Source: a virus. From it: DNA of 64,000 nt. The first letter of the stretch is position 1, and every line of letters begins with the position of its first letter. A program made the translations under genes and the position numbers. The stretch lies in the IMG/VR virus record IMGVR_UViG_3300047548_000930, positions 1 to 64,000 of that record, one strand, 5' to 3'. Below are positions 1-64,000 of the stretch, piece by piece. The notes under the pieces were generated by a model. That model searched no databases. It was not told where the DNA came from and saw nothing but the letters and a program-made list of their open reading frames with translations.

Positions 1-45
1 TTTTGCCCCGGCACTATAATTACTTCCATTTACGTAAAGTATCAT
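1..45 (-). CDS. 5' end of a gene leaving the window (possible SGNH-hydrolase-like protein)
   Basis: Fifteen codons are visible (MILYVNGSNYSAGAK) before the window ends. The ATG overlaps the stop of the upstream gene in an ATGA junction, as is usual in this genome. The N-GS-x-SAGA pattern resembles the start of phage SGNH/GDSL-like proteins (Gly-Asp-Ser region), but with so few residues this is only a suggestion. Confidence 0.45.
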   Translation of the reverse strand, partial: MILYVNGSNYSAGAK

Positions 46-476
46 GAAACTTCTGTTCGTCCATCTTCGCCAGTCTTACGATTGATATAGCGTACATTAT
101 CTGGAGGACTCTTTTGTGCTACTTCCTGTTCGTATGCTTCTGCAAGTACATTTCGACATACAGATCTAAACCACATATCTACAACATCTTCGTCTGTTTT
201 GCCTGGATAACCAGCAGCACGAAGTTCCTTAATGAAAGCATCGTTCCAGTCTAATTCAAAGCTACCATTGCCCACGTTTTTTTTATCTAGATCAACAGAA
301 AGTACGCTAACATATGGTTCACCTTTTTCAGTAGCAATTTCTTTTGGAGTTTTTTCTACCTTTGGCTTACGTGGTTTTTTAGGCTTAGTTTCTTTTTGAA
401 GTTGTTTAACTTTTTCTTCCTCGGCAAGTGTATCACCGAGCTTGAAGTTATCTACTATCTTTTTCCACAATGACAT
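42..476 (-). CDS. conserved phage hypothetical protein, 144 aa
   Basis: A soluble 144-residue protein. Residues about 20-50 are rich in Lys, Pro and Glu and look disordered; the C-terminal two thirds look folded and contain Trp and Cys residues. I do not recognise a catalytic motif. It is the second-last gene of a tightly packed minus-strand run: it starts one base before the stop of the 477-716 gene and overlaps the next gene by 4 bases, so the genes are probably translated together. Confidence 0.75.
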   Translation of the reverse strand: MSLWKKIVDNFKLGDTLAEEEKVKQLQKETKPKKPRKPKVEKTPKEIATEKGEPYVSVLSVDLDKKNVGNGSFELDWNDAFIKELRAAGYPGKTDEDVVDMWFRSVCRNVLAEAYEQEVAQKSPPDNVRYINRKTGEDGRTEVS

Positions 477-716
477 TTAATCTTCTTTCAGTTTGAATAA
501 TGAAGTATCAATTTTACGTACTTCGCTTGCAGGGCCTAGACTTACGGGAGTTCTAAAAGCTCGTGTATTGACTTTTTCTTTTCGAATCTTTTCACTATTT
601 TGATTGCGTTTTTCAATAACATCTGGACTAGAAATAATTTTGTTAACTGCTGCTTTTCTTTTACGTTCTAGTTTTCTTTGTTTCTTAAGCTTTAGTCGTT
701 CAGACTTGCGTGACAT
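477..716 (-). CDS. small very basic protein, 79 aa
   Basis: Residues 1-25 are almost entirely Lys, Arg, Glu and Leu, which suggests a charged helix that may bind nucleic acid. The rest is hydrophilic without a recognised domain. It directly abuts the next gene. Function unknown. Confidence 0.7.
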   Translation of the reverse strand: MSRKSERLKLKKQRKLERKRKAAVNKIISSPDVIEKRNQNSEKIRKEKVNTRAFRTPVSLGPASEVRKIDTSLFKLKED

Positions 717-717
717 A

Positions 718-912
718 TTAGTTCCTTTCGTAGGCGTACTTTAACGCAACTATCGTAGCAACACCTGAGTCTTTAAAATTGAAAACTATTTCAGTGTTAT
801 TTGAAAACGGTTTCATATACCAAGTGTAATCACCTGGCCAATCTATATCGTATTCAGTTTGCAACCAGTGTGTTATCTCAATAGCTTTTTTGTATCCGCC
901 CTTTATAATCAT
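718..912 (-). CDS. small protein with aromatic/acidic C-terminal motif, 64 aa
   Basis: The start is placed at the second ATG (912), whose ATGA overlaps the stop of the homing endonuclease gene; an ATG at 921 is also possible. The C-terminus (FNFKDSGVATIVALKYAY) fits a pattern shared by about ten small proteins of this window: a beta-strand-like segment, an acidic pair, then A-x-x-x-x-L-[KR]-[WYF]. No known function; see the finding on this family. Confidence 0.65.
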   Translation of the reverse strand: MIIKGGYKKAIEITHWLQTEYDIDWPGDYTWYMKPFSNNTEIVFNFKDSGVATIVALKYAYERN

Positions 913-1658
913 GTTCCCCACTTTGTTACTAATTTATATCCTGCTTTAGTAATCTTGTTCTCATAAAAAAGGGTTTTTTGATACAGATCTTTCATTGGCA
1001 ATTTAACAATTGGATGAATCATTTCAGGATCAAACGTTTCAGGGCAACCATGCCAAAATTTTCCGTGATACAGATAAACAGTTTTTGTATCGGGATCATA
1101 CCCATCAACTTTATATTTTACATCCTCGAGCCATACTTGTCTTTCTTTAATTCCTAAAGAATCTAACCATTCTGTTTCTTTTTTAGAAACAAAACTTCCA
1201 CTTTTTTGACTTTCCCATGCTAATTTTTGAGCTTTTTCAAGTTGCAACAGAGTTCGGAGATTGTTGCAGTCAGGACAAAGACCAATTTTTCCTGCCACAT
1301 AACTGGAATAATATGTACCATGAATAGTGCATCGAATATTGTATATTTTTTTATATTTTCCTTCTTCAATGTAACATTCACTTACGTCAATATTCTCCCT
1401 AGTTTTTAACGCTTTGTCTTTAACTTGATCTAAAGTAAGTGTGCGTTTCTCCCACATAGCACCAGAGTTATAATACCCTTTTCGACAACAATGTTTCATA
1501 GTTAACAATTGCCAAGGTAAAGAACTATGTTCACCATGTTCACATTGGTACTTTATTTTAGTATCTGTGTTAATATATTGCTCAAGTAGTTTAATAGTGG
1601 GGTGCCTATCCGCTATTTCTTTTTCAAATTGATCGTGTGATTTTTTGTTTTTCCGCAT
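909..1658 (-). CDS. homing endonuclease, Vsr/PD-(D/E)xK-like
   Basis: A 249-residue free-standing endonuclease. The C-terminal half holds KVDGYDPDTKTVY followed by HGKFWHGCP, the pattern of the Vsr-like homing endonuclease family of phages. The N-terminal half has two Cys/His clusters (C-EHG..CC and C-x-IHG...C-x2-C) typical of small zinc-binding DNA-recognition modules. The start at 1658 follows GGGGA by 8 bases; an upstream ATG (1682) lies in the hairpin and is less likely. It sits between queE and a small gene and overlaps the latter by 4 bases. Its leader holds a hairpin and a late promoter. Confidence 0.8.
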   Translation of the reverse strand: MRKNKKSHDQFEKEIADRHPTIKLLEQYINTDTKIKYQCEHGEHSSLPWQLLTMKHCCRKGYYNSGAMWEKRTLTLDQVKDKALKTRENIDVSECYIEEGKYKKIYNIRCTIHGTYYSSYVAGKIGLCPDCNNLRTLLQLEKAQKLAWESQKSGSFVSKKETEWLDSLGIKERQVWLEDVKYKVDGYDPDTKTVYLYHGKFWHGCPETFDPEMIHPIVKLPMKDLYQKTLFYENKITKAGYKLVTKWGT

Positions 1659-1666
1659 TATTGTTC

Positions 1667-1700
1667 CCCAAGTATTTAGCAAAAAACTAAAATACTTGGG
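1667..1700 (-). promoter_or_regulatory. late promoter inside a hairpin before the homing endonuclease gene
   Basis: Arms 1667-1679 and 1687-1700 pair over 13 bases with one bulged base. The downstream arm on the minus strand contains CTAAATAC (1672-1679), a T4-type late promoter octamer, and runs into the GGGG ribosome binding site. Transcripts reading in from queE would hide the binding site in the hairpin; transcripts from the late promoter would lack the first arm and be free. This is the logic known for T4 I-TevI and MobE. It could also act as a weak terminator behind queE. Confidence 0.6.
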
Positions 1701-1707
1701 ATTTTAT

Positions 1708-2562
1708 CTATGTACCCCAGGCATTTTTGAACAAAGGTACCTGAATACGTGGGCTAAAGCGTAGTCCATTATCCCTACAAAAGTCTGCTACTTGGCGTTC
1801 ATTGAGTTCATATACATGATTAACACCGCCAACAGGCATAAGATACACAGGAATGTTAATACCGGCATCTTCATATTCCTTTTTTGCTTTCATTGCATCT
1901 TCAACATCCTGCTGTGTACTAACAACGAACTTGAAGTAGCTACGATGATCCTTAATGTTAACGTAACTTTTTACGACATCTGGAAGAATTGCCTCTTCCC
2001 ACTTTTCACCGCTGCATGGTAATTTAGCACTAATTGAAAACGTAACTTCGAGCCCAGGCCACAAAGCTTTACTGTTTAAGAAACCCCACAGATCTCCACT
2101 TAGTGGTTGTGTGCCATTTGTTTCAAATGTTAGATGTGTTAGTCCAATATCCATACATGCTGCAATAAGCTCTGGATAACTGCGTTGCCAACCAAGCAGT
2201 GGTTCACCACCAGTAATGATTAAGTGTTTGTCTCGTCCGAACGTTCCCCCCGGGAGGAGGTTCTTAATTTGTGCGACAATGTCGCTAACTTCCATAAGAG
2301 GACTGAGATGCTTAAATTTAGGATCCCAACTGGCATAGCTATCACAACCGGTTGATACAAGAGGCAGATCACGGTAATCGCTGTAAGCATTAGGATCAAT
2401 ATTACTGCGCTCATTCGATACTTCTCCTCGAACCATACCGAATCCACTGCAAGTAAAATTACAGCCAAAAGTCCTAAGAAAAATGGAAGGTACTCCCACA
2501 TATTGTCCCTCTCCTTGTAAACTATAAAATAATTCTGCTACTTTAATTTTGCTCATCATCAA
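1708..2562 (-). CDS. queE: 7-carboxy-7-deazaguanine synthase QueE (radical SAM)
   Basis: Makes 7-carboxy-7-deazaguanine (CDG) from 6-carboxytetrahydropterin by a radical SAM ring contraction. Visible are the N-terminal FYSLQGEGQ motif, the first cysteines of the cluster loop (CNFTC) followed by an insertion before a third (TGCDSY), and ITGGEPLL for SAM binding. The inserted, spread-out cysteine motif is seen in other phage QueE proteins. 284 residues, slightly longer than bacterial QueE. MMM at the start leaves three possible ATGs. The gene overlaps the AbrB-like gene and lies close to queD and folE. queC, the next step, is not in the window. Confidence 0.93.
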   Translation of the reverse strand: MMMSKIKVAELFYSLQGEGQYVGVPSIFLRTFGCNFTCSGFGMVRGEVSNERSNIDPNAYSDYRDLPLVSTGCDSYASWDPKFKHLSPLMEVSDIVAQIKNLLPGGTFGRDKHLIITGGEPLLGWQRSYPELIAACMDIGLTHLTFETNGTQPLSGDLWGFLNSKALWPGLEVTFSISAKLPCSGEKWEEAILPDVVKSYVNIKDHRSYFKFVVSTQQDVEDAMKAKKEYEDAGINIPVYLMPVGGVNHVYELNERQVADFCRDNGLRFSPRIQVPLFKNAWGT

Positions 2563-2743
2563 CCTTTGTTGTTAAGAGCCACTTACCATCTTCTTCGGTC
2601 CAAATAATTGTATCACCAACGTCCCAACCCATTTGATTAAGAGCATCAGGAGGAAGCTCAATGTATAATTCATCAGTTCCCTCCCTGCTTTTAACTTCAA
2701 TGATCCAGCGATTGGCCCCTAAATCTTTTGGATAGTTATTCAT
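2543..2743 (-). CDS. AbrB/MazE-like swapped-hairpin protein, 66 aa
   Basis: ELYIELPPDALNQMGWDVGDTIIW has the hydrophobic pattern and GWDVGD turn of the SpoVT/AbrB DNA-binding fold. Such a short protein may be an autorepressor or antitoxin-like regulator. No toxin gene lies beside it. The start at 2743 overlaps the stop of the upstream membrane protein by 8 bases; an upstream in-frame ATG at 2755 gives four more residues. Confidence 0.65.
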   Translation of the reverse strand: MNNYPKDLGANRWIIEVKSREGTDELYIELPPDALNQMGWDVGDTIIWTEEDGKWLLTTKVDDEQN

Positions 2744-2933
2744 TTGTTGCAACATCTGTTTTTAAACATAGTCCAATTCCATTACCATGCACAATTATAC
2801 CACCAAGACGTTCGCACTCTGTTTTATACCAATTTACTTTTGTTGCAAATTGAAAAGATAAAGCAGTTGTAATAACAATCAAAGCAATGATGCCAACAGT
2901 GTATATGTTAATTAAAACAAATCTTCGTTCCAC
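2736..2933 (-). CDS. single-pass membrane protein, 65 aa
   Basis: Residues 6-30 form one hydrophobic membrane segment, followed by a short domain with two Cys residues (C-ERLGG...GLC) that could form a disulphide if outside the cytoplasm. The gene overlaps the queD stop by 22 bases. Function unknown. Confidence 0.6.
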   Translation of the reverse strand: MERRFVLINIYTVGIIALIVITTALSFQFATKVNWYKTECERLGGIIVHGNGIGLCLKTDVATNE

Positions 2934-3412
2934 TCACGATGTCCTTCTCTGTATGCCATGTTGGCTACTGTTTCACGAACCTCAACACGATAACACCACA
3001 ATCTTGATGCTTCGCTTGGTCCCCACATATCAGGAATATACACGCCATTTACATATTTGTAAAGCATGTCGGCTAAGCTTTCGCAACCTAGCTTTGGTAA
3101 AATAGTTAGTTTGGCTAATTTCTTTTCTTGTAGCATCTTAAATGTCTCAAGTTCTGGATCATCCTCTGCTACAAGTAATGTATGATCAAACTGATCTTCG
3201 AGCATTTTCTTAAGCTCTTTAAGCCCACCATAATCAGCAGCCCAATTGCGAACGTCTAAATCATTAGTGCCAAAGTAAAACTTTATTGAGAAGCTATAAC
3301 CATGAATTAGGTTACAGTGTGAATCTGCACGCCATTGCCTATATGCACAAGGGAATGCATTAATATATTCTTTAGTTGAAGTATATTTGTAAGATACGGG
3401 TGTATTTGCCAT
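2912..3412 (-). CDS. queD: 6-carboxy-5,6,7,8-tetrahydropterin synthase QueD
   Basis: Converts dihydroneopterin triphosphate, the FolE product, to 6-carboxytetrahydropterin in 7-deazaguanine synthesis. The T-fold motifs are present in phage form: HCNLIHGYSF for the zinc/active site region (canonical HGH reads HGY here), then DYGGLKELKKML and FDHTLL, then CESLAD for substrate binding. 166 residues. It belongs with queE (0.35 kb downstream) and folE (2.1 kb upstream) to one minus-strand block. Confidence 0.9.
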   Translation of the reverse strand: MANTPVSYKYTSTKEYINAFPCAYRQWRADSHCNLIHGYSFSIKFYFGTNDLDVRNWAADYGGLKELKKMLEDQFDHTLLVAEDDPELETFKMLQEKKLAKLTILPKLGCESLADMLYKYVNGVYIPDMWGPSEASRLWCYRVEVRETVANMAYREGHREWNEDLF

Positions 3413-3509
3413 AATCAGTCTTTCCTATCTATGACACGCAGAGTTCTTTTAGAGGGGTGAGTGTCAAGGCCTCTTATAGCTGTATATTAAGCTAACTTAA
3501 CATTAGCTA

Positions 3510-3884
3510 TCAATATTTATTTTTTCTGCTATAATATGCTTTAGTTCCGTTGGAATGAACTTCCCTACATAGATCAGTTTTTGTAAATTCAAGCGCAAAA
3601 CGTGTTTCATCTGCTTCTTCCATAAAAACAAAAAAGCACGTTTTGCCATCTGGGGCAACTAAGTCTCCCCAATTGTTAATTGCAGCATTCTTATCTGGTG
3701 CCAATAGTCCGTTCCAAACAAATACTTGCCCAGAACAGTTTTCATCTACCCACTTTCGTATACGCATACGATTTACCCAAGGTATTGAGCACTCGTAAAA
3801 TCTAAAATCATCAACATTAATTAACCATGTTAATTCATCATAGTCACTAATGTAGCGTAGGTTCTTATTAAGTCTTAAATCCAT
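3510..3884 (-). CDS. hypothetical protein, 124 aa, W/F-rich
   Basis: No recognised domain. The stretch FFVFMEEADETRFALEF at about residues 87-103 fits the acidic-A-x-x-F-A-L-x-[FW] pattern of the small protein family found elsewhere in the window, here followed by about 20 extra residues. The upstream small membrane protein gene overlaps its start. The 97 bases downstream, before queD, hold no gene. Confidence 0.6.
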   Translation of the reverse strand: MDLRLNKNLRYISDYDELTWLINVDDFRFYECSIPWVNRMRIRKWVDENCSGQVFVWNGLLAPDKNAAINNWGDLVAPDGKTCFFVFMEEADETRFALEFTKTDLCREVHSNGTKAYYSRKNKY

Positions 3885-4081
3885 TCCTCAGCGATGCCCA
3901 AAATTTCTGCTAGACCTAAACCAATTGCAAGCATCAATACTGCTGGTGATCCACCTTCAATATGTCCAAGAACAATAAGTGTTATAATACAAGACAAACA
4001 AGATGCAATTCGTATACCGCTTTTGATAAAACTAATCTTTTGATGCCAGTGCTTATACTTGTGTTCAAAATCATTCGACAA
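3875..4081 (-). CDS. small membrane protein, 68 aa
   Basis: Two hydrophobic segments (about residues 20-40 and 44-63) suggest a two-pass inner membrane protein. It overlaps both neighbours by about 10 bases. No similarity recognised. Confidence 0.6.
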   Translation of the reverse strand: MSNDFEHKYKHWHQKISFIKSGIRIASCLSCIITLIVLGHIEGGSPAVLMLAIGLGLAEILGIAEEWI

Positions 4082-4391
4082 TTGGGGGTTCTCCTTGTGT
4101 TAAGTTGTACATATTTAAGTAGTCCTCCCACGCCTTCTTTAATGCAGGATACTTCTCATGCAGTGCCCTTTGCTCATAACTCGTATACACTGTTGGTTGA
4201 GCTACTTCGGGAATTATTCCAAAACTGTTGTCATAAGATGTACCAGTGTCTACTGCCCATTCGTATGTGTCATCGCTTGTAATGTTAATGATATATTTGC
4301 TTAAGTCTATATCACTAACATTATATTCCTCTGTTACACTAATATCACCACTTAAGGTAATACTAACGTTCATGTTATCTTCTGGATCCAT
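4071..4391 (-). CDS. hypothetical protein with KYPALKKAWEDY motif, 106 aa
   Basis: The C-terminal part holds a predicted helix with KYPALKKAWEDYLNMY. The same [KN]-P-A-[LV]-K-x-[AS]-[YW]-E motif is seen in the products of 4766-5095 and 11839-12084, so the three are probably homologous. The N-terminal half is beta-like and acidic. GAGG five bases before the ATG supports this start. Confidence 0.65.
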   Translation of the reverse strand: MDPEDNMNVSITLSGDISVTEEYNVSDIDLSKYIINITSDDTYEWAVDTGTSYDNSFGIIPEVAQPTVYTSYEQRALHEKYPALKKAWEDYLNMYNLTQGEPPIVE

Positions 4392-4392
4392 A

Positions 4393-4776
4393 TTAACCTC
4401 GCAACATTAGCTGCACTAAGATATCATTTATCCTAACACCCATATCTTCGCTGTCAGATACCATAAACAATTCGTGTGCTGGACGATATGAGCTAGAATG
4501 TACTGGGCCATCTTCATTCTTCCAAGCTTCTACAATGTGTCCACCATTTGCACGATGCAAACGAATATTCCAACCTTCAAAGCTTTTGTTAAACCCATTA
4601 GGTCCTTGTGTAGATGGTATTGGTTCTGAAACTACTATATTTTCATCTTCTTTTAGATAATCGCGTAGCCACTGCTTAAATGAACGACGCTTTTGTTTTA
4701 CATCTTCCTGTGACCATGAAGGAGCACTTGAACCAATTCCAGCACCTTTACGATATTTGTTTACTTTATATCCCAT
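4393..4776 (-). CDS. conserved hypothetical protein, 127 aa
   Basis: A basic N-terminal region (KYRKGAGIG...RRSFKQWLRDYL) is followed by a more hydrophobic C-terminal part. No catalytic motif is recognised. It lies between two genes of the PALKxAYE family and overlaps the upstream one by 11 bases, so it is probably co-expressed with them. Confidence 0.65.
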   Translation of the reverse strand: MGYKVNKYRKGAGIGSSAPSWSQEDVKQKRRSFKQWLRDYLKEDENIVVSEPIPSTQGPNGFNKSFEGWNIRLHRANGGHIVEAWKNEDGPVHSSSYRPAHELFMVSDSEDMGVRINDILVQLMLRG

Positions 4777-5095
4777 CGTTGTTCTCCCAATCGTGTTTTA
4801 CCATAGCTTCTACAATTTTATAATTCTCATAAGCTTCTTTAAGTGCAGGATACTTATCAATCATGTCAAATGCAGGTTGAATAAGACATAGTCTTTCCAT
4901 TATTGTATCAAACATTTCACCTACATGAATATCTGGTTTACCTTCACGGCGAAGAATTATATCGTTACTATAAGCGTTAGTATTAGCATAAATGCTTGAT
5001 GTTGTGTAATACGATGGAGAAGTTGCCCAATAATTTGAACCTGTTGCTCCAATTGTGTAAGAACTACTGTTAAGTGTTACGTTTCCTGTTGCCAT
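4766..5095 (-). CDS. hypothetical protein with KYPALKEAYENY motif, 109 aa
   Basis: The first 50 residues are Thr/Ser/Asn/Tyr-rich and look beta-structured or disordered. The C-terminal half is helical and carries KYPALKEAYENY, shared with the 4071-4391 and 11839-12084 products. Its ATG overlaps the stop of the upstream gene by one base. Function unknown. Confidence 0.65.
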   Translation of the reverse strand: MATGNVTLNSSSYTIGATGSNYWATSPSYYTTSSIYANTNAYSNDIILRREGKPDIHVGEMFDTIMERLCLIQPAFDMIDKYPALKEAYENYKIVEAMVKHDWENNDGI

Positions 5096-5529
5096 TATGA
5101 TTCCTTATTGTTCTTAGCTATAAGCATTTCTCGAATGCTATTTTGAACATGTTCAGGAACTTGCACTTCACCGTTAAATTTAAATTTTTCTGCATGTGTA
5201 TCATAGTTTTTACGGTAAATGCGATCTACTTCAGTTCGAATGTATTCGTTTTTTGCTAACTTTTCTACACACTCATTTAATTTAAATTGTTCGTGTTCAA
5301 CAATAACATCGGGCATTCCTAGTTCTTTTATTTTTTTAACTCGTTGAAGTCGCCACTCAATTCTTTCTTCAAGTTCTTTTTTTGTAAGTTTTGGTTCTTT
5401 TGTAAATCTTGCCATATGAGAGTTCCATTGTTTTGTTCTCTCTTCATCGAGTCGTTGTTGTTCTGCTTCGTATGAAGCTTGATCTATATGAAACCAATAA
5501 TAGTCTGCATCCATATTCGGTATTAACAT
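5095..5529 (-). CDS. conserved hypothetical protein, charged helical, 144 aa
   Basis: Residues 15-80 are mostly charged helix (many Glu, Lys, Arg), possibly coiled coil. No recognised motif. It is translationally coupled to folE: start and stop share one base at 5529. Confidence 0.65.
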   Translation of the reverse strand: MLIPNMDADYYWFHIDQASYEAEQQRLDEERTKQWNSHMARFTKEPKLTKKELEERIEWRLQRVKKIKELGMPDVIVEHEQFKLNECVEKLAKNEYIRTEVDRIYRKNYDTHAEKFKFNGEVQVPEHVQNSIREMLIAKNNKES

Positions 5530-6203
5530 TAACCATGTCCTTTCATGCTTAAGCAGATATCGTAGAATTCCTTTTTAAGCGGAGCATGTGTGTCGAATGC
5601 ACCAAGCATAATTGCGGTTGTCATATCGCTTTCGTGCTCGCGTACACCACGCATTGTCATGCAGTGATGCTCTGCTTTAACAAGCACTGCGATGTTTTCA
5701 GTCTTTGCATACTTCTTTAGTGCTTCTGCAATTTGTGTTGTCATTTCCTCTTGAATCTGAGGACGTTCGCAAATGTGATGCACAATACGATTGAACTTAC
5801 TAAGGCCAATTACTTCATCTTCTGGTACAATACCAACCCAACACTTACCGACAATGTTTTGGAAGTGATGAGCGCAAGTGCTGCGTACACTAATTGGTCC
5901 GGTAGTATACAAACTCTTATATCCCATGTTTGGGAATGCTGTTACTTTTGGTACTGGACGATAACGACCACTAAATGTTTCAAGAATAAACATCTTAGCA
6001 ACGCGGCGTGCAGTGTCTTGTGTATTGTGATCGTGCTCGGTATCAATTACTAGAGACTGTAGCACACCTTGGAACTCGGCAGCAACTTCATCTACAAGTG
6101 CATCAAGTTCACCTTCTTGAATATATTGAGCAATGTTATCATTGCTATGAAATCTATCACCTGCTGCTAAAATGCGCTGGCGAATTTGCTCTGAAACTTT
6201 CAT
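5529..6203 (-). CDS. folE: GTP cyclohydrolase I
   Basis: Opens and rearranges GTP to dihydroneopterin triphosphate, the entry step to 7-deazaguanine. The zinc ligands are visible in STCAHHF (about residue 110) and EHHCMTMRGV (about 180), with ISVRSTCAHH and IGLSKFNRIV typical of the family. 224 residues, normal bacterial length. With queD and queE it gives three of the four steps from GTP to preQ0. In a phage that also has dpdA the product is probably used for DNA. Confidence 0.95.
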   Translation of the reverse strand: MKVSEQIRQRILAAGDRFHSNDNIAQYIQEGELDALVDEVAAEFQGVLQSLVIDTEHDHNTQDTARRVAKMFILETFSGRYRPVPKVTAFPNMGYKSLYTTGPISVRSTCAHHFQNIVGKCWVGIVPEDEVIGLSKFNRIVHHICERPQIQEEMTTQIAEALKKYAKTENIAVLVKAEHHCMTMRGVREHESDMTTAIMLGAFDTHAPLKKEFYDICLSMKGHG

Positions 6204-6250
6204 CTAAAACTCCTATTGTTTAGTGTAGCAAAAAACTACGATAAATTAAA

Positions 6251-7111
6251 TTAATTCTTTAGCTCGTAGCAGTACTGATCCCAGCACATATCTTCGAGTG
6301 TCTTTTCAAGTTTAACTAAACTGCTTAAGTTATTAACGATTGCGCTTACTGCATCACCTTCACGTGGCGAACCAACTTTGTACATAAGTTTAATGTTAGT
6401 AACTTTCTCCATTGCACGGATAACATCAAGTACTGAGTATCCTTTTGCACTACCAATACATTCATATGGTGTATTTTGTGGTCCAGCTTCGATAGCTGTA
6501 ACGATAGCATTAGCAACATCTAACACATGAACATAATCACGTATGCAAGTGCCATCGCGAGTTGGATAATTAGTTCCGTTAATTACAAAGTCGCGCTTAC
6601 CAATAATTGCCTGTGCAACAGCTTTGATTAGATGTGGTGTTTTAGCTAACTGATGATTGATTCCATCAGTGCCAGACACATTAAAGAATCGAAAGATAGT
6701 GTAATTGCTGCTTTTCTCTTTAATAATATCTTCTGCTGCCATCTTGCTACGTGCATATGGACTTACCATGCTAAACACTGAGCTTGAACTTGCAAAGATA
6801 AAATGATCGTTTTCAATACGATCCAACACATTTGCAGTTCCCATTGCATTAACACGGTAGTAATCAGTTGGCTCACGTAAACTAACTGGAACACTACCTC
6901 TTGCAGCTAAATGTACAATGCAATCAAATGATCCACGCACGTAATGGGTAATATCCCATTCCCTGAAGTCATCAATATAGGGAGTAATGTTGTTATACTC
7001 GCCGTGAATATTGATATCCCAACCAGTTACATGGTATCCATGTTGCTTTAAAACTTTGCATACATGACTACCAATGTAACCAGTTGCACCTGTTACAAGT
7101 ATTTTCTTCAT
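6251..7111 (-). CDS. NAD-dependent epimerase/dehydratase (GalE-like extended SDR)
   Basis: Has the NAD-binding GATGYIGSH at residues 8-16 and the catalytic YxxxK (YARSK, about residue 122). 286 residues, short for GalE (about 335) but with family landmarks such as FRFFNVSG and RDYVHVLDVA. It probably interconverts a nucleotide sugar for the neighbouring glycosyltransferase. The ATG has no clear ribosome binding site, but CTAAATAA (7115-7122) lies only 3 bases upstream, so a late transcript would be leaderless. Confidence 0.88.
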   Translation of the reverse strand: MKKILVTGATGYIGSHVCKVLKQHGYHVTGWDINIHGEYNNITPYIDDFREWDITHYVRGSFDCIVHLAARGSVPVSLREPTDYYRVNAMGTANVLDRIENDHFIFASSSSVFSMVSPYARSKMAAEDIIKEKSSNYTIFRFFNVSGTDGINHQLAKTPHLIKAVAQAIIGKRDFVINGTNYPTRDGTCIRDYVHVLDVANAIVTAIEAGPQNTPYECIGSAKGYSVLDVIRAMEKVTNIKLMYKVGSPREGDAVSAIVNNLSSLVKLEKTLEDMCWDQYCYELKN

Positions 7112-7118
7112 GTTTTAT

Positions 7119-8183
7119 TTAGATTGCCATTGACTTTTTAATAGTCGAGTATAATTCTTTGCCGTTAAAGAACTTATCACCAGTTTGATTAGCCATTTCT
7201 TTAGACTTCTCATAAAGATCATTGCGTTCCATTGTGTTACGAATGAATTGCATTAGATAACCCTTATTGTCCTGATATGCTTTCCAACTTGTTACCCAAC
7301 GATTTGGATATTTTTCTTCCCACATCTCAGTATAGCTTAGTCGATCTGGTACCATTGGATATGTTCCAACTAATGCAGCTTCATATGCGCTAATACCAAG
7401 TGTCTCTTGCAAGTTAGCACTAAACATAACTTTGCTTTCAGCCATATGCTTATGGTATTCATCTTTAGACAAGTTATGTTCTTGTGCAATGAACCATTCA
7501 TATTCTGGCATACTTGCAGCAAGGTCTTTAAAGATTTCAACTTGCTTCTCTGGAGCAATGCGGTGAGGGAAGATGATCTTATTCTTCTTTTGCACAGTAT
7601 CATATGGCTGCATTACCTTTGGTAGATACTCCATAGGCCAACCAACAATATGACACTTAGGATCTACAGCATCCTCGAATGGAAAATCGAACAGTGTTTG
7701 TAAAAATATGTCTAAGTGGAATTGTGTCGCAAAAAAGTTATCATCATAGCAATCATACATACTACGCTCTGCGTTACGCACCCATGGTTTGTTACCAATA
7801 AGTCGTCCTAGAAAATCATGTGGATCATAGCTACCGGCATGCCATAGACCACCAATGCGAATTTTAACACCAAGCAGCTCAGCCATATACTTGAGCTGTA
7901 TTACAGTTGGGTTCCATGCATCGGTGTATAAGAAATAGTCGCCGTCCTTAATGTTGCCAAATGCAAACTCACGGCTAATCTCAATCATTTGTTGTGCTTT
8001 ATAGTTGTTAGTGCCAGCAAAGTTTAAAAACGCACCTGGTGTTGTTGCCATTGGAACATCACCACCTGAAATCTTTACAACATCCAACCCTGCTTCACGC
8101 ATTTGAATTGGTAAGTGTTCTTTCCATTGTTTTGTGTAACGTGTGTCAACTGCTTCAATGTCAACAATGTAAACTCTATTCAT
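7119..8183 (-). CDS. GT-B fold glycosyltransferase (GT4-like)
   Basis: Residues about 200-300 hold the GT-B donor-binding pattern: IIFPHRIAPEKQVEIFKDL, then ETLGISAYEAALVGTYPMVPD with the E-x7-E arrangement of GT4 enzymes. The acceptor is unknown; surface glycan, virion protein or a modified DNA base are all possible. The gene lies 7 bases upstream of the epimerase gene in the same direction, which suggests that one makes the sugar donor for the other. Confidence 0.8.
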   Translation of the reverse strand: MNRVYIVDIEAVDTRYTKQWKEHLPIQMREAGLDVVKISGGDVPMATTPGAFLNFAGTNNYKAQQMIEISREFAFGNIKDGDYFLYTDAWNPTVIQLKYMAELLGVKIRIGGLWHAGSYDPHDFLGRLIGNKPWVRNAERSMYDCYDDNFFATQFHLDIFLQTLFDFPFEDAVDPKCHIVGWPMEYLPKVMQPYDTVQKKNKIIFPHRIAPEKQVEIFKDLAASMPEYEWFIAQEHNLSKDEYHKHMAESKVMFSANLQETLGISAYEAALVGTYPMVPDRLSYTEMWEEKYPNRWVTSWKAYQDNKGYLMQFIRNTMERNDLYEKSKEMANQTGDKFFNGKELYSTIKKSMAI

Positions 8184-8466
8184 ATTGTTCTCTTAATCCT
8201 TCCCATCTTAATACAATCCAACTGGCATATTTTTCAGTTTGTGGACTTAGTTTTAATTTAACTGTATTACCATAGTAGTTAGGAACAATTTTAAAGTCTA
8301 CATTAATCGTAAACTCTGCTTCACGCATCAATTTTTTAATTTGTTGTAACGTAGTGTTTGGGTAAAACGTTTTTCCAAGTCGACATCTAAAAATAGGCAA
8401 CTCCAGCAGAAACCAATTGGTCTCCACTGGAGTATAATCTTCAATAATGTATTCTATTTCGTTCAA
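8176..8466 (-). CDS. hypothetical protein, about 96 aa
   Basis: No ATG fits well. I place the start at TTG 8466, which overlaps the transpeptidase stop in a TTGA junction; a TTG at 8514 would add 16 residues inside the neighbouring gene. The C-terminal SPQTEKYASWIVLRW recalls the x-L-R-W endings of the small protein family in this window. Function unknown. Confidence 0.5.
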   Translation of the reverse strand: MNEIEYIIEDYTPVETNWFLLELPIFRCRLGKTFYPNTTLQQIKKLMREAEFTINVDFKIVPNYYGNTVKLKLSPQTEKYASWIVLRWEGLREQYE

Positions 8467-8897
8467 GGTACGATGCGAATAGATGTATGATCCATGCCAA
8501 CTTCCTTTACCCAATAGAAAAGTCGTTCAGCATGTTCAGGATGTAGTCGAATACATCCATGGCTTGCAGGTCGTCCAAGTCGCTTAATGTCGTAAGTAGC
8601 ATGAATTGCATAACCACCCTTAAAGAAAATGCTATGCGGCATTGGGGAGTTATTATACTTTTTGCTGTAATGCATCTTTGCAAGGTAGTATGGACTAAAA
8701 TCACCATAAGGTGTGCGATAGCCTTTTCGTGCAGTGCTTACAGGATAAACTTCTTGTTCACCAAACCCAGTTTGCACATACATTACTTGATCGCTAACAT
8801 CAATTGTGATGTCAACGTATTCAGCTTTTGCTGGGTTGGAAAGGAGGGCGAAAAACATCGCCCCCATAGCCAGCGAAGCTAGCTTATTCCATGCCAT
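8463..8897 (-). CDS. exported L,D-transpeptidase (YkuD family)
   Basis: The catalytic motif ASHGCIRLHPEHAERLF is complete (H-x12-17-SHGC-R), preceded by YAIHAT. From the ATG at 8897 the first 25 residues form a signal peptide (MAWNK, hydrophobic stretch, NPAKA cleavage site); upstream in-frame starts would bury it. 144 residues, a minimal YkuD domain. The enzyme should act in the periplasm on the host cell wall, forming 3-3 cross-links or attaching a protein, possibly against superinfection or to time lysis. Confidence 0.88.
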   Translation of the reverse strand: MAWNKLASLAMGAMFFALLSNPAKAEYVDITIDVSDQVMYVQTGFGEQEVYPVSTARKGYRTPYGDFSPYYLAKMHYSKKYNNSPMPHSIFFKGGYAIHATYDIKRLGRPASHGCIRLHPEHAERLFYWVKEVGMDHTSIRIVP

Positions 8898-9075
8898 AAC
8901 GGGCATCCTTCTTCCAGTTGTCAACAACGCGGTCACCGCGCCTCCAGCGCGAGTACTGGCCCCATGGTGTATCGCCCTTGTATAGATGTGCCTCATTAAA
9001 CACATAGCCATACTCTACGCAAAACTTGCGATAGTTATCGAGATCGTCGAAAATCTTAATCATTTGGTCCTTCAT
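8884..9075 (-). CDS. small hypothetical protein, 63 aa, W/R-rich
   Basis: Ends with YSRWRRGDRVVDNWKKDARYG. The ATG forms an ATGA junction with the T-fold gene, and its 3' end overlaps the start of the transpeptidase gene by 14 bases. Codon use is GC-richer than in its neighbours. No known function. Confidence 0.6.
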   Translation of the reverse strand: MKDQMIKIFDDLDNYRKFCVEYGYVFNEAHLYKGDTPWGQYSRWRRGDRVVDNWKKDARYGME

Positions 9076-9488
9076 TGGATATCTTCCTGTGTATAAGAAT
9101 AAGTTTCAAATTTTACAAAAGTGCCGTTCTCGTTATCTTCGCTAACTTCGATCCATACTGTTCTCCCTGGATATTTGGAGTTGATTTTAAGATACAAATC
9201 TTCTGCGATCATCTCGCATGACTTGTAATCCAGTTGCAGTTCCTTCCCAACACCATAGAGGTTATTGAGCCAACGCTTAAATTGGATAAACTCAATATCT
9301 CTATCGTCGTGGAATACTTCGATATAAACTTTAAAGTGAAACATATGGCGATGTGGATGCGCTAAAAAGCTTACGTCATATTCATCGCCTGTGGCAAGCT
9401 TTGGGTCAGTTGCGGCTGCAGGATAACGATGAATGCCTTCTCTAGCAAACGTTACCCAAATCATTTTTTCTGTTGTCACTGTGTGCAT
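9072..9488 (-). CDS. QueD/PTPS-like T-fold protein
   Basis: 138 residues with the layout of 6-pyruvoyltetrahydropterin synthases: F-x-x-EGIHR, then VSFLAHPHRHMFHFKVYIEV in place of C..LHGH-x-Y, then KSCEMIAEDLYLKI in place of the PTxExLAxxI segment, then VWIEVSED near the end. It is a second T-fold gene, clearly different from queD at 2912. It could be a catalytic variant acting on a pterin or deazaguanine intermediate, or a binding protein. A near-consensus host promoter lies just upstream. Confidence 0.6.
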   Translation of the reverse strand: MHTVTTEKMIWVTFAREGIHRYPAAATDPKLATGDEYDVSFLAHPHRHMFHFKVYIEVFHDDRDIEFIQFKRWLNNLYGVGKELQLDYKSCEMIAEDLYLKINSKYPGRTVWIEVSEDNENGTFVKFETYSYTQEDIQ

Positions 9489-9495
9489 GTTCTAT

Positions 9496-9524
9496 ATCTT
9501 ACTGTATGTTGAGGTATTTGTCAA
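9496..9524 (-). promoter_or_regulatory. sigma70-type promoter
   Basis: On the minus strand TTGACA (9519-9524), 17-base spacer, TAAGAT (9496-9501), 8 bases before the ATG of the T-fold gene. A consensus -35 and ideal spacing point to host RNA polymerase and early expression. Confidence 0.7.
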
Positions 9525-9538
9525 AGCTTATTTTGGCA

Positions 9539-10450
9539 TTACCAATAAATGAAAGCGCGGTTAAATCCTTTTGGACGATTTGCGCTATCAATAAATGCTA
9601 AACGCCATTCTTCTGTATTGCGATTATACCCGCGGGTCCAAAAGTTTTCTACGTTAAGCTTACCAGTTTCAATTTGGCTAACTGCTTCAAGCATACAAGC
9701 ATGAAACCCTGGTGTGCGTGGACTTGGGCATACCATTGTTACAGCATTCCAAAGTAGGTGATCGAAGTTGCTTGAAACATATGGATGCTTACTGCTCGCA
9801 AATACTAGCAGCGCATTTGGATTGTAGATATCTTGTGTTAGTGAAATATCGTTGGTGCTTAGATCAATTACAACATCATATTTGCCATCTGGTTTGGATT
9901 GGACTTCAATACTGTGTTCTTCCATCCAAAACTCTTTGCTGTAATTGCCAATTACATCGATGCCGCTATAAACGCCACGCAGATTAAGATTAGTACAAAC
10001 CACATGACTTAGGAAACCTGTGCCAATAATAGCAATACGTTGTCCATTAAAGATGTCTGCACGTAGCATTATTTCACGGAATACGTTAATACCACATGCA
10101 ATTGGCTCTACAATATACTTTGGGCTTGGTTGCGGAACTTTTACGTATGATTCAATTGGGGTATTGTAAAAGTCTGCATACGCAGGTTCACCACGTGTAG
10201 CAACAAAATCGCCTACAACTACATCTCGAACTTGTCCACCAACTTGTGTAACAACACCAAGCCCTTCGTGGCCATGCATATTCATAGGCAGATTAAACTG
10301 GCCGTACATCATGTCGATATCACTACGACAAACCCCAGTCATTAGTGCCTTTACTTCAATCTCATAAGGTTGAATTTCAGGCTTAACCCATTCTACTTCT
10401 TTGTAAAAGCCATTACCTTCTGTAGTAAGTAACCTTACTTTACGTTCCAT
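9539..10450 (-). CDS. zinc-type alcohol dehydrogenase-like oxidoreductase
   Basis: Medium-chain dehydrogenase: TGVCRSDID (catalytic-site Cys), HGHEGLG (His-Glu), VVGDFVATRG, then VEPIACG and the nucleotide-binding IIGTGFLSHV. 303 residues, a little short. The structural zinc cysteine cluster is absent, as in some sorbitol- or glucose-dehydrogenase relatives. Overlaps the upstream oxidoreductase gene by 11 bases. Probably acts on a sugar in the same pathway as its neighbours; substrate unknown. Confidence 0.8.
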   Translation of the reverse strand: MERKVRLLTTEGNGFYKEVEWVKPEIQPYEIEVKALMTGVCRSDIDMMYGQFNLPMNMHGHEGLGVVTQVGGQVRDVVVGDFVATRGEPAYADFYNTPIESYVKVPQPSPKYIVEPIACGINVFREIMLRADIFNGQRIAIIGTGFLSHVVCTNLNLRGVYSGIDVIGNYSKEFWMEEHSIEVQSKPDGKYDVVIDLSTNDISLTQDIYNPNALLVFASSKHPYVSSNFDHLLWNAVTMVCPSPRTPGFHACMLEAVSQIETGKLNVENFWTRGYNRNTEEWRLAFIDSANRPKGFNRAFIYW

Positions 10451-11330
10451 TTAATTCCTCTAACAGCTTGTGAATCCAAATATCCTGTAACTTTTGTTCT
10501 TGCCAAAAGTCCTTAATGTTGCGACATTCTACAGCAGTTTTAATCATGTTACTATACGCTTCCTCTGGGCATAAACCAAGTGGAATATTGGTTCTATTGC
10601 CAAATGTTATACCAACATCATCTTCACGCATACTACGCCAATCTGCAATTACTTTAACACGAATATTTGCTAAGTGTAATTCAAAAGAGCAGTAATCATC
10701 CACATCATAAATCCCGTTTGGATTTACGCTACCGTAATCACTTGAAGTTAAGTCCTCTAATCTTGAACGTTGCATAACTTGTTTGTTAACAAGTTTAAAA
10801 CTTCTATAATCGGATGCATAAAACATTGGCATGTAGCTTAACAAGTGAGGCACTAAATCTCTGCTTACTCCACCCCATGCTAAGTGTTTGGTAGTAAACC
10901 AACTGCCAGGATTAGGTACACGATTATAGTTGATCCAATTAAGATTAATGTACTTTGTAATAGCAGACTGCGAAACCAGATCATATATGTTTGGTCGGTA
11001 TTGATTGTTCTTAACCATCATAAGTCTAACATCAGACTCAGTAGCTTTACGCCATGCTGCTGCTGTTTTAAACCCAGGTTTCTCTACAAACACAATGCTA
11101 TTAGGTGTATGGTTAGACTTTACATATTCATAAAACAAATCTTCATGCGTGAAGTTTGGAGTACAAATATGTACAGTGTCGAACTTAGCACTAGCACATG
11201 CTTCTGCAAAAGAAGTAAACGTTGGGTTCTTAGTTGCATCCATATCAACAGTTACAACATCGGCCCCCAATTGTGTTAAGACATCAACATATAACTTGCC
11301 AATACCAAGTCCAACAACTAAGCTTTTCAT
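10440..11330 (-). CDS. Gfo/Idh/MocA-type oxidoreductase
   Basis: The N-terminus (SLVVGLGIGKLYVDVL) is a Rossmann NAD(P)-binding motif; DTVHICTPNFTH and VFVEKPG are characteristic of the family, the Lys of EKPG being the catalytic-site lysine. 296 residues. Together with the dehydrogenase downstream and the 6.2-8.2 kb epimerase and glycosyltransferase it suggests synthesis of an oxidised or amino sugar. Stop and start overlap both neighbours. Confidence 0.8.
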   Translation of the reverse strand: MKSLVVGLGIGKLYVDVLTQLGADVVTVDMDATKNPTFTSFAEACASAKFDTVHICTPNFTHEDLFYEYVKSNHTPNSIVFVEKPGFKTAAAWRKATESDVRLMMVKNNQYRPNIYDLVSQSAITKYINLNWINYNRVPNPGSWFTTKHLAWGGVSRDLVPHLLSYMPMFYASDYRSFKLVNKQVMQRSRLEDLTSSDYGSVNPNGIYDVDDYCSFELHLANIRVKVIADWRSMREDDVGITFGNRTNIPLGLCPEEAYSNMIKTAVECRNIKDFWQEQKLQDIWIHKLLEELNGT

Positions 11331-11842
11331 TTATCGTCCTTATAGGCTGACCAATCTGTATAAACTTCCTTACCAAGTAGTGACTGTAAGCGATGAGTCC
11401 ATACACCAGGATTACTGTAGCCCCATTGTGTATCATCAATTTTAAGTGTAGTATGATAGTTAAGCAATTTAATGTATGGCATCTTCACACTTACCATTGG
11501 GATAAACTTCATACGTTGACAGTACCCAGCTTCATGTACACGATTGATATCTGCTACATCAAAATCTAATGTAACCCAATAATCTGTGTTATCAAGAAAA
11601 TGATGTATTAGTTTCTCAAACGCTTTTGCAGTCTTCATATCTACATTGCGATATGTTTGGCTTGTGCCAAAATACAAATGCTCAACATTGTATCCATCTT
11701 CTGCAAGATCCTTAATCTCTGTAGTGATCTCATCAATAGATGGTGTGCCTACGATAAACAATGTTTTGCTACCGTAGGCAACCGTATGCTCTACTTCTGT
11801 ACCAGTAAAGAAAGTGCGTGTTTGTCTATCTGCTAAACTCAT
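11327..11842 (-). CDS. conserved hypothetical protein, 171 aa
   Basis: A soluble alpha/beta protein: KTLFIVGTPSIDEI...YNVEHLYFGTSQTY has strand-turn-helix spacing, and YWVTLDFDVADI could hold acidic active-site residues. No family recognised. It overlaps both the Gfo/Idh/MocA-type gene (ATGA) and the PALKxAYE-family gene, so it belongs to the same transcript. Confidence 0.65.
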   Translation of the reverse strand: MSLADRQTRTFFTGTEVEHTVAYGSKTLFIVGTPSIDEITTEIKDLAEDGYNVEHLYFGTSQTYRNVDMKTAKAFEKLIHHFLDNTDYWVTLDFDVADINRVHEAGYCQRMKFIPMVSVKMPYIKLLNYHTTLKIDDTQWGYSNPGVWTHRLQSLLGKEVYTDWSAYKDDK

Positions 11843-12084
11843 ACTGCTTCCTTTGCAAGTCTCACCATCTGTTGGAACTGCTCATAACTTGCTTTAACAG
11901 CAGGGTTAGAGTAAATGAGTGCTTGTTGTTCTCGCCACTCACGTTCCATATTCTCTAGTCTTTCAATAAGACTACGGAATGATGGTGAAACTCCAACAGT
12001 AAACTTTAATGCAGGTTGCCCGTTGCTATAATCCTGCATTGTGTTTGTTTGAATATACTGATAATCGCCTTCAATTTTAATCAT
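11839..12084 (-). CDS. small protein with NPAVKASYEQF motif, 81 aa
   Basis: Third member of the PALKxAYE group (with 4071-4391 and 4766-5095): the C-terminus has NPAVKASYEQFQQMVRLA preceded by a helix ERLENMEREWREQ. The start at 12084 overlaps the end of dpdA by 8 bases; an upstream start at 12102 is possible. Placement between dpdA and the sugar genes gives no clear clue. Confidence 0.6.
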   Translation of the reverse strand: MIKIEGDYQYIQTNTMQDYSNGQPALKFTVGVSPSFRSLIERLENMEREWREQQALIYSNPAVKASYEQFQQMVRLAKEAV

Positions 12085-13825
12085 TTGATTCGTCCAAATC
12101 ATCCATCTTTGTTTGATCTAATTCGTATTCATCTTCAATGCTAACGCTATCATCTACTAATACTTCTGGAGTATCAAACATTGCATTAAAACCAGTCTTA
12201 CTGTTAAGTGTTTTCTTACCAACAGCACCACGTTGTCCAATGATGCGTAGATAGAACTTATCCCACTTCTCAATTTCTGCCTCTGCTTCTGCACGATTAG
12301 TTTTTGAGAAAATGCTATCAATAATATCTCTAAACACTACACGTTCAAAGCGTTCATCAATAAGCATTGCAGGGAACATGCCCTTATTATAATAAGCATC
12401 GTTAGCACGTTGTACAGCTAGAATGTGTAACCAAGTATTGTGACCCATTTGAAGGGCATAACTGAAAGTATCCCAACTTGTTTTAGATACAACACCCATC
12501 TTGTTTGCTTTGTTTGGGGGATATACACAAACGTCTTTAACTTCTAGTAGTTCTGATACTGGGCTATCTTCAAACTCTAGAACAATCTTTTCTTGCAGTA
12601 ACCCATCCCGCAATGAACGTGTATCGCTGCTATACTTGCGGTTATCAATGCTGGGCTCCATTTTGTAAATCCACTTCTCTCTATCCTCTAAGCGAATAGT
12701 GGTGTAGATCAAACCATTAGCATTGGCGAGGAATGGGCTTGCACAATCAAAACTAATTGTGAAGTTTGGATTATAATACTTGCGTACAGCATTTTGTAGA
12801 TCAGTAAGCAATACAGCCCACTCCATCTTTGATGTACCCAAGAAGTGCATCCAATCATGTACACCTTCTTGTAGTAATCCATCAAAGTGTAATGCTACAA
12901 GTCGCTTTAGGATAAGATGGATGTCGCACATATTTTGACCACCCATAGCCCACCCATTAAAGTGCTTCTCATACTTCTTTGGATCACAAAAATCCTTCAT
13001 TTGCTGATACCAATCTTCTGCATCAGCGTGTGTTTCACCCTGTAGTACGTTTAGGAACTTACAAGCACCAGTTCTATTTTCAATAAAGAATTGATTATTA
13101 TATTTGGTTGCGTTAACTGCTTCTTGATAACTGGTAATACAAGTTGCAGCAATACCTGCTGGGCTGCGACTTACCCATGCTGGAATATCAAGGATGATTC
13201 CATAATCCATGTAAGCATCCATCCAGTTAAGAACTTGCTTACGTTTTGCTTGTGCTGCATCAAGTTTAGCTTGATACACTTTTGCGTGATCAACTTTCCT
13301 ATACTTTGGATTGCCATTGCGATCAAGTTTTGGATTACCAGATTGATCAATGAGTGGGATCATATCAACACCTCTAGCAACTTGCCGCGCCATTTCTGCT
13401 GCTACTTCTGGCCCAGTTGGATCTCTCCACTCACCTTCCCACTTACCTTTACCAATTTGGAAGCCCCCAGAGTCACCAAGCATAAAGCTGCTCCCATCAC
13501 GGGGACGATCACGGATCATGCTTTCCTTTGGAATTACTTGTGTAATATCCAATTGTGCGTGACCTGCCGAATGCAAGCCCCATGGATAATAGAAGATGCT
13601 TTTTTGAGGATCTAAAAAGTTTAGACCCTCAACTCCTTGTGTCATCTTCTTTGGGATACGTTCTTTAGGAACGTAGTTTGCGTTATGTCGCTGCCTGCTT
13701 ACTGCTGTATTGTAGAAAGTAGAAATGGCAGGCAAGAACACTGCATGTTTGGGGCGAAGAAGGTCATCGCCCTTTTGGAACTCATATAACTCATGATTCG
13801 ATTGTTTGTTAGATTGCTCTGCCAA
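12077..13825 (-). CDS. dpdA: DpdA-type DNA 7-deazaguanine transglycosylase
   Basis: Related to tRNA-guanine transglycosylases, of which DpdA acts on DNA guanine. The TGT motif DSGGFQ is at residues 118-123 with its catalytic-type Asp, followed by the barrel segments MIPLIDQ, YGIILDIPAW and FLNVLQGE and a late MGGQN. 582 residues, longer than bacterial TGT, as in phage DpdA. Residues 545-551 (GFNAMFD) match the last residues of the phage DNA polymerase (SFNAMFG), a likely sliding-clamp binding peptide, and the clamp gene is immediately upstream. With folE, queD and queE this indicates deazaguanine in the phage DNA. Confidence 0.85.
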   Translation of the reverse strand: MAEQSNKQSNHELYEFQKGDDLLRPKHAVFLPAISTFYNTAVSRQRHNANYVPKERIPKKMTQGVEGLNFLDPQKSIFYYPWGLHSAGHAQLDITQVIPKESMIRDRPRDGSSFMLGDSGGFQIGKGKWEGEWRDPTGPEVAAEMARQVARGVDMIPLIDQSGNPKLDRNGNPKYRKVDHAKVYQAKLDAAQAKRKQVLNWMDAYMDYGIILDIPAWVSRSPAGIAATCITSYQEAVNATKYNNQFFIENRTGACKFLNVLQGETHADAEDWYQQMKDFCDPKKYEKHFNGWAMGGQNMCDIHLILKRLVALHFDGLLQEGVHDWMHFLGTSKMEWAVLLTDLQNAVRKYYNPNFTISFDCASPFLANANGLIYTTIRLEDREKWIYKMEPSIDNRKYSSDTRSLRDGLLQEKIVLEFEDSPVSELLEVKDVCVYPPNKANKMGVVSKTSWDTFSYALQMGHNTWLHILAVQRANDAYYNKGMFPAMLIDERFERVVFRDIIDSIFSKTNRAEAEAEIEKWDKFYLRIIGQRGAVGKKTLNSKTGFNAMFDTPEVLVDDSVSIEDEYELDQTKMDDLDESND

Positions 13826-13835
13826 AATTTACCCC

Positions 13836-14567
13836 TTACTTTGAAAGCATTGGAATGATGTAGTCATAATTAGCAAGACCTGAATCAACGCTAATCATCA
13901 TTCCTGGTCCACCCATCTGGATTGTCTTGTTGCCAGCGAGTGTTAGTACACTATTTACCACGAGAACTGGCACTACAATAGTTTCCTTAACCTTCTTATC
14001 AACACCAGTGTGGAATACGAAGCTACCATTGTGTGAAGAACCATCACCAATGTTTGCACGTACATCACCGTTTTCAATACGGAATGTAACTGCCTTCTCT
14101 TCTGGGTGTGCAGATGTTTGATACTTTAGACGCTGCTGTGCAGCAACAGTTGGCTCAAACGTGCAAGGCCAGCTTGTAACGTTGAACTTTAGTAGTGGTT
14201 CAATGTTTTCAATAATGTTTGAAGCCATCAAGCGGAATTCATTCTTGAAGTCCCCTGTTGCGTTTTCAAACTTAATATTAACTGGCTGTTCAACATTGTT
14301 TACAGCTCTGCGATCAACAGTTAGCGTTGCACCGTCATCCTGATATTCAGGAATGTTTAGTAGTGTGCTGAGTAGTGGAAGATTGGGGATACCAAATAGT
14401 CCTTCAAACTCAGGAATAACACCGTGAAGCTTAGCACGAAGAACTACAGTACGTTCCTTTTCAGTTGAACTTAGCTTAGTTTCCTTGTCAGTACCGTCAA
14501 CACGGAGGTTGTCGAAACAACCAAGGCTAACAGTATGCTTAACGATATCGATTAGATAGTCTTTCAT
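13836..14567 (-). CDS. 45: DNA polymerase sliding clamp (gp45-like)
   Basis: A 243-residue processivity clamp. The start KDYLIDIVKHTVSLG and LPLLSTLLNIPEYQDDGATL resemble gp45 of T4-like phages (228 residues), and the gene neighbours gp43. It should form a ring tethering the polymerase and, in T4, activate late transcription. A ribosome binding site (AGGA) precedes the ATG at 14567. Confidence 0.85.
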   Translation of the reverse strand: MKDYLIDIVKHTVSLGCFDNLRVDGTDKETKLSSTEKERTVVLRAKLHGVIPEFEGLFGIPNLPLLSTLLNIPEYQDDGATLTVDRRAVNNVEQPVNIKFENATGDFKNEFRLMASNIIENIEPLLKFNVTSWPCTFEPTVAAQQRLKYQTSAHPEEKAVTFRIENGDVRANIGDGSSHNGSFVFHTGVDKKVKETIVVPVLVVNSVLTLAGNKTIQMGGPGMMISVDSGLANYDYIIPMLSK

Positions 14568-14631
14568 CTTTCATCCTATGTTTAATGTATGTAGAATAGC
14601 GTGTTGACCGTATAAGGTCAAATTATATAAT

Positions 14632-15660
14632 TTACTTGCCGTTCACTAATTTACGAATTAATTCAATTCGCTTTTTATGATGTAACTCGTGATTTTTAAA
14701 GGAAGGTTGTTGTTTTATATATCCAACGCTAGGATATTTCTTTATTAGTTTTCTGTTTCCATTTTTTTGGAATATCATGTAACTGAATGTTTCTTTACCA
14801 GAAATAACATTTTCGAGTACAGATAAATCTTGTCTACATAAAAAGTTAATGTACATATGTGGGGTAGTGTAAGTCATATTTCCATCTTCAAACATTTTAA
14901 AACCACGAACTGTTGCACAATTATTATAATTAAAAATTAATATGCCTCCCGGCATCAATTTTTCTATAAATTTTTGTAGTATAATTTGAATTGTATTCCA
15001 AGGTAAAAACGGAAACTCGTTAAACGCAACAATTAATCCAATATCATTGTTGGGTAATAAATTAATATCGTTAAGATGGTAAAATTTTAATTTTCTAATG
15101 AAATCTAAATGAAACTTGTCCTTTTGTAAAGGAAAATATTCTTTATGCTGTTCCATTATGTACATTGGTTCACAGCTTTTAACAGCCTCTAATAAATCTG
15201 TATTTTTAGCACCATATATTAACCCTGGATGTAACCAATTTGAATAATTAAGAACTTTTGCTGCAAAGGCATCAAATTCTTCTTTATTTGGGGGCCAAAG
15301 TTTTATCCATTCAAGTTGCTCGTGAAATAACATTTTTTCAGAATTCTTCCTCCAAATATCTTCACTAGCAGTCATGTATTGATCAGAATCACCATATACG
15401 ATTTTTTTAAGATTTTTACTAATTGATAAAGCATTATTATGATATTTTTCTAAAAGTAGTTTTATCTCTTTAGCTAATTCTTTTTGTTCAGCAGTGCTAA
15501 CATATGTTAAATCTGCCAAGTTAGATTCTACATCTGCAATGTATTTGTTTATTACCTCAGTTGTAGATGCAAAATCTAACTTTTCTAACTCAATTGATTT
15601 CTTTAATAAATCGCTTAATTTAAGGCCCATGGATATATTTAATTTATCCAAACATTGCAT
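14632..15660 (-). CDS. SAM-dependent methyltransferase-like protein
   Basis: 342 residues. The first 120 residues are helical. The second half looks like a class I methyltransferase: LIYGAKNTDLLEAV (motif I region), MYIMEQHKEYF, DIGLIVAFNEF (motif IV region), then MPGGILIFNYN. Motif I lacks the usual GxGxG, so the call is cautious. The start at 15660 overlaps the polymerase gene by 17 bases; an ATG at 15630 is an alternative. The coding strand is much more AT-rich than the flanking clamp and polymerase genes, which suggests separate acquisition. Confidence 0.55.
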   Translation of the reverse strand: MQCLDKLNISMGLKLSDLLKKSIELEKLDFASTTEVINKYIADVESNLADLTYVSTAEQKELAKEIKLLLEKYHNNALSISKNLKKIVYGDSDQYMTASEDIWRKNSEKMLFHEQLEWIKLWPPNKEEFDAFAAKVLNYSNWLHPGLIYGAKNTDLLEAVKSCEPMYIMEQHKEYFPLQKDKFHLDFIRKLKFYHLNDINLLPNNDIGLIVAFNEFPFLPWNTIQIILQKFIEKLMPGGILIFNYNNCATVRGFKMFEDGNMTYTTPHMYINFLCRQDLSVLENVISGKETFSYMIFQKNGNRKLIKKYPSVGYIKQQPSFKNHELHHKKRIELIRKLVNGK

Positions 15661-18304
15661 TAAACGAATTGTTATTACCTACAGTGCTGCTTAGATTCCA
15701 GTTTAGAACGCCAAGCAAGTTCTCAACCTTGCCATCAACGATAGTCGATTCCATTGCGCTGTGATCAAAAGGTAAATCTAAGAACCATTCTGGCAAGTGA
15801 TTTTCGTCAATTGGATACGCCACGCTCGTATAACCAATGGGATTATCCTTAAGTTTACATACAATGACTTTCTGACCATCAGTAATTTTAATACTGTAAT
15901 TGTCGCTGTACATCTTCTTAAGTGTATTCCAATTTAGTGCAGCTCTTACGTGTCCTGGCATATTGAACTTGCCGTTCTTCTTTTCCATGTCACCATAATA
16001 TGTAAGCTTGTTAACACGCTTTGGTGTACCCTTTTCCCATGCTGGTCGTTTAGTAAACTCCTCACGGAATGCAACAATCTTATCAAGTATGTCATGTTCT
16101 TCTGCGCCGCAAAGTACGTCTAGTAGGATCTTGCTTAAGAAGTCCTGCACTACTTTTGGAGTATCTGAACGCTTAAGATCAAGCCCCATAGCTTTTACTT
16201 TGCCTGGTTTACCATCAACATCTTGGCGCTTGCCTTCCTTATCATAAATGAGAACTGCATAACGCTTCTTTGTAATGTACAGTCCACGACTTGCCACAAG
16301 TTCGCGACCACCTTTGATGATAGCACCAAGGTCACGTGGACAATGGAATGCTTGTTCCATAAATGCTGGGAAACTTTGGTTAACTTGTTCAGCAATGCTG
16401 TCATATAGCTGTACACAAATCTCTCTGTTCCATTCCATACGACCAGCTTCAACATCGTCCTTAATAATAGGCCATGCACTAAAGTATACGGAGTCTGTAT
16501 CACCGTAGATGATCGAATCACCAACGTGGTCATACTTTCCAGTAATACATTCGTTCACATAACTGTCCATGTGCTTAGCAATGCTACGCCCAGTTAGTGT
16601 AGTGGACTGTCCAATACGCTTATCGAAGAAACGACATCCTGGATTTAAGATTGCGCCGTAAAGTGAGTTAAGGTTAATCTTCTTAACTAACTGGCGTTTG
16701 TCCCAAAACTCTATCTGTTCCTTGTCTCCTGCTGCAATAGCTTCCTTCAACTTAGCTTGCATTACTTTACGCTCTGCATACCAACGTTCAAGTAATCCTG
16801 GAACAACTCCCTTGCGCTCATAACTAAAGATCGTGCCGTTAGCACTCATAATCCACGGTTGATTGCTTTTAAAGATCATATTGTAGACTTCGTGACCAGT
16901 AAACACATCCTCAGTGCCATCTGCCCAATCAATAGTAATCTCTACGCCGCGCTTTTGTTCCATAACAGCGGTGTACTCAAGTGTGCCAAACAGACCTTCC
17001 CATGCTTCTGCGAAACTACACTTTTCTTTTTCCATCTTATTATTGATGTACTGATCAGTCATAATTGATCTTAGCTGACCGACAATAGTTTCTGGAGCCA
17101 TGTTAAGCGCACGAATGGCTGAAGGATACAGTGAGTTAATGTCGATTGCACCAATCCATTCATGCAGTCCTTTTTTAGGATATGCAACGTATGCACCAGC
17201 AGCTTGTGTATTTTCTCCATGATTTTTACGATCAGGCACAACCAAACCAAAGCTGTGTGCTTCGTTAATAATAGCTTGTTCAGTTAGTGCAACTGCGCCC
17301 ATAGTTGTTTGAATTAGCACAGTGTTTTCATGTGCTAGTACGTTAGATAAATCCATAAATTTAAGTTTTGCATCAAGCTTGCCAAGTAGTGCAACGTCTT
17401 GCCTGTTATACGCAATAAACTTTTCAAAGTCTTGATTGTAAAGTTTATCCAAGCTGCCTTCATAAATTACCTTACGTTCACCAAGCTCGTAGTCACCAAT
17501 AGCATCAAGCGAATAACTATGGCGTTCTTCGTAAGTGTACTTGCGATACAAGTTCATGTAATCAACGTGTATACGGCCTACTAGATCGAATGTTTGACGA
17601 ACTGCGCCAAACTTTTCATATTCGCGACCTTTTGGCATTTGCTGCCACAAACAAAAACGTCGTGTATCATCTTTGCTTAATATACGTGCAGTGCGGTTAA
17701 TGCAGTATGGGATATCATAACCTTCACTGTTCCATCCACTAAGCACATCAGCATCCTCAATTAAATCGAGGAACGTTTTCATCATGTCTGTTTCTTCTTC
17801 AAACATGAATGTGTTGTCAAACTTAGCGCCAATCTCATTTGCGCTTTCCATGCTCATTCCATTTGGCGGAATTGCAAGTGTGACAAGCTGATCTAGCCAC
17901 TGCAAATAAACTGTAATTGCTGTAATCTTAGTAAACGGATCTTCGGGTGTACTAAATCCCTTTTCAGGATCGAAATCTGTTTCGATGTCGAAGAATGCTA
18001 CGTGTAGCTTGGGTGCGTCCTTCCCTAAATAGTTTTCTGCAAGACAACGGAACACAGGATTCATATCACTTTCCCATGTTGTCTTGCCCTTACGCATAGC
18101 AAGTTCTTTACGGAACTCTTTATTGTTGCGTGTACTAAACCTGCTTACAGGTGTATCATAAATTGTTTTGAATTTACCCTTGGGATCATCATAGTAAAAG
18201 ATGTACTGGGCTGGATAATCTGTATAACGGCGCTCGCCATTTACTCGCTCCACAATGTGGATACGATCTCGTTCTCTGTCAAACAGGGCATCTACATAAC
18301 TCAT
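15644..18304 (-). CDS. 43: family B DNA polymerase (gp43-like)
   Basis: Replicative polymerase of 886 residues with proofreading exonuclease. Visible: ExoI FDIETD (105-110), a second exonuclease region SGWNSEGYDIPY, polymerase motif A DINSLYPS (about 388), motif B KINLNSLYGA, and motif C YGDTDS (about 600). The C-terminus SFNAMFG matches the position and pattern of the clamp-binding tail of T4 gp43 (SLFDMFDF). The gene start overlaps a small Cys-rich protein gene (ATGA). Confidence 0.96.
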   Translation of the reverse strand: MSYVDALFDRERDRIHIVERVNGERRYTDYPAQYIFYYDDPKGKFKTIYDTPVSRFSTRNNKEFRKELAMRKGKTTWESDMNPVFRCLAENYLGKDAPKLHVAFFDIETDFDPEKGFSTPEDPFTKITAITVYLQWLDQLVTLAIPPNGMSMESANEIGAKFDNTFMFEEETDMMKTFLDLIEDADVLSGWNSEGYDIPYCINRTARILSKDDTRRFCLWQQMPKGREYEKFGAVRQTFDLVGRIHVDYMNLYRKYTYEERHSYSLDAIGDYELGERKVIYEGSLDKLYNQDFEKFIAYNRQDVALLGKLDAKLKFMDLSNVLAHENTVLIQTTMGAVALTEQAIINEAHSFGLVVPDRKNHGENTQAAGAYVAYPKKGLHEWIGAIDINSLYPSAIRALNMAPETIVGQLRSIMTDQYINNKMEKEKCSFAEAWEGLFGTLEYTAVMEQKRGVEITIDWADGTEDVFTGHEVYNMIFKSNQPWIMSANGTIFSYERKGVVPGLLERWYAERKVMQAKLKEAIAAGDKEQIEFWDKRQLVKKINLNSLYGAILNPGCRFFDKRIGQSTTLTGRSIAKHMDSYVNECITGKYDHVGDSIIYGDTDSVYFSAWPIIKDDVEAGRMEWNREICVQLYDSIAEQVNQSFPAFMEQAFHCPRDLGAIIKGGRELVASRGLYITKKRYAVLIYDKEGKRQDVDGKPGKVKAMGLDLKRSDTPKVVQDFLSKILLDVLCGAEEHDILDKIVAFREEFTKRPAWEKGTPKRVNKLTYYGDMEKKNGKFNMPGHVRAALNWNTLKKMYSDNYSIKITDGQKVIVCKLKDNPIGYTSVAYPIDENHLPEWFLDLPFDHSAMESTIVDGKVENLLGVLNWNLSSTVGNNNSFNAMFG

Positions 18305-18468
18305 TGTGGTTGCTCCTCGTCTCTAATCTTAGCAACATCTTCGTCTTTGTATTTTTCAAGTATGCATTCTCGTATGCAACCATTTGGATGAGGACAATCA
18401 TCACAGCGAGGAACTTCATTATCGGCTTCTAGCCAATAGGATTCTATCCAATGTTCGTTTTTATACAT
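18301..18468 (-). CDS. small four-cysteine (zinc-finger-like) protein, 55 aa
   Basis: Translation begins MYKNEHWIESYW and contains CDDC, then two further Cys at spacing C-x3-C (CIREC), a possible zinc site. AGGAG lies 7 bases before the ATG and the stop overlaps the polymerase ATG, so the two are co-translated. It may be a small polymerase-linked accessory or regulator; no homologue recognised. Confidence 0.65.
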   Translation of the reverse strand: MYKNEHWIESYWLEADNEVPRCDDCPHPNGCIRECILEKYKDEDVAKIRDEEQPQ

Positions 18469-18526
18469 TCACTTCTCCTAGTCACTTACGGCTGACCTAC
18501 CTCTACATGCAACTATGTTGCGTTTT

Positions 18527-18534
18527 AATTTATA
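18527..18534 (-). promoter_or_regulatory. late-type promoter octamer (TATAAATT)
   Basis: TATAAATT on the minus strand, about 60 bases upstream of the small gene leading into the polymerase. It differs from T4 late TATAAATA at one base. AT-rich surroundings make chance possible. Confidence 0.35.
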
Positions 18535-18557
18535 ACAAATCTGTTGGGGATTAACAA

Positions 18558-19133
18558 TTAACTTTTCCATATAGCATACAAGCTATAGCGGTTAAAGTTT
18601 TCCGGCAATGGTGTTGTCATCCAATGGGTAACCTTAAAGTCATTGTTCATTATGTAACCAGAATTACTATTATATGGCAAGGATATATTTTCTCCTTCAT
18701 ATGAAAAATTGGTAGCTAAGTTAGCATTGCAATTATTTAGATATATTTGCAAACTAGTACCAATAACTGGGTTATCCGTATGCGCCTCAATTTTATATGG
18801 ACTAACATCTTTCCAAATGTTTAATCCAAGGAACTTACTGTGATTAGTTGATAATAGTGTGTTGACTTCTCCAGTAATAGATTCCATGCAAATATGGACT
18901 TCTTCAACTACAGTATCAAACTCCCAATTAAGTAATTGTCTGCCTAGTAGCGGCGGATCAGCAGCTTTCCAATTTTCATAACTATCTAAATATTTTAAAA
19001 ACTTATCTAATAATGGTTGATATATAAAATCACTCACAGCATAGATGTGAGGACAAGCGGTTTTTGTAGCAGCAGACGTTTTTTCTTTTGAATAAGCAAT
19101 GCTGTCGTCTATTAGGGGTTGATCAATTGGCAT
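18558..19133 (-). CDS. 2-oxoglutarate/Fe(II)-dependent oxygenase-like protein
   Basis: 191 residues with the double-stranded beta-helix iron site: HTD (in YKIEAHTDNPV) and a distal His in VTHWMTTP, followed by NRYSLYAIW whose Arg fits the 2-oxoglutarate carboxylate ligand. Between them GTSLQIYLNN is typical of the prolyl-hydroxylase-like phage oxygenases. It should hydroxylate a small molecule, peptide or base. It is last in a run of amidinotransferase and aminotransferase-like genes separated by 1 base or overlapping. Confidence 0.72.
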   Translation of the reverse strand: MPIDQPLIDDSIAYSKEKTSAATKTACPHIYAVSDFIYQPLLDKFLKYLDSYENWKAADPPLLGRQLLNWEFDTVVEEVHICMESITGEVNTLLSTNHSKFLGLNIWKDVSPYKIEAHTDNPVIGTSLQIYLNNCNANLATNFSYEGENISLPYNSNSGYIMNNDFKVTHWMTTPLPENFNRYSLYAIWKS

Positions 19134-19134
19134 T

Positions 19135-20214
19135 TTAATTTCCTCTGTCTATGTCCGCTGTTAAGCAATGTAGCCCTGAATCCCAAAAATTGATATGGCG
19201 AAATGGAAATACGTGGGGAGTAATTCCATGCTTTTCAAGTATCTTAAAGTTGTTTTCGTTTTCTGTTACACACCCAATATTGTTTTCGTCTAGGAATAGC
19301 ATGTTAACGTCAAAGGTAGATTCAGTAATATCACCAGTCCATGTGCTAAAATACTGATCGATAAAGTTGCAAAATTCTTTATCATGCTGGGCATCTTTTA
19401 AAATCCATTTGCCATTATTAAGAGACTTGTATTTAGAACTGTTTGAACTAATAGATGGATTATTGTAAATTATTTGCCACCCTGGAAATGCTTTATGATA
19501 AACGGAAACGTCAATGTCTCTACTTGAGAAAATTAATCCTTCACATGCAATAAACATTACACCATCTAAATGCCCTTCACTTGGTAACACAACGCATTCA
19601 TATTCAGGAAAGAACTCATTTGCTTTACGTTGTACTTCATTAATATTATCTCCTGGCCATGTTCCAACATAAATTTTATTATTGAACAAACGATACATAG
19701 CTGAATCAATTTTTTGATCATATACTATGCGTTGACCACTCATCATACTTTCTAAGGATTTAAAGCAACTAAAATCGTAATCGAACAAATCCTCAATACA
19801 TTTAACTCCAAACATATTCAATTCTTGTTTGATAGTTTCATCTAAATCGTCAATGTTATTTGGAGGATTTACAGGCCAAGATTCACCTCTTAGTGCATCC
19901 CATTTAGTGTTTAAGCTAGGTGTTGGCATATAAAATGTATTACCAATCATAGCAAGATGATCTCTCGGAGTTAACATACTAGGTAATACTTTGTTACCAA
20001 CTTTAAAAGTAGTATCAGATGGTCGTAAAACTTTTATGTTGTGTGATAATAAAGATTTTTCTATTTGATTTAAATCTTCTTCTGTTTCTATCACTAAAGT
20101 TTCGAGTATATTTCTAATCCTACTATCATCGATGTAGGAAAAAACGTTAGGATTATATGTTTTGCCTAACATACAAACGTTAAGTTTGTCTCTGCTATTT
20201 TTGATTTTATACAT
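19135..20214 (-). CDS. glycine amidinotransferase-like enzyme (copy 1)
   Basis: 359 residues, guanidino-group modifying fold. The catalytic Cys is in GLHCLTADI (Cys350) and the catalytic His in EGHLDG (His215, Asp217); TPRDHLAMIGN is an N-terminal family motif. Arginine:glycine amidinotransferases have the same H-x-D and FHCWTxD arrangement. It would move an amidino group from arginine to an amine. It is about as long as copy 2 (58081) and aligns with it along its whole length. The neighbouring aminotransferase-like and oxygenase genes suggest a small biosynthetic pathway. Confidence 0.75.
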   Translation of the reverse strand: MYKIKNSRDKLNVCMLGKTYNPNVFSYIDDSRIRNILETLVIETEEDLNQIEKSLLSHNIKVLRPSDTTFKVGNKVLPSMLTPRDHLAMIGNTFYMPTPSLNTKWDALRGESWPVNPPNNIDDLDETIKQELNMFGVKCIEDLFDYDFSCFKSLESMMSGQRIVYDQKIDSAMYRLFNNKIYVGTWPGDNINEVQRKANEFFPEYECVVLPSEGHLDGVMFIACEGLIFSSRDIDVSVYHKAFPGWQIIYNNPSISSNSSKYKSLNNGKWILKDAQHDKEFCNFIDQYFSTWTGDITESTFDVNMLFLDENNIGCVTENENNFKILEKHGITPHVFPFRHINFWDSGLHCLTADIDRGN

Positions 20215-21034
20215 TTAAATTTGTTAATATACTTCCACAATCATACGAAATAGGATCACCATCAAAACGTATAATTGTTAATAGATTAGTTGGATTTGTA
20301 TTCAATGATCTGCAAAGGTCATTATAATATGTTCCATATTTGTTCCACAAATGATCACGAGTAAATGTATTAAGCATGTGCATACCGCATGAAAACTTGT
20401 TTGAGTTAATTGGACCATAGTAGTGATTCATTATAGTAATTGAATCCATTGTGCGTTGACGAGACCAACGTAATCCAACTTTGTTCCAAGTCATTGCAAA
20501 CTTAGATAAACTCATTGCAAATGATTGTATGCGAGGATGCGACAAATCAATATTTAATCCACTTGCAAGTGGTAACCACGCAAAGTCAATATGTATGTCG
20601 ATGTTTCGTTCTTCACAAACTCTTAATAGTTGATTCCACTCTGGACGCATACCACCATAGCCATAGTGTGGTAATGTGATTATTAACGGCATGTTAGGTT
20701 TAAGATCTTCAACTTTAACACCATACTTGCCCATTAAGCCATAATAAGCATATTCGTTTTCAATTATTTGAAAGTTGTCTTTACCATAGCGTATGAAAAA
20801 AGATTCAATATATTGTGTATTACCAGTTGTTATGTCAATTTGATCAAATTGTTCCCACCCGTATAATGTATTAAGTTTAGATGATTTAAACCAAGCATCA
20901 GCAGTTGATTTAAACTCTTCTCTTGAAACTTCAACTTGTGGATTTTTAAACCAATTTTCTTTGAATTGTGAAAATTCTTTATCCCTGATAATATTAAGGG
21001 CAGGTGAAAGTTGTCCTTTAGTAAATTGAAACAT
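20207..21034 (-). CDS. PLP-dependent aminotransferase-like protein (fold type I), divergent
   Basis: 275 residues. The central part matches class I/II aminotransferases: LIITLPHYGYGGM, then IDIHIDFAW (Asp facing the pyridine nitrogen), then SLSKFAMTWNKVGLRWSR, whose S-x-SK holds the would-be PLP lysine and GLR the following turn. It is shorter than full aminotransferases (about 350-400), mostly at the N-terminus, so activity is uncertain. It overlaps the amidinotransferase gene by 8 bases and the beta-sandwich gene by 17. Confidence 0.5.
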   Translation of the reverse strand: MFQFTKGQLSPALNIIRDKEFSQFKENWFKNPQVEVSREEFKSTADAWFKSSKLNTLYGWEQFDQIDITTGNTQYIESFFIRYGKDNFQIIENEYAYYGLMGKYGVKVEDLKPNMPLIITLPHYGYGGMRPEWNQLLRVCEERNIDIHIDFAWLPLASGLNIDLSHPRIQSFAMSLSKFAMTWNKVGLRWSRQRTMDSITIMNHYYGPINSNKFSCGMHMLNTFTRDHLWNKYGTYYNDLCRSLNTNPTNLLTIIRFDGDPISYDCGSILTNLNV

Positions 21035-21491
21035 TATTCATCCTTCCAGCAACACAATTCATTACAAACATATAAAATGGACTAGTAAAGTTTAATCTCC
21101 AAACACCATTAAAACCAAAGTGTGTTTCTGCAATAATAGTTTTTTGAAGATCTGGATTTTGTTTTGCCCAATGCTCAGGATAATCTGGTTCGTTATAGCT
21201 TCTGCTATAGATAATGTTTTGTATATCAACCCCATCAATAACAATTTTATCGAGTATAAGTGTTTGATGAATGTTGTTGACTGGGCGACTTTTTTCTTTG
21301 TTATAACGATGAATACGCAATTGTTGTTGCTGGTTAAAATATAACATATGATTAAATTTTATAACAGTATCGCTATCGATTAATCCATCATACTTGCATT
21401 CATCGTTGATGAATATTTGAGCACCAGGAGGAACATCTGCATAAACAGGTTTTAGATAAATTTCAAAAGTAATATCTTCACGGTCTTTCAT
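21018..21491 (-). CDS. beta-sandwich protein, carbohydrate-binding-like (copy 1)
   Basis: 157 residues from the ATG at 21491 (AGGA six bases upstream; an earlier in-frame start lies inside a terminator). The pattern A-x-IFINDE-x3-YDG, repeated hydrophobic strands, LDKIVIDGVDI and C-terminal FGFNGVWRLNFTSPFYMF is shared with the 42040-42483 product (YVDAQLIFDG ... LGYNGRWEIKFSTPIYIW). Fold and binding role are inferred from the strand pattern only. Confidence 0.6.
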   Translation of the reverse strand: MKDREDITFEIYLKPVYADVPPGAQIFINDECKYDGLIDSDTVIKFNHMLYFNQQQQLRIHRYNKEKSRPVNNIHQTLILDKIVIDGVDIQNIIYSRSYNEPDYPEHWAKQNPDLQKTIIAETHFGFNGVWRLNFTSPFYMFVMNCVAGRMNNVSIY

Positions 21492-21504
21492 CAGTGATCC
21501 TAAA

Positions 21505-21540
21505 AATCTAGACAGCAATAGAATTACTGCTGTCTAGATT
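21505..21540 (-). terminator. rho-independent terminator
   Basis: A 13-base perfect stem (21505-21517 with 21528-21540), 10-base loop. On the minus strand it is followed by TTTTT. It ends the transcript of the DsbA-like gene, which stops 14 bases upstream. Confidence 0.75.
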
Positions 21541-21553
21541 AATTTTAAAAGTT

Positions 21554-21817
21554 TTATTCTGTTTTGCCAACTGCGGCAAGGACGTCTTCAAGCATACTAA
21601 AGTCCTCAGCATGGCGTTGATATTCGCCCTTGTGTGCAATATTAATTGCCTTCTTTAGAATACCCGGTTTAATCTGTAGCTCTTCGGCTACAGCCTTAAT
21701 GGTATCGCTTAAGCTACCATTAAGATCCTCAACTTCCTGAAGGATAGTAGAACCCTCACGGATAATTTGAGTAAGCTTTGCCTTTTCCTCAGCATTAAAA
21801 TTACGTGTTGTTGTCAT
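21554..21817 (-). CDS. dsbA: DsbA-like double-stranded DNA binding protein (late transcription)
   Basis: 87 residues, all helical and acidic. The arrangement resembles T4 DsbA (89 residues), which binds DNA near late promoters: an N-terminal helix with LTQIIREGSTILQEVEDLNGSL, DTIKAVAEELQIKPGILKKAI, then a short C-terminal helix. It is followed by a strong terminator. The assignment rests on length, helix pattern and resemblance around the central segment. Confidence 0.6.
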   Translation of the reverse strand: MTTTRNFNAEEKAKLTQIIREGSTILQEVEDLNGSLSDTIKAVAEELQIKPGILKKAINIAHKGEYQRHAEDFSMLEDVLAAVGKTE

Positions 21818-21869
21818 TGTATTTCCTTTGCTGAGAACAAGCTAACATTGTTTTTGTTTAAATGCAAAA

Positions 21870-22031
21870 TTAAACTCTGCCCTGGCCGCGATAAGCTTTG
21901 GTTGAAAGCTTTGCACTGCGACTCTTTGGACGACTGTTATTGCTGCTTCCAATTGAAGTCTTCTTACCACTGCTGCTGCGACCAAGAACATTCTTTGCGG
22001 CGCCTTGTGCACCGATCTTTGCTTTTGACAT
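21870..22031 (-). CDS. small basic Ser/Lys/Arg-rich protein, 53 aa
   Basis: Translation runs from MSKAKIGAQGAAKNVLG to TKAYRGQGRV; nearly a third of residues are Lys or Arg and another quarter Ser. Such a basic, low-complexity protein may bind DNA or RNA. It is too short for standard gene calling but fills an otherwise empty 230-base stretch between the DsbA-like gene and a virion protein gene, in the same direction. Confidence 0.6.
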   Translation of the reverse strand: MSKAKIGAQGAAKNVLGRSSSGKKTSIGSSNNSRPKSRSAKLSTKAYRGQGRV

Positions 22032-22051
22032 GTTTGATTTCCTTTAATTGA

Positions 22052-23410
22052 TTAAATGAGTTCTATCCACTCAGCTTTACTTAGCACTTTATTATTGTTG
22101 GTTGTACCAATAGCGGTCAATAATACAGTTGGTCTAGTGTTATCATTCCAATATTGTAATTGATAATTTAAGTTATCGATGTTACCAGTTCCGGCAATAA
22201 TTGCGCCGCCACCTGTAACGAATCCGCCTTGTACTAAATCTGCGTTTGTGTATGTTGCACTGGTTACACCAACATTGAATTCTACTGAACTATATGTTGG
22301 ACGAGATTCCCAAGTGCCACCTGTAACATCGGCACCAATCCAAACACGATAACTTATAGTAGCGTTACTATCTACGTATACTCTAAAAGCTTCTGGAATT
22401 ACTACTGAATTAGTTCTGTCTTCTTTTAATCTAAAAGCAATTAGAGGAACCTCTGTTCCAGCAGAACCAAGATCAAGTGCAGTAGCGGTAGTAAATCCTC
22501 TGCCACATCCATGAATAACACCTTGTAAATTGTAACCGCCTTCAGACACAACGCTTGCACAAATTTGTTTCATAGTTGAACTCGATGTTTGTGCAGTTAC
22601 GTTTTTGATTTCATAACGTAACGGTAAACATGCAGTAGTCATATAAACGCTTGTGTTTCTATTATCGTTGTGGAAAATGTGTGCGACCATTGGGGCACCA
22701 TCAACTACAAAGCCAACCCTGACGTCACCTACACCTAACCATTCAACGTCCATCCACATGATGTTTGTTTTGGTAACATCTAATGTTGGGGTATTTGCAG
22801 TACGATCAGTAGCGTTGGCACTTAACCCGGTGCCATCAAATTTATCTACATTCCAATCTGATTGTGCAATTCTACGCTCAACAACAGCACCAGTTGTATA
22901 ACTTCTTAATACAATGTAATTAGTTACACCATCATTTTCTAAGTAAATTCCGTTACGAGCACTAAAATAACCAATGCGCTGCCTTAATCCAGGTTTTGGT
23001 GTGTTGAATACAAATGTGTTAAAAATAAGTAAACTTTTGCCTGGTTGATAAGGCATTACTCGTTTTGTTTGACGTATTACTTCATCATTAATTGCAGTGC
23101 CTACAGTCATCGCAACTGAGCTTTCATTTACTAGATAAGTTTTGGTTGCACCACCAAATAATTCTGTTGTAAACTGATTGCTTTCTACATGTATTTGTTG
23201 ACTATCAAAAATAGTAGCAGGATTGCTTACACGTAAACGATTAAATGCATCAACGGATGCTCCGCTAAACTGTCCATTTACACGTAGTAAAGGTTGCCCA
23301 GCAGCATTATAATCCATTGCTTTGTGTAAGTCCCAAAGATTTTCCTCATTTGGGTGTACATAGTTTGTACTATTATAATCGCTACGGTAGGGACCTTGTC
23401 TTCCAGCCAT
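22052..23410 (-). CDS. predicted virion structural protein, 452 aa
   Basis: Rich in Thr, Asn, Val and Gly with beta-strand periodicity, and no signal peptide or catalytic motif. FNRLRVSNPATIFDSQ and GKSLLIFNTFVFN are reminiscent of structural proteins of marine T4-like phages. It is followed upstream by two small genes and then, on the other strand, by two fibre-like genes. Exact role in the particle unknown. Confidence 0.65.
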   Translation of the reverse strand: MAGRQGPYRSDYNSTNYVHPNEENLWDLHKAMDYNAAGQPLLRVNGQFSGASVDAFNRLRVSNPATIFDSQQIHVESNQFTTELFGGATKTYLVNESSVAMTVGTAINDEVIRQTKRVMPYQPGKSLLIFNTFVFNTPKPGLRQRIGYFSARNGIYLENDGVTNYIVLRSYTTGAVVERRIAQSDWNVDKFDGTGLSANATDRTANTPTLDVTKTNIMWMDVEWLGVGDVRVGFVVDGAPMVAHIFHNDNRNTSVYMTTACLPLRYEIKNVTAQTSSSTMKQICASVVSEGGYNLQGVIHGCGRGFTTATALDLGSAGTEVPLIAFRLKEDRTNSVVIPEAFRVYVDSNATISYRVWIGADVTGGTWESRPTYSSVEFNVGVTSATYTNADLVQGGFVTGGGAIIAGTGNIDNLNYQLQYWNDNTRPTVLLTAIGTTNNNKVLSKAEWIELI

Positions 23411-23413
23411 CTA

Positions 23414-23617
23414 TTAACTCCAAGGACGACCTTCTATTAATGTAGATGCGCCGTCGTCGGGGTCAACATCGTTGCCATTGTATGGGTTTGGTAGCTTGTT
23501 AATATCGTATGTGCTACGCGGGTTTCCACGAGCTGCTCTATCTTGTGCAGCTTTATCTAGTTTAGCTTTTTGTCTAGCTTCTCGAGTTGGTAAATGAGCT
23601 ATTCCGTTAGATGACAT
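23414..23617 (-). CDS. small hypothetical protein, 67 aa
   Basis: Basic N-terminal helix (REARQKAKLDKAAQDRAARG) and an acidic Asn/Asp/Pro-rich second half. Shares one base with the upstream gene. Probably a minor virion or assembly protein given its neighbours. Confidence 0.55.
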   Translation of the reverse strand: MSSNGIAHLPTREARQKAKLDKAAQDRAARGNPRSTYDINKLPNPYNGNDVDPDDGASTLIEGRPWS

Positions 23618-23931
23618 TAGTTGCCTCCATATAATCTAGGATGTTCGCCTCTTATATCTGCTGGATGTTTTGGGCCATTTACTCCTCCACCAGCATCTGT
23701 TGTAACTGCTTCAATTCCAGCAATTCGTTCTTGAGGTTGATTACTATACTCAGTATCATTTGCGCCCATTAGACCTGCAATTTGCTTCATACGAGCTAAT
23801 TCATCATCTGTGCCTGCTTCAATTTCAACGCTAATTTCGTTAGGTTCCTCATGTGGTGAACCTTGTGCAGCATTGGTATCGATTGCATCAATCATATTTA
23901 AAACTTGTCTAATAATGTCCGTTGCTCGCAT
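23617..23931 (-). CDS. small acidic hypothetical protein, 104 aa
   Basis: An N-terminal helix (DIIRQVLNMIDAID) is followed by a long acidic, disordered-looking region and a C-terminus rich in Gly, Pro and His. A clear late promoter octamer lies 26 bases upstream, so it leads a late transcript through the structural gene at 22052. Confidence 0.6.
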   Translation of the reverse strand: MRATDIIRQVLNMIDAIDTNAAQGSPHEEPNEISVEIEAGTDDELARMKQIAGLMGANDTEYSNQPQERIAGIEAVTTDAGGGVNGPKHPADIRGEHPRLYGGN

Positions 23932-23956
23932 AATTTATGCCCCTAATAACTATATG

Positions 23957-23964
23957 TATTTATA
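23957..23964 (-). promoter_or_regulatory. T4-type late promoter (TATAAATA)
   Basis: Exact TATAAATA on the minus strand, 25 bases before the ATG at 23931, the spacing expected of a T4-like late promoter with a short leader. Confidence 0.7.
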
Positions 23965-23974
23965 GGTAGTTTCA

Positions 23975-23982
23975 AATAAATA
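23975..23982 (+). promoter_or_regulatory. late-type promoter (AATAAATA) abutting the fibre gene
   Basis: AATAAATA on the plus strand ends 5 bases before the ATG at 23988. There is no ribosome binding site, so a transcript starting about 6 bases after the octamer would be leaderless. Confidence 0.5.
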
Positions 23983-23987
23983 TTCAT

Positions 23988-26900
23988 ATGCAAACTATAT
24001 ACGCCTTCAGTTATAACCCTGTAATCGCAACTGGTACAAATACAACTGGTACCAACTGGCGCATGGCTTACCAACAGCCTATTATGCTTTACAAAGGAAC
24101 AACTAATCAAGTTAGGTTAGTTGTTTTCACTGTAAAACAAAAAGTAGTTGATCTAACAAATTATACTGTTCAAGTTCAACTTGTTGATCGTGAAACAGAG
24201 GAGCATTTTGTTACTAAAACAGCAAGTATTACTGCTCCAACTTCTGGTGTAGCTACAATTACATTTACTGAAGAAGATTTGCGTAATTTACAGAATAGAT
24301 TTTATCATTTAATTGCAAAATTAATAGGACCAAGTGACGGCAGTTCAGTTGTAGCTGGTGAAATACTTTACTTAGACGATAATTACGGGGCATTTACGCC
24401 AATTACAGTTGAAAATGCATGGAACTATAATCCAACAAGCATTTCAACTGTAGACGGAATTCCTGAAATTAGTTTTACAAATATTAGAGAAACACCTGAT
24501 AGTTTAGACGGTCAAGCAGGTAAATTTTTAAGAGTTAACTCTGCTAGCAATGCTATCGAATTTGCAGACTTTTTAAGTTTTGATAGAAGCATTATTCCAA
24601 ATATAAACGAAACATTTAATCTTGGTGACATTGGACGTCGATGGGGTATGGTATTCGCTAACAGAGTAAATGTTGGAAATATTTGTATATACGGCACACA
24701 ACTTGGTTGCGAAAACAGTCCTCAACTTGACTTTAGAGTATTAAGTCAAACTGTTAGAGTAACTGATAATTCTACTGATCCTGCACATCTTGTTGGTGAT
24801 GGTGTATTTGTTGAGTTTAATGATACAACACACGACAATGATGGTCCACGTTTAGAAGTATGGTACGGCGAACAAGATAATCCAAATGATCCCCCAGGGC
24901 AACACAGTTTAGATATTAGAGCGGCAGCAAATAGTTATGTTGAATTAGCAAGTCACGATCTTAATAGCTTTATCGGCATTGATGATATTGGGCCATTTAT
25001 ACAAACACAATGGCAAGCTGATCAAAGCAAATCATGGCGATTCCTAGGTGACGGCGAGCTTCGTTTACCAAGCATCGGCAGTAGAATAACTAGCGAAAAT
25101 AGTAAGTTACAAATTGTTATGACATTTGACGATATAAGATTAACAACTACCAGTGCCGATAATGTAACTACATATCAAACTATTTTTGATTCATCTGGAA
25201 AAACTTTTTTCCCTGGTGATTTATTGCCAGGAACTACAAATTTTCCTGATCCTGATCCAACAATACAATTTAATTTAGGTTCACCTGAACGTCCTTGGAA
25301 AGATTTATATCTAAGTAACAGCACCATTTATTTAGGTAATGTTCCGATAAGCGTAGATAACACTGGCACATTAACAGTTAATGGCAATGCTATTACTGGT
25401 GGTGAAGTTGTAACTTCGCCGGTTCAACCATATATTGAACTTACAAATGATCCATTTATATTCAACCCTTATGCAGGTAACTTAGTAACGTTTACTAAAG
25501 ATGATTATGGTAATCAAGTTGATCAAATTGATGTTAACGTAGCTATTACTCGTGCTAACAACAAGGGAATATACAATCCAAAACTTGAAGCAGATTGGGA
25601 TGACACAACTAGTGATGGGTTAAGTCCTGTTGGTACATTATGGAATAAAGATGGTTGGTCTGTTCTTACTAACTTAAATCAAAGAACTTATCTTAGCTTT
25701 TATGAAACATTCTTACGTTTTGGTAATAACGTTCTTACAGCCGAAGCAGTAATGTATGATACTGCAAATGACAAATATTATACATTTGATTTTACACAAT
25801 GGGGTAATTCCAACATAGGTGCACCATTAACTTATGTTAGAACGCAAATAGATCCAGTTACTGGTACTCAAATTGGTAGTGCAGTAACGTTTATTAAACC
25901 TGGTTATGCCGATCCAACTCAAATTAATGATCCAATTGATACAAACTTAACTATTGCAAGAGGCAACAATCAAAGTATATACAATATTGCACTTGAGCAG
26001 GGTTATAGTACAGCAGGTGATGGTCGCGACAGTCCAGAAGGTACTGAATGGAATGCTGATGGTTGGGGACAACTAAGAGATGTTACACAAAGAACTTATG
26101 ATACTTTCTATAGCGTATTAAACCAAGCAATTGGAGATAATGTTATAGGAAAAGAATTAATCATGCACGACATGATTAATGACAAGTATTATGCAGTTAA
26201 GTTTAGTAGTTGGACTCAAAACGGAGAAGGCGGCGGATTTAGTTATACTAGGCAATTACTAAACACAAATAATCTTTTTGTAAAACCAGACAATAATAAT
26301 TCTGTTATCGATATATTCGTTGAAGATGTTGGTGAAGCTTCCGGTATTGGTATTACTAGAGATAATAATAATGGCATCTATAACCCATATAGAGAAGAAG
26401 GTTGGAATAACAATCTAAGCCCAGTTGGAACATTATGGAATGTTGATGGATGGGATGATTTAAGTAATATTACTACTAGATCATACACTAACTTCTATGC
26501 AGCATACGGAAATGGACAATTAGGTAATCGTGTCCCTGGATCACGAGCAATAGTGTATATTCCAGAAACCAACAAATATTACGCAATACAATGGTTATCG
26601 TGGACACAAGGTGGCGGTGGTGGTTTCAGTTATTTGCGTTACGAATTGGATATAACTAAATTACAAGAAGGTGTTAAATTTGCCGACGGTACAGTATTAA
26701 AATCCGCAACAGGATTAGGTCGTGTCAAATCATCTACTTCAGGTAATCGTAGAATTGAGGAAGTTGTAGGTAGTAAAACTGTTTCAGTAACACAAGTAAC
26801 AACTCAAACTATAACTGCTACAGCTTCAAGAAGCGTAGTTGATGACAATAGATTCTGGGTATCAAATACTGCAACAGATATCGCAGCAATTATGAACAAT

Positions 26901-27392
26901 TTCAATGCATTTGGTATCCAAGATCAGTCTACTATACAGTTCAGTTTAGACAACAGCACATGGTACACTTATAGTAGTAGCTATAGCGGCACATCAACTG
27001 AAATAGGAGTATATTGCTCCGGGGGGCCATTCACTTACAACGAAGGCGATACTATCTACTTTAGATACGACACTGGTGCTGCTCCGGTAGTATGGTGGAC
27101 TACAGCAGACCTACCGGGTGGCAGTGCAGGTTTCCGCGGAGCAGTAATTGATTATCATGCTTATACTGGCGATGGAACTATCATTGGCACAATTCACATC
27201 GTGGATGACAGCGGGAACGAGAGTATCAGCCACACTGAAGTATCTAGCGGCAGCTCAGACAGCGAGAACGATGATTTGTGGTTAGTACAGAACGAAGGTA
27301 CTATCAGCTATCGCCGCATAGATGGTGAAGCAAAGACGCTAAAGATACACTGGACTGCCAAAGTGTTTTACGGCAGTGAGTTTTATGATTGA
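23988..27392 (+). CDS. large fibre-like virion protein with three internal repeats, 1134 aa
   Basis: The N-terminal 150 residues are compact (MLYKGTTNQVRLVVF, VQVQLVDRETEEHF). Then come fibre-like segments such as LGDIGRRWGMVFANRVNVG and GSPERPWKDLYLSNSTIYLG, typical of surface-decorating phage fibres. Residues about 519-890 hold three related units with IYNP, SPVGTLWN-x-DGW and KYY. The last 180 residues (GNESISHTEVSSGSS) have GC-richer, less biased codons than the rest, as if the tip were exchanged. Likely adsorption or long tail fibre. Confidence 0.75.
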   Translation: MQTIYAFSYNPVIATGTNTTGTNWRMAYQQPIMLYKGTTNQVRLVVFTVKQKVVDLTNYTVQVQLVDRETEEHFVTKTASITAPTSGVATITFTEEDLRNLQNRFYHLIAKLIGPSDGSSVVAGEILYLDDNYGAFTPITVENAWNYNPTSISTVDGIPEISFTNIRETPDSLDGQAGKFLRVNSASNAIEFADFLSFDRSIIPNINETFNLGDIGRRWGMVFANRVNVGNICIYGTQLGCENSPQLDFRVLSQTVRVTDNSTDPAHLVGDGVFVEFNDTTHDNDGPRLEVWYGEQDNPNDPPGQHSLDIRAAANSYVELASHDLNSFIGIDDIGPFIQTQWQADQSKSWRFLGDGELRLPSIGSRITSENSKLQIVMTFDDIRLTTTSADNVTTYQTIFDSSGKTFFPGDLLPGTTNFPDPDPTIQFNLGSPERPWKDLYLSNSTIYLGNVPISVDNTGTLTVNGNAITGGEVVTSPVQPYIELTNDPFIFNPYAGNLVTFTKDDYGNQVDQIDVNVAITRANNKGIYNPKLEADWDDTTSDGLSPVGTLWNKDGWSVLTNLNQRTYLSFYETFLRFGNNVLTAEAVMYDTANDKYYTFDFTQWGNSNIGAPLTYVRTQIDPVTGTQIGSAVTFIKPGYADPTQINDPIDTNLTIARGNNQSIYNIALEQGYSTAGDGRDSPEGTEWNADGWGQLRDVTQRTYDTFYSVLNQAIGDNVIGKELIMHDMINDKYYAVKFSSWTQNGEGGGFSYTRQLLNTNNLFVKPDNNNSVIDIFVEDVGEASGIGITRDNNNGIYNPYREEGWNNNLSPVGTLWNVDGWDDLSNITTRSYTNFYAAYGNGQLGNRVPGSRAIVYIPETNKYYAIQWLSWTQGGGGGFSYLRYELDITKLQEGVKFADGTVLKSATGLGRVKSSTSGNRRIEEVVGSKTVSVTQVTTQTITATASRSVVDDNRFWVSNTATDIAAIMNNFNAFGIQDQSTIQFSLDNSTWYTYSSSYSGTSTEIGVYCSGGPFTYNEGDTIYFRYDTGAAPVVWWTTADLPGGSAGFRGAVIDYHAYTGDGTIIGTIHIVDDSGNESISHTEVSSGSSDSENDDLWLVQNEGTISYRRIDGEAKTLKIHWTAKVFYGSEFYD
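25541..26660 (+). repeat. three degenerate protein repeats in the fibre gene
   Basis: Units of about 310-330 bases begin near 25541, 25951 and 26350. Each encodes [IL][AT]R-x-NN-x2-IYN, a Gly/Asp-rich turn, SP-x-GT-x-WN-x-DGW, a Thr-Tyr-x2-FY segment and a KYY strand, ending in WTQ-like text. DNA identity is modest, so the duplication is old. Confidence 0.75.
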
Positions 27393-27407
27393 TAGGAACA
27401 GACCAAC

Positions 27408-28319
27408 ATGGCAAAAATTAGAAAATTCGTAACAAGTCAAGTAGTAGGTAATAATGCTGATGAAAGCATTATAAATGAAATTCGCCCTTACGGTGAAATT
27501 GGTTTGTATCAAGGTAATTACATCGAGAGCATCGGCGAAGGCCGCTTAGAATTATTAATATTTGACGGTAAGAGAACTCACATACAAAGCAAAGTTCTAA
27601 GTCCAGGTATATTCTATGGTTACGGCAACGACAGTGGTGATGGTTTTGGATTTGATACCATTAAATTAATACCGGATTCTACACTGTATTATAACAATAG
27701 TAACTATGGAAATGATCAATATCTTGTAGTTGATCCAACTGCTCCTAACCACATACATATTCGTGCTGGTGGAACAATTGATCAATCCAATGCTGATTTA
27801 TTCTTAGGTGGCGAGCAAACCCATGTTAAGATTAGTGATGGTTACGACACTGTTACAATAAGAACTAGTCAAGAAGGTGAAGGGGTCATCAACCGTGATT
27901 GGGTCTTTGACAACAACGGAGACTTAACTTTCCCAATGGGTGGTGCTATAGAATCTGCTGGTATGGGTTGGACTGGATTTACTAACGGTGTAACTGGACA
28001 ACCTCTCAGCATAGTTCATAAAAGCGCAAACATAAACTATGTAGGTCAATCTCTTTCAGAAATTTTTCTCTTAAGCGAAAATGAAAATTCAGCAGGCAGT
28101 GTTTGGATAGCTGTACAAGACCTAGCAGCAGAATCGTATAAACAATGGTCGTTTAGTTATGATGGGTCTGTAACTTTCCCAGATGCCACTGTACAGACAA
28201 CAGCATGGACAGGTATACCTGGGCCTTATGCAGATGATGCGGCTGCTGCTACTGCTGGAGTTGCGGTTGGTAAACCGTACTATCAAGTAAGTGGACAGGT
28301 ATTTGTTAGACTAACTTAA
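27408..28319 (+). CDS. second fibre-like virion protein, 303 aa
   Basis: Begins MAKIRKFVTSQVVGNNADE and contains Gly/Asn/Asp-rich beta-helix-like text, DNNGDLTFPMGGAIESA and later SYDGSVTFPDATVQTTAW, both frequent in phage fibre C-terminal regions. It follows the large fibre gene by 15 bases with AGGA before the ATG. It overlaps convergently (4 bases) with the next minus-strand gene. Confidence 0.7.
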   Translation: MAKIRKFVTSQVVGNNADESIINEIRPYGEIGLYQGNYIESIGEGRLELLIFDGKRTHIQSKVLSPGIFYGYGNDSGDGFGFDTIKLIPDSTLYYNNSNYGNDQYLVVDPTAPNHIHIRAGGTIDQSNADLFLGGEQTHVKISDGYDTVTIRTSQEGEGVINRDWVFDNNGDLTFPMGGAIESAGMGWTGFTNGVTGQPLSIVHKSANINYVGQSLSEIFLLSENENSAGSVWIAVQDLAAESYKQWSFSYDGSVTFPDATVQTTAWTGIPGPYADDAAAATAGVAVGKPYYQVSGQVFVRLT

Positions 28320-28744
28320 TCTATCTGATAGGTTTGTGCGAAGATATCTTTCTTAACTACGCCATAGTCATTCTCACCATGGCGCACAATATAATCATTG
28401 CCAGCAGTGTAATTAAGTGTTTCGCCCCAGCTAGTCTTAACAGCGCCATCGTGGTCAGCTAATTTCGCCATCTTAATAATCTTTTTTGGTGTAGCGGAAC
28501 CGTTGCCATGATCGTCATATAGGTTAGCAAACTTTTCTGGAGGAACAGGATACTTTTCACCTTTAGGACCAGTAATGATCTTATATCCAGCTTTATACGC
28601 AACCGGGCCTTCTAGTGTTTGAATACTGCCATCTGCTTGGGCAGTTTCATAATTAATTGGATTAGCTCGCTTATATACTTTTTGTGCGCCTTTTGCAAAC
28701 CAAGCATCGTTAATGTCTTCAAATAGATTAATCCAGTCTCTCAT
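28316..28744 (-). CDS. leader-tagged hypothetical protein (MRDWINLFE), 142 aa
   Basis: The start at 28744 forms an ATGA junction with the upstream gene. The first nine residues MRDWINLFE fit the L-x-E leader of this block (cleavage expected after Glu9). The mature part has short beta-type repeats, for example GYKIITGPKGEKYPVP, and no catalytic motif that I recognise. Candidate packaged head protein. Confidence 0.65.
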   Translation of the reverse strand: MRDWINLFEDINDAWFAKGAQKVYKRANPINYETAQADGSIQTLEGPVAYKAGYKIITGPKGEKYPVPPEKFANLYDDHGNGSATPKKIIKMAKLADHDGAVKTSWGETLNYTAGNDYIVRHGENDYGVVKKDIFAQTYQID

Positions 28745-28932
28745 TTCTTTTTCCCACTTTTCATATTTGCACACCAATGTGCCATACGTTGTTTCTCACC
28801 GCTACTATTTTTAGCAACTTGTCTTAATTTTGTCACGCTTTGTTTACAATTAACACCACTTCTTTTGGCAAGACCTTTACGACCTGGTTTCTTCCCATCA
28901 GCAAAGTTTTCTGTTAATTCTTTGATAAGCAT
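28741..28932 (-). CDS. leader-tagged small basic Cys protein (MLIKELTE), 63 aa
   Basis: MLIKELTE is identical to the leader of the lysozyme upstream. The mature part GRKGLAKRSGVNCKQS...MAHWCANM is very basic with two Cys and may bind DNA. A similar GRKGLxKR-type segment occurs in other phage proteins from memory. Candidate packaged head protein. Confidence 0.65.
   Translation of the reverse strand: MLIKELTENFADGKKPGRKGLAKRSGVNCKQSVTKLRQVAKNSSGEKQRMAHWCANMKSGKKK
28909..28932 (-). repeat. 24-base leader repeat, copy 1 (partner 29823-29846)
   Basis: The first 24 coding bases of the 28932 gene are repeated with one mismatch at 29823-29846, the start of the lysozyme gene. Both encode MLIKELTE. 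The sequences diverge immediately after, so only the leader was copied or conserved. Confidence 0.8.
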
Positions 28933-28934
28933 TT

Positions 28935-29846
28935 TTATTCCAATTTTAGTTTTTGTAGATAGTAATGAAAGTTCATATCTCTATCGCCGAGTCCATTCAT
29001 ACTTGGGTTAACTTTTGCAGTAACTCCAATTGTATCGCTATAATCTTCTACCTCTGGCTTTACTCTGTTTTTCCAATACCATACAGCAACTTTAGCAGCA
29101 ATCTTAGGATCACTTGCCCACTTTGGATTATTTTCTAAATCGATGTTCAATGCTTTTCCTACACGACGATAGTTATCTCTTCCTGTAATTTGTATAAATC
29201 CACGACCTTTATATTTTAAGCCATCACCAGGGTTAACATTTCCAAGTATTTTTGCTTTTTCTGGTTTGTATTTTGGATCATATCTATTAAAATATTCTTT
29301 GTTTCCAACTTCAACCAATCTTTGAAACCCTAACGTTTCATGTGCAACTTGTGCCATAAATTGTGCTAATTCTACACCCTTAATACCTGATTTGTATGCA
29401 GTAGATAATACTAATTTTTCCATTTCTTTATTAGCATTAGTTGCAGTACTTGATGTAAGTTTTGTAGGTTCTTTTTTAGCTACTGGTTCTTGTTGTATAT
29501 CACCGCCTGGTATAGTAATTTCTAATGGCGGTTTATCGACTGGAACTTCACGCGGTGCATCTCTTAGTTGACCAGTTAAGGCACCATATCCTAATGCGCC
29601 TGCCATTGCCCCTGCTGCGGCAGTGTTCTTGACTTTGTCCCAAATAGGACCTTCATCAATAACCTCACCTTTATACTTGCTTAAAAAATATCTTCCAGAT
29701 TTGCCAAACTTAACTAAATTATCTAAAACCCAATCATTAGCAATCTTCTCTGCTTCTTCATATGAAGGGGCAGAGAAAGCGTAAAGAGATTTATATTGAT
29801 TACGCACTACCCATTGCTTTGATTCTGTTAGTTCTTTGATAAGCAT
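28935..29846 (-). CDS. leader-tagged GH19 chitinase/lysozyme domain protein, 303 aa
   Basis: From the ATG at 29846 (TAATG junction) the protein begins MLIKELTE. Residues about 70-110 are a Gly/Ala-rich, hydrophobic stretch and a Pro-rich linker. The C-terminal 170 residues are a GH19-type lysozyme: AQFMAQVAHETLGF with the catalytic-type Glu, YKGRGFIQITGRDNY, and WASDPKIAAKVAVWYW. It degrades peptidoglycan or chitin-like polymer. With its leader it may be packed in the particle rather than act as the lysis endolysin. Confidence 0.85.
   Translation of the reverse strand: MLIKELTESKQWVVRNQYKSLYAFSAPSYEEAEKIANDWVLDNLVKFGKSGRYFLSKYKGEVIDEGPIWDKVKNTAAAGAMAGALGYGALTGQLRDAPREVPVDKPPLEITIPGGDIQQEPVAKKEPTKLTSSTATNANKEMEKLVLSTAYKSGIKGVELAQFMAQVAHETLGFQRLVEVGNKEYFNRYDPKYKPEKAKILGNVNPGDGLKYKGRGFIQITGRDNYRRVGKALNIDLENNPKWASDPKIAAKVAVWYWKNRVKPEVEDYSDTIGVTAKVNPSMNGLGDRDMNFHYYLQKLKLE
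29823..29846 (-). repeat. 24-base leader repeat, copy 2
   Basis: Partner of 28909-28932; 23 of 24 bases are the same and encode MLIKELTE. Confidence 0.8.
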
Positions 29847-30577
29847 TATGAACCTTTTTTGCCAGGAACGCAATTAGGTACTTCGCGGCCATTCTTCATT
29901 TTCTTACCAACCATATGATAACCTTTCCAGCAAGGATCATCTTTTGCCTTCATTTTTTTAGCTTCACTCATAATATTGACTACATGATAGTGATTAGGTC
30001 TGCCTTCAACTCTTTGAATTTTAACTTTATCACCGCTGTTAAATGAAGTAAACCCTTTACCGCGCTTAGACTTAATAGTTACACCATCATTATTGGCACT
30101 AACAATTTGTCCCATGCGACCAGCAGCATTACTAAAAACAGTTGCGCCGTTCTTTAATAACTGAAATATTTCTTGGTTAATATTTGAACTGTTATCATCA
30201 CCATACTTTGCAGTGTCTTTAAATTCTTCAACTGGTTTTTCTCCGCCGGTTGCTTGTCCACCAACTAAATCTTTATAATTGTCCATGCATAGATATTCAT
30301 GTTCTTTCATCAATGCAATTGCACGCTCAGTTACATCATGTAAATCCATGTCTGTCTTTGCGTCTTCTTTGGCATATTCCATGATACGCAAGAATAACGG
30401 AATATCCATAGTAACTTTATCTGTTGGATTTTCAGCTTCTTTGTTTACGCTTTCACCCCCAACCATCTTTTTACCTGGAGTACCAGCATCTTTAGCTTTC
30501 CAATAACCTGTAAATTTAGGACCAGTAGACTTGTCCATTGCTTCGTCAAGTTGCTTCATCAAATCATTTAATAACAT
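29846..30577 (-). CDS. leader-tagged hypothetical protein (MLLNDLMKQLDE), 243 aa
   Basis: The first twelve residues end in L-D-E followed by Ala, fitting the leader pattern. The middle is helical and acidic. A segment KIQRVEGRPNHYHVV precedes a basic tail with two Cys (DPCWKGYHMVG...PNCVPGKK), a C-terminal motif I know from marine phage proteins. Function unknown; candidate packaged protein. Confidence 0.65.
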   Translation of the reverse strand: MLLNDLMKQLDEAMDKSTGPKFTGYWKAKDAGTPGKKMVGGESVNKEAENPTDKVTMDIPLFLRIMEYAKEDAKTDMDLHDVTERAIALMKEHEYLCMDNYKDLVGGQATGGEKPVEEFKDTAKYGDDNSSNINQEIFQLLKNGATVFSNAAGRMGQIVSANNDGVTIKSKRGKGFTSFNSGDKVKIQRVEGRPNHYHVVNIMSEAKKMKAKDDPCWKGYHMVGKKMKNGREVPNCVPGKKGS

Positions 30578-31008
30578 TATATTTCTTCCCCAGATCCTAA
30601 ATTAATAAATCCAACAGTATCTACTATCAATGCTTGTTTTCCAGCAATAACAATAATATCACCAACGTCCATACTTGTATGATCTACACCTAAACGGTCA
30701 ATCATTTCACTTGCTTGATTTTGTGGGCTCCAATTTTCAGCCTGCATCATATTCCATATTTTTTCTGGATTTGTTTCTGCTAAAGTTCCAAGTAATACGT
30801 GTGTACGACTTAAATTTTTTAAGTCGGGTAATTTACCAGCAGATTGTAAACTTTTAAAGCCAAGTTTCATATCGTGACTAAATTCTTCTTTCCAATACCA
30901 AATTTGAGTATTACCTGGGGAATAGTTATCTCCAGCGTCCTGTAAACTATTAAAACTAATAGCTTCCATTAGAATATCTAAATATTTCCTCATAAGCGCA
31001 TTCGCCAT
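30577..31008 (-). CDS. leader-tagged hypothetical protein (ends LME|A at residue 15), 143 aa
   Basis: GGAG seven bases before the ATG at 31008 supports this start. The N-terminus MANALMRKYLDILMEA contains L-M-E followed by Ala, a longer variant of the leader. The C-terminal half has DVGDIIVIAGKQALIVD, a small beta-barrel-like stretch. A late promoter octamer sits 21 bases upstream. Confidence 0.6.
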   Translation of the reverse strand: MANALMRKYLDILMEAISFNSLQDAGDNYSPGNTQIWYWKEEFSHDMKLGFKSLQSAGKLPDLKNLSRTHVLLGTLAETNPEKIWNMMQAENWSPQNQASEMIDRLGVDHTSMDVGDIIVIAGKQALIVDTVGFINLGSGEEI

Positions 31009-31028
31009 AACGAGTCTCCAATACAGTT

Positions 31029-31036
31029 TATTTATT
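31029..31036 (-). promoter_or_regulatory. late promoter (AATAAATA)
   Basis: AATAAATA on the minus strand, 20 bases before the ATG at 31008 with GGAG in between. Likely start of the transcript through the leader-tagged block down to 28316. Confidence 0.6.
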
Positions 31037-31055
31037 TGATTTTAGCTTTAGTGTT

Positions 31056-31763
31056 ATGCTAAAAATAGCTATGAAACCTTCATATGTATTTGATGTAGAT
31101 GGCACTTTAACCCCCAGCAGGAGTAAGATGGATCCTGCGTTTCAAACTTGGTTTTCTAACTGGCAAAAAACACATGATACTTACCTTGTAACAGGCAGTG
31201 ATTATCCTAAAACTGTAGAACAAGTTGGGGAAGAAATAATCAACAATAGCAAAATGCTGTTTAATTGTTGCGGCAATGAAGTACGTATTGGTAAATTGAT
31301 TACTCATCAATCAGATTGGCAACCTCCACATGCTCTCATTGATGCTTTAGATGAAGAACTTACTAAAAGCGAGTTTCCTGTAAAAACAGGTAAACATATT
31401 GAAATTAGAACTGGATTAGTTAACTTTAGTATTGTTGGACGTAATGCTAATAAAGAGCAGCGTGAACAGTATATAAAGTGGGATAACGAAACAGCAGAAA
31501 GATTAAAAATAGCTGTAAGGTTAGGAAGTAAGTTTGAAGATATTGATTTTATGCTTGGAGGCGATACAGGAATTGATATTTACCCAACGGGTAAGGATAA
31601 GCGTCAGGTACTAGACTTTATTAAAAGCGAAAACCCTGTTATATTCTTTGGGGATAAAACATTACCGGGGGGAAATGATTACTCCCTGGCTGTTAGTGTT
31701 GATATTGCTCACCGTGTTGAAAATTGGGAGCATACTTGGGAAATTTTAAGACTTACTTCTTAA
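31056..31763 (+). CDS. HAD-superfamily phosphatase (phosphomannomutase/sucrose-phosphatase-like)
   Basis: 235 residues. Motif I VFDVDGTLTPSR gives the nucleophile Asp; the later GGDTGIDIYP and PVIFFGDKTLPGGNDY match the Asp-containing motif IV region. The layout is that of Cof/phosphomannomutase-type HAD proteins. A second ATG at 31071 (MKPSYVF) is an equally good start. It is a lone plus-strand gene in a minus-strand block. Confidence 0.75.
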   Translation: MLKIAMKPSYVFDVDGTLTPSRSKMDPAFQTWFSNWQKTHDTYLVTGSDYPKTVEQVGEEIINNSKMLFNCCGNEVRIGKLITHQSDWQPPHALIDALDEELTKSEFPVKTGKHIEIRTGLVNFSIVGRNANKEQREQYIKWDNETAERLKIAVRLGSKFEDIDFMLGGDTGIDIYPTGKDKRQVLDFIKSENPVIFFGDKTLPGGNDYSLAVSVDIAHRVENWEHTWEILRLTS

Positions 31764-31848
31764 AGTACTTGCTAATCCATTCTGGTTGTGGCAAAAAGTT
31801 CCAACCAACGATTAGTCCAACTGCACATCCAAGTATAAAACTTACCAT
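31753..31848 (-). CDS. 31-residue single-pass membrane peptide
   Basis: Reads MVSFILGCAVGLIVGWNFLP then a short charged tail. AAGGAG lies 7 bases before the ATG. The first 20 residues are one membrane helix. It overlaps the 3' end of the plus-strand phosphatase gene by 11 bases. It could be a small membrane regulator or spanin-like helper; too short for homology. Confidence 0.55.
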   Translation of the reverse strand: MVSFILGCAVGLIVGWNFLPQPEWISKYFKK

Positions 31849-31850
31849 TT

Positions 31851-32234
31851 TTATCTCCTTACCAATGGTTTCTTAACAAGTGGCTTAGCAACAGTAGCTA
31901 CTGAACCTGCTCCCATACCACCTGCACTTACGCTTTCTGGCATACCAGCAGTTGGCATCATTGCAGTTGTATCTGGCATTGCAGGAGCACCTAGCTTATC
32001 GTATTCGAGATAATCTGCTGTTGACTTTATGTAGTCAGCAGCAAGTGTAATCTTGCTTTGCATCCAACCTTCAATGCCTTCTTCTTCGCTAACGTTCTTA
32101 AGTAACTTGTGTAGTCTAATAGCATCATTTGCTAAATGATATAGCTGAGCACGGGCCATTTGAACTTCATGGTCACGATCAATGTTCATTGCCTCATCGC
32201 TGAGATTTTCTTTAATTTGCTTCTTCTTAGTCAT
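31851..32234 (-). CDS. helical virion-associated-type protein, 127 aa
   Basis: The start at 32234 follows GGAG by 8 bases; an ATG at 32243 touches the GGAG and is less likely. Residues 15-85 are helical (EVQMARAQLYHLANDAI, EEEGIEGWMQSKITLAADYI), followed by an Ala/Pro/Met-rich flexible tail. The region resembles small proteins near structural genes of marine T4-like phages. The first nine residues end I-K-E|N, a possible but weaker leader. Confidence 0.6.
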   Translation of the reverse strand: MTKKKQIKENLSDEAMNIDRDHEVQMARAQLYHLANDAIRLHKLLKNVSEEEGIEGWMQSKITLAADYIKSTADYLEYDKLGAPAMPDTTAMMPTAGMPESVSAGGMGAGSVATVAKPLVKKPLVRR

Positions 32235-32256
32235 AACTGACATCTCCAATATAGTG

Positions 32257-32264
32257 TATTTATT
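32257..32264 (-). promoter_or_regulatory. late promoter (AATAAATA)
   Basis: Minus-strand AATAAATA, 22 bases before the ATG at 32234, with GGAG between. It lies within the last codons of the upstream gene. Confidence 0.6.
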
Positions 32265-32574
32265 CAATTTTAAATTTAATTATTTGCTTATCTTCTGGGT
32301 GAATAGGAAAATTTATCTCTTTTGTAGTTTCGTTATACGCAAGAACTATTTTTTCTATCCAAATTTTAGCATACGTAGCTGGTTTTACTTTTTGAATAGT
32401 TAATGTGTGTTCCCCAGAATCAAGCTCTGCAAACATTTCTTCTTCGATATAGTTTGTATTACAATCAGCCCAAAATTCTCTTTCGTTATAGAGATTATCA
32501 TTTATCCAAAAACGATAAACTGGACATTCGTATTCATAATACGCATAAACGTGAGCGTTAATTTGTACTATCAT
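32260..32574 (-). CDS. beta-sandwich protein, carbohydrate-binding-like (copy 3, short), 104 aa
   Basis: Shows the strand pattern of the two longer beta-sandwich proteins: VYRFWINDNLYNEREFW, AELDSGEHTLTIQKVKP, AKIWIEKIVLAYN, but lacks their C-terminal NG-x-W part. Probably a shorter relative. Shares one base with the upstream gene. Confidence 0.5.
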   Translation of the reverse strand: MIVQINAHVYAYYEYECPVYRFWINDNLYNEREFWADCNTNYIEEEMFAELDSGEHTLTIQKVKPATYAKIWIEKIVLAYNETTKEINFPIHPEDKQIIKFKIE

Positions 32575-32816
32575 TATTCTATATCTTTAATTAAATCAAC
32601 TTGTTTAACTAACTGATGGCTACAATGTCTATCAGCTTTAATGGTTGATTTTTTAATCTTTTTAGCTTTTGCTTCTACTTGTCTAACTTCTTGTTTGGTG
32701 AGACTTTGTCCAATTATTTTACCCAAATATTGAGCTGCTTTTCTCTTGATGGTTCCTGGACGAGATAGAGGTCTGAATGGAGCAGTTAATGCTTCCAAAG
32801 TATCTTCTATTTTCAT
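32574..32816 (-). CDS. small basic hypothetical protein, 80 aa
   Basis: Lys-rich, helical (KQEVRQVEAKAKKIKKS). The N-terminus MKIEDTLEALTAP recalls the leader set but has no L/I-x-E at the right place. Function unknown. Confidence 0.55.
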   Translation of the reverse strand: MKIEDTLEALTAPFRPLSRPGTIKRKAAQYLGKIIGQSLTKQEVRQVEAKAKKIKKSTIKADRHCSHQLVKQVDLIKDIE

Positions 32817-32830
32817 AATAGTCTCCCATA

Positions 32831-34573
32831 TTAATCCCTTTTACCACGACCAATACCTTTTGTTGCTGCTTTAAGTTTTGGTTTTCTTGCAGTAAGAGGA
32901 GAAGGTTTTCTTTTTGGTAATTCTTTATCAGTTGAAATCTCATCTGGAGTTTCATCTGGTATTTCATTCCCTGTTGGAACCGGAGCTGATGCAGATTGTA
33001 ATCTAAAACCCATTCTTCCTTTTTGACCTGTAGCAAAATAGGTTTTATTAAAAAGAACTGGTTTTCCAGAAAATTCAGTAGGGAACTTTCCGTAGTAATC
33101 AAGTGTCATTGAATCACCACTGACAGTAGTTTTTGTAACTAGCTGTAAGTAGTTGTTATTGTTCAATGCTTTTAACATTGCAGCAGAAAAATCTGGGTCA
33201 TTATTTGCTGCGGTTAATACTTTATTAGCAACGGCTGCAAGCGCATGATAATATATTCTGTAATCATCTCTTGCAGCCGCATCTGGTCTAATTCCTTGAG
33301 ATTTAATCAAATCTCTTAATTTTGCATCTTTAACATCTTTAATGCTTCTGCTCTTGCGTGAAATAGTTAAAACAGCTTGTGCAGTTGCTTCATCTATGAT
33401 CTTGTACTCAATAGCTGCTTTGAGTATACCAGCGTCAGCTTTGTCCTTTGCTAGGTATCTCATTATGCGTACAGCTCGTGGATGTTCTTTTTCAAGTTCA
33501 GGTGTAACTTGAGCGTACACGCCAGCTAATGAACTAGCAGCGCCGCCGCCTGTATGCATTTTTGTGCTGATTTGTAATTGCTTACCATCAGCGGTTTTAA
33601 TTAAACTATCCCAAAGTTCTTGTCGTGTATTAGCACTGAATCTAACTTGTCCACCTACAAAGCTACCAATGCCTACAGCATTCATAGCTTTTTTAATATC
33701 GCCGCCAGTAAACTTACCGCTTAGTAATGCTAATGGTCCTAAGTATTCTGCACCATACTTACTAATAACAGTAGCATAATGTGTTCCGTTATTGATTGGT
33801 GCAATTTTACCAGACGCAGCAAGATCAACAGCTTGGTCCATGACGTCTGCTAGCTCTTCATCTGGTGTACCATGTGTAACTGATCTAATTCCGTTTTTAA
33901 CAGTTTTTGCTAATTCGTTCTTGTTCCTAAAAGTTTCATCCATAATGATGTCACTAGGTTTAATAGCAATAGATTCGCTGCTTGATCTCTCAGATTTATA
34001 TTTGTAACCGTTAAGTGTTAACCACTTTCCGTGTATAGTAGTATCTGGAACTTTATCAATATATCTTACCCAATATTGACTTTTATTATGCGGATCTAAT
34101 ACATGTGCAATAATTGCAGCTCTTGATCTAGCAGTTGGGTTATTATCTAGTTTCTTAACAGCGGCTTTTGGAATAGCAGCAGCAATAGCTTTTTCTAACT
34201 CTTCTGGTGAGTTAAACGCATTCTTATTCTTTGGGCTTATTACGCTAATTTCTTGTACAGTTAGTACGTCTTTTAAGTTTTGTGGATTAACGTATTGATC
34301 ACCCTGTACACGAGCAGTAACGCCTCTAGACTCATCTACAATAGACTCGGTTAGTCCAAGGTTCATTAACTTGTTTGGGGTTGAATTCTTAGCAGCAGAG
34401 CTGTGTAGTAATGGGGGAGGAAACTTATTTCCAAACTTCTTTGCTTGACGCTCTACTTCGCCAGGCTTAATATCTTTTGTAACACTCATTGAAAAACGAG
34501 GGTCATTCGCTTCTTTTTTATTCTTAGCGATATACCCAACAGCAGCAGTTTCAAATAAATCTTTGATTTTCAT
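32831..34573 (-). CDS. leader-tagged 580-residue protein (MKIKDLFE)
   Basis: MKIKDLFE|TAAVG fits the leader, cleavage expected after Glu8. Then comes DPRFSMSVTKDIKPGEVERQAKKFGNKFPPPLL, a segment I associate with marine phage proteins. The rest is mixed alpha/beta with SQYWVRYIDKVPDT and many Ala-rich helices, ending in a basic Pro-rich tail (KRKPSPLTARKPK). No catalytic motif recognised. A late promoter lies 20 bases upstream. Candidate internal head protein. Confidence 0.7.
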   Translation of the reverse strand: MKIKDLFETAAVGYIAKNKKEANDPRFSMSVTKDIKPGEVERQAKKFGNKFPPPLLHSSAAKNSTPNKLMNLGLTESIVDESRGVTARVQGDQYVNPQNLKDVLTVQEISVISPKNKNAFNSPEELEKAIAAAIPKAAVKKLDNNPTARSRAAIIAHVLDPHNKSQYWVRYIDKVPDTTIHGKWLTLNGYKYKSERSSSESIAIKPSDIIMDETFRNKNELAKTVKNGIRSVTHGTPDEELADVMDQAVDLAASGKIAPINNGTHYATVISKYGAEYLGPLALLSGKFTGGDIKKAMNAVGIGSFVGGQVRFSANTRQELWDSLIKTADGKQLQISTKMHTGGGAASSLAGVYAQVTPELEKEHPRAVRIMRYLAKDKADAGILKAAIEYKIIDEATAQAVLTISRKSRSIKDVKDAKLRDLIKSQGIRPDAAARDDYRIYYHALAAVANKVLTAANNDPDFSAAMLKALNNNNYLQLVTKTTVSGDSMTLDYYGKFPTEFSGKPVLFNKTYFATGQKGRMGFRLQSASAPVPTGNEIPDETPDEISTDKELPKRKPSPLTARKPKLKAATKGIGRGKRD

Positions 34574-34592
34574 TACATAAGTTCCTATGTAA

Positions 34593-34600
34593 TATTTATT
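34593..34600 (-). promoter_or_regulatory. late promoter (AATAAATA)
   Basis: AATAAATA on the minus strand, 19 bases before the ATG at 34573, with AGGAA between. It overlaps the stop codon of the upstream nucleotidase-like gene. Confidence 0.65.
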
Positions 34601-35114
34601 TCAAAGCAACGGCTAACTGTTTTGCTAGTTCCTCTAAACTGTTTTCATCTGCTTGATATTTGATACCAATTCCACCAGCGTTATTCCAAGCTGTAATATT
34701 TTTGCGGAAATCATCAATTAGAATATTAGGAATACCGTTGGATACAGCATATTTGTACTTTTCATGTTCAAATATAATGCCATCTGGTTGAACAGTAATA
34801 TGCTTATTTAACCATTCGCGTTTGCCTTTAATGCTACCTGCACGATCAAAGTTTAATGGGCTAGATAATATCTTATATCCACCAGCCATTCCTTTTACCA
34901 TACGCAATAAACGATTAGCAGTTTTAAATGGGGGTAAATCTCTAAACAAATGATATGCATCTGTATTTTGGAAAAAAATTTCCCATTGCTGATCAGACAT
35001 ATCATTGTAATGTTCTACGTCGTGAATAGCCCCAACGTGATTAAACAAGTCTGCTAATACACCATCCATGTCAACATATACAGTAGGTTTGGTAGTTATT
35101 TCAAATATCTTCAT
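34596..35114 (-). CDS. 5'(3')-deoxyribonucleotidase-like HAD phosphatase
   Basis: 172 residues. YVDMDGVLADLF is HAD motif I as in NT5C nucleotidases, ILSSPL is motif II, and PNILIDDFRKNITAW is motif IV. These enzymes dephosphorylate nucleoside monophosphates. The N-terminus MKIFEITTKP is similar in composition to the leader set but has no L-x-E. It overlaps the methyltransferase gene by 14 bases. Confidence 0.75.
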   Translation of the reverse strand: MKIFEITTKPTVYVDMDGVLADLFNHVGAIHDVEHYNDMSDQQWEIFFQNTDAYHLFRDLPPFKTANRLLRMVKGMAGGYKILSSPLNFDRAGSIKGKREWLNKHITVQPDGIIFEHEKYKYAVSNGIPNILIDDFRKNITAWNNAGGIGIKYQADENSLEELAKQLAVALK

Positions 35115-35637
35115 TTAAATCTTTCTTACAAAGTTCAAGATCAATGTAGTATTCAGACATGGAAGAAGCGAGTATTCTAAATCTTTTTTCAAAGATCTCT
35201 TTCCATTCCTCAGCTTTTTTAAGACAAATATGTGCGTTCCACCCATTGTTTAAAACTCTAGTTGCTGGTACTGTTGAAATTGATATGAAAGCATATTTCT
35301 CAATAACTCTTTCTAAATCATCTAAAACATTATTGAGACAATCTGGTTCAACATGTTCAATTACATCAATACAAGCAACCATTTTGCACGGTTTAGGACT
35401 AGTGCTCCATTGCGGAATACCTGGTTCATATTTATGAACCACAATATTGGGATTTAATTTTTTTAATACCTTTTCTAAATTACCAACTCCTGATCCGTAA
35501 TCTAATAATTCATTTAAATTATATTTAGATAATATATCAAAGATACGAGGGGCGTAGTAAACGGAAGCAACACCCCATTGACTAATTGAGTGTTCTTTTT
35601 CTAAAACAGATCTATAATAATCTGTTACTAACGTCAT
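35101..35637 (-). CDS. class I SAM-dependent methyltransferase
   Basis: 178 residues. ELLDYGSGVGNLEKVL is motif I; MVACIDVIEHVEPD is the acidic motif and post-motif loop, as in UbiE/Methyltransf_11-type enzymes; FISISTVPA follows. The substrate is unknown. The gene overlaps its neighbours by a few bases and is translated with them. Confidence 0.8.
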   Translation of the reverse strand: MTLVTDYYRSVLEKEHSISQWGVASVYYAPRIFDILSKYNLNELLDYGSGVGNLEKVLKKLNPNIVVHKYEPGIPQWSTSPKPCKMVACIDVIEHVEPDCLNNVLDDLERVIEKYAFISISTVPATRVLNNGWNAHICLKKAEEWKEIFEKRFRILASSMSEYYIDLELCKKDLNEDI

Positions 35638-35780
35638 TGCTCACTTTCCATAGCGCGATGCCAATATCGTTTAACAATTTCTTCTTTATCTTTATCTGTA
35701 TAGCTATCTGGAATATCTTTTCCTTTTAGCTTATTCCAAATAACTTTAGCTGTTTCATCGTTAAACTTTTTGTCTGACAT
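35634..35780 (-). CDS. small hypothetical protein, 48 aa
   Basis: From ATG 35780 (TAATG junction with the giant gene) it reads MSDKKFNDETAKVIWNKLKG and ends AMESEQ. An in-frame start at 35870 would overlap the giant gene by 91 bases and is less likely. Charged helices, function unknown. Confidence 0.55.
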   Translation of the reverse strand: MSDKKFNDETAKVIWNKLKGKDIPDSYTDKDKEEIVKRYWHRAMESEQ

Positions 35781-38700
35781 TAGTCTATCTCCCCGGTATA
35801 CTCCTGCCCACCTAGTATACACGCTTTTTGCATTTCTGTTAACTCTTTTTTTGGCTCTTCTTTTTGCCAAACAAATGGTTTATCTGCTGCTTCGATGTAT
35901 TCTTTTACTGTAGTTGGCTTTTTGATTCTTTCAAATGTATAGGCTACAATGCCTCTATCAACTTTCCTGTTTTTAAATTTAAAAGTAGGAATAATTTTTG
36001 GTAACATTTTTGTAGATGCATCGTAGAGTTTAACTCGACTTAATTCATTTGCATAAGAAGCAAAATCAATTTTAGTAATATTTTCGTATTTGCTTAAGTA
36101 TGTTTTAATTACAAGCATCACAGTAGTTAAGACTTTAAATGCATCTCCAGTGTTAGTTACTTTAATGGTTCCATCTTCATCATTTTCGGTAAAAGCAGAG
36201 AAAGAAATACTAGCCATATTTGGTTTATTTTTATCGTTTACACTAATTAATACTATATATTCAACTCCAGCATCTGTAACAAAGTCAGCAGTATATTCTC
36301 TCATGTCTCCTTCTGCTGTAAAAGGATATGGTTTGTTAGCAAGTTCAGTTACAACTTCTTTTGATTCTGCGCTTGGTATTCTAACAGTGCCATCATCTTG
36401 ATCAACGGCTGCAACAACACGATTATTTTCCCTTCCCCATCGTAGCGCAAGTTGAGTTGCTTCCTGACGACTACGGGCAGAAACATATGTTAAAACATTA
36501 TTATCGTGATCATAGACTGTCCAACGACTCCATTGACCTTCGTTTCTACTAGCTACAGCTTTTATATCGTCTGGTGTTGCTACTCTTGCTCCTCGAGGAC
36601 CACCATAAACTGGATTATTATTTTCCCACTCAAACCCTTTGCTTAATGCCTCTTTAGAAGAAATTGCTTTTACAATAGTAAAAGGATTGCCGTTTCTATC
36701 AAGTATTGCCCAATCAATTGGTCCTCTTTTCTTTGCTAATCTAAGTTCTTGCTTTGCTTTTAGTTTCATTACAAGTTCTGCTTTTGATATACTACCACTT
36801 GCAAACATACTAAACAATTTAACTACATTATCTTCATTTTCATTATTTTTTGCAGAATACAATAACTTATAAAGTTTCTTAGCATACTCTTGCTTTGCTT
36901 CATTTGGATCAGCAGCAAGAGCCATTACACGGACATAACGCAATAATGTATTCTTAATCTTTTCAATTGCTTCTAGATAGTTACCGCCTGCACTGCGGAA
37001 CTCAATATAACCTTTCTTAATGTTAACGCTAACGTACTTGTCTCCTCTTGGAACAAGTGCATCATCAACCATCTTTAATGCTGCTTTATTAAGTCCACTA
37101 CGTAATGTTTCAAATATAGTTGGCATGTTACGCATTACATATGGGCCAGTTTGTGTTTGCATCTTGTCAAGTGAGCTACGTGCATAGCCATTACCTAAAC
37201 GACCAAACTGATCTAGTACGTACTTGTCACCAAGGAACAATATTAGCTTAATGTAATCAACGTTTTCCATTTGTGGAATGCTTACACCCATATGGAAACC
37301 AGTCGAGCTATCAGTATATGCACCGTGATTATTCATCCAAGTTAGTACTACATCTAGCTTTTGTAGTGCTTGTTCTAATGGTAGTGGAGGACTTACTAAT
37401 TCTAATCCGCCTTCCCCTGCACTTTCATCAGCATCGATACTGCTATCAGTTTCTAAATACCAAACACCACCTTCTCTGTTGCTCTTAAATGCATGATAGT
37501 CCGCGGCAAACTTAACAGGCATACCTACAGCGTTTTTAATTTCATCTGCTACTTCACTCATTGCTTGTTCGTCAACTTCGCCGCTGCTAGTTTCTGTCCA
37601 GTGTGGCCAATCCCACCCAAATCTCTCTGCCCATTCGCTCATCATTGACAAACTGTTATACTCTAAGAAACCTCTTAGATCATCCCACTCAGACATGTAA
37701 TCATCCCTTAGTGATTGTACAACGTCATCGTAAGTGCTATCTTGGTCTTTAATACTCTTTTCAATTTCTTCTTCGTCGTAAGTAGTATCTTCTTTATATT
37801 TTCTTCTTAATTCTTCTTGCCAATAATCAGATTCGAGTTCATTGTCAAAATCCATCATAATGTATTCGTTTAGTTCGTCTGATACTTCTTCAACAGCTCG
37901 TTCAATAGTTCTTCTTGCTTCGCTATCCCTAAAGAATGATATTAAGTCATCTTGCATAGCACCCATTGTTGAGCTTGTTACACGCTCGTCCATGTCATAA
38001 TCTGGTTCGCTATCCCCGCCATTCTCATCTGCCATGTTAGGAACAATCATTTCAAACTCGAACCCAACAGTAGTTGATTTTGCAATGTCACTTGCGCTAA
38101 ACTTTTGTAGCGCACCTGGACTCATATCAATTTCAGTTAGACGTTGTTCGTGATTTTCTAAACTGAACTCTTTGTCCTTCATGTCGTTAAGCATATCGTA
38201 GAGTTTGGCAATAAGTCCATTGCTACGTAATGCTTTCCAAGCTAGATTTTCTGCACCAAATTCACCAGTGCTATGTAATCCAACTTGACGATACTTCTTA
38301 AGTGTATGACGTAACTTTACAGCAAGATTATAATCCTGTGCTTTTAGTGCTTTTAAGATCAAAGCTTTTAGTACATCATACTTTTCACGAACGTTTGATT
38401 CATCAACTTCAACGGTAGTTTGTTCTGGACGCTTAACCCAATCATTGTTCATAATGCTGTAAATGCCATTGCTTACATGATCTTCGTTTGCATTTTGTAC
38501 GTATAACTCTACATCAAACCCTTTGATCTTGTAGTCATGCTGTTCATTATACTGGAACTTCTTTGCATCAAATAGTTCACGATAAATTGCGTCATCATCT
38601 ACTTTTGGAAGATCAACAATTAAGTGTAAGTCAATGTCACTGTTTGGTGTGTAGTTGTATGCGGCATTAGATCCACTAATTGTAATGTCCTTCAAGTTAG

Positions 38701-41700
38701 GAAGTTCAATTCCTATGAAGTTTTTAAAGTCCTCTGCAATATCCAACAACTTTTGTCTTACAACAGGAGACATCCTACCTGCGCTATTAAACAATTGTGG
38801 ATTTAGTTCATCGTTAATAGTTGGCATAAAGTCATCTGCAGGTGTACCGCCTTCAACAAAGTATCGTGTTTGATATTTGCCGTAATTCTTTTCGTCGTGA
38901 GCAGTTGCGATGACATACTTGTAACTGTCATCCATCATTAGTATTTTCTTAATACCGTAACCAAGACCATCACGTTTACGTTTAATTACAAAGTCAACGT
39001 TTTCTAAGTTTGAAATTTTATCACCAAATTGCTTTTTTGCATTTGATAAAATATCAAGCATATCTTTTTGTGACAATGTACGTTCTGCTAATCTTTCAAG
39101 CAAGTGTCCTGAAATATATACTGGTCCATCAGCAAAATCAAAGTTGATGTAATACTTGTCTTTTTTAGGATTTGCTTTTTCAGTAATCTTAGTTGGATTT
39201 TCCTTAGCAAGTATTGCCTCATATTCTGCATTTGCTTGTCTAATAGCAGCAAGTGCTTCTTGTGCTCTTTTTTCACTATCTGCTAACCCTGGCACCGCTT
39301 TAGTCATCTTGTCCCAAGGAGACTTAGCTTCACCTAATTTAACTCCCATACCCTTTGCAGTAAGCATCATGAGTTTCTTAATCCAATCTTCGTCTAACTT
39401 ACCACCAAAACCTTTCATCCAAGTATCTAGTTTTTGTTGTAATGATAGATTGGGATCTTTTAGTGTGTTACGCAATGCTGTAAAACTAGCATCAATGCCA
39501 CCTAAAGCAGCACCGCGTGGAATAGCAATAACATCATAATCAACTTGATCTTGTGTTCCACCAAACTTTGCAAGTGCAGCAGGATCCTTCATACGCTTTT
39601 CTAAAGTATCCATCCACTTCTTAAAACCTTCGTAACGGTCAGTGCCAACCATCAACACAATTTTCTTGTAAGTACTATCAGAAGGTAATACTAATTCTTT
39701 TTCAATTTTCTTAACTGGACTTGGTACAGTTACACCATCTGGACTTACAATAAGTTGGAAGATGTTTGCGTACTCGGGATACATTTTCTTCCAAGTAGCC
39801 AACTTTACTTCTGGTGGAATTGGATCATCTGGTCCAGTCTTGCTGCTAATGTAAACGTATGGGTCACCGCCAAGTTTCTTAGCAGCGGCAATAACAGTAT
39901 CAATTACCTTTTGATGACCAATGTGACCAACAAAACTACCAGCAGTAACAACGGCAGCTTTGGTTCTATTGCTCCCAGTTGTTGGTGCTTTTTTAATCTT
40001 TGCAGCCATTGCACCTTTCATTTCAGTGCTAGTAACTTTTGCAAGCTGACCATTTGGCATAGCGATAACTAAACCTTCAATAGTGCTGCCAAGCTTGTCT
40101 TTACCTTTAATGTTAGGACTGTTAATGATAGCATCGCTAATTGCTTTTCGAGCTGCTGTTAATATTTCTTTTGCTTTTGCTTTTGCAGGATCATTTTTCT
40201 TTTTGCTTGACAGTGCTGTACGTAATGTATCATCCATCCTAGCAATTGGTTCTACAATGCTTTTAACATCAATATCACTGTGCTGTAATTCAGTTCCAAT
40301 TATTTTAATATTTGGTGTACTTTTAGTAATAAGTTTTTCTATGATTGTATCTGGTAATCTTTCACCAGTAGAATATGTACTTGCAATAATAGGAACAAGT
40401 GTCATTTGCTTGCCAAGTTTTTTAGAATCATACGGTATGTTTACAAACTTAAGTCCAGTATTAGTCTTTTCAGCCATTGGGTTGTACATCATTTCTGCTT
40501 GTACAATTGTATCCTTAGGTAATTCTTTTATAAAATCACTGTTTACAATTAAGTTAAGTGCTTGATCGTATTTTTCAGCACGAGCAATTTGTTCTTCACT
40601 GCCGTTATTATCTCTAGCATATTTTTCAAACATGCCAATATTATCAGCATAAATTGGATTTGTAACACGACTTGTCATAAAGAATGGTTTACCGCTTTGA
40701 TCTTTACCAAAACGTATACCAGCACCATCTACTTTAAGTGTGATTGGAATGTTATCGAGCGTGCCTCCATTCTTAGCAATTGCATCAACAAATGCCAGGA
40801 AGTCTAAATCCTTCATTTCAACAGTTGAACCAGGATTATAAATGTGCTTAATACCTTGACGCTTATAATCTGGGGCATCTGCTTCTGTAATTGATTCTGC
40901 TTTATACTTAGAATAATAATCAGCTAAGGTTTTTGCTAATTCATTTTTGTTAATTGAAACTTTTAGTGTATCTATAAGTTTATTGATAGCGATTTCTTTT
41001 TCACGTTTGTCAGTTGCTGGGTCACCTTTGTATAGTTGCTGAGCAGCAGGGCCAAACAACAAAGCCATAAATGCTTGTGTAATTTTGTTTTTATCTTCTG
41101 GTGTAAAATATTTGTTAATTAATGCTAATACGCCAACAAAACTGCCTAAATACTTTTCTTCACCTTTAGTTGGTTTACGACCAATTAAAAGTGTAAACAT
41201 GCCTGAAATATCTGTTACATATTCGCTTTCACTTGCTGGAACTTCTTTATAAATTCCAAGTCCATCATCGGCTACTGCTGGTTTCTTTGTTTTGGGATCA
41301 ATTACTGGTTCAAACTTTTGTCGAACACCGCCAGTTACAGCAAAGGCCAAATCACTTGCTGTTACTTTCTTTAGCTTAGTCTTCATTTGAATGTAACGTT
41401 CTTTAGCATCTTTGTGTGTTAAAGAACGTAGTAAGTACTTGTGGAACACGCCTTTAATGCCTGCGCTTAAGTCTTCCCAAGCACTGCTATGACTAAACTT
41501 GCTCCACTCAGTTGGACTACCTTTATCATAGTCTACAAGTTCCATATCAATCTGTACGTTTACAGCAGGATCTTTAAATTGCCACAAGCTAATAAATGTA
41601 TCCTGTCCTGGGTTTGGTTTAAAACCAATTAACTTTGCTGGACCAAATTGTTTACCTGTTGCCCTAGTTAAAAAGTCCTTAGCTTTATCGGCTAGGTTCT

Positions 41701-42001
41701 TATCAACCATAGTGTCAATATCACCAACACTTGACTTTACTTTAGTAAACTGATCATCTGGAATTTTTACATTGAAAAAGTGGAAGGCGCTACCACTTAA
41801 AAACTCTTTGTTTTTAATTAATTCTGGGCTCCAAAGAGGAACACCGTATGCTTTATTAAATGCACTGTTAATGATTTGCAGTGCTTTATCTATCTCAGCA
41901 ACTACTGCGCTACGGGAAATCTTGTTTAAGTCTAGACGTTGAGCGGCAATGCCGTCTATCTCAACATTGCCGCCTTCGTTAAGTATTGTTTTATTGATCA
42001 T
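35780..42001 (-). CDS. 2073-residue multi-enzyme protein: NTase, ligase-like, adenylyltransferase, NTase, amidoligase
   Basis: Domains in order: leader MINKTILNE|G; nucleotidyltransferase fold with GS 70-71, GDID 93-96 and Asp152; ligase-type nucleotidyltransferase with KVDG 423-426, later IEGLVIAMPNG and LAKVTS as motif IV and V regions; cytidylyltransferase-like domain with GSFVGHIGH (HIGH 693-696) and later VGTDRY; a short HLLERLAERTLS segment near 965; a second nucleotidyltransferase with GSNAAY and DID 1122-1124; an amidoligase-like domain with FEFEM near 1315, GGLELVSPPL near 1530 and FHMGVSIP near 1569; two W-x4-D-x2-N repeats near 1750-1870; a C-terminal domain with SRVKLYD. Such a fusion is unusual. 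Late promoter upstream. Probably a packaged effector or self-processing polyprotein. Confidence 0.8.
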   Translation of the reverse strand: MINKTILNEGGNVEIDGIAAQRLDLNKISRSAVVAEIDKALQIINSAFNKAYGVPLWSPELIKNKEFLSGSAFHFFNVKIPDDQFTKVKSSVGDIDTMVDKNLADKAKDFLTRATGKQFGPAKLIGFKPNPGQDTFISLWQFKDPAVNVQIDMELVDYDKGSPTEWSKFSHSSAWEDLSAGIKGVFHKYLLRSLTHKDAKERYIQMKTKLKKVTASDLAFAVTGGVRQKFEPVIDPKTKKPAVADDGLGIYKEVPASESEYVTDISGMFTLLIGRKPTKGEEKYLGSFVGVLALINKYFTPEDKNKITQAFMALLFGPAAQQLYKGDPATDKREKEIAINKLIDTLKVSINKNELAKTLADYYSKYKAESITEADAPDYKRQGIKHIYNPGSTVEMKDLDFLAFVDAIAKNGGTLDNIPITLKVDGAGIRFGKDQSGKPFFMTSRVTNPIYADNIGMFEKYARDNNGSEEQIARAEKYDQALNLIVNSDFIKELPKDTIVQAEMMYNPMAEKTNTGLKFVNIPYDSKKLGKQMTLVPIIASTYSTGERLPDTIIEKLITKSTPNIKIIGTELQHSDIDVKSIVEPIARMDDTLRTALSSKKKNDPAKAKAKEILTAARKAISDAIINSPNIKGKDKLGSTIEGLVIAMPNGQLAKVTSTEMKGAMAAKIKKAPTTGSNRTKAAVVTAGSFVGHIGHQKVIDTVIAAAKKLGGDPYVYISSKTGPDDPIPPEVKLATWKKMYPEYANIFQLIVSPDGVTVPSPVKKIEKELVLPSDSTYKKIVLMVGTDRYEGFKKWMDTLEKRMKDPAALAKFGGTQDQVDYDVIAIPRGAALGGIDASFTALRNTLKDPNLSLQQKLDTWMKGFGGKLDEDWIKKLMMLTAKGMGVKLGEAKSPWDKMTKAVPGLADSEKRAQEALAAIRQANAEYEAILAKENPTKITEKANPKKDKYYINFDFADGPVYISGHLLERLAERTLSQKDMLDILSNAKKQFGDKISNLENVDFVIKRKRDGLGYGIKKILMMDDSYKYVIATAHDEKNYGKYQTRYFVEGGTPADDFMPTINDELNPQLFNSAGRMSPVVRQKLLDIAEDFKNFIGIELPNLKDITISGSNAAYNYTPNSDIDLHLIVDLPKVDDDAIYRELFDAKKFQYNEQHDYKIKGFDVELYVQNANEDHVSNGIYSIMNNDWVKRPEQTTVEVDESNVREKYDVLKALILKALKAQDYNLAVKLRHTLKKYRQVGLHSTGEFGAENLAWKALRSNGLIAKLYDMLNDMKDKEFSLENHEQRLTEIDMSPGALQKFSASDIAKSTTVGFEFEMIVPNMADENGGDSEPDYDMDERVTSSTMGAMQDDLISFFRDSEARRTIERAVEEVSDELNEYIMMDFDNELESDYWQEELRRKYKEDTTYDEEEIEKSIKDQDSTYDDVVQSLRDDYMSEWDDLRGFLEYNSLSMMSEWAERFGWDWPHWTETSSGEVDEQAMSEVADEIKNAVGMPVKFAADYHAFKSNREGGVWYLETDSSIDADESAGEGGLELVSPPLPLEQALQKLDVVLTWMNNHGAYTDSSTGFHMGVSIPQMENVDYIKLILFLGDKYVLDQFGRLGNGYARSSLDKMQTQTGPYVMRNMPTIFETLRSGLNKAALKMVDDALVPRGDKYVSVNIKKGYIEFRSAGGNYLEAIEKIKNTLLRYVRVMALAADPNEAKQEYAKKLYKLLYSAKNNENEDNVVKLFSMFASGSISKAELVMKLKAKQELRLAKKRGPIDWAILDRNGNPFTIVKAISSKEALSKGFEWENNNPVYGGPRGARVATPDDIKAVASRNEGQWSRWTVYDHDNNVLTYVSARSRQEATQLALRWGRENNRVVAAVDQDDGTVRIPSAESKEVVTELANKPYPFTAEGDMREYTADFVTDAGVEYIVLISVNDKNKPNMASISFSAFTENDEDGTIKVTNTGDAFKVLTTVMLVIKTYLSKYENITKIDFASYANELSRVKLYDASTKMLPKIIPTFKFKNRKVDRGIVAYTFERIKKPTTVKEYIEAADKPFVWQKEEPKKELTEMQKACILGGQEYTGEID

Positions 42002-42027
42002 TTAATAGCCCATTAATGTATATAGAC

Positions 42028-42035
42028 TATTTATT
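42028..42035 (-). promoter_or_regulatory. late promoter (AATAAATA)
   Basis: AATAAATA on the minus strand, 26 bases before the ATG of the 2073-residue protein gene. Confidence 0.6.
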
Positions 42036-42039
42036 TGTG

Positions 42040-42483
42040 TTAAATGTTTTCAAGTAACCAAATGTAAATTGGTGTGCTGAACTTAATTTCCCAGCGACCG
42101 TTATATCCTAAATTAATACAGTTTTTAACTAACTCTGGAGCACTATCTCCGTAAATGTCTTTACGGGGATAATAATTTGAATGTGTATGCTTTAAATATC
42201 CAATATTAATCTCATCAAATGAGATTTCGTCAATGTTGAGAAGCTGATCTTTAACAATTTTATCATTTTCAACAACAGTTTGATATTTGTCCTTATCGTA
42301 AAGTTCAATAGCTAATGTATGGGAATCTTCTGTTAGTTCTCCACTCCATTTAATTTCTTTTTGATCAGCAATTTCACCGTCAAAAATTAATTGTGCATCT
42401 ACATAAACTTTTGCTTTCGGTGCATTTTTCCAAAAGTTGCTGGATAAAGTTACTACAATATCAACTGTTTCAAGATTTGACAT
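42040..42483 (-). CDS. beta-sandwich protein, carbohydrate-binding-like (copy 2)
   Basis: 147 residues, paralogue of the 21018-21491 product: AKVYVDAQLIFDGEI, IKWSGELTEDSHTLAIELYDKD, ISFDEINIGY and LGYNGRWEIKFSTPIYIW align in order. It overlaps the glycosyltransferase gene by 14 bases, so a role in binding or presenting a glycan is possible. Confidence 0.6.
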   Translation of the reverse strand: MSNLETVDIVVTLSSNFWKNAPKAKVYVDAQLIFDGEIADQKEIKWSGELTEDSHTLAIELYDKDKYQTVVENDKIVKDQLLNIDEISFDEINIGYLKHTHSNYYPRKDIYGDSAPELVKNCINLGYNGRWEIKFSTPIYIWLLENI

Positions 42484-43303
42484 CTGAGTTGCTTTCTAAT
42501 TCAATTTTTTCGTAAGCTTTAAGTTGCTCACTATTGTCTTTTAGATTAGCTGTCCACTCATCTGCAAGTTTCTTAATAACATTAACGTCACCTTGGAATG
42601 TGTATGTACCACAATGATCTAATTTAATCTCAGTATCGACCCAAACTGGGATATTAAGTTTTTCACGCACACGTTTACAGAACGTCCAATCCTCAGATAG
42701 ATAATGACCGTTTTCATCAATCATTGTATCAAACAATGCATACATATGTGGTTCATACTGAGGTCCAAGATTGAGACTGTCTTTATATTTTAACTCAGGC
42801 ATTGCCTCAATGAGCTTTTCAATTACATCACGCTTAATAAGCATAAAACCTGTACCTGATGTAGAAACTTCAAGTAACGATCCTACGCGCCTTCCCCCTG
42901 GCAATGAGTTAATGACATAACGAATTGGTAACCCTTTCATAGGGTAAAGTCCACACACAACACCGGCTTCATATAATACCATACGCAGAACTGATTCAGC
43001 ATCCCATTTAATATCTGCATCAATCCACATAAGGTGTGTTGCTTTTGAATTAGCTAAGAATTTAGAAACAAGATTGTTTCGTCCACGAGGAATGAGGCTT
43101 TCATTAACCATAGTATCTACACTAAAGTTAATGCCATATTTCATAGCAAGCATAGCAAATCTCATATAGCTACCAAAGCATGGTTCCATAATGTTTCCAC
43201 CATAGCAGGGTGTACAAAAATGAATATGAACTTTTTGTAGTTTTTCGAGGGCTTGCTTTTGTGCTTCCTCGGCTGTTAAATTATTAGTTGCTTCTTCTGC
43301 CAT
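42470..43303 (-). CDS. GT-A type glycosyltransferase-like protein
   Basis: 277 residues. VHIHFCTPCYGG at the start, GRNNLVSKFL, then THLMWIDADIKW, whose D-x-D fits the metal site of GT-A enzymes, and VVCGLYPMKG and FMLIKRDVIEKL. Similar proteins are known from marine T4-like phages. The acceptor is unknown. It starts with an unstructured Glu/Ala helix of about 25 residues. Confidence 0.7.
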   Translation of the reverse strand: MAEEATNNLTAEEAQKQALEKLQKVHIHFCTPCYGGNIMEPCFGSYMRFAMLAMKYGINFSVDTMVNESLIPRGRNNLVSKFLANSKATHLMWIDADIKWDAESVLRMVLYEAGVVCGLYPMKGLPIRYVINSLPGGRRVGSLLEVSTSGTGFMLIKRDVIEKLIEAMPELKYKDSLNLGPQYEPHMYALFDTMIDENGHYLSEDWTFCKRVREKLNIPVWVDTEIKLDHCGTYTFQGDVNVIKKLADEWTANLKDNSEQLKAYEKIELESNSDVKS

Positions 43304-43313
43304 ATTTTACCTG

Positions 43314-43472
43314 TTATTCAATCTCAATTAGTGTATCGTTGCCAATCATTTCTTGAATAACTGCTACTAGCGTAGCAAGCATTTCATCGTGCATGATTGG
43401 ATAATTTTCTTCGCTATCACGTACTAACTTACTAAGTGTTATAGTTATCTTCTGTTCGTTTATCTTCGCCAT
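43314..43472 (-). CDS. small hypothetical protein, 52 aa
   Basis: Reads MAKINEQKITITLSKLVRD and ends GNDTLIEIE. A strong GGAGGGAG lies 6 bases before the ATG, and CTAAATAC (late promoter) 17 bases before it, both inside the end of the upstream gene, which it overlaps by 41 bases. Acidic, mixed alpha/beta. Confidence 0.65.
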   Translation of the reverse strand: MAKINEQKITITLSKLVRDSEENYPIMHDEMLATLVAVIQEMIGNDTLIEIE

Positions 43473-43830
43473 GGATTTCTCCCTCCACGGTATTTAGCGT
43501 AGTTAACTGCTCTGTTTTTACTTTAGGCTTACGTCCACGCTTTTTACCTGCAACCTTCTTGCCGCCATCTGCTTTAATATCAAAGACGCTGGCAAGTCTA
43601 ATTGGATCCATGCCATCAACTTCCTTAACATCATTAATATGCATGGTAAACTTCTTACCTAGCCTATCTCTACACTTAAAAATTACACCATCGAAATCTT
43701 CCATCATTAGCTCTAGTGGAAGAGTTTGTAGTGTTTGGCCAAGACCCGACGTTTCTGTATAACCATACAGCAGCGTACCAGGTTTCATAATGCCACGATT
43801 AATTAGAGCTTCAGCTAGTTGTCTTTTCAT
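43432..43830 (-). CDS. hypothetical protein with basic AT-hook-like region, 132 aa
   Basis: The first 80 residues look folded (GTLLYGYTETSG..DGVIFKCRDRLGKKFTMHI). Near residue 95 KKRGRKPKVK resembles an AT-hook DNA-binding motif, then an acidic tail. It overlaps the upstream gene by 20 bases. Function unknown; perhaps DNA-associated. Confidence 0.65.
   Translation of the reverse strand: MKRQLAEALINRGIMKPGTLLYGYTETSGLGQTLQTLPLELMMEDFDGVIFKCRDRLGKKFTMHINDVKEVDGMDPIRLASVFDIKADGGKKVAGKKRGRKPKVKTEQLTTLNTVEGEIHGEDKRTEDNYNT
43490..43497 (-). promoter_or_regulatory. late promoter (CTAAATAC)
   Basis: Minus-strand CTAAATAC inside the C-terminal codons of the 132-residue gene, followed by GGAGGGAG and the ATG of the 52-residue gene. 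Confidence 0.55.
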
Positions 43831-44506
43831 TTAGTTCCTCTAAGGTTGTAAACTTTTCAATTCTTTTTATGAATAGAGGGTTGATTAATGCGATAATGCA
43901 CAGCACGTCCTCACTATTGGTGTAAAAGTATGGTGTACCCCAATAGTTGCCTCTCTTAATTCGTTCAGTAGTTCTATCATCAAATGTAGAAGTATTTGGA
44001 TCATTATTAATTTGATCCACAATAGCACCTACTGCGTCTAGACCTATCTTTTGAATTGTTCTGTAATTGGTTGCCCAGTGTATACGATAACGCCACTTTT
44101 TGTGGGGTAAACGCTTAACAACAGAAGTAACTGCTCTAGGTAATTCTGGTTTAATAGCCGATTCCTCTAAAACAGTTTCTTCCATTTTGCCAACCTCAAT
44201 ATTGTTCCACTCTTTTAAGGAAGCAACTGAGATCTTCTCTAATACTGTAACAATGTCGTGACAGTAAATGGCTAAGGTATCGTACTCGGCACGTGTTCTA
44301 AACAAAGATGAGTCGAGGTTGTTATACAATGGCATTGTAACTTTTCGACTCATATTACGAAGGCGCGCCCAGTCCCTCACACGTTGATTATTTTCTAATC
44401 TAATAATGTGAGGGAATTCACTGTAATACTTTTTGTAGTTAGGCTTGAGGGAGATTTTAACTCCCTCAGAGCGCAACTGATCCATTAACGCGGATAATTC
44501 CATCAT
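43811..44506 (-). CDS. conserved hypothetical protein, 231 aa
   Basis: A soluble, basic protein. LPHKKWRYRIHWATNYRTI and FYTNSEDVLCIIALINPLFIKRIE stand out but match no family I recognise. It overlaps clpA by 41 bases; ATGs at 44506 and 44503 both touch a GGAG, and one at 44485 is possible. It might work with ClpA, for example as an adaptor, but only position suggests that. Confidence 0.65.
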   Translation of the reverse strand: MMELSALMDQLRSEGVKISLKPNYKKYYSEFPHIIRLENNQRVRDWARLRNMSRKVTMPLYNNLDSSLFRTRAEYDTLAIYCHDIVTVLEKISVASLKEWNNIEVGKMEETVLEESAIKPELPRAVTSVVKRLPHKKWRYRIHWATNYRTIQKIGLDAVGAIVDQINNDPNTSTFDDRTTERIKRGNYWGTPYFYTNSEDVLCIIALINPLFIKRIEKFTTLEELNEKTTS

Positions 44507-46736
44507 CTCCTACCACTTGATTATCGTCATGTTGTACAAATTCAATTTTGCCATCCACGAGCTTCGCTACAAGTGTAGCACCTGCAGGGATTTTGTCAAA
44601 TAGTATTTTGCGGGAAAGTGGAACCTTTACCAATTCATTAATCTTACGACTAATAGGACGGGCACCCATCTTTGCATCGTAGCCCTTCTCAATAATGAGA
44701 TCGACAACTGGCTCTTCCAAACGTAGCTTAATGCCACGATCACCAAGTAGTTCGTTAATCTCAACAATGAACTTAGCTACAATCTTGCGTAGGCTCATTT
44801 GATCTAGCTTACCAAACTTAACAATCCCATCAAGACGGTTGCGGAATTCTGGGCGGAAGTACTGTTGCACCGCTTTATCATCCTCTCCCTTTTTCTCAGG
44901 AGATCCAAAACCGATGCTGTTTCTTTCGCCTTCCTGAGCACCCAGATTGCTTGTCATAATAACAAGACAATTACGTGCATCAGCCTTCTTGCCGTTTGAA
45001 CCAGTTACCATACCTTCGTCCATGAGTGCAAGTAATGCAGTCATAACGTCGGGGTGTGCCTTTTCAACTTCATCAAATAGGATGATTGCATTTGGATTCT
45101 TAGTAATATCACTAATAAGCAGGCCGCCGCCTAGGTTACCATCATCGTAGCCAACATATCCTGGAGGTGCACCAATTAGACGTGCAACTGAGTGCTTTTC
45201 TTGGTATTCGCCCATGTCATAGCGTAGGAGCTTCATGCCCATATTCTCACCAAGCAGCTTGGCAAGTTCAGTCTTACCAGTACCAGTTGGACCTAGGAAG
45301 AGGAACACGCCCATTGGCTTGTTAATGCTCTTAAGTCCTGCCTTAGCAACGTATACCTTTTCAAGTACATTGTCAACAGCATTGTCCTGGCCAAACAGTT
45401 TAGACTTAATTGCGCTTTCAAGATCAACAGCAACTTCATCGTTCTTAGCATCAATTTGGCTAATTGGAATCTTAGTTGCAGTGCTAATCTCGTCAACAAT
45501 CATGCCGCGTGTAACAGCAAAGTTCTTGTGATCTTTTACTTTTTGCCTTGCACAAGCAGAGTCAATTAGATCAAGTGCCTTATCTGGAAGCTTCTTATCG
45601 CTTTGATAACGAACGGAAAGATCAACTGCTGCCTCAACTGCATCATCAGTAATAGTTGCAGTGTGGAACTTCTCAAAGTAAGGACGTAGCCCCTTTAGAA
45701 TTTCCTTAGCATGTGAAGGGGTTGGTTCATCAACAGTAAGCCTGTGGAAACGACGCATTAGCGCACGATCCTTTTCAAAGCTTGTGCTGTATTCTTCCCA
45801 TGTAGTTGAAGCAATTACCTTGATCTTGCCCTTAGCAAGTGCAGGCTTAATCATGTTAGAGAAGTCTACATCACTGTGACCGCCTGAGCCAGCACCGCGC
45901 ATCTGATGTGCTTCGTCTACGAAGAGGATTGCCTTACCCTTTTTAGATAGTGCATTAATTACTTCACGTAGCTTTTCTTCAAACTCGCCACGGAACTTTG
46001 AACCAGCAAGTAATGTACCAATGTCGAGATTGTATACACGCCAGTCCTTAAGGAACTCTGGCACGTTGCCGTTTACAATGTTAAGTGCAAGCCCTTCGGC
46101 AATTGCAGTCTTACCAACACCCGGGTCACCAACCATTAGTACGTTATTCTTATTACGGCGCGCAAGAATCTGAGCAATTTCAATTAACTCTACCTCACGA
46201 CCAATAACTGGATCAATTTCACCTTCTTCTGCCTTTTCATTAAGGTCAGTACAGTACTCTTCAAGTACTGCATCCGCGGCAGACATGTCAGATCCACTGC
46301 CTTTGGCATTGCGGTTATTGTGTGCTGTTACGATTTTAGCTTTATCCATACCATACTTGGTAAAATAATATGCTGCCCAACTATCTGTTTCATTGCTGAG
46401 ACTTAGATAAATGTCTACTGGCTGCATTACTTGGCGATTGCTAAAAAGAACCTGTGTAAATGCACGATTGAATACACGCTCTAGCGCATGTGTTTTATTA
46501 GGCTGCTCGACGCTATCACCTGATAAGTATGTTTGTTCTGACAAATGACGGGTAATTTCTTCAACCAGTTCAGGCTGATCAACTCCAGCATCTATGAGAA
46601 TGTTTTTAAATCCATCATTGACAACAAGTGCCAACGCTAAGTGTTCGGTTGTAACCAATTTATGATTAGCAGCTTTGGCGATTTCAATTGCATGTGCAAC
46701 GATACGGTCAATTTCTGGATTATTTTGAAGTGCCAA
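44466..46736 (-). CDS. clpA: ClpA-type AAA+ unfoldase with ClpP-binding loop
   Basis: 756 residues, full ClpA length. N-terminal Clp repeat domain (residues 1-140), D1 with GDPGVGKT (about 203), VDEAHQM and RR; D2 with [16 protein letters not shown] (about 482), [14 protein letters not shown] and [22 protein letters not shown] at about 605-611 is the I-G-F/L loop that docks on ClpP. No clpP is in the window, so it may use host ClpP to redirect proteolysis. A sigma70-type promoter lies upstream. Confidence 0.94.
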
Positions 46737-46764
46737 CTGTTTTCTCCATTTAGTTGCTTACAGT

Positions 46765-46794
46765 ATAATATAGTGCAGATTCTGTAAGTGTCAA
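46765..46794 (-). promoter_or_regulatory. sigma70-type promoter of clpA
   Basis: TTGACA (46789-46794), 18-base spacer, TATTAT (46765-46770) on the minus strand; a TATATT with 16-base spacing overlaps it. The ATG is about 29 bases downstream. Suggests early expression by host RNA polymerase. Confidence 0.7.
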
Positions 46795-46810
46795 GTGTTA
46801 TATTGCACTA

Positions 46811-47665
46811 TTAAGTATTTAAACCGTTTTGAATTGAAACAATTTGTTTTACCAATTCAATCTGCTCGTTCGTTAGATTAGTTGGAACAGATACATTGAT
46901 ATGTAAGTATTGAGCACCAATGAACTTATTACGGTTCATGCTTGGCAAACCTTCGCTTGGTAAACGTAGTACTGTTCCATTTTGGCTTCCCGCTGGTATT
47001 GTTACCTTAACCCTCTTACCACGAATAGTTACGAACTCAATAGTCGATCCAAGTGTCGCTTTAAAACAATCTATGGTAATATTAGAATGTAAGTCCTCGT
47101 TAACACGATTGAACCTTTCAGTTGGTAATACTGTCACTTCAACCATTAGATCACCAGCTGGTTGATCTGTGTAAGTGTTTTGTCCCATACCTCTGTATGT
47201 AATAACAGCACCATCATGTATACCAGGTGGAATTTTAATTTCTACTTGCTTATTGCCAGTGCCGGCATTAAGGTCAATAGTTTTAGTTTGTTCTTGTAAT
47301 ATTGATTCTAGTGGAATTGATATACGAATACGTATATTGCTATTTCTTGGTTTACGTCTTCCGCCTGGAAATCCTGCAGCTTGTGCGAAGATGTTCATAA
47401 AATCTTCGTTTGAGAATATATCTTCAAAGTGGAAATGTGTACCACTACGATATGCGTTTGCTCTTGGGTCAAACCCGCCCATGTCATACTGTGCTTTCTT
47501 ATTAGGGTCACTTAGTATGTCATTTGCTTGATTTATTTCTTTAAACTTTTCTGGATCACCGCCAAGATCAGGGTGATACTTTTTAGCTAGTTTACGATAA
47601 GCTGATTTAATTTCATCAGCAGTTGCAGTACGGCTAACGCCAAGTATTTCATAAGGATCACGCAT
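46811..47665 (-). CDS. DnaJ/CbpA-type J-domain co-chaperone
   Basis: 284 residues. J domain at 1-65 (DPYEILGV, AYRKLAKKYHPDLGG with HPD, SDPNKKAQYDMGG), short Gly-poor linker, then two beta C-terminal domains (NIRIRISIPLESIL, KQVEIKIPPGIHDGAVITYRGMGQ, VKVTIPAGSQNGTVLRL). No zinc-finger repeats, so it is CbpA-like rather than true DnaJ. It would stimulate host DnaK. It sits between the clpA promoter and the holin-like genes. Its start codon lies in a perfect inverted repeat. Confidence 0.92.
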   Translation of the reverse strand: MRDPYEILGVSRTATADEIKSAYRKLAKKYHPDLGGDPEKFKEINQANDILSDPNKKAQYDMGGFDPRANAYRSGTHFHFEDIFSNEDFMNIFAQAAGFPGGRRKPRNSNIRIRISIPLESILQEQTKTIDLNAGTGNKQVEIKIPPGIHDGAVITYRGMGQNTYTDQPAGDLMVEVTVLPTERFNRVNEDLHSNITIDCFKATLGSTIEFVTIRGKRVKVTIPAGSQNGTVLRLPSEGLPSMNRNKFIGAQYLHINVSVPTNLTNEQIELVKQIVSIQNGLNT

Positions 47666-47696
47666 GATATATTAATTTATGCTATCATGCGTGATC
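47656..47696 (-). promoter_or_regulatory. 14-base inverted repeat enclosing the dnaJ start, with late-type octamer in the loop
   Basis: Arms 47656-47669 and 47683-47696 are perfectly complementary over 14 bases, with a 13-base loop. The dnaJ ATG (47665) is inside the downstream arm. The loop and adjoining base hold CATAAATT (47674-47681, minus), a late-promoter-like octamer. In read-through RNA the start would be paired; RNA starting in the loop would be open and nearly leaderless. Confidence 0.6.
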
Positions 47697-47707
47697 TATC
47701 AAGTAAA

Positions 47708-48286
47708 TTATTTGTCTCTTCCAGTACCAACTGGACGCTTTTTAACTACTTTTTTAGTAGCGGCTACAGTTTTAGAAACTGGGCTTATGGTTCCAACGGG
47801 TACTAAGGTTGGTATTGAATTGTTTGAAGCAGAATACTTTGTAAACTTTTCAATCGCACGACTACCAAACCAGAAACCAATGATGGCTGAGAATATTGCC
47901 ATTGTTTCACCATCCCAAATTACAAGTAATAGATCGGCAGTTGGGGTTCCGCGTTCTACTAATACCCAAAACGCTGCTATTTTAATACCCACAAATACAA
48001 GGAAGAAAGCGTAGGTAATGGTTGGCCTGATAGAAGCTCGTAATGCTGCCCAAAAGCCTGTATACTCAATATCACTATCATGCTTGCGAACAGATTCTCC
48101 CTCGAGAGCATCCGCCTTAATTTCCTCAATCTGTAACTGTAATATAAGTCCTTCTCTAGCTGCATCCATCTTGATTTTAGTGAGATCGATTTCATGTTTA
48201 TAATCCAGCTTTTTTTCAAATATCTTGATGATATTTGGAAGCAAACTAGATATCACTCCAAATATCGTAGACAATAATGTAATCAT
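47708..48286 (-). CDS. 3-TM holin-like membrane protein, 192 aa
   Basis: An N-terminal hydrophobic helix (ITLLSTIFGVISSLLPNII), a charged coiled region (residues 25-70), then FWAALRASIRPTITYAFFLVFVGIK and a further membrane segment around IFSAIIGFWFGSRAI. This layout, including the RPTITY helix, resembles the GTA/3TM holin family. Basic tail (KKVVKKRPVG). With the next gene it probably controls lysis timing. Confidence 0.7.
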   Translation of the reverse strand: MITLLSTIFGVISSLLPNIIKIFEKKLDYKHEIDLTKIKMDAAREGLILQLQIEEIKADALEGESVRKHDSDIEYTGFWAALRASIRPTITYAFFLVFVGIKIAAFWVLVERGTPTADLLLVIWDGETMAIFSAIIGFWFGSRAIEKFTKYSASNNSIPTLVPVGTISPVSKTVAATKKVVKKRPVGTGRDK

Positions 48287-48295
48287 TTATTTCTC

Positions 48296-48622
48296 CTAGT
48301 TATTCTCGTCTTTTAATTCTTGCTTAACTAATTCAATTTCTGACTCAGTTATTGTACCGTCTAGGAGCATTTTTTGAATTTTTTCTTTTGATCTACTCCA
48401 TGCAGATACACCAATGATAGTGCCCATTGCTAAATGATACAAACCACCGTTAGTTAATGTAAGTGGAACCCAAGGAACATATGGTGCTCCAATATGATGA
48501 TAATAAAGTGCTGTTAACACTGGTGCTATGATAAAATCAAAAACACACACGGCAAAATATTGCCATGCCATTGCTGGACGCCAATAATATTGTATCCAAC
48601 TTTCCCCGTTTTTTTTGGCCAT
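48296..48622 (-). CDS. holin-like small membrane protein, 108 aa
   Basis: Two or three membrane segments (WQYFAVCVFDFIIAPVLTALYY, LTNGGLYHLAMGTIIGVSAW) followed by a charged C-terminal tail. The tandem arrangement with the 3-TM holin-like gene suggests a holin/antiholin pair. A late promoter precedes it. Confidence 0.6.
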   Translation of the reverse strand: MAKKNGESWIQYYWRPAMAWQYFAVCVFDFIIAPVLTALYYHHIGAPYVPWVPLTLTNGGLYHLAMGTIIGVSAWSRSKEKIQKMLLDGTITESEIELVKQELKDENN

Positions 48623-48648
48623 TTACTGGCTCCTTGTTATTATAGCAG

Positions 48649-48656
48649 TATTTATT
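48649..48656 (-). promoter_or_regulatory. late promoter (AATAAATA)
   Basis: Minus-strand AATAAATA, 26 bases before the ATG at 48622, with AAGGAG between; suited to a lysis cassette. Confidence 0.65.
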
Positions 48657-48657
48657 T

Positions 48658-49176
48658 TTACTTGCTTAAATTAACAAATGCTTTTATTTCTGGGTCGGTT
48701 ACTGCTTCTGTTTTTGGAGCAAGTCCTGCTGCCATTTGCATATTTTCTAAGGCAACATCATCTGAAGTTTTGTTTAATTTACGGTATTTGCGTGGGTCTA
48801 AGGGAATCTTGCTCACTAAATTTTCATGCGATAGCGGAGTATAATCACGTTCTTTGTGATATTTGAACTCATATTTAAATGGTTCAATGCCGTTTAAATT
48901 TTTCATGTCATCGAGTAATTTTAATAATTTTTCTGGAATTGACGGTCTACGCAAAGCTTCAACGAAGACTAAGTAGCTACCATCATCTAATTCCCCGGCA
49001 CTTACATCAGCATCTAAGATCCAATCGTAACCTTTTTCTAAAAAGTTTACTAAATCTGCTGCCTGATCTTTGTACGTAGATTTAAAGCTAATAACAATAA
49101 TGTCAGCATCGTCGCCCATTTTAGCTTTAAATTCATCAATATGAATTTTATTGCTAATGCTATCCTTAAGTTCCAT
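48658..49176 (-). CDS. conserved hypothetical protein, 172 aa
   Basis: A folded alpha/beta N-terminal half (ADIIVISFKSTYKDQAADLVNFLEKGYDWILDADVS, then GSYLVFVEALRRPSI) and a helical C-terminal half. The start is at ATG 49176, 5 bases after the upstream stop. Found with a partner gene upstream in marine T4-like phages from memory; function unknown. Confidence 0.65.
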   Translation of the reverse strand: MELKDSISNKIHIDEFKAKMGDDADIIVISFKSTYKDQAADLVNFLEKGYDWILDADVSAGELDDGSYLVFVEALRRPSIPEKLLKLLDDMKNLNGIEPFKYEFKYHKERDYTPLSHENLVSKIPLDPRKYRKLNKTSDDVALENMQMAAGLAPKTEAVTDPEIKAFVNLSK

Positions 49177-49180
49177 TTTT

Positions 49181-49756
49181 TTAAGCGACACCTGGTATTT
49201 CTCCTAAATCAAGAGTTTCTTCACCACCTAGAGTTTGATCAAACTCGGAATCATTTTCTTTTTGAACGTTAGCTTGTTGATCAATGCCTTGCTGATAAGC
49301 ATTTTGAATATCTTCTAGATCCATATCTTCGCCGGCAATTTCTAAGCTACCTTGCTCAATGTCGGCAATTAATTCTTTTGGCATCTTTATTTCTACTATC
49401 CAAATTGGAACATCGATAAGTTTGCCTTTTTTACTGCCATCTGGTCTAAAATCATCGGGTGTTTTAATCTTTGTTGGTATTTGGATACTAGTTTTTTCAA
49501 ATGTTACTTTGCAGCCATATGGTAGCAAACGCTCTGCACCGCGTGGATCGGGCATCATTTTACGTGGCCACATAAACTTGCAACTAACCCAGTACTTTTC
49601 AATTACTGGTCCTTCAACCAGCTCACCTTTTTCCCAGTTATCGAATACATAAAGGTCAAGTTCGTCGATAACTCGTTCAAAATCTAGCAATACATTTAAG
49701 CTACTATTGCTCATATATATTGATTTAGTGTTTTTAATTGCGTCTTTAATATCCAT
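49181..49756 (-). CDS. conserved hypothetical protein, 191 aa
   Basis: A mixed protein with YWVSCKFMWPRKMMPDPRGAERLLPYGCKVTFEKT and IPIWIVEIKMPKELI-type strands, then an acidic Gln-rich tail. It seems to be a conserved partner of the next gene. AATAAATA ends 5 bases upstream of the ATG and there is no ribosome binding site, so a late message would be leaderless. Confidence 0.65.
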   Translation of the reverse strand: MDIKDAIKNTKSIYMSNSSLNVLLDFERVIDELDLYVFDNWEKGELVEGPVIEKYWVSCKFMWPRKMMPDPRGAERLLPYGCKVTFEKTSIQIPTKIKTPDDFRPDGSKKGKLIDVPIWIVEIKMPKELIADIEQGSLEIAGEDMDLEDIQNAYQQGIDQQANVQKENDSEFDQTLGGEETLDLGEIPGVA

Positions 49757-49761
49757 ACGAG

Positions 49762-49769
49762 TATTTATT
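49762..49769 (-). promoter_or_regulatory. late-type promoter (AATAAATA) abutting its gene
   Basis: AATAAATA 5 bases before the ATG at 49756, the same spacing as at 23975 on the other strand. Confidence 0.5.
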
Positions 49770-49850
49770 AAATTGAATTGAAATGTTTGCTACAAATAAA
49801 CAGATATTATTATAATCCCATTGTTTGAAGCAACAGTTCTTTGAACAACC

Positions 49851-49858
49851 GTAAATAC
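49851..49858 (+). promoter_or_regulatory. late-type promoter (GTAAATAC) for phoH
   Basis: GTAAATAC on the plus strand, 56 bases before the TTG start of phoH and immediately before its structured leader. Confidence 0.45.
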
Positions 49859-49865
49859 TTTTGGA

Positions 49866-49905
49866 GGGCGTAAGCCCGAGAAGGGCTACCCCTCATTTAA
49901 GGGAG
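49866..49905 (+). promoter_or_regulatory. structured leader of phoH
   Basis: A hairpin GGGC-GTAA-GCCC (49866-49877) with a GNRA-type tetraloop is followed by CCCT/AGGG (49890-49893 with 49900-49903), whose 3' arm overlaps the ribosome binding site GGGAG (49901-49905). Such a leader could limit translation or bind a regulator. No known riboswitch matches. Confidence 0.4.
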
Positions 49906-49914
49906 CAAAGTTAC

Positions 49915-50670
49915 TTGTCTAGAAAACCAAAGCGTTCATGGAACGAAGCAAAACCAAACGAAAAAACTCGTAATAATGGTAATAGCAATGCAATAAACTT
50001 CAACGACTACAAAAAATTTAATAAGAAAATAGAATTAATTCCACGCAATCGAAGACAAGAAGATTACATTTACAATTTATTAAGTCCCGATTTAAGCATT
50101 GTATTTGCTACAGGACCAGCAGGTACTGGTAAAACAATGCTTGCTGTATTAGCAGCAATTAAAGCCCTCAAAGAAGGTGACATTAAGAAAATAGTTGTAA
50201 CACGCCCAGCAGTGGGTGTTGACGGTGAGAAGCATGGATTCTTACCAGGTGATCTTAACCAGAAGATGGAACCATGGACACGTCCAATATTTGACGTACT
50301 ACATGAACACTATACTCCAAAAGATACAGAGATGATGTTACAAGAACAGATTCTTGAAATTAGCCCACTAGCATTTATGCGTGGACGCACATTCAAAGAT
50401 TCATACATTATTGCAGATGAAATGCAAAATGCAACACCAGGTCAAATGAAGATGTTGCTAACACGTTTAGGTGAAAACTCTCGCATGGTAGTAACTGGTG
50501 ACGTTATGCAGGCTGATCGCAAAGGCGAAGATAACGGTCTACTAGACTTTGATCAACTACTTCAAAAGTTTGGTGACAGTAAGTTTATTGGATGGACTGC
50601 ATTTGGATACAAGGATATTGAACGTCATCCAGCAGTAGCAGAAGTCCTAAAGATTTACGGCGACGAATAA
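49915..50670 (+). CDS. phoH: PhoH-like P-loop ATPase
   Basis: 251 residues. GPAGTGKTMLAVLAAIKAL is the Walker A region, VTRPAVGVDGEKHGFLPGDLNQKM and YIIADEMQNATPGQMKMLLTRLG (Walker B) are PhoH hallmarks. PhoH proteins are RNA-linked ATPases, common in marine phages. The start is placed at TTG 49915, 9 bases after GGGAG; an in-frame TTG at 49861 would run through the hairpins and is less likely. Lone plus-strand gene here, ending in a terminator shared with the opposite gene. Confidence 0.88.
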   Translation: MSRKPKRSWNEAKPNEKTRNNGNSNAINFNDYKKFNKKIELIPRNRRQEDYIYNLLSPDLSIVFATGPAGTGKTMLAVLAAIKALKEGDIKKIVVTRPAVGVDGEKHGFLPGDLNQKMEPWTRPIFDVLHEHYTPKDTEMMLQEQILEISPLAFMRGRTFKDSYIIADEMQNATPGQMKMLLTRLGENSRMVVTGDVMQADRKGEDNGLLDFDQLLQKFGDSKFIGWTAFGYKDIERHPAVAEVLKIYGDE

Positions 50671-50679
50671 AGCAAGATA

Positions 50680-50700
50680 GGGAGAGGTTATTCCTCTCCC
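50680..50700. terminator. bidirectional hairpin terminator between phoH and the opposite gene
   Basis: GGGAGAGG-TTATT-CCTCTCCC, a perfect 8-base stem. Flanking T-rich text is modest on both sides. The stop codon of the minus-strand gene lies in the loop (50688-50690). Confidence 0.65.
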
Positions 50701-50921
50701 TTAGCTGCCTTTGTATCTACAATTTGATAATATTCAAATACACGTGCCATATCATCTAAACGTTCGTACATGGTTTGATTAATTGCCATGTTCATTGCTT
50801 GACACATTTTAACAGCACGTTCCCGTGGTGTGTCATTAGAGTCAATTGTAATTGTGATTGGCTGTGTTTTTCCAATAGTTGTTAGCTTTGGTTTCTTTTT
50901 AAACGGCCACAATTTCATCAA
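50688..50921 (-). CDS. small hypothetical protein, 77 aa
   Basis: Basic start (MKLWPFKKKPKL), then ITITIDSNDTPRERAVKMCQAMNMAINQTM, a helix, and an acidic end. Overlaps the kinase gene by 23 bases; it may start at the second ATG. Its stop codon is in a terminator loop. Function unknown. Confidence 0.6.
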   Translation of the reverse strand: MMKLWPFKKKPKLTTIGKTQPITITIDSNDTPRERAVKMCQAMNMAINQTMYERLDDMARVFEYYQIVDTKAAKGEE

Positions 50922-51351
50922 ACCCTTCTTCTTTAGTTGGAGGTTGCAGTTGATTAATCATGCTAATGATTACAGGTTCAGGAATAGTTTTACCTGGACG
51001 ACCTGCAAGACGATCACGCAAATCTGGTGGAACAGTAAAGTATACTGCAACCTTCTTATAACTCTTTGGAATGCGACTTAGTTTGCTCTTACGTGACTTG
51101 GCAGTTAGATTAGTTTGATCCCAAATAATGTCACGCTCGTTACGCACTGCTTGGAGAAGGTCTTTCTCCATTTGAGTATTTGCATTTCCAATAGCGTCTT
51201 GAAATACTTCGCTATAAGTTTTGCCCTGCTTTTCTGCCGCACGTTCAATATAATTGTCAGTGCTAAGAACTACAGCATCGTGATCGTTGTTTTTAATCCA
51301 TGTAGACTTGCCAGATCCCGGCACTCCTACGAGCATATAAAGTGTTGGCAT
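50899..51351 (-). CDS. polynucleotide kinase-type P-loop kinase (5' kinase)
   Basis: 150 residues. GVPGSGKSTWI is Walker A, VVLSTDNYIE fits the substrate-side Asp of T4 Pnkp-type kinases, DIIWDQTNLTAKSR and the lid RLAGRPGKTIPE follow. It matches the kinase half of T4 polynucleotide kinase without the phosphatase half, which is a separate gene here (62212-62652). With the RNA ligase at 55260 it suggests repair of cut RNA, such as tRNA cleaved by host defence. Confidence 0.8.
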   Translation of the reverse strand: MPTLYMLVGVPGSGKSTWIKNNDHDAVVLSTDNYIERAAEKQGKTYSEVFQDAIGNANTQMEKDLLQAVRNERDIIWDQTNLTAKSRKSKLSRIPKSYKKVAVYFTVPPDLRDRLAGRPGKTIPEPVIISMINQLQPPTKEEGFDEIVAV

Positions 51352-51581
51352 TAATCTATATAATCCTCTATGATCCTAGGAGGTTTTCCGCCCCATCTTA
51401 ATTCAAAATACACTCTATCTTTTTCATCTTCAAGAATAATTCCGGTTCTAACGCCGTTATAATCTGAAATTCTATAACGAACATTATGCTCAGCACACCA
51501 TTCAGCAATCACCACTCCATTGAAATTGGTATACCAAATATTTGGTGGTGAAGTATGCATCTTATAAAAGAAAATTTCCAT
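51351..51581 (-). CDS. small protein of the acidic-F-x-L-R-W family, 76 aa
   Basis: GIILEDEKDRVYFELRW at about residues 47-63 matches the pattern of the small protein family (acidic pair, then Y/F-x-L-R-W), with a short extra tail. Upstream is a helix-strand stretch AEWCAEHNVRYRI. Function unknown. Start and stop share single bases with both neighbours. Confidence 0.6.
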   Translation of the reverse strand: MEIFFYKMHTSPPNIWYTNFNGVVIAEWCAEHNVRYRISDYNGVRTGIILEDEKDRVYFELRWGGKPPRIIEDYID

Positions 51582-51982
51582 TAATAGTTGTGCCTATAAA
51601 AACTTACGCTTTCACTATAGTAACCATTGCTACTACCATACCAACGGATATCAACGTATCCTTTAATTGTACCTAGCTTATAAAAAGTCCAAGTCCAACT
51701 TTCGTCGTATGTGCTAAGTGGTTCGTTTGGCATTAGTGCATGTAATACTTTTGAATCTTTGGAAGCATCCCAGTAGTTGCTTGCTTCCTCTGCAAGTAAT
51801 ATTGGACTACCAATCAAATCATCAAGATCACCTGTAATACTTTCTATATAAACTTTCTCACAACAATCTTGATCATGCATTAAAATATAAACTCGATCTT
51901 GTGTGTAAAAACGAATTGTATCCTCGGTTGAATTTATTTTAATAAGCGTCTTACCGAGGAGAAATTCAAACGGTACACGCAT
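51581..51982 (-). CDS. hypothetical protein, 133 aa
   Basis: A beta-rich soluble protein (IRFYTQDRVYILMHDQDCCEKVYIESITGDL...TWTFYKLGTIKGYVDIRWYG). The text resembles a conserved phage small protein with a split beta sheet; no catalytic residues recognised. It is the second of several similar-sized genes between phoH and the release factor gene. Confidence 0.65.
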   Translation of the reverse strand: MRVPFEFLLGKTLIKINSTEDTIRFYTQDRVYILMHDQDCCEKVYIESITGDLDDLIGSPILLAEEASNYWDASKDSKVLHALMPNEPLSTYDESWTWTFYKLGTIKGYVDIRWYGSSNGYYSESVSFYRHNY

Positions 51983-51983
51983 G

Positions 51984-52262
51984 TTACTTCTTTTCGTTTC
52001 TTAAAATATACATGGTAACCATGTTAGGGTCAAGTTTTACTGTTTCTGCTGGATAAGTGTTTGCATTAGACCTAGCCCCAATTTTGCAAATAGTAAGCAT
52101 CTTAGGATTAAGCTTGATCACTTTTGCAATCATCATTGATCGTGGGCCGTAAGCAGCAGCAACATAATCTCCTGGGAAAATCTCTGTCCCAAGTATATCA
52201 AAATGCTGTATTACTTTACTTGTCTTTGCAGACGGCGTTAAACCAGTCATCTGGGTGTCCAT
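51984..52262 (-). CDS. hypothetical protein, 92 aa, small beta barrel-like
   Basis: EIFPGDYVAAAYGPRSMMIAKVIKLNPKMLTI looks like a small SH3- or OB-like barrel. Overlaps the upstream gene by 47 bases; an inner ATG at 52250 is also possible. No function known. Confidence 0.6.
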   Translation of the reverse strand: MDTQMTGLTPSAKTSKVIQHFDILGTEIFPGDYVAAAYGPRSMMIAKVIKLNPKMLTICKIGARSNANTYPAETVKLDPNMVTMYILRNEKK

Positions 52263-52425
52263 GTCCTTTTAAGAATCCTTCTGGTGTTACTTCAAGTTTA
52301 CCGAGACGCACGCCTTTAGATTTCATGTCTTCCCAAATATCTTCTAAATCTTTTTCAAAAGCTGCCCAGCTTTCCCAAGGGAAATCTTCTGGAACATCAT
52401 TGTCGTCTTGAAAATACTTTGTCAT
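52216..52425 (-). CDS. small hypothetical protein, 69 aa
   Basis: Start chosen at ATG 52425, five bases after GGAG; an earlier start at 52464 lacks one. Acidic, Trp-rich (EDFPWESWAAFEKDLEDIWEDM). Unknown. Confidence 0.6.
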   Translation of the reverse strand: MTKYFQDDNDVPEDFPWESWAAFEKDLEDIWEDMKSKGVRLGKLEVTPEGFLKGHGHPDDWFNAVCKDK

Positions 52426-52436
52426 ATACACTCCTG

Positions 52437-52766
52437 CTAATTTGTCCAATCTACTTCTTCCCAATTACAATTTTCTAATAGTTCAACTTGATCTGGATAG
52501 GTCTTAATCATTTTTTCGTAAATGGATGCAGTAGACATCCGCAAACCATAAGACTCAGGATTAACAACATAAACTGAACCAGAGGATCCGTAAAAACGCC
52601 AAGTATCATTGCTTACATCATATTCTGCTTTAGTAATGCCGCTGTTTAGGCGCCAACTATCACCTTGCGTATAGCTACCAGCCCAACCACCAAGCACTTT
52701 ATAAAGTACTTCTCCTTTGTGGTTCATTTTAAGAACTACCCAACTGTCGGGTTTATATTCAGTCAT
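52437..52766 (-). CDS. conserved phage hypothetical protein, 109 aa
   Basis: DSWVVLKMNHKGEVLYKVLGGWAGSYTQGDSWRLNSGI is a beta-type domain that I know from several T4-like phages without an assigned function. The ATG forms an ATGA junction with the upstream small gene. Confidence 0.7.
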   Translation of the reverse strand: MTEYKPDSWVVLKMNHKGEVLYKVLGGWAGSYTQGDSWRLNSGITKAEYDVSNDTWRFYGSSGSVYVVNPESYGLRMSTASIYEKMIKTYPDQVELLENCNWEEVDWTN

Positions 52767-52933
52767 TCTTCAATACCTAAATATCTAAACATAATTTTAC
52801 GTGTGTTTGGATCAGTGTATTGACCACAATGCTGAATAATTAAACGAGCAAAAGTTTCTTCTTGTAAAGAAAGTTTTGTTTCTGATTGTCCTTTAAGGCC
52901 AGAAATTTTAGCAAGTTTTAAAAGTTCATCCAT
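52763..52933 (-). CDS. small hypothetical protein, 56 aa
   Basis: Reads MDELLKLAKISGLKGQSETK and ends KIMFRYLGIEE; helical. It overlaps the release-factor-like gene by one base (TAATG) and the downstream gene in ATGA. Its place between coupled genes supports it as real. Confidence 0.65.
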   Translation of the reverse strand: MDELLKLAKISGLKGQSETKLSLQEETFARLIIQHCGQYTDPNTRKIMFRYLGIEE

Positions 52934-53310
52934 TATTGCTTCTCCTCAAACGGCGCATCCTCAATTGGCACCCAACGCCCATCAACACGCCCTTCAACAT
53001 TTAAATTAGCATCGTTCATAGCATTGTCAACCTTTTCCTCAATGGAGAGTTGGTCACCCATACGCCGCGCCGTTTCTAATTTATGCCACAGTTTGAACTC
53101 TTTAGATTCAGCCATCTTCCTAAACGCGATGCGCTTATTTTCAGATTGATGTCTTGTTTCGGCACTTTCCCCTGTTGCTCCGCTTGCTCTGTGAACGCAT
53201 CTTACTTTAGTAGAACGCTTATTAACATTTTGACCACCAGGTCCACCACTCTTAACATATTGGAAATCGCAGTCATTTGCAGTAACACTGAAAAGCAATT
53301 CTCTTGTCAT
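52933..53310 (-). CDS. RF-1-domain peptidyl-tRNA hydrolase (ArfB/YaeJ-like)
   Basis: 125 residues. GGPGGQNVNKRSTKVRC carries the GGQ peptide-release motif (residues 25-27) with the KR-S-T-x-V-R text of single-domain release factors. There is no codon-reading domain, so it would free stalled ribosomes without a stop codon, as ArfB does. The C-terminal tail is acidic rather than the basic tail of ArfB, so ribosome binding may differ. The start at 53310 has AGGA 7 bases before it. Confidence 0.82.
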   Translation of the reverse strand: MTRELLFSVTANDCDFQYVKSGGPGGQNVNKRSTKVRCVHRASGATGESAETRHQSENKRIAFRKMAESKEFKLWHKLETARRMGDQLSIEEKVDNAMNDANLNVEGRVDGRWVPIEDAPFEEKQ

Positions 53311-54074
53311 TTGTATCTTCCTCTTCGCCAATTCTGTTTAGTATAATTTGATAGTTCTTCCAAAGCAATTAGTTTATTTTCAACCCCATTTGTGATCCAT
53401 GCTTTTTTACCCTTGCGTGGATTGTTTTTATGATATTCGCGCATCTTAGCAGCGTGGGCTAAATCTTTTTCTTTGCTATGACGAATTTTTGCCATTTGTT
53501 GCATATGATCTTTGCCTAGACTGGTATTACGACCAAGCGTCCATCCTTCATTAAGATACTTTTCAAGTTCATTAGGAGATATAGATAATTGTTCGTTTTC
53601 TCTTTTAATCCATTTCTTATTATGGTTTCCGCCTCGTTGATATGGTAAACCTTTATTCATAGTAATTGGATCAAAATCTTCTTTTTTAATATAGATGATA
53701 TTTTCTATGTCATCTTTCATATGGCACCATATCTTACCATATGAAGCATTATATTCTCCTTTTGAATATTTAGATACAGTTGCCCTAAACACTTCGTATT
53801 TTCTTGAAGTTAATGCCTGCTCCTTAAATCTAATCAATGCTGAAATCATTTTATAAGTGTAGGTAGAGTAAACGCATCTAACTAAAAGCATATGAGCAAT
53901 ATAATGCTCTCGGTGTGTCAATAATACTAAATTTGTCTTTTCATTTGATCCGCCTAATGATCTTGGAATGATGTGATGAGAATCAAACACTCCATTCTTT
54001 TTAGATCTACTTTTACTTTGCGCTGCTTGAATTAAATTCACATACCATTTGTAATATTTGTTTGGAATAAACAT
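53307..54074 (-). CDS. HNH homing endonuclease
   Basis: 255 residues. The N-terminal HNH motif reads FDSHHIIPRSLGG, NEKTNLVLLTHREHYIAHMLL. After it come repeated DNA-recognition modules with KIRHSKEKDLAHAAKMREYH and KGKKAWITNGVENKLI, as in free-standing phage homing endonucleases. Inserted between the small gene at 54132 and the release-factor-like gene, overlapping the latter by 4 bases. The leader has an inverted repeat with a late promoter in its loop. Confidence 0.88.
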   Translation of the reverse strand: MFIPNKYYKWYVNLIQAAQSKSRSKKNGVFDSHHIIPRSLGGSNEKTNLVLLTHREHYIAHMLLVRCVYSTYTYKMISALIRFKEQALTSRKYEVFRATVSKYSKGEYNASYGKIWCHMKDDIENIIYIKKEDFDPITMNKGLPYQRGGNHNKKWIKRENEQLSISPNELEKYLNEGWTLGRNTSLGKDHMQQMAKIRHSKEKDLAHAAKMREYHKNNPRKGKKAWITNGVENKLIALEELSNYTKQNWRRGRYK

Positions 54075-54086
54075 AAGTTGTGTTCC

Positions 54087-54121
54087 TTTTTTGTCTATTA
54101 TTTAGCATTTTAGACAAAAAA
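54087..54121 (-). promoter_or_regulatory. inverted repeat with late promoter in the loop (HNH gene leader)
   Basis: Perfect 11-base arms 54087-54097 and 54111-54121, 13-base loop containing CTAAATAA (54098-54105, minus). The downstream arm runs into the ribosome binding site AAGGAA. Early read-through RNA folds and hides the site; late RNA starting in the loop lacks the first arm. A poly-U side also makes it a possible terminator. Confidence 0.65.
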
Positions 54122-54131
54122 GTAATAAAAC

Positions 54132-54362
54132 TTATTTCATCACCTTTAATAAAAATAGCAAAGCAGCATCTTCGTTTTCAAATAGTAGATAGCGTTCACC
54201 GTGATAGCGTCCGTTGTCTTTAATTTCTATTTCAAACTTTGCGCCGTGTTTTACTAATTCCTCATCAAGCGTTCTATAATTTGTTTCCCGGTGTGCTACT
54301 GCAAACCGTTCCCACCACTCCGGCACTTTTTCTCCAGGATTGAAGAGATGTAGTTTATACAT
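54132..54362 (-). CDS. small protein of the acidic-A-x-x-F-x-L family, 76 aa
   Basis: Ends ERYLLFENEDAALLFLLKVMK, a close match to the family ending in the 54856-55074 product (FENDEDATMFALRWS). The N-terminal half (NPGEKVPEWWERFAVAHRETNY) is aromatic. Coupled by TAATG to the Pth2-like gene. Confidence 0.65.
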   Translation of the reverse strand: MYKLHLFNPGEKVPEWWERFAVAHRETNYRTLDEELVKHGAKFEIEIKDNGRYHGERYLLFENEDAALLFLLKVMK

Positions 54363-54844
54363 TATGGGTGCAGTGGATACTTGCTAACAAACTGTTCCAG
54401 ATCCTTCTTGTAACCAAATACATAGGCTGCGGTCACTTCGTTACGATGACACAGGAACTTACCATTTTCAAGATCAAACGGAATTTCAGTATGAACCTTA
54501 GAGTCGATAAGCCTAACAATTTCGCTGTCAACAATGTAAGGGTAAGTTGGATCAATTACCAGTTCACCAACTCCACCTGCTTCACACCAATCAGCAACAG
54601 TATTAATAACTTCGTTCCACTTACCTTTTAGATTAATTTGTGTACCAAACCCAAAAGGCGTAGCAGCCATCCACTCATTAACACACTGACTAATAGGCTT
54701 ATTAGCGTTACGCAGGGGCTGCACAACAGTCTTGTTAATAAAAGCGTTAGCAGCGTGGCCGCTATGAGCCTGCGCCTTTCCAGGATTCATACTGGGCAGG
54801 TCAGTGTTAACAAAAACATACAGAACAGGATAGTTATCGTTCAT
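54362..54844 (-). CDS. peptidyl-tRNA hydrolase 2-like protein
   Basis: 160 residues from ATG 54844 (AGGAG five bases upstream). VLYVFVNTDLPSMNPGKAQAHSGHAANAF matches the start of Pth2 (R-x-DL-x-M-x-x-GK-x-x-AQ-x-x-H), and INLKGKWNEVINTVADWC the following strand-helix. Pth2 cleaves peptidyl-tRNA. It is longer than usual Pth2 (about 115), the extra part being in the second half. Lies 1 kb from the ArfB-like gene. Confidence 0.68.
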   Translation of the reverse strand: MNDNYPVLYVFVNTDLPSMNPGKAQAHSGHAANAFINKTVVQPLRNANKPISQCVNEWMAATPFGFGTQINLKGKWNEVINTVADWCEAGGVGELVIDPTYPYIVDSEIVRLIDSKVHTEIPFDLENGKFLCHRNEVTAAYVFGYKKDLEQFVSKYPLHP

Positions 54845-54855
54845 TAGATTCTCCT

Positions 54856-55074
54856 TTAACTCCATCTTAACGCAAACATGGTTGCATCCTCATCGTTCTC
54901 GAACTGACATCCAGCCTTTGCACGCCAGCTGGGGATGATGTAGAACGCACCTTGGCAGTTAGCTTCACACCAAACTTGCAGCTGGAGATGGGTGTAGTTT
55001 TCCCTGTGTACGTGTACAGTGTGCAGCTTGGGCACTTTGAACCCACAATTATTCTCCACATAAGTCACAGCCAT
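54856..55074 (-). CDS. small protein of the FENDEDATMFALRW family, 72 aa
   Basis: From ATG 55074 (TGATG junction). Ends AGCQFENDEDATMFALRWS, the clearest example of the motif. The middle KLHTVHVHRENYTHLQLQVWCEAN and FYIIPSWRA are beta-like. GC-rich compared with the window. Function unknown. Confidence 0.65.
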   Translation of the reverse strand: MAVTYVENNCGFKVPKLHTVHVHRENYTHLQLQVWCEANCQGAFYIIPSWRAKAGCQFENDEDATMFALRWS

Positions 55075-55247
55075 CACGACCACCTCAACAAATATAAAAC
55101 TAAATCACCTTCATCCCTAAACCAAAAACAATTATCTCGATGAGTCCAACGAGGCCCTCTTGCTCCTAATTGACTCCTCATCCACCGATATCTTGGCCAC
55201 CATTGCGAATGCAGTTTAGGCACGGATACATGATAGGGAAATTGCAT
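55074..55247 (-). CDS. small protein of the same family, 57 aa
   Basis: Reads MQFPYHVSVPKLHSQWWPRY and ends FRDEGDLVLYLLRWS. GGAGG lies 6 bases before the ATG and the stop overlaps the next ATG. Very rich in Trp and Arg. KLHSQWW parallels the VPKLHTV part of its neighbour, which supports a tandem duplication. Confidence 0.65.
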   Translation of the reverse strand: MQFPYHVSVPKLHSQWWPRYRWMRSQLGARGPRWTHRDNCFWFRDEGDLVLYLLRWS

Positions 55248-55259
55248 TAATATCCTCCA

Positions 55260-56423
55260 TCAAGTATCCGCGTCAAAAGAGTAACTCCAACCAATGCCGC
55301 CCCAAAGGTAGCGAGCGGCACTGATCTTAGTCTGAGAACCAATGTTCTTACGGATGATGGTCAGCAAAGTTTCCTTTACATCACGCCCATCATACCAACC
55401 AAACACAATAGTCGTAAGGTGCGGATCACGGTGCTTCTGTTCAGGCATATACTGCATTGCCCAAGTACGGCGATCTACTGCCTTAATGGAATCAATATAA
55501 GCCTCATACTGCCAAACAGTTTCCTTAACTCCAGCCCAAAACTTGTCCTGGAACTGTAGCAAGCGGTGCTGATCCTCGGTCTGCAAGAAAGGCAACACAT
55601 CGTCAACACGTTCGTTAACAATGTAGTCAAGCACGTTCTTCTCGCGGGTGATTGCATCCTTCGACTTGTGACGCAGCACATACCAATCAGCCTTAACCTT
55701 CAGCATGTGCCCGTCATCAAAACGGATTACAACACCTTCAGTATCCTCAAGTCCACGCACAACTTCAAGAATGTTTTCATCCTTGTAGTCATACGCCTTC
55801 ACAAGCGGCATATCCCAGTACTCAGCATACTCGATCATCTTATCCCAAGACAGGTAACGACCAGTCTCGTTGTTGCGGATAGCAGTAAGGATAAGACGAT
55901 CCTCAGGGTAATCAAGCACAATACGGCTTGCACGGCTTACCCATTCAAAAATGGGAGTCCACCCACCCTTCAGCATGTACTCCGCAAACTCGCGATAGAT
56001 TTGGAACTTTACAGTATGGGTCTCTGCCTGCATAGCAGTATCAGTTACACCCATTTTGGTCATCCAACGCACATGCCCCTTTACAATGCAGGGGGAAACC
56101 ATGCTGCCGTCCAACTTGTCGAGGACAACATGGGGCTTGCTAAAGTCAACATGCTCATAACGAGTTTCATCGCGCTCGTTAACGTTGAAGAACTTGTGGA
56201 AGCGGCGGTTGATAAGGTTGCCCTCAAGGTCAAACACAAGCCCACGGCATTCCCGACGGATTGCAGCCTCAACGCTGTCAACAACGGGGAACGAGTCCTC
56301 CATCATAACAGCATAGTTAACGACCTGGTACCCGTCCTTCTTAGCCACAATGAACTCGTCCCGTCCTGCAACCGCAGGTAGTACATCGTCAATGTGCTTA
56401 ATTACAGGAAAAGTGTAGTTCAT
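55260..56423 (-). CDS. T4 Rnl1-type RNA ligase
   Basis: 387 residues (T4 Rnl1 is 374). Motif I KLDGS carries the adenylated Lys, RECRGLVFD precedes it, FEWVSRASRIVLDYPE fits motif III, EGVVIRF motif IV and MLKVKADWYVLRHK motif V. It joins 5'-phosphate and 3'-OH RNA ends, typically to repair tRNA cut by host anticodon nucleases. Its codons are GC-rich compared with most of the window. A sigma70-type promoter is upstream. Confidence 0.9.
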   Translation of the reverse strand: MNYTFPVIKHIDDVLPAVAGRDEFIVAKKDGYQVVNYAVMMEDSFPVVDSVEAAIRRECRGLVFDLEGNLINRRFHKFFNVNERDETRYEHVDFSKPHVVLDKLDGSMVSPCIVKGHVRWMTKMGVTDTAMQAETHTVKFQIYREFAEYMLKGGWTPIFEWVSRASRIVLDYPEDRLILTAIRNNETGRYLSWDKMIEYAEYWDMPLVKAYDYKDENILEVVRGLEDTEGVVIRFDDGHMLKVKADWYVLRHKSKDAITREKNVLDYIVNERVDDVLPFLQTEDQHRLLQFQDKFWAGVKETVWQYEAYIDSIKAVDRRTWAMQYMPEQKHRDPHLTTIVFGWYDGRDVKETLLTIIRKNIGSQTKISAARYLWGGIGWSYSFDADT

Positions 56424-56450
56424 TGGATTTCCCTTTTTCGTTATAATACA

Positions 56451-56478
56451 GTTATAGCACGGATTTAGGGAAAGTCAA
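56451..56478 (-). promoter_or_regulatory. sigma70-type promoter of the RNA ligase gene
   Basis: TTGACT (56473-56478), 16-base spacer, TATAAC (56451-56456) on the minus strand, 28 bases before the ATG. It should drive the ligase, small-protein and Pth2-like run. Confidence 0.65.
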
Positions 56479-56482
56479 CCGT

Positions 56483-56989
56483 TTAGATAGTCAAATTTGG
56501 CACTAAATCCGTGATCAACCTTGGCGTGTAATCCTGTACCTCAACGGAGCAGTTAATGTGCCGTTCTGAAGGACTTGCTCGCTGATGAATATGACCATGA
56601 AGGTTCCAATGAACTTTATATAAAGAACTTTCATGCACAGGTACATGAGTTAGCAAGCAATTATATTCTGGGAACATGCGCCACATGCTAATCTTTTGAA
56701 AATACTTTTGTAGATTTTGAGACTTGCCATTATCATGGTTACCAAGAATGAGACGCTTGCGTCCTTTTAGACGAGGCAGCACTTCATGCCCTCTGCCAAA
56801 GTAGACGTCGCCCAGATGATACACAATGTCATCATCATTGACAGTTTTATTCCAACGATCAATCATGTGCTCATTCATATCGTGAATGTCACTGAAATTG
56901 CGAATTAATTCGTTGGTATTACTGTCACGAAACTTTAGGATATTTTCGTGTCCAAAATGTGTATCTGAGACTACAAATATTCTTGTCAT
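56483..56989 (-). CDS. calcineurin-type metallophosphoesterase
   Basis: 168 residues. SDTHFGHENI, YHLGDVYFGRG, LILGNHDNGK, LLTHVPVH and LHGHIHQ give the full metal-binding set (D-x-H, GD, GNHD, H, GH-x-H). Small phage and bacterial members of this type are phosphodiesterases or phosphatases of uncertain substrate. Its promoter is in the end of the upstream gene. Confidence 0.88.
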   Translation of the reverse strand: MTRIFVVSDTHFGHENILKFRDSNTNELIRNFSDIHDMNEHMIDRWNKTVNDDDIVYHLGDVYFGRGHEVLPRLKGRKRLILGNHDNGKSQNLQKYFQKISMWRMFPEYNCLLTHVPVHESSLYKVHWNLHGHIHQRASPSERHINCSVEVQDYTPRLITDLVPNLTI

Positions 56990-56995
56990 ACTTGT

Positions 56996-57023
56996 AGTAT
57001 AGCACGTTATGAATTATTTGCAA
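56996..57023 (-). promoter_or_regulatory. sigma70-type promoter with extended -10
   Basis: TTGCAA (57018-57023), 16-base spacer, TATACT (56996-57001) preceded by TGC, on the minus strand. Only 6 bases separate the -10 from the ATG at 56989, so the message would be leaderless or nearly so. Confidence 0.55.
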
Positions 57024-58041
57024 ATAATTGTTGGACCATCTTGGCACCTTGAGCAATTGACTTCTTGTCTGCTTCGGCACGTGCCTTTGCTTCTGGTGTC
57101 TCAGCCTTATCACGCTTTGGTGCATCAATTGCACCTTGTGCCTTTTTCATATAGATCTCAACGAACTTGTTTAAAAAGTCCTCTGCATTGAGGTATGGTG
57201 TAAGTATTCCCTTACCATACATATTGTTCATTTCAAAACTTCTTGCCATACCTTTTACGGCATTAACAAGATTTCTAATCTTTACTTCCTTAAGGTCACT
57301 GCCAGGATGCTTCTCCAATAGCGGATCTATCTTTGCATTCTTTGGATCACGGAATGTAATCTCTTTATACTCGTTATCAAATATATCACGCACAAATGTT
57401 TCAACATTAGTTGTGATAGTTTTTAGTTCGTAATCTTTTTTAGTTGCAGCATATGGCACACGACGACCATTTTGCTCTTTATACTGCACTCCTGAATGTT
57501 GCAAGTTAAGCATAAGCATTTCGCCAATAACAGCAAACATATTGCCATTAAGCATACCTTTAACACCACGCTCAGGTGTTGCTCTATATCGTCCCCAAGT
57601 AGCAAGTGGTTCTGGATGAGGCATTATATCAATTTGTACCCATGCATCACCTCCAATATTTAGAATTGGATGTCCAGGGGTTGATTCAGGATGTACGTAA
57701 CTTGGATTAGTTGCTTTGGCAAACTCGCCAAATTGCTTATTCCAAAAATATTGTATTTGCCCAGTAGTCATATTTGGTTTGTCTTTTAATTCAGGTACGA
57801 CAATTTGTAAATCAATATCACCATAAATTTTATCTTCTGGATCTACATCGTGATAAGCACTGCTACCTGTTGGATGCCCTATCTTAACACTCGGGATACC
57901 TGTTTGTTTGGCATAGACATTAAAATCAGCAATAAACTTTTCCATTATTGCCAGAGCTTTTTTGACGGTACTTGGATGAATAACAGTACCTTGTGTTACA
58001 GTAGTGGTCCAGCCACCCTCAAATAATTCATGAATACGCAT
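57007..58041 (-). CDS. leader-tagged nucleotidyltransferase-like protein (MRIHELFE)
   Basis: 344 residues. MRIHELFE|GG fits the L-x-E leader. GHPTGSSAYHDVDP...YGDIDLQIVVP has the GS and D-x-D of nucleotidyltransferase folds, and WVQIDIMPHPEP the third acidic residue. It resembles the first nucleotidyltransferase domain of the 2073-residue protein. The C-terminal half is helical and Lys-rich. Candidate packaged head enzyme located away from the main leader block. GTAAATAC sits 4 bases before its ATG. Confidence 0.75.
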   Translation of the reverse strand: MRIHELFEGGWTTTVTQGTVIHPSTVKKALAIMEKFIADFNVYAKQTGIPSVKIGHPTGSSAYHDVDPEDKIYGDIDLQIVVPELKDKPNMTTGQIQYFWNKQFGEFAKATNPSYVHPESTPGHPILNIGGDAWVQIDIMPHPEPLATWGRYRATPERGVKGMLNGNMFAVIGEMLMLNLQHSGVQYKEQNGRRVPYAATKKDYELKTITTNVETFVRDIFDNEYKEITFRDPKNAKIDPLLEKHPGSDLKEVKIRNLVNAVKGMARSFEMNNMYGKGILTPYLNAEDFLNKFVEIYMKKAQGAIDAPKRDKAETPEAKARAEADKKSIAQGAKMVQQLFANNS

Positions 58042-58045
58042 GTGT

Positions 58046-58053
58046 GTATTTAC
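58046..58053 (-). promoter_or_regulatory. late-type promoter (GTAAATAC) abutting its gene
   Basis: Minus-strand GTAAATAC, 4 bases before the ATG at 58041, no ribosome binding site. Confidence 0.45.
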
Positions 58054-58068
58054 CCGTTTTTAATAGAA

Positions 58069-58076
58069 TTAAATAT
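58069..58076 (+). promoter_or_regulatory. late-type octamer (TTAAATAT) abutting its gene
   Basis: Plus-strand TTAAATAT, 4 bases before the ATG at 58081, no ribosome binding site. Weaker match than its divergent partner. Confidence 0.35.
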
Positions 58077-58080
58077 CATT

Positions 58081-59151
58081 ATGTTATCAGTTAACCAAAC
58101 ATGGGACCCTTTGGAAGTTTGTATTGTAGGAAAAATGTATGATCCCAAATCTTTTAATTTTATATCTAGCAGTAGAGTTAGACAAGTTCTGGAAAAAATT
58201 GCAATTGAAACTGAGGAAGATTTTCAAACTCTAATAAAGCTTTTGAATAAATTTAATGTTGAATTAATTAGACCCAATGCTAAATTAATTGATAACAAGT
58301 TAATGCCGCCTCCGGTCACTCCTAGAGATCATACTGCTATGATTGGAAATAAATTCTTTATCGATCCCAGAGTAGATTTAAATTTCTATCAGCCAATTGT
58401 TGATTATGTGCAACAATATAATAAAATTAATTGGGTCAAAAACATTAATACAGCAACTATACTAAGACTAGGAAAAGATTTGCTGTATGGGCAGATGAAC
58501 TTATCCCCAAGCAATGTTTGGACTAGTATCAGAAAAGATAATTGGCCAATAGATACTCCAAAAAATCTAGAGGATAGTTTTAATACCAAAGCAATAATTG
58601 ATTATCAAAAATCTATTTCAACTTGGTTTAAGGATTATCGCTGCCATTTTTATCCTAAAGAAAATCATCTAGACGGGTGCATGGCTGTTATTAAACCTGG
58701 ATTGCTGATTAGCAATAAAGAACTAGATCACAAAAGTAGATTTAAAGATTGGGATATACTTTATCTTGATACAACTGTTAAAGACAAAATGATCAACAAT
58801 TATTCTTATATGGAATTAAGAAAAAAGAATAGAGGTAAATGGTGGATACCTGGTGAAGAATCAAACGATGACTTTATAGAGTTTGTTGATTCTTACCTAA
58901 GCGCATGGACTGGCTATATCGAAGAAAGCCAATTTGATCTAAATCTATTAATGATAGATGAATGCAATGCAGTTTGCACAAGTGCAAACGATATGATACA
59001 AAGGAAGTTTGATGAATATGGTATCAACTTGCATATAGTAAACTTTAGGCATAGCTTGTTCTTTGACGGAGGTATACATTGTCTAACAAGCGACATAAAA
59101 AGAAAGGGAGAGCTAATTGATTTAGCTCTCCCTCAAGAAAGAAATGTTTAG
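58081..59151 (+). CDS. glycine amidinotransferase-like enzyme (copy 2)
   Basis: 356 residues, paralogue of the 19135-20214 product. The N-terminal LEVCIVGKMYDP, TPRDHTAMIGN, ENHLDG (His196) and DGGIHCLTSDIKRKG (Cys334) align with copy 1, and the last part matches the FHCWTCDVRRRG-type end of arginine:glycine amidinotransferases better than copy 1 does. The start at 58081 replaces an earlier in-frame start at 58030 that overlaps the divergent gene. It lies alone, away from the 18.6-21.5 kb operon, on the opposite strand. Confidence 0.75.
   Translation: MLSVNQTWDPLEVCIVGKMYDPKSFNFISSSRVRQVLEKIAIETEEDFQTLIKLLNKFNVELIRPNAKLIDNKLMPPPVTPRDHTAMIGNKFFIDPRVDLNFYQPIVDYVQQYNKINWVKNINTATILRLGKDLLYGQMNLSPSNVWTSIRKDNWPIDTPKNLEDSFNTKAIIDYQKSISTWFKDYRCHFYPKENHLDGCMAVIKPGLLISNKELDHKSRFKDWDILYLDTTVKDKMINNYSYMELRKKNRGKWWIPGEESNDDFIEFVDSYLSAWTGYIEESQFDLNLLMIDECNAVCTSANDMIQRKFDEYGINLHIVNFRHSLFFDGGIHCLTSDIKRKGELIDLALPQERNV
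59105..59133 (-). terminator. terminator of the TAXI gene, inside the opposite coding region
   Basis: A 12-base perfect stem AGGGAGAGCTAA / TTAGCTCTCCCT with a 5-base loop. On the minus strand it is followed by TTCTTTTT. It lies in the last codons of the plus-strand amidinotransferase gene. Confidence 0.7.
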
Positions 59152-59155
59152 TTTA

Positions 59156-60088
59156 TTACTTTAGTTCGCCAAAGGTCTTCTTAATAGCAGGCTTTGCCTT
59201 TGCTACAGCAGTAATAAAGTCCTCAAGTGCCTTCTGATTACCGTTAAAATATTCAGTGTTTACATAAATGCCAGCCTGCCAAGCAACAGTATCTGATCCA
59301 CTAAACCAACCCGACTGTAGGTTCTGTGGATAAGTGCCACTTGGAATAGTCTGCCACTTATACAGTGCCTTGCCATCAATGTTGGTAGCATCGTTAAAGT
59401 CCATGTCATTGGCACCAACTAGGTTAATACCGTCACCAAAGTCAGTGTCTACTTGTACAACTGTGGCATTACCAACAGCAGCAGGAACAAGCATACAAGT
59501 AGTGGTGTTAGAAGCGACGCTAGCCATAGCGATAGCACCTTCCTCGTTAGTAACTTGGACTTCTGCATAACCCTTGTCCTCTGCAATAAAATTCTGCCAA
59601 ATTAGCCAAGCACCAGAACCACTGGCACCAAGAGCAACACTCTTGCTATTATCCCCAGCAAGGTCGCTTAGGTCATCGACACCCGACTCCTTGCTGCAAA
59701 GTACATGCAGAAATTCGCGTGGACCTTGTCCAATAATACGAAGCTTAGTGGCTGCGGCTGGGTTCTTACGCTTTAGTAGAACTGCACCATCTGGCTGTCC
59801 AATAAAAGCATGGCATGCCTCCCCATTTGCCACAGCTTCAGGTGTAGCGGGTGTTAGAACAGTTCGTTCAATGTTGTCCCATGTACCCTTGCTGGTAACA
59901 ACATTAATTTCGGCATTGCGACTATCTCGCATAAAACTGGCAATGTACTGCCCAGTTTCATGGTAAGGACGACCTTCGCTGCCTGTGCAAAGGTTAATCT
60001 TCATCTTCTCAACAGCGTTGGCAGTACCCGCAAATAGAGCAAGACCAACAGCGGCACTAAACATAAAAGTAGACTTAAGCATTAACAT
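59156..60088 (-). CDS. TAXI-family solute-binding protein with signal peptide
   Basis: From ATG 60088 (AAGGA just upstream) it begins MLMLKSTFMFSAAVGLALF, ending in the AxA site TANA, a signal peptide. The mature part shows the TAXI (TRAP-associated) pattern: LCTGSEGRPYHETGQYIA, TSKGTWDNIERT, HVLCSKESGVDDLSDLAG, VALGASGSGAWLIWQNF. It would bind a small anion or amino-acid-like ligand in the periplasm and could feed a host TRAP transporter. 310 residues. Codon use is GC-richer than the phage average, which suggests transfer from a host. Confidence 0.82.
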   Translation of the reverse strand: MLMLKSTFMFSAAVGLALFAGTANAVEKMKINLCTGSEGRPYHETGQYIASFMRDSRNAEINVVTSKGTWDNIERTVLTPATPEAVANGEACHAFIGQPDGAVLLKRKNPAAATKLRIIGQGPREFLHVLCSKESGVDDLSDLAGDNSKSVALGASGSGAWLIWQNFIAEDKGYAEVQVTNEEGAIAMASVASNTTTCMLVPAAVGNATVVQVDTDFGDGINLVGANDMDFNDATNIDGKALYKWQTIPSGTYPQNLQSGWFSGSDTVAWQAGIYVNTEYFNGNQKALEDFITAVAKAKPAIKKTFGELK

Positions 60089-60485
60089 TTTCCTTCTTTT
60101 CATCGACATGCTTGCAGGACCGCCGGAATTGGAAGCCTGGGCATGTACAATCATAACGACCGTGATCCAGCGTCACAGTATATGTTTTTCCTTTGGACCC
60201 CTGGACAGTCCAAATTTTTGTTGTTGGCTCAGTGTTACTTGGTTGAGTAAAAACTGCGTCATCAACAGATACAATACGCTCTATATCAATTACACGCAAG
60301 TCAAAGTTTGGCTCATTTGTTGTTAAACCAATTTGACCAGGCTTAATAGCACGATGATCGCTAACCACTCTACCTGTGTAGGTGTTAAATTCTGGAATGT
60401 GTACATAACTCGCATATGCCTTCCTCATTGGCCAAACTGGATTCTTAACGGTAATAGTAATTGTGTCACCTGCATTAAGCTGCAT
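60075..60485 (-). CDS. SWIM-type zinc-finger protein, 136 aa
   Basis: The C-terminal YDCTCPGFQFRRSCKHV is a SWIM zinc finger (C-x-C-x-n-C-x-H). The N-terminal half is beta-like (DTITITVKNPVW, YTGRVVSDHRAIKPG). Start ATG 60485 with AAGGAG 8 bases upstream. SWIM fingers bind DNA or protein. It overlaps the TAXI gene by 14 bases. Confidence 0.72.
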   Translation of the reverse strand: MQLNAGDTITITVKNPVWPMRKAYASYVHIPEFNTYTGRVVSDHRAIKPGQIGLTTNEPNFDLRVIDIERIVSVDDAVFTQPSNTEPTTKIWTVQGSKGKTYTVTLDHGRYDCTCPGFQFRRSCKHVDEKKENVNA

Positions 60486-60768
60486 CGCGGTCACTCCTTA
60501 ACCAAGCGTCAACTGTTTCTTTATCTCCCCATGCACCTCTTGGCATACGGTTGGCTAACCAATTAGCATAGTCGTAGAGCTTTTCCCTATTCCAACTATC
60601 TGCCCTGCAAGCGGCACCTACAAAGTCATTGCATAGCATATGGTAAACAAATCCGCCTGGTTCAATCTTGTGATAATAGTAATTAGAAATAGACTGTACT
60701 ACATCATCATAGAGTATGTAACCACTAAAGTCTAACTGAAAAAGTGCCGTATAAACATTGTCAGTCAT
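60475..60768 (-). CDS. conserved hypothetical protein, 97 aa
   Basis: Tyr- and Trp-rich soluble protein (ISNYYYHKIEPGGFVYHMLCNDFVGAACRAD, then YDYANWLANRMPRGAWGDKE). Similar text is familiar from marine T4-like phages without a function. Overlaps both neighbours. Confidence 0.65.
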   Translation of the reverse strand: MTDNVYTALFQLDFSGYILYDDVVQSISNYYYHKIEPGGFVYHMLCNDFVGAACRADSWNREKLYDYANWLANRMPRGAWGDKETVDAWLRSDRDAA

Positions 60769-60952
60769 TTTGACACCACCTTAAAGCAAATATTGTTGCA
60801 TCATTCTCATGTGCAAAATATACTTTAACACGAAGTACGCCTTCGTCAATCTGCCAATCGGAAAAATCTAAAATATTAGTTTTATAGTTTGGGCAATTTT
60901 CTATTGCCCATTCTATCGCCTCATGGGAGTATGGTACTGTTACTACTGCCAT
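60761..60952 (-). CDS. small protein of the ENDATIFALRW family, 63 aa
   Basis: Ends VKVYFAHENDATIFALRWCQND. N-terminal part SHEAIEWAIENCPNY is helical. One of three consecutive genes (60761, 60943, 61170) with this ending, each overlapping the next, which suggests tandem duplication. Confidence 0.65.
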   Translation of the reverse strand: MAVVTVPYSHEAIEWAIENCPNYKTNILDFSDWQIDEGVLRVKVYFAHENDATIFALRWCQND

Positions 60953-61170
60953 TTGAGTGCGAACATTACCCTGGCATCATCTTCCATGACATACCAAACG
61001 TCCTTCTCGCCGTACAAACTACCAACAAACGAAATAGTTGCGCCGCTTTTACGAGACCATTCATGTATCTCATTTTTATGAACGTGGGAAGCCGTTACCA
61101 ACTTCCCACGATACAATTCTTGGATGTAGTTTGGTAGGTCATTTATGGATGGCACATGATACGACAACAT
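60943..61170 (-). CDS. small protein of the EDDARVMFALKW family, 75 aa
   Basis: Ends DVWYVMEDDARVMFALKWQ. The start at 61170 is in a TAATG junction. Second of the tandem trio; contains one central basic stretch (HEWSRKSGATISF). Function unknown. Confidence 0.65.
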   Translation of the reverse strand: MLSYHVPSINDLPNYIQELYRGKLVTASHVHKNEIHEWSRKSGATISFVGSLYGEKDVWYVMEDDARVMFALKWQ

Positions 61171-61424
61171 TATGCCCACCTTAATAAAAAAAGAACTCCA
61201 GCAGAACTTAAGTCTGCAAATTTGATTTGTCCGTTCACTTTAATAAATGTTATATTGTGAAATTTTCCAAAATCTTCAAGAAGTTTCTGAGCAGTAGCGG
61301 TAGGTGGAAGACGACCAATTTGATAAGGATAGATAAACTCATTAAATGATTTTTCAAACCAAGGAGCAAAATTTTTGCCATCTTCTAACAAAAGTTTTTT
61401 AATGATAGGTTTAGCGGGGGACAT
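61170..61424 (-). CDS. small protein of the FxLRW family, 84 aa
   Basis: Ends IKFADLSSAGVLFLLRWA, a weaker match with Ser in place of the acidic pair. N-terminal KPIIKKLLLEDGKNF and WFEKSFNEFIYPYQ are helical. First gene behind the TTGACA promoter. Confidence 0.6.
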   Translation of the reverse strand: MSPAKPIIKKLLLEDGKNFAPWFEKSFNEFIYPYQIGRLPPTATAQKLLEDFGKFHNITFIKVNGQIKFADLSSAGVLFLLRWA

Positions 61425-61460
61425 TAGAAGCAGACGTTCCTTAATATTGTTTATATTGTT

Positions 61461-61488
61461 AGAATAACATAAAATATTATTTTGTCAA
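61461..61488 (-). promoter_or_regulatory. sigma70-type promoter
   Basis: TTGACA (61483-61488), 16-base spacer, TATTCT (61461-61466) on the minus strand, 36 bases before the ATG at 61424. It should drive the run down to the TAXI gene and its terminator. Confidence 0.7.
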
Positions 61489-61492
61489 GCGG

Positions 61493-61562
61493 AATAAATA
61501 AAAATACCGATCGCGATCCTGGCAGATCCATCGGTTCTAATGGTAAGTTTTTAGAAAGGACC
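61493..61562 (+). promoter_or_regulatory. late promoter and structured leader of the GIY-YIG gene
   Basis: AATAAATA (61493-61500, plus) is followed by a stem CCGAT/ATCGG (61507-61511 with 61530-61534) and a second stem TTCTAA/TTAGAA (61535-61540 with 61551-61556) that touches the ribosome binding site AAGGA (61556-61560). Similar in idea to the leaders of the other homing endonucleases. Confidence 0.5.
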
Positions 61563-61568
61563 ATCAGC

Positions 61569-62246
61569 ATGACTATTTATTTGTATGTAAAAACCCACAA
61601 TGCTACTGGACTAAAATATCTTGGAAAAACTTCCAAGGATCCATATTCCTATCTTGGATCTGGTAAGTATTGGCTTAGACATTTACAGAAATATGGCACG
61701 GACATTTCTACTGAAATTTTATTAGAAACTAATGACCCAAATGAATTAAAAGAATATGGATTATATTACTCAACATTGTTTAATGTAGTTGCTTCAACTG
61801 ATTGGGCAAATCTAAAACCAGAATCTGGTGACGGAGGAATGGTAACTCCTGAAATAATACAAAAAATTCTTGAAACCAAAAAAGCAAACGGATATGTGAT
61901 AACAAATGAAACAAAGACTAAAATTTCTAATAGTCTAAAAGGAAATAAACGAACCAACGAAAGCATCCAAAAAACTGCCAATAAGCTAAAAGGATGCAAG
62001 CGATCAAACGATTTCAAAGCAAATTTATCAAACAAAAGAAAAGGTAAATTAAATCCTTATTACGGCAAAAAACATTCCGATGAAGTGCGTAGAAAGATTT
62101 CCGAGTCACACAAAGGTAAAAAATATGACCAACCCAAATATGCTTGTGAGCATTGTGGATTGGTCACTATTCGTTCAAATTTAGTTCGCTGGCATGGCGA
62201 TAATTGTAAATCTAAAAATCGCCTGGAGCCACCTGGCACACTTTAA
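61569..62246 (+). CDS. GIY-YIG homing endonuclease
   Basis: 225 residues from ATG 61569. The GIY-YIG core is variant: IYLYVKTHNATGLKYLGKTSKDPYSYLGSGKYW has LY in place of GIY and YLG in place of YIG. It is followed by NUMOD3-like repeats (TKISNSLKGNKRTNE, VRRKISESHKGKKY) and a C-terminal Cys/His zinc motif (CEHCG...H-x3-C). Its 3' end overlaps the opposite HAD gene by 35 bases. Confidence 0.82.
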   Translation: MTIYLYVKTHNATGLKYLGKTSKDPYSYLGSGKYWLRHLQKYGTDISTEILLETNDPNELKEYGLYYSTLFNVVASTDWANLKPESGDGGMVTPEIIQKILETKKANGYVITNETKTKISNSLKGNKRTNESIQKTANKLKGCKRSNDFKANLSNKRKGKLNPYYGKKHSDEVRRKISESHKGKKYDQPKYACEHCGLVTIRSNLVRWHGDNCKSKNRLEPPGTL

Positions 62247-62652
62247 TGCCTTCAGCTCTAATGGCATCTACTACTTGCTGCCTATCGTCGAACCAAAGAT
62301 AGGGGGTTCCAAACTCCTGTCGGATCTGAGCCAGCAGTTCAACCTTAACGATGTTGTCTGCACGGAAATCCTTGTGCGCCCTCATGTACAGAGCGTTAAA
62401 CTCTACACCAAAGTCCTTCATCTGCTTCTCGGTCACTTCACGCGACTCCTCACCGCGCCCGGAACACAGGATTACCTTGTTGCCCTGACCAGCAAACGTC
62501 TGCGCGAGGAAAACGATTTCCTCATGCGGCGTGTCCTGCGGGATTGCAGCATTAAACGCCTTAAAGTTCTTCGGCTTGCTTGCCACGAACGCCCTGCGGT
62601 GCTCGATGTTACAAATGGTTCCATCCAGATCAAATACAATGATCTTGTTCAT
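62212..62652 (-). CDS. HAD phosphatase, Pnkp 3'-phosphatase-type
   Basis: 146 residues. IIVFDLDGTICNIEHRRAF is HAD motif I (D-x-D); VILCSGRGEESREVTEKQM is motif II with the Arg seen in T4 Pnkp; KVELLAQIRQEFG and YLWFDDRQQVVDAIRAEGI give Lys and motif IV. It corresponds to the C-terminal half of T4 polynucleotide kinase, here a separate gene; the kinase half is at 50899. It would remove 3'-phosphates before ligation. GC-rich codons. Sigma70-type promoter upstream. Confidence 0.85.
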   Translation of the reverse strand: MNKIIVFDLDGTICNIEHRRAFVASKPKNFKAFNAAIPQDTPHEEIVFLAQTFAGQGNKVILCSGRGEESREVTEKQMKDFGVEFNALYMRAHKDFRADNIVKVELLAQIRQEFGTPYLWFDDRQQVVDAIRAEGIKVCQVAPGDF

Positions 62653-62684
62653 TTAAATATTCCCCAGTTGTTAAGTTATAATGT

Positions 62685-62712
62685 ATAATAACACAGTTTG
62701 AAACCATGTCAA
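62685..62712 (-). promoter_or_regulatory. sigma70-type promoter of the phosphatase gene
   Basis: TTGACA (62707-62712), 16-base spacer, TATTAT (62685-62690) on the minus strand, 32 bases before the ATG at 62652. Confidence 0.7.
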
Positions 62713-62715
62713 CCG

Positions 62716-62755
62716 CTAAATAATAATGTAGTTCGCGGGTTGCCGCCCCAACTAC
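62716..62755 (+). promoter_or_regulatory. late promoter and hairpin leader of the second GIY-YIG gene
   Basis: CTAAATAA (62716-62723, plus) followed by a hairpin: GTAGTT/AACTAC outer stem (62728-62733 with 62750-62755) around GCGG/CCGC. GAAGGAG is 8 bases before the ATG at 62783. Confidence 0.55.
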
Positions 62756-62782
62756 TCTATACGCTTTGAAGGAGCATACAGC

Positions 62783-63385
62783 ATGTCTAAATATCCAGAA
62801 GGATATTATATCTACGCATATTTACGCAAGTCTGATCTAACCCCATATTACATTGGTAAGGGCAAAGAAGGCAGGGCTTGGCAACAACATTATCCAACAG
62901 TTAAACCTAATGATAAATCTAAAATAATTATTTTAGAGTCAAATTTAACTGAGGTCGGTGCAATGGCATTAGAACGTAGATTAATTAAATGGTATGGAAG
63001 AAAAGATATAGGAACAGGCATATTGTTAAATCAAACAGATGGCGGAGACGGTGCTACCGGTAGATTTGGCGAACTTAACAATATGTATGGAAAAACACAC
63101 TCTCAAGAAATTAAAAAAGCCCATTCAAAAAGGATGAAAGGTCGTTTTGTTGGAGAACAAAATTCAATGTTTGGCGCTAAACGCCCTGAAGTTTCTGCTC
63201 GTAATAAATTACCAAAGAGATGGGTTACAAACGGATTAGTTGACAAGTTGGTATTAGTAGAACAAGCACAGATTTATTTAGAGCAGGGTTATTGGATTGG
63301 TCGTTCAAACCAATCCAATAAAGAGGCTGCATCTAAAACATTGAGTAAACTCCGCAAAGGTAAGGCACCCTGGAATAAGAAGTGA
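62783..63385 (+). CDS. GIY-YIG homing endonuclease (Seg-like)
   Basis: 200 residues. [23 protein letters not shown] has the IY...YIG core with Arg, then [11 protein letters not shown] with the catalytic Glu region and [15 protein letters not shown]3-type text follows ([23 protein letters not shown]), then [13 protein letters not shown]-type modules. Lies on the plus strand inside minus-strand genes. Confidence 0.88.
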
Positions 63386-63391
63386 AGGTGC

Positions 63392-63631
63392 TCATACCCA
63401 CTCCAGTTCCTCGGGGTTATCTTTAAAATACGGACTAATACCAAATCCGTAATCGTACCTATTCGCGTATGCTGTAGGAAAACCTTCTAAAAATCCAGCA
63501 ATCATAAACAGCACGGGAGCAAACACCCAACTTATGGGATTCCAAAAACGCCACACAAACCCGTAGCCGTCACCATCCTTATACACTCGAATTACATACA
63601 AGTAAGCAAAAATTTTACCAAGTGTATTCAT
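63392..63631 (-). CDS. small membrane protein, 79 aa
   Basis: From ATG 63631 it begins MNTLGKIFAYLYVIRVY; a second hydrophobic stretch ISWVFAPVLFMIAGFLEG forms a membrane helix. Tyr/Gly-rich tail. An earlier start at 63673 would overlap the upstream gene. Function unknown. Confidence 0.6.
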   Translation of the reverse strand: MNTLGKIFAYLYVIRVYKDGDGYGFVWRFWNPISWVFAPVLFMIAGFLEGFPTAYANRYDYGFGISPYFKDNPEELEWV

Positions 63632-63641
63632 TTTTTTTACC

Positions 63642-63893
63642 TCACGGGTTAAACTTTTTAAAGTCCTTAACACGCTGGGACCTTACGTTCTTGTCCCTTA
63701 CTTCCCGCGCCCAACTGTCAGGTGTGTATCCAAGTTCATAAGCATGTTTGGGTGCAAGCGCAAACTCATCAAACCTATCCATTTCAAGCAGCTTAAAACG
63801 CCGCTGGGCTTCTTGGCACCAATCAACAAAATTAACGCTCTTATTGGTATACACAAGATTCTTCTGTGTAAGTGTTACCGTATCCTTAACCAT
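63642..63893 (-). CDS. small hypothetical protein, 83 aa
   Basis: Soluble, helical (FVDWCQEAQRRFKLLEMDRFDEFAL). No family recognised. The ATG is two bases after the stop of the upstream gene. Confidence 0.6.
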   Translation of the reverse strand: MVKDTVTLTQKNLVYTNKSVNFVDWCQEAQRRFKLLEMDRFDEFALAPKHAYELGYTPDSWAREVRDKNVRSQRVKDFKKFNP

Positions 63894-63895
63894 TA

Positions 63896-64000
63896 TTAAA
63901 TCTCCTTTACGTAGTTGAGTTGCGTAACAGCAACGTTAGTATCACGGTCAGCATAGTGGGCCTTAACCTTACCCTTAATCGTCACGCGGTCACCCACGGT
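63896..64000 (-). CDS. 3' end of a small phage protein entering the window
   Basis: 34 C-terminal residues are visible, starting TVGDRVTIKGKVKAHYADRD and ending NYVKEI. Similar VGDRVTIKGTVK text occurs in small conserved phage proteins with a possible OB-like barrel. The 5' part lies beyond 64000. Confidence 0.6.
   Translation of the reverse strand, partial: TVGDRVTIKGKVKAHYADRDTNVAVTQLNYVKEI

What the first reader, a model, noticed from the sequence alone, without database searches (positions are those of the whole stretch)
47656..47696. dnaJ start codon locked in a perfect 14-base inverted repeat with a promoter-like loop
The ATG of the J-domain gene is inside a perfect 14+14 inverted repeat with CATAAATT at the loop, the same design as in the homing endonuclease leaders but for a chaperone gene. 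It could be a late switch, an RNA thermometer that opens on heating, or a protein-binding operator. No ribosome binding site is visible.
Basis: partly seen in the sequence, partly recalled or inferred. Interest (0 to 1): 0.7.

Follow-up and report, generated by a model that had tools for sequence, protein, structure and literature searches.

The report
Promoter-in-loop hairpin masking phage dnaJ start
A giant phage's chaperone gene dnaJ begins inside a strong hairpin whose loop carries the gene's own promoter-like box, so transcripts running in from upstream genes should be untranslatable while those starting at the box should begin almost exactly at the start codon; phage T4 uses this trick for lysozyme, but here it sits on a chaperone gene with no ribosome-binding site.

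Summary
On the minus strand, 14-nt arms at 47683-47696 and 47656-47669 match perfectly around a 13-nt loop holding CATAAATT, and the dnaJ ATG (47663-47665) lies in the 3' arm. The repeat exceeds chance and is kept in the two close relatives found while silent sites in dnaJ diverge 45-49%. It is too stable for an RNA thermometer. The best reading is a T4-type (genes e, soc, 49, I-TevI) read-through block. Late transcripts of the upstream head genes fold and hide the AUG. Transcripts starting at the loop box lose the 5' arm and begin about 3 nt before the AUG, which would explain the missing ribosome-binding site. The same device occurs on other genes of this phage group with unrelated arm sequences, including one near-twin (AATAAATA in the loop, AUG in the stem, no SD). 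That argues against a sequence-specific operator. New here are the chaperone gene, the masked AUG instead of a masked SD, and the predicted near-leaderless product. Leaderless start architecture turns out to be common for dnaJ, clpA and some late genes in related jumbo phages. Whether the loop box is read by the late sigma factor or by host sigma-70 is unresolved. No transcript or protein data exist.

The parts
47683..47696 (-). 5' arm of the hairpin on the mRNA (GATCACGCATGATA), in the 42-nt gap between the upstream gene and dnaJ
   Evidence: perfect complement of 47656-47669. Kept identical in L009 and 12 of 14 in L010.
47670..47682 (-). 13-nt loop GCATAAATTAATA
   Evidence: One substitution in each kin, outside the box.
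47674..47681 (-). CATAAATT, promoter-like box in the loop: a variant of the phage's late box NATAAATA, or a sigma-70-like -10 (TAAATT)
   Evidence: Identical in the three kin. Equivalent place to AATAAATA in G001 90783.
47656..47669 (-). 3' arm of the hairpin (TATCATGCGTGATC), containing the start codon and codons 2-4 (M R D P)
47663..47665 (-). dnaJ start codon ATG, no Shine-Dalgarno sequence upstream
   Evidence: AUG unpaired probability 0.001 at 37 C in the read-through RNA.
47668..47668 (-). Predicted transcription start (sixth base after the box), giving a 3-nt leader AUC. Inferred, not mapped
   Evidence: Spacing known for T4 late promoters (general knowledge), supported by the d=5 peak of boxes before SD-less ATGs.
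47697..47702 (-). TTGATA, possible -35 element 17 nt before TAAATT. Not kept in L010 (TTGCAG)
46811..47665 (-). dnaJ: J-domain plus DnaJ C-terminal domain, 284 aa
   Evidence: PF00226, PF01556.
44466..46736 (-). clpA-like gene downstream, with its own promoter-like CTTGAC-16-CTATAT (from 46795) and SD
   Evidence: dnaJ-clpA order also in Atu_ph07 and, with a deformylase gene between, in Phosso.
47708..48286 (-). Upstream co-directional gene whose transcripts would read into dnaJ (phrog_6637, unknown function)
48649..48656 (-). AATAAATA late box of the upstream operon, a source of read-through transcripts
49762..49769 (-). AATAAATA late box 5 nt before the ATG of a virion structural gene, a further source of read-through

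Best explanation
The repeat is an RNA hairpin that makes dnaJ translation depend on where its mRNA starts. Transcripts from promoters of the upstream structural genes (late boxes at 48649 and 49762) run into dnaJ, fold the 14-bp stem and lock the AUG in it, so dnaJ is silent on those mRNAs. A promoter whose core box lies in the loop starts transcription just inside the 3' arm, about 3 nt before the AUG. That mRNA lacks the 5' arm, cannot fold the stem, and is translated as a near-leaderless message, so no Shine-Dalgarno sequence is needed. Shown here: the repeat, its stability, its conservation, the position of box and AUG, the lack of SD, and recurrence of the design on other genes of the group. 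Inferred: that the box is a promoter, its start point, read-through, and the translational effect. The sigma factor is uncertain. I lean to the phage late sigma factor (about 60:40 over host sigma-70); the confidence given here covers the hairpin logic with either sigma factor.
For: (1) Stability: z = -5.2; AUG unpaired 0.001 in the read-through RNA against about 0.5 in a transcript starting at the predicted point. (2) Conservation: silent 4-fold sites of dnaJ differ by 45% (L009) and 49% (L010), yet the 5' arm differs at 0/14 and 2/14 positions and the loop at 1/13 each. In L010 the flanking DNA just upstream differs at 8/17 positions and the stem gains two outer pairs, keeping dG near -22 kcal/mol. 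(3) Recurrence with unrelated arms: G001 90783-91667 has AATAAATA in the loop of an 11-bp perfect stem with the ATG in the 3' arm and no SD. HNH gene 54074 and the nuclease-like gene G001 75066 have GCTAAATA in the loop. 4 of 25 distinct box leaders pass at the shuffle floor p = 0.003, where about 0.1 is expected. In the 338-kb relative G003, 3 of 42 boxes pass p <= 0.015. (4) Late boxes NATAAATA are 18-fold enriched before starts in this group (31 against 1.7). They fall in two classes: 4-7 nt from an SD-less ATG, and 13-30 nt with an SD in many cases. In G003, 14 of 14 boxes within 8 nt lack an SD against 16 of 35 farther ones, with a peak at exactly 5 nt. (5) Relatives encode a late sigma factor (phrog_12791). 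(6) No terminator-like site was found on the minus strand between 47708 and the hairpin. (7) The mechanism is established for T4 e, soc, 49 and I-TevI (PMC3014915, PMC2988022).
Against: No RNA or protein data. No compensatory base changes exist, because the 3' arm never varies in the three kin. The only varying inner pairs are one G-U replacement and one C-A mismatch opposite the A of AUG. CATAAATT is not the canonical late box: NATAAATT is not enriched apart from dnaJ, and a sigma-70-like alternative fits. Only three phages carry the element, and two of them (window and G002) are nearly identical over much of their length. The late sigma gene was not found in the three contigs, which are fragments. 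Atu_ph07 and Phosso dnaJ have no such hairpin. In L010 the predicted AUG accessibility hardly changes between read-through (0.34) and short transcript (0.40).
Confidence: 0.65

Rival explanations
1. DNA operator: the inverted repeat flanks the -10 region and binds a repressor or activator, as CIRCE does for HrcA at other chaperone genes. The RNA hairpin is a by-product.
For: The arms lie exactly between a possible -35 and the -10 and over the start site. Each arm is itself a near-palindrome (ATCA-N4-TGAT). Chaperone genes are classic targets of such operators (general knowledge).
Against: Apart from one 1-mismatch match inside the L010 dnaJ gene, no further copy of the arm core within 1 mismatch, and none of the full arm within 2, occurs in the 67, 95 and 61 kb contigs. 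In L010 both 5' arm changes break the DNA symmetry while one of them keeps an RNA G-U pair. The same layout recurs with unrelated arm sequences.
Confidence: 0.15
2. A sub-version of the best explanation, not exclusive of it: same hairpin logic, but the loop promoter is a host sigma-70 promoter, so dnaJ is early and the hairpin keeps late read-through mRNA of the head genes from making DnaJ. This is the reverse of the T4 timing.
For: TTGATA-17-TAAATT. Many viral dnaJ genes at 31-41% identity have CTTGACA-16/17-YATAAT ending 6-7 nt before the ATG (18 of 40 loci at 6-8 nt, SD in 3 of 40). Neighbouring clpA has CTTGAC-16-CTATAT, close to the alphaproteobacterial consensus cTTGAc-N16-cnATAA (PMC4167512).
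Against: In L010 the -35 has decayed to TTGCAG while GCATAAATTA is fully kept. The nearest outgroup (L015-L024) lacks a -35.
Confidence: 0.27
3. RNA thermometer opening on heating.
For: Heat-shock class gene, AUG in a stem.
Against: AUG unpaired probability stays at or below about 0.012 up to 70 C and the stem is still -8 kcal/mol there.
Confidence: 0.02
4. Mutational by-product: a quasi-palindrome perfected by template switching at the dnaJ start, without function.
For: Perfect arms, one of them coding. Such events are known (general knowledge).
Against: Kept at 12/14 in a relative with 49% divergence at 4-fold sites, with energy preserved. Coincidence with a box in the loop, and recurrence.
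Confidence: 0.05
5. mRNA processing or stability element (for example RNase III cleavage of the read-through mRNA, leaving a near-leaderless dnaJ mRNA).
For: A stable stem at a gene border. G001 encodes a protein matching a PHROG annotated as a kinase that regulates RNase III.
Against: 14 bp is short for RNase III (general knowledge). It would not explain the conserved loop box.
Confidence: 0.07

Closest known systems
T4 gene e (lysozyme), soc, 49 leaders
   Same: Inhibitory stem at the initiation region of long transcripts, with a late promoter placed so that late transcripts lack the 5' strand (PMC3014915).
   Different: T4 e keeps a Shine-Dalgarno sequence on the late mRNA. Here there is no SD, the AUG itself is in the stem, and the predicted leader is about 3 nt. 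The gene is a chaperone, and the box is CATAAATT rather than TATAAATA.
I-TevI, I-TevII, I-TevIII, SegB and Aeh1 MobE homing endonuclease leaders
   Same: Late promoter within a hairpin that hides the translation start from read-through mRNA (PMC2988022). The window's HNH gene 53307-54074 is of this type.
   Different: Those hide an SD of an endonuclease. dnaJ is not a mobile gene of that kind.
CIRCE / HrcA operator of groE and dnaK operons
   Same: Inverted repeat at the promoter/leader of chaperone genes (general knowledge).
   Different: Sequence and arm/spacer lengths differ (14-13-14 against 9-9-9). No sign of a repeated operator. Not filed there.
Leaderless mRNAs of Alphaproteobacteria (Sinorhizobium meliloti, 171 mapped starts at the AUG)
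   Same: Promoter box abutting an AUG without SD (PMC3616915).
   Different: There the leaderless state is not combined with a masking hairpin, as far as the passages read show. The phage dnaJ start is predicted, not mapped.

Membership tests
T4-type promoter-in-hairpin translational switch | Stable stem in read-through RNA occluding the SD and/or AUG | tested here: met
   AUG paired >99%.
T4-type promoter-in-hairpin translational switch | Promoter between the arms so that its transcript lacks the 5' arm | tested here: inconclusive
   Box CATAAATT is in the loop and conserved but differs from the phage's consensus NATAAATA at the last base. Start not mapped.
T4-type promoter-in-hairpin translational switch | Upstream co-directional transcription reading through | tested here: inconclusive
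   Co-directional late genes with boxes at 48649 and 49762, and no terminator-like site found in front of the hairpin. Read-through itself not measured.
T4-type promoter-in-hairpin translational switch | Late sigma factor (gp55 type) present | tested here: inconclusive
   Found in Atu_ph07, Phosso and three related contigs, not in the fragmentary window contig or its two kin.
T4-type promoter-in-hairpin translational switch | Translation rises when the stem is broken | not testable with these tools
   Needs a reporter.
RNA thermometer | Stem melts in the physiological range | tested here: not met
CIRCE operator | TTAGCACTC-N9-GAGTGCTAA | tested here: not met
   Arm sequence and spacing read directly.
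Leaderless mRNA | 5' end at or within a few nt of the AUG, no SD | tested here: inconclusive
   No SD; box 8 nt before the ATG predicts a 3-nt leader. 5' end not mapped.

The most novel reading that the evidence does not exclude
In a group of T4-related jumbo phages, chaperone genes (dnaJ, clpA) and a class of late genes are made from leaderless mRNAs. At dnaJ (and at least one other gene) a start-codon hairpin with the promoter in its loop makes leaderless initiation the only productive route: the same AUG is silent on polycistronic mRNA and active when it is at the 5' end.
Probability: 0.4. Interest if true: 0.72.

Novelty: new variant of a known kind. Interest (0 to 1): 0.52.

Why it matters
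T4 lysozyme and homing endonucleases use hairpins to silence read-through mRNA and keep an SD for the late mRNA. Here the masked element is the AUG itself and the active mRNA is predicted to be leaderless, so the switch would select between two modes of ribosome initiation. It also puts a phage chaperone under tight start-site control, which bears on why jumbo phages carry dnaJ and clpA. The wider pattern (boxes exactly 5 nt before SD-less ATGs; viral dnaJ and clpA with -10 elements 6-7 nt before the ATG) makes leaderless translation in these phages directly testable by 5' end mapping.

Tried and rejected
RNA thermometer: rejected on computed stability. Intrinsic terminator: no T-run after the stem on either strand by reading of the sequence, and no scanner hit there. 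Operator with multiple copies: none found before other genes in 224 kb. Covariation: tested, none available. More relatives: dnaJ, clpA and upstream-gene scans plus a hairpin DNA pattern in viral contigs gave only the same two kin; the species-genome scan gave only distant dnaJ genes (best hits 32-34% identity over most of the query; higher values only in short segments). Heat-shock sigma (RpoH) promoter: considered because of CTTG; it cannot be told apart from sigma-70 by sequence (the overlap is noted in PMC3616915 and PMC4167512). No structure prediction was run; the protein is an ordinary J-domain protein.

Full report
Observation. Arms 47656-47669 and 47683-47696 are perfectly complementary with a 13-nt loop. 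On the minus strand the order is 5' arm GATCACGCATGATA, loop GCATAAATTAATA, 3' arm TATCATGCGTGATC, and the ATG of the 284-aa dnaJ gene (46811-47665, minus) lies in the 3' arm. Pfam finds a J domain and a DnaJ C-terminal domain. The fold is -21.7 kcal/mol with z = -5.2. No repeat of this quality arose in 40 simulated windows. There is no Shine-Dalgarno sequence before the ATG.

Where it is. The window is part of a 67-kb virus record. DNA polymerase and ClpA place it near the jumbo phages Agrobacterium phage Atu_ph07 and Sinorhizobium phage Phosso. Those also carry dnaJ with clpA closely downstream (adjacent in Atu_ph07, with a deformylase gene between in Phosso) but without the hairpin. In the window dnaJ follows virion structural genes on the same strand, with a 42-nt gap and no terminator-like site on the minus strand between.

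Conservation. Two relatives share the element: L009 (contig G002, dnaJ 90% identical) and L010 (contig G001, 84%). At 4-fold degenerate sites dnaJ differs from the window by 45% and 49%. The 5' arm, which is non-coding, differs at 0 and 2 of 14 positions, the loop at 1 of 13 in each, while the 17 nt just upstream differ at 8 of 17 in L010. L010 has one G-U pair and one C-A mismatch in the stem, gains two outer pairs, and keeps about -22 kcal/mol. There are no double compensatory changes because the 3' arm, which is coding, never varies. The conservation therefore points to selection on the arm and the loop but does not by itself prove RNA pairing.

Not a thermometer. The AUG stays paired (unpaired probability at most about 0.012) up to 70 C.

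What the loop box is. In the three contigs, NATAAATA is 18-fold enriched in the 53 nt before start codons (31 seen, 1.7 expected), which marks it as the late-type promoter of this group. A late sigma factor (phrog_12791) is encoded by Atu_ph07, Phosso and three related contigs; it was not found in the fragmentary window contig or its two kin. The dnaJ box CATAAATT differs at the last base, and NATAAATT is not enriched elsewhere. It is therefore either a variant late box or the -10 of a sigma-70-like promoter (TTGATA-17-TAAATT). For the late type: the -35 has decayed in L010 while GCATAAATTA is invariant, and the same place in a near-twin leader holds a canonical AATAAATA. For sigma-70: viral dnaJ genes at 31-41% identity often have CTTGACA-16/17-YATAAT ending 6-7 nt before the ATG.

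Recurrence. The strongest argument for the mechanism is that the layout occurs on other genes with unrelated arm sequences. G001 90783-91667, a 294-aa protein without family match, has CTGTTCAACAT-AATAAATAtgatatc-ATGTTGAACAG, again with the box in the loop, the ATG in the 3' arm and no SD. The HNH endonuclease gene at 54074 has GCTAAATA in the loop and its SD in the arm. The nuclease-like gene G001 75066 has GCTAAATA in the loop of a 15-bp stem. Of 25 distinct box leaders, 4 pass at the floor of the flank-shuffle test where about 0.1 is expected. In the 338-kb relative G003, 3 of 42 pass p <= 0.015. A sequence-specific operator would not predict this.

Leaderless starts. The boxes fall into two distance classes. 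Those within 8 nt of the ATG lack an SD, and the peak at 5 nt puts the expected start exactly on the A of ATG. In G003, 14 of 14 such boxes lack an SD against 16 of 35 farther ones. For dnaJ the 8-nt distance predicts a 3-nt leader, which explains why no ribosome-binding site is visible. Leaderless mRNAs are documented in Alphaproteobacteria (171 in S. meliloti, PMC3616915). Viral dnaJ genes elsewhere show the same habit: 18 of 40 distinct loci have a sigma-70-like promoter ending 6-8 nt before the ATG and only 3 have an SD, against 17 of 288 and 130 of 288 for other genes in the same loci; nearly all of those 17 are the neighbouring clpA.

Mechanism and known relatives. The working model is that of T4 gene e, soc, 49 and I-TevI (PMC3014915, PMC2988022): read-through RNA is self-inhibited, and RNA started between the arms is free. 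The differences are the chaperone gene, the masked AUG in place of a masked SD, and the predicted near-leaderless product. Steps shown: anatomy, stability, conservation, recurrence. Steps inferred: promoter activity, start point, read-through, translational effect, timing.

Limits. Only three phages carry the dnaJ hairpin, two of them nearly identical over much of their length. All functional statements rest on sequence.

Noticed in passing
window 49762-49769 (-) and 23975-23982 (+); G003 (338-kb relative): Late boxes AATAAATA sit exactly 5 nt before the ATG of a virion structural gene (49181-49756) and of a 1134-aa gene (23988-27392), with no SD. G003 has 9 such genes at 5 nt. Predicted leaderless late mRNAs.
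   Followed up: partly
L015-L056 clpA starts, e.g. L038 around 3888: clpA of related viruses has a compact leader NATAAATAC-TTGACA-N16-TATATT-6 nt-ATG: a late box fused to a sigma-70-type promoter directly before an SD-less ATG. Nearly all non-dnaJ leaderless-type promoters found in these loci belong to clpA.
   Followed up: partly
window 53307-54135 (-): HNH homing endonuclease gene with a 25-nt (88%) hairpin, GCTAAATA in the loop and the SD in the 3' arm: a T4 I-TevI-type leader.
   Followed up: partly
G001 90783-91667: Unknown 294-aa gene with the same start-codon hairpin design as dnaJ (AATAAATA in the loop, 11-bp perfect stem, no SD).
   Followed up: partly
window 34573-34600 (-) and G001 near 43716: After a late box, an 8-bp hairpin TTACATA-GGAAC-TTATGTAA presents the SD-like AGGAA in its loop just before the ATG. 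Conserved in both phages.
   Followed up: no
window 46811-47665 against G002: dnaJ is 15.5% divergent from G002 while the dnaJ-clpA spacer shows no difference and clpA is about 100% identical: a recombination junction near the 3' end of dnaJ.
   Followed up: no
window 59156-60154 (-): ORF of 332 aa with a signal-peptide-like start that looks by eye like a periplasmic TAXI/TRAP-type solute-binding protein, unusual in a phage. No family search was run.
   Followed up: no
window 19135-20214 (-) and 58030-59151 (+): Two ORFs with similar starts (CIVGKMYDPKSFNFISSSRVRQVLE / CMLGKTYNPNVFSYIDDSRIRNILE) that look like paralogues, possibly amidinotransferase-like. No search was run.
   Followed up: no
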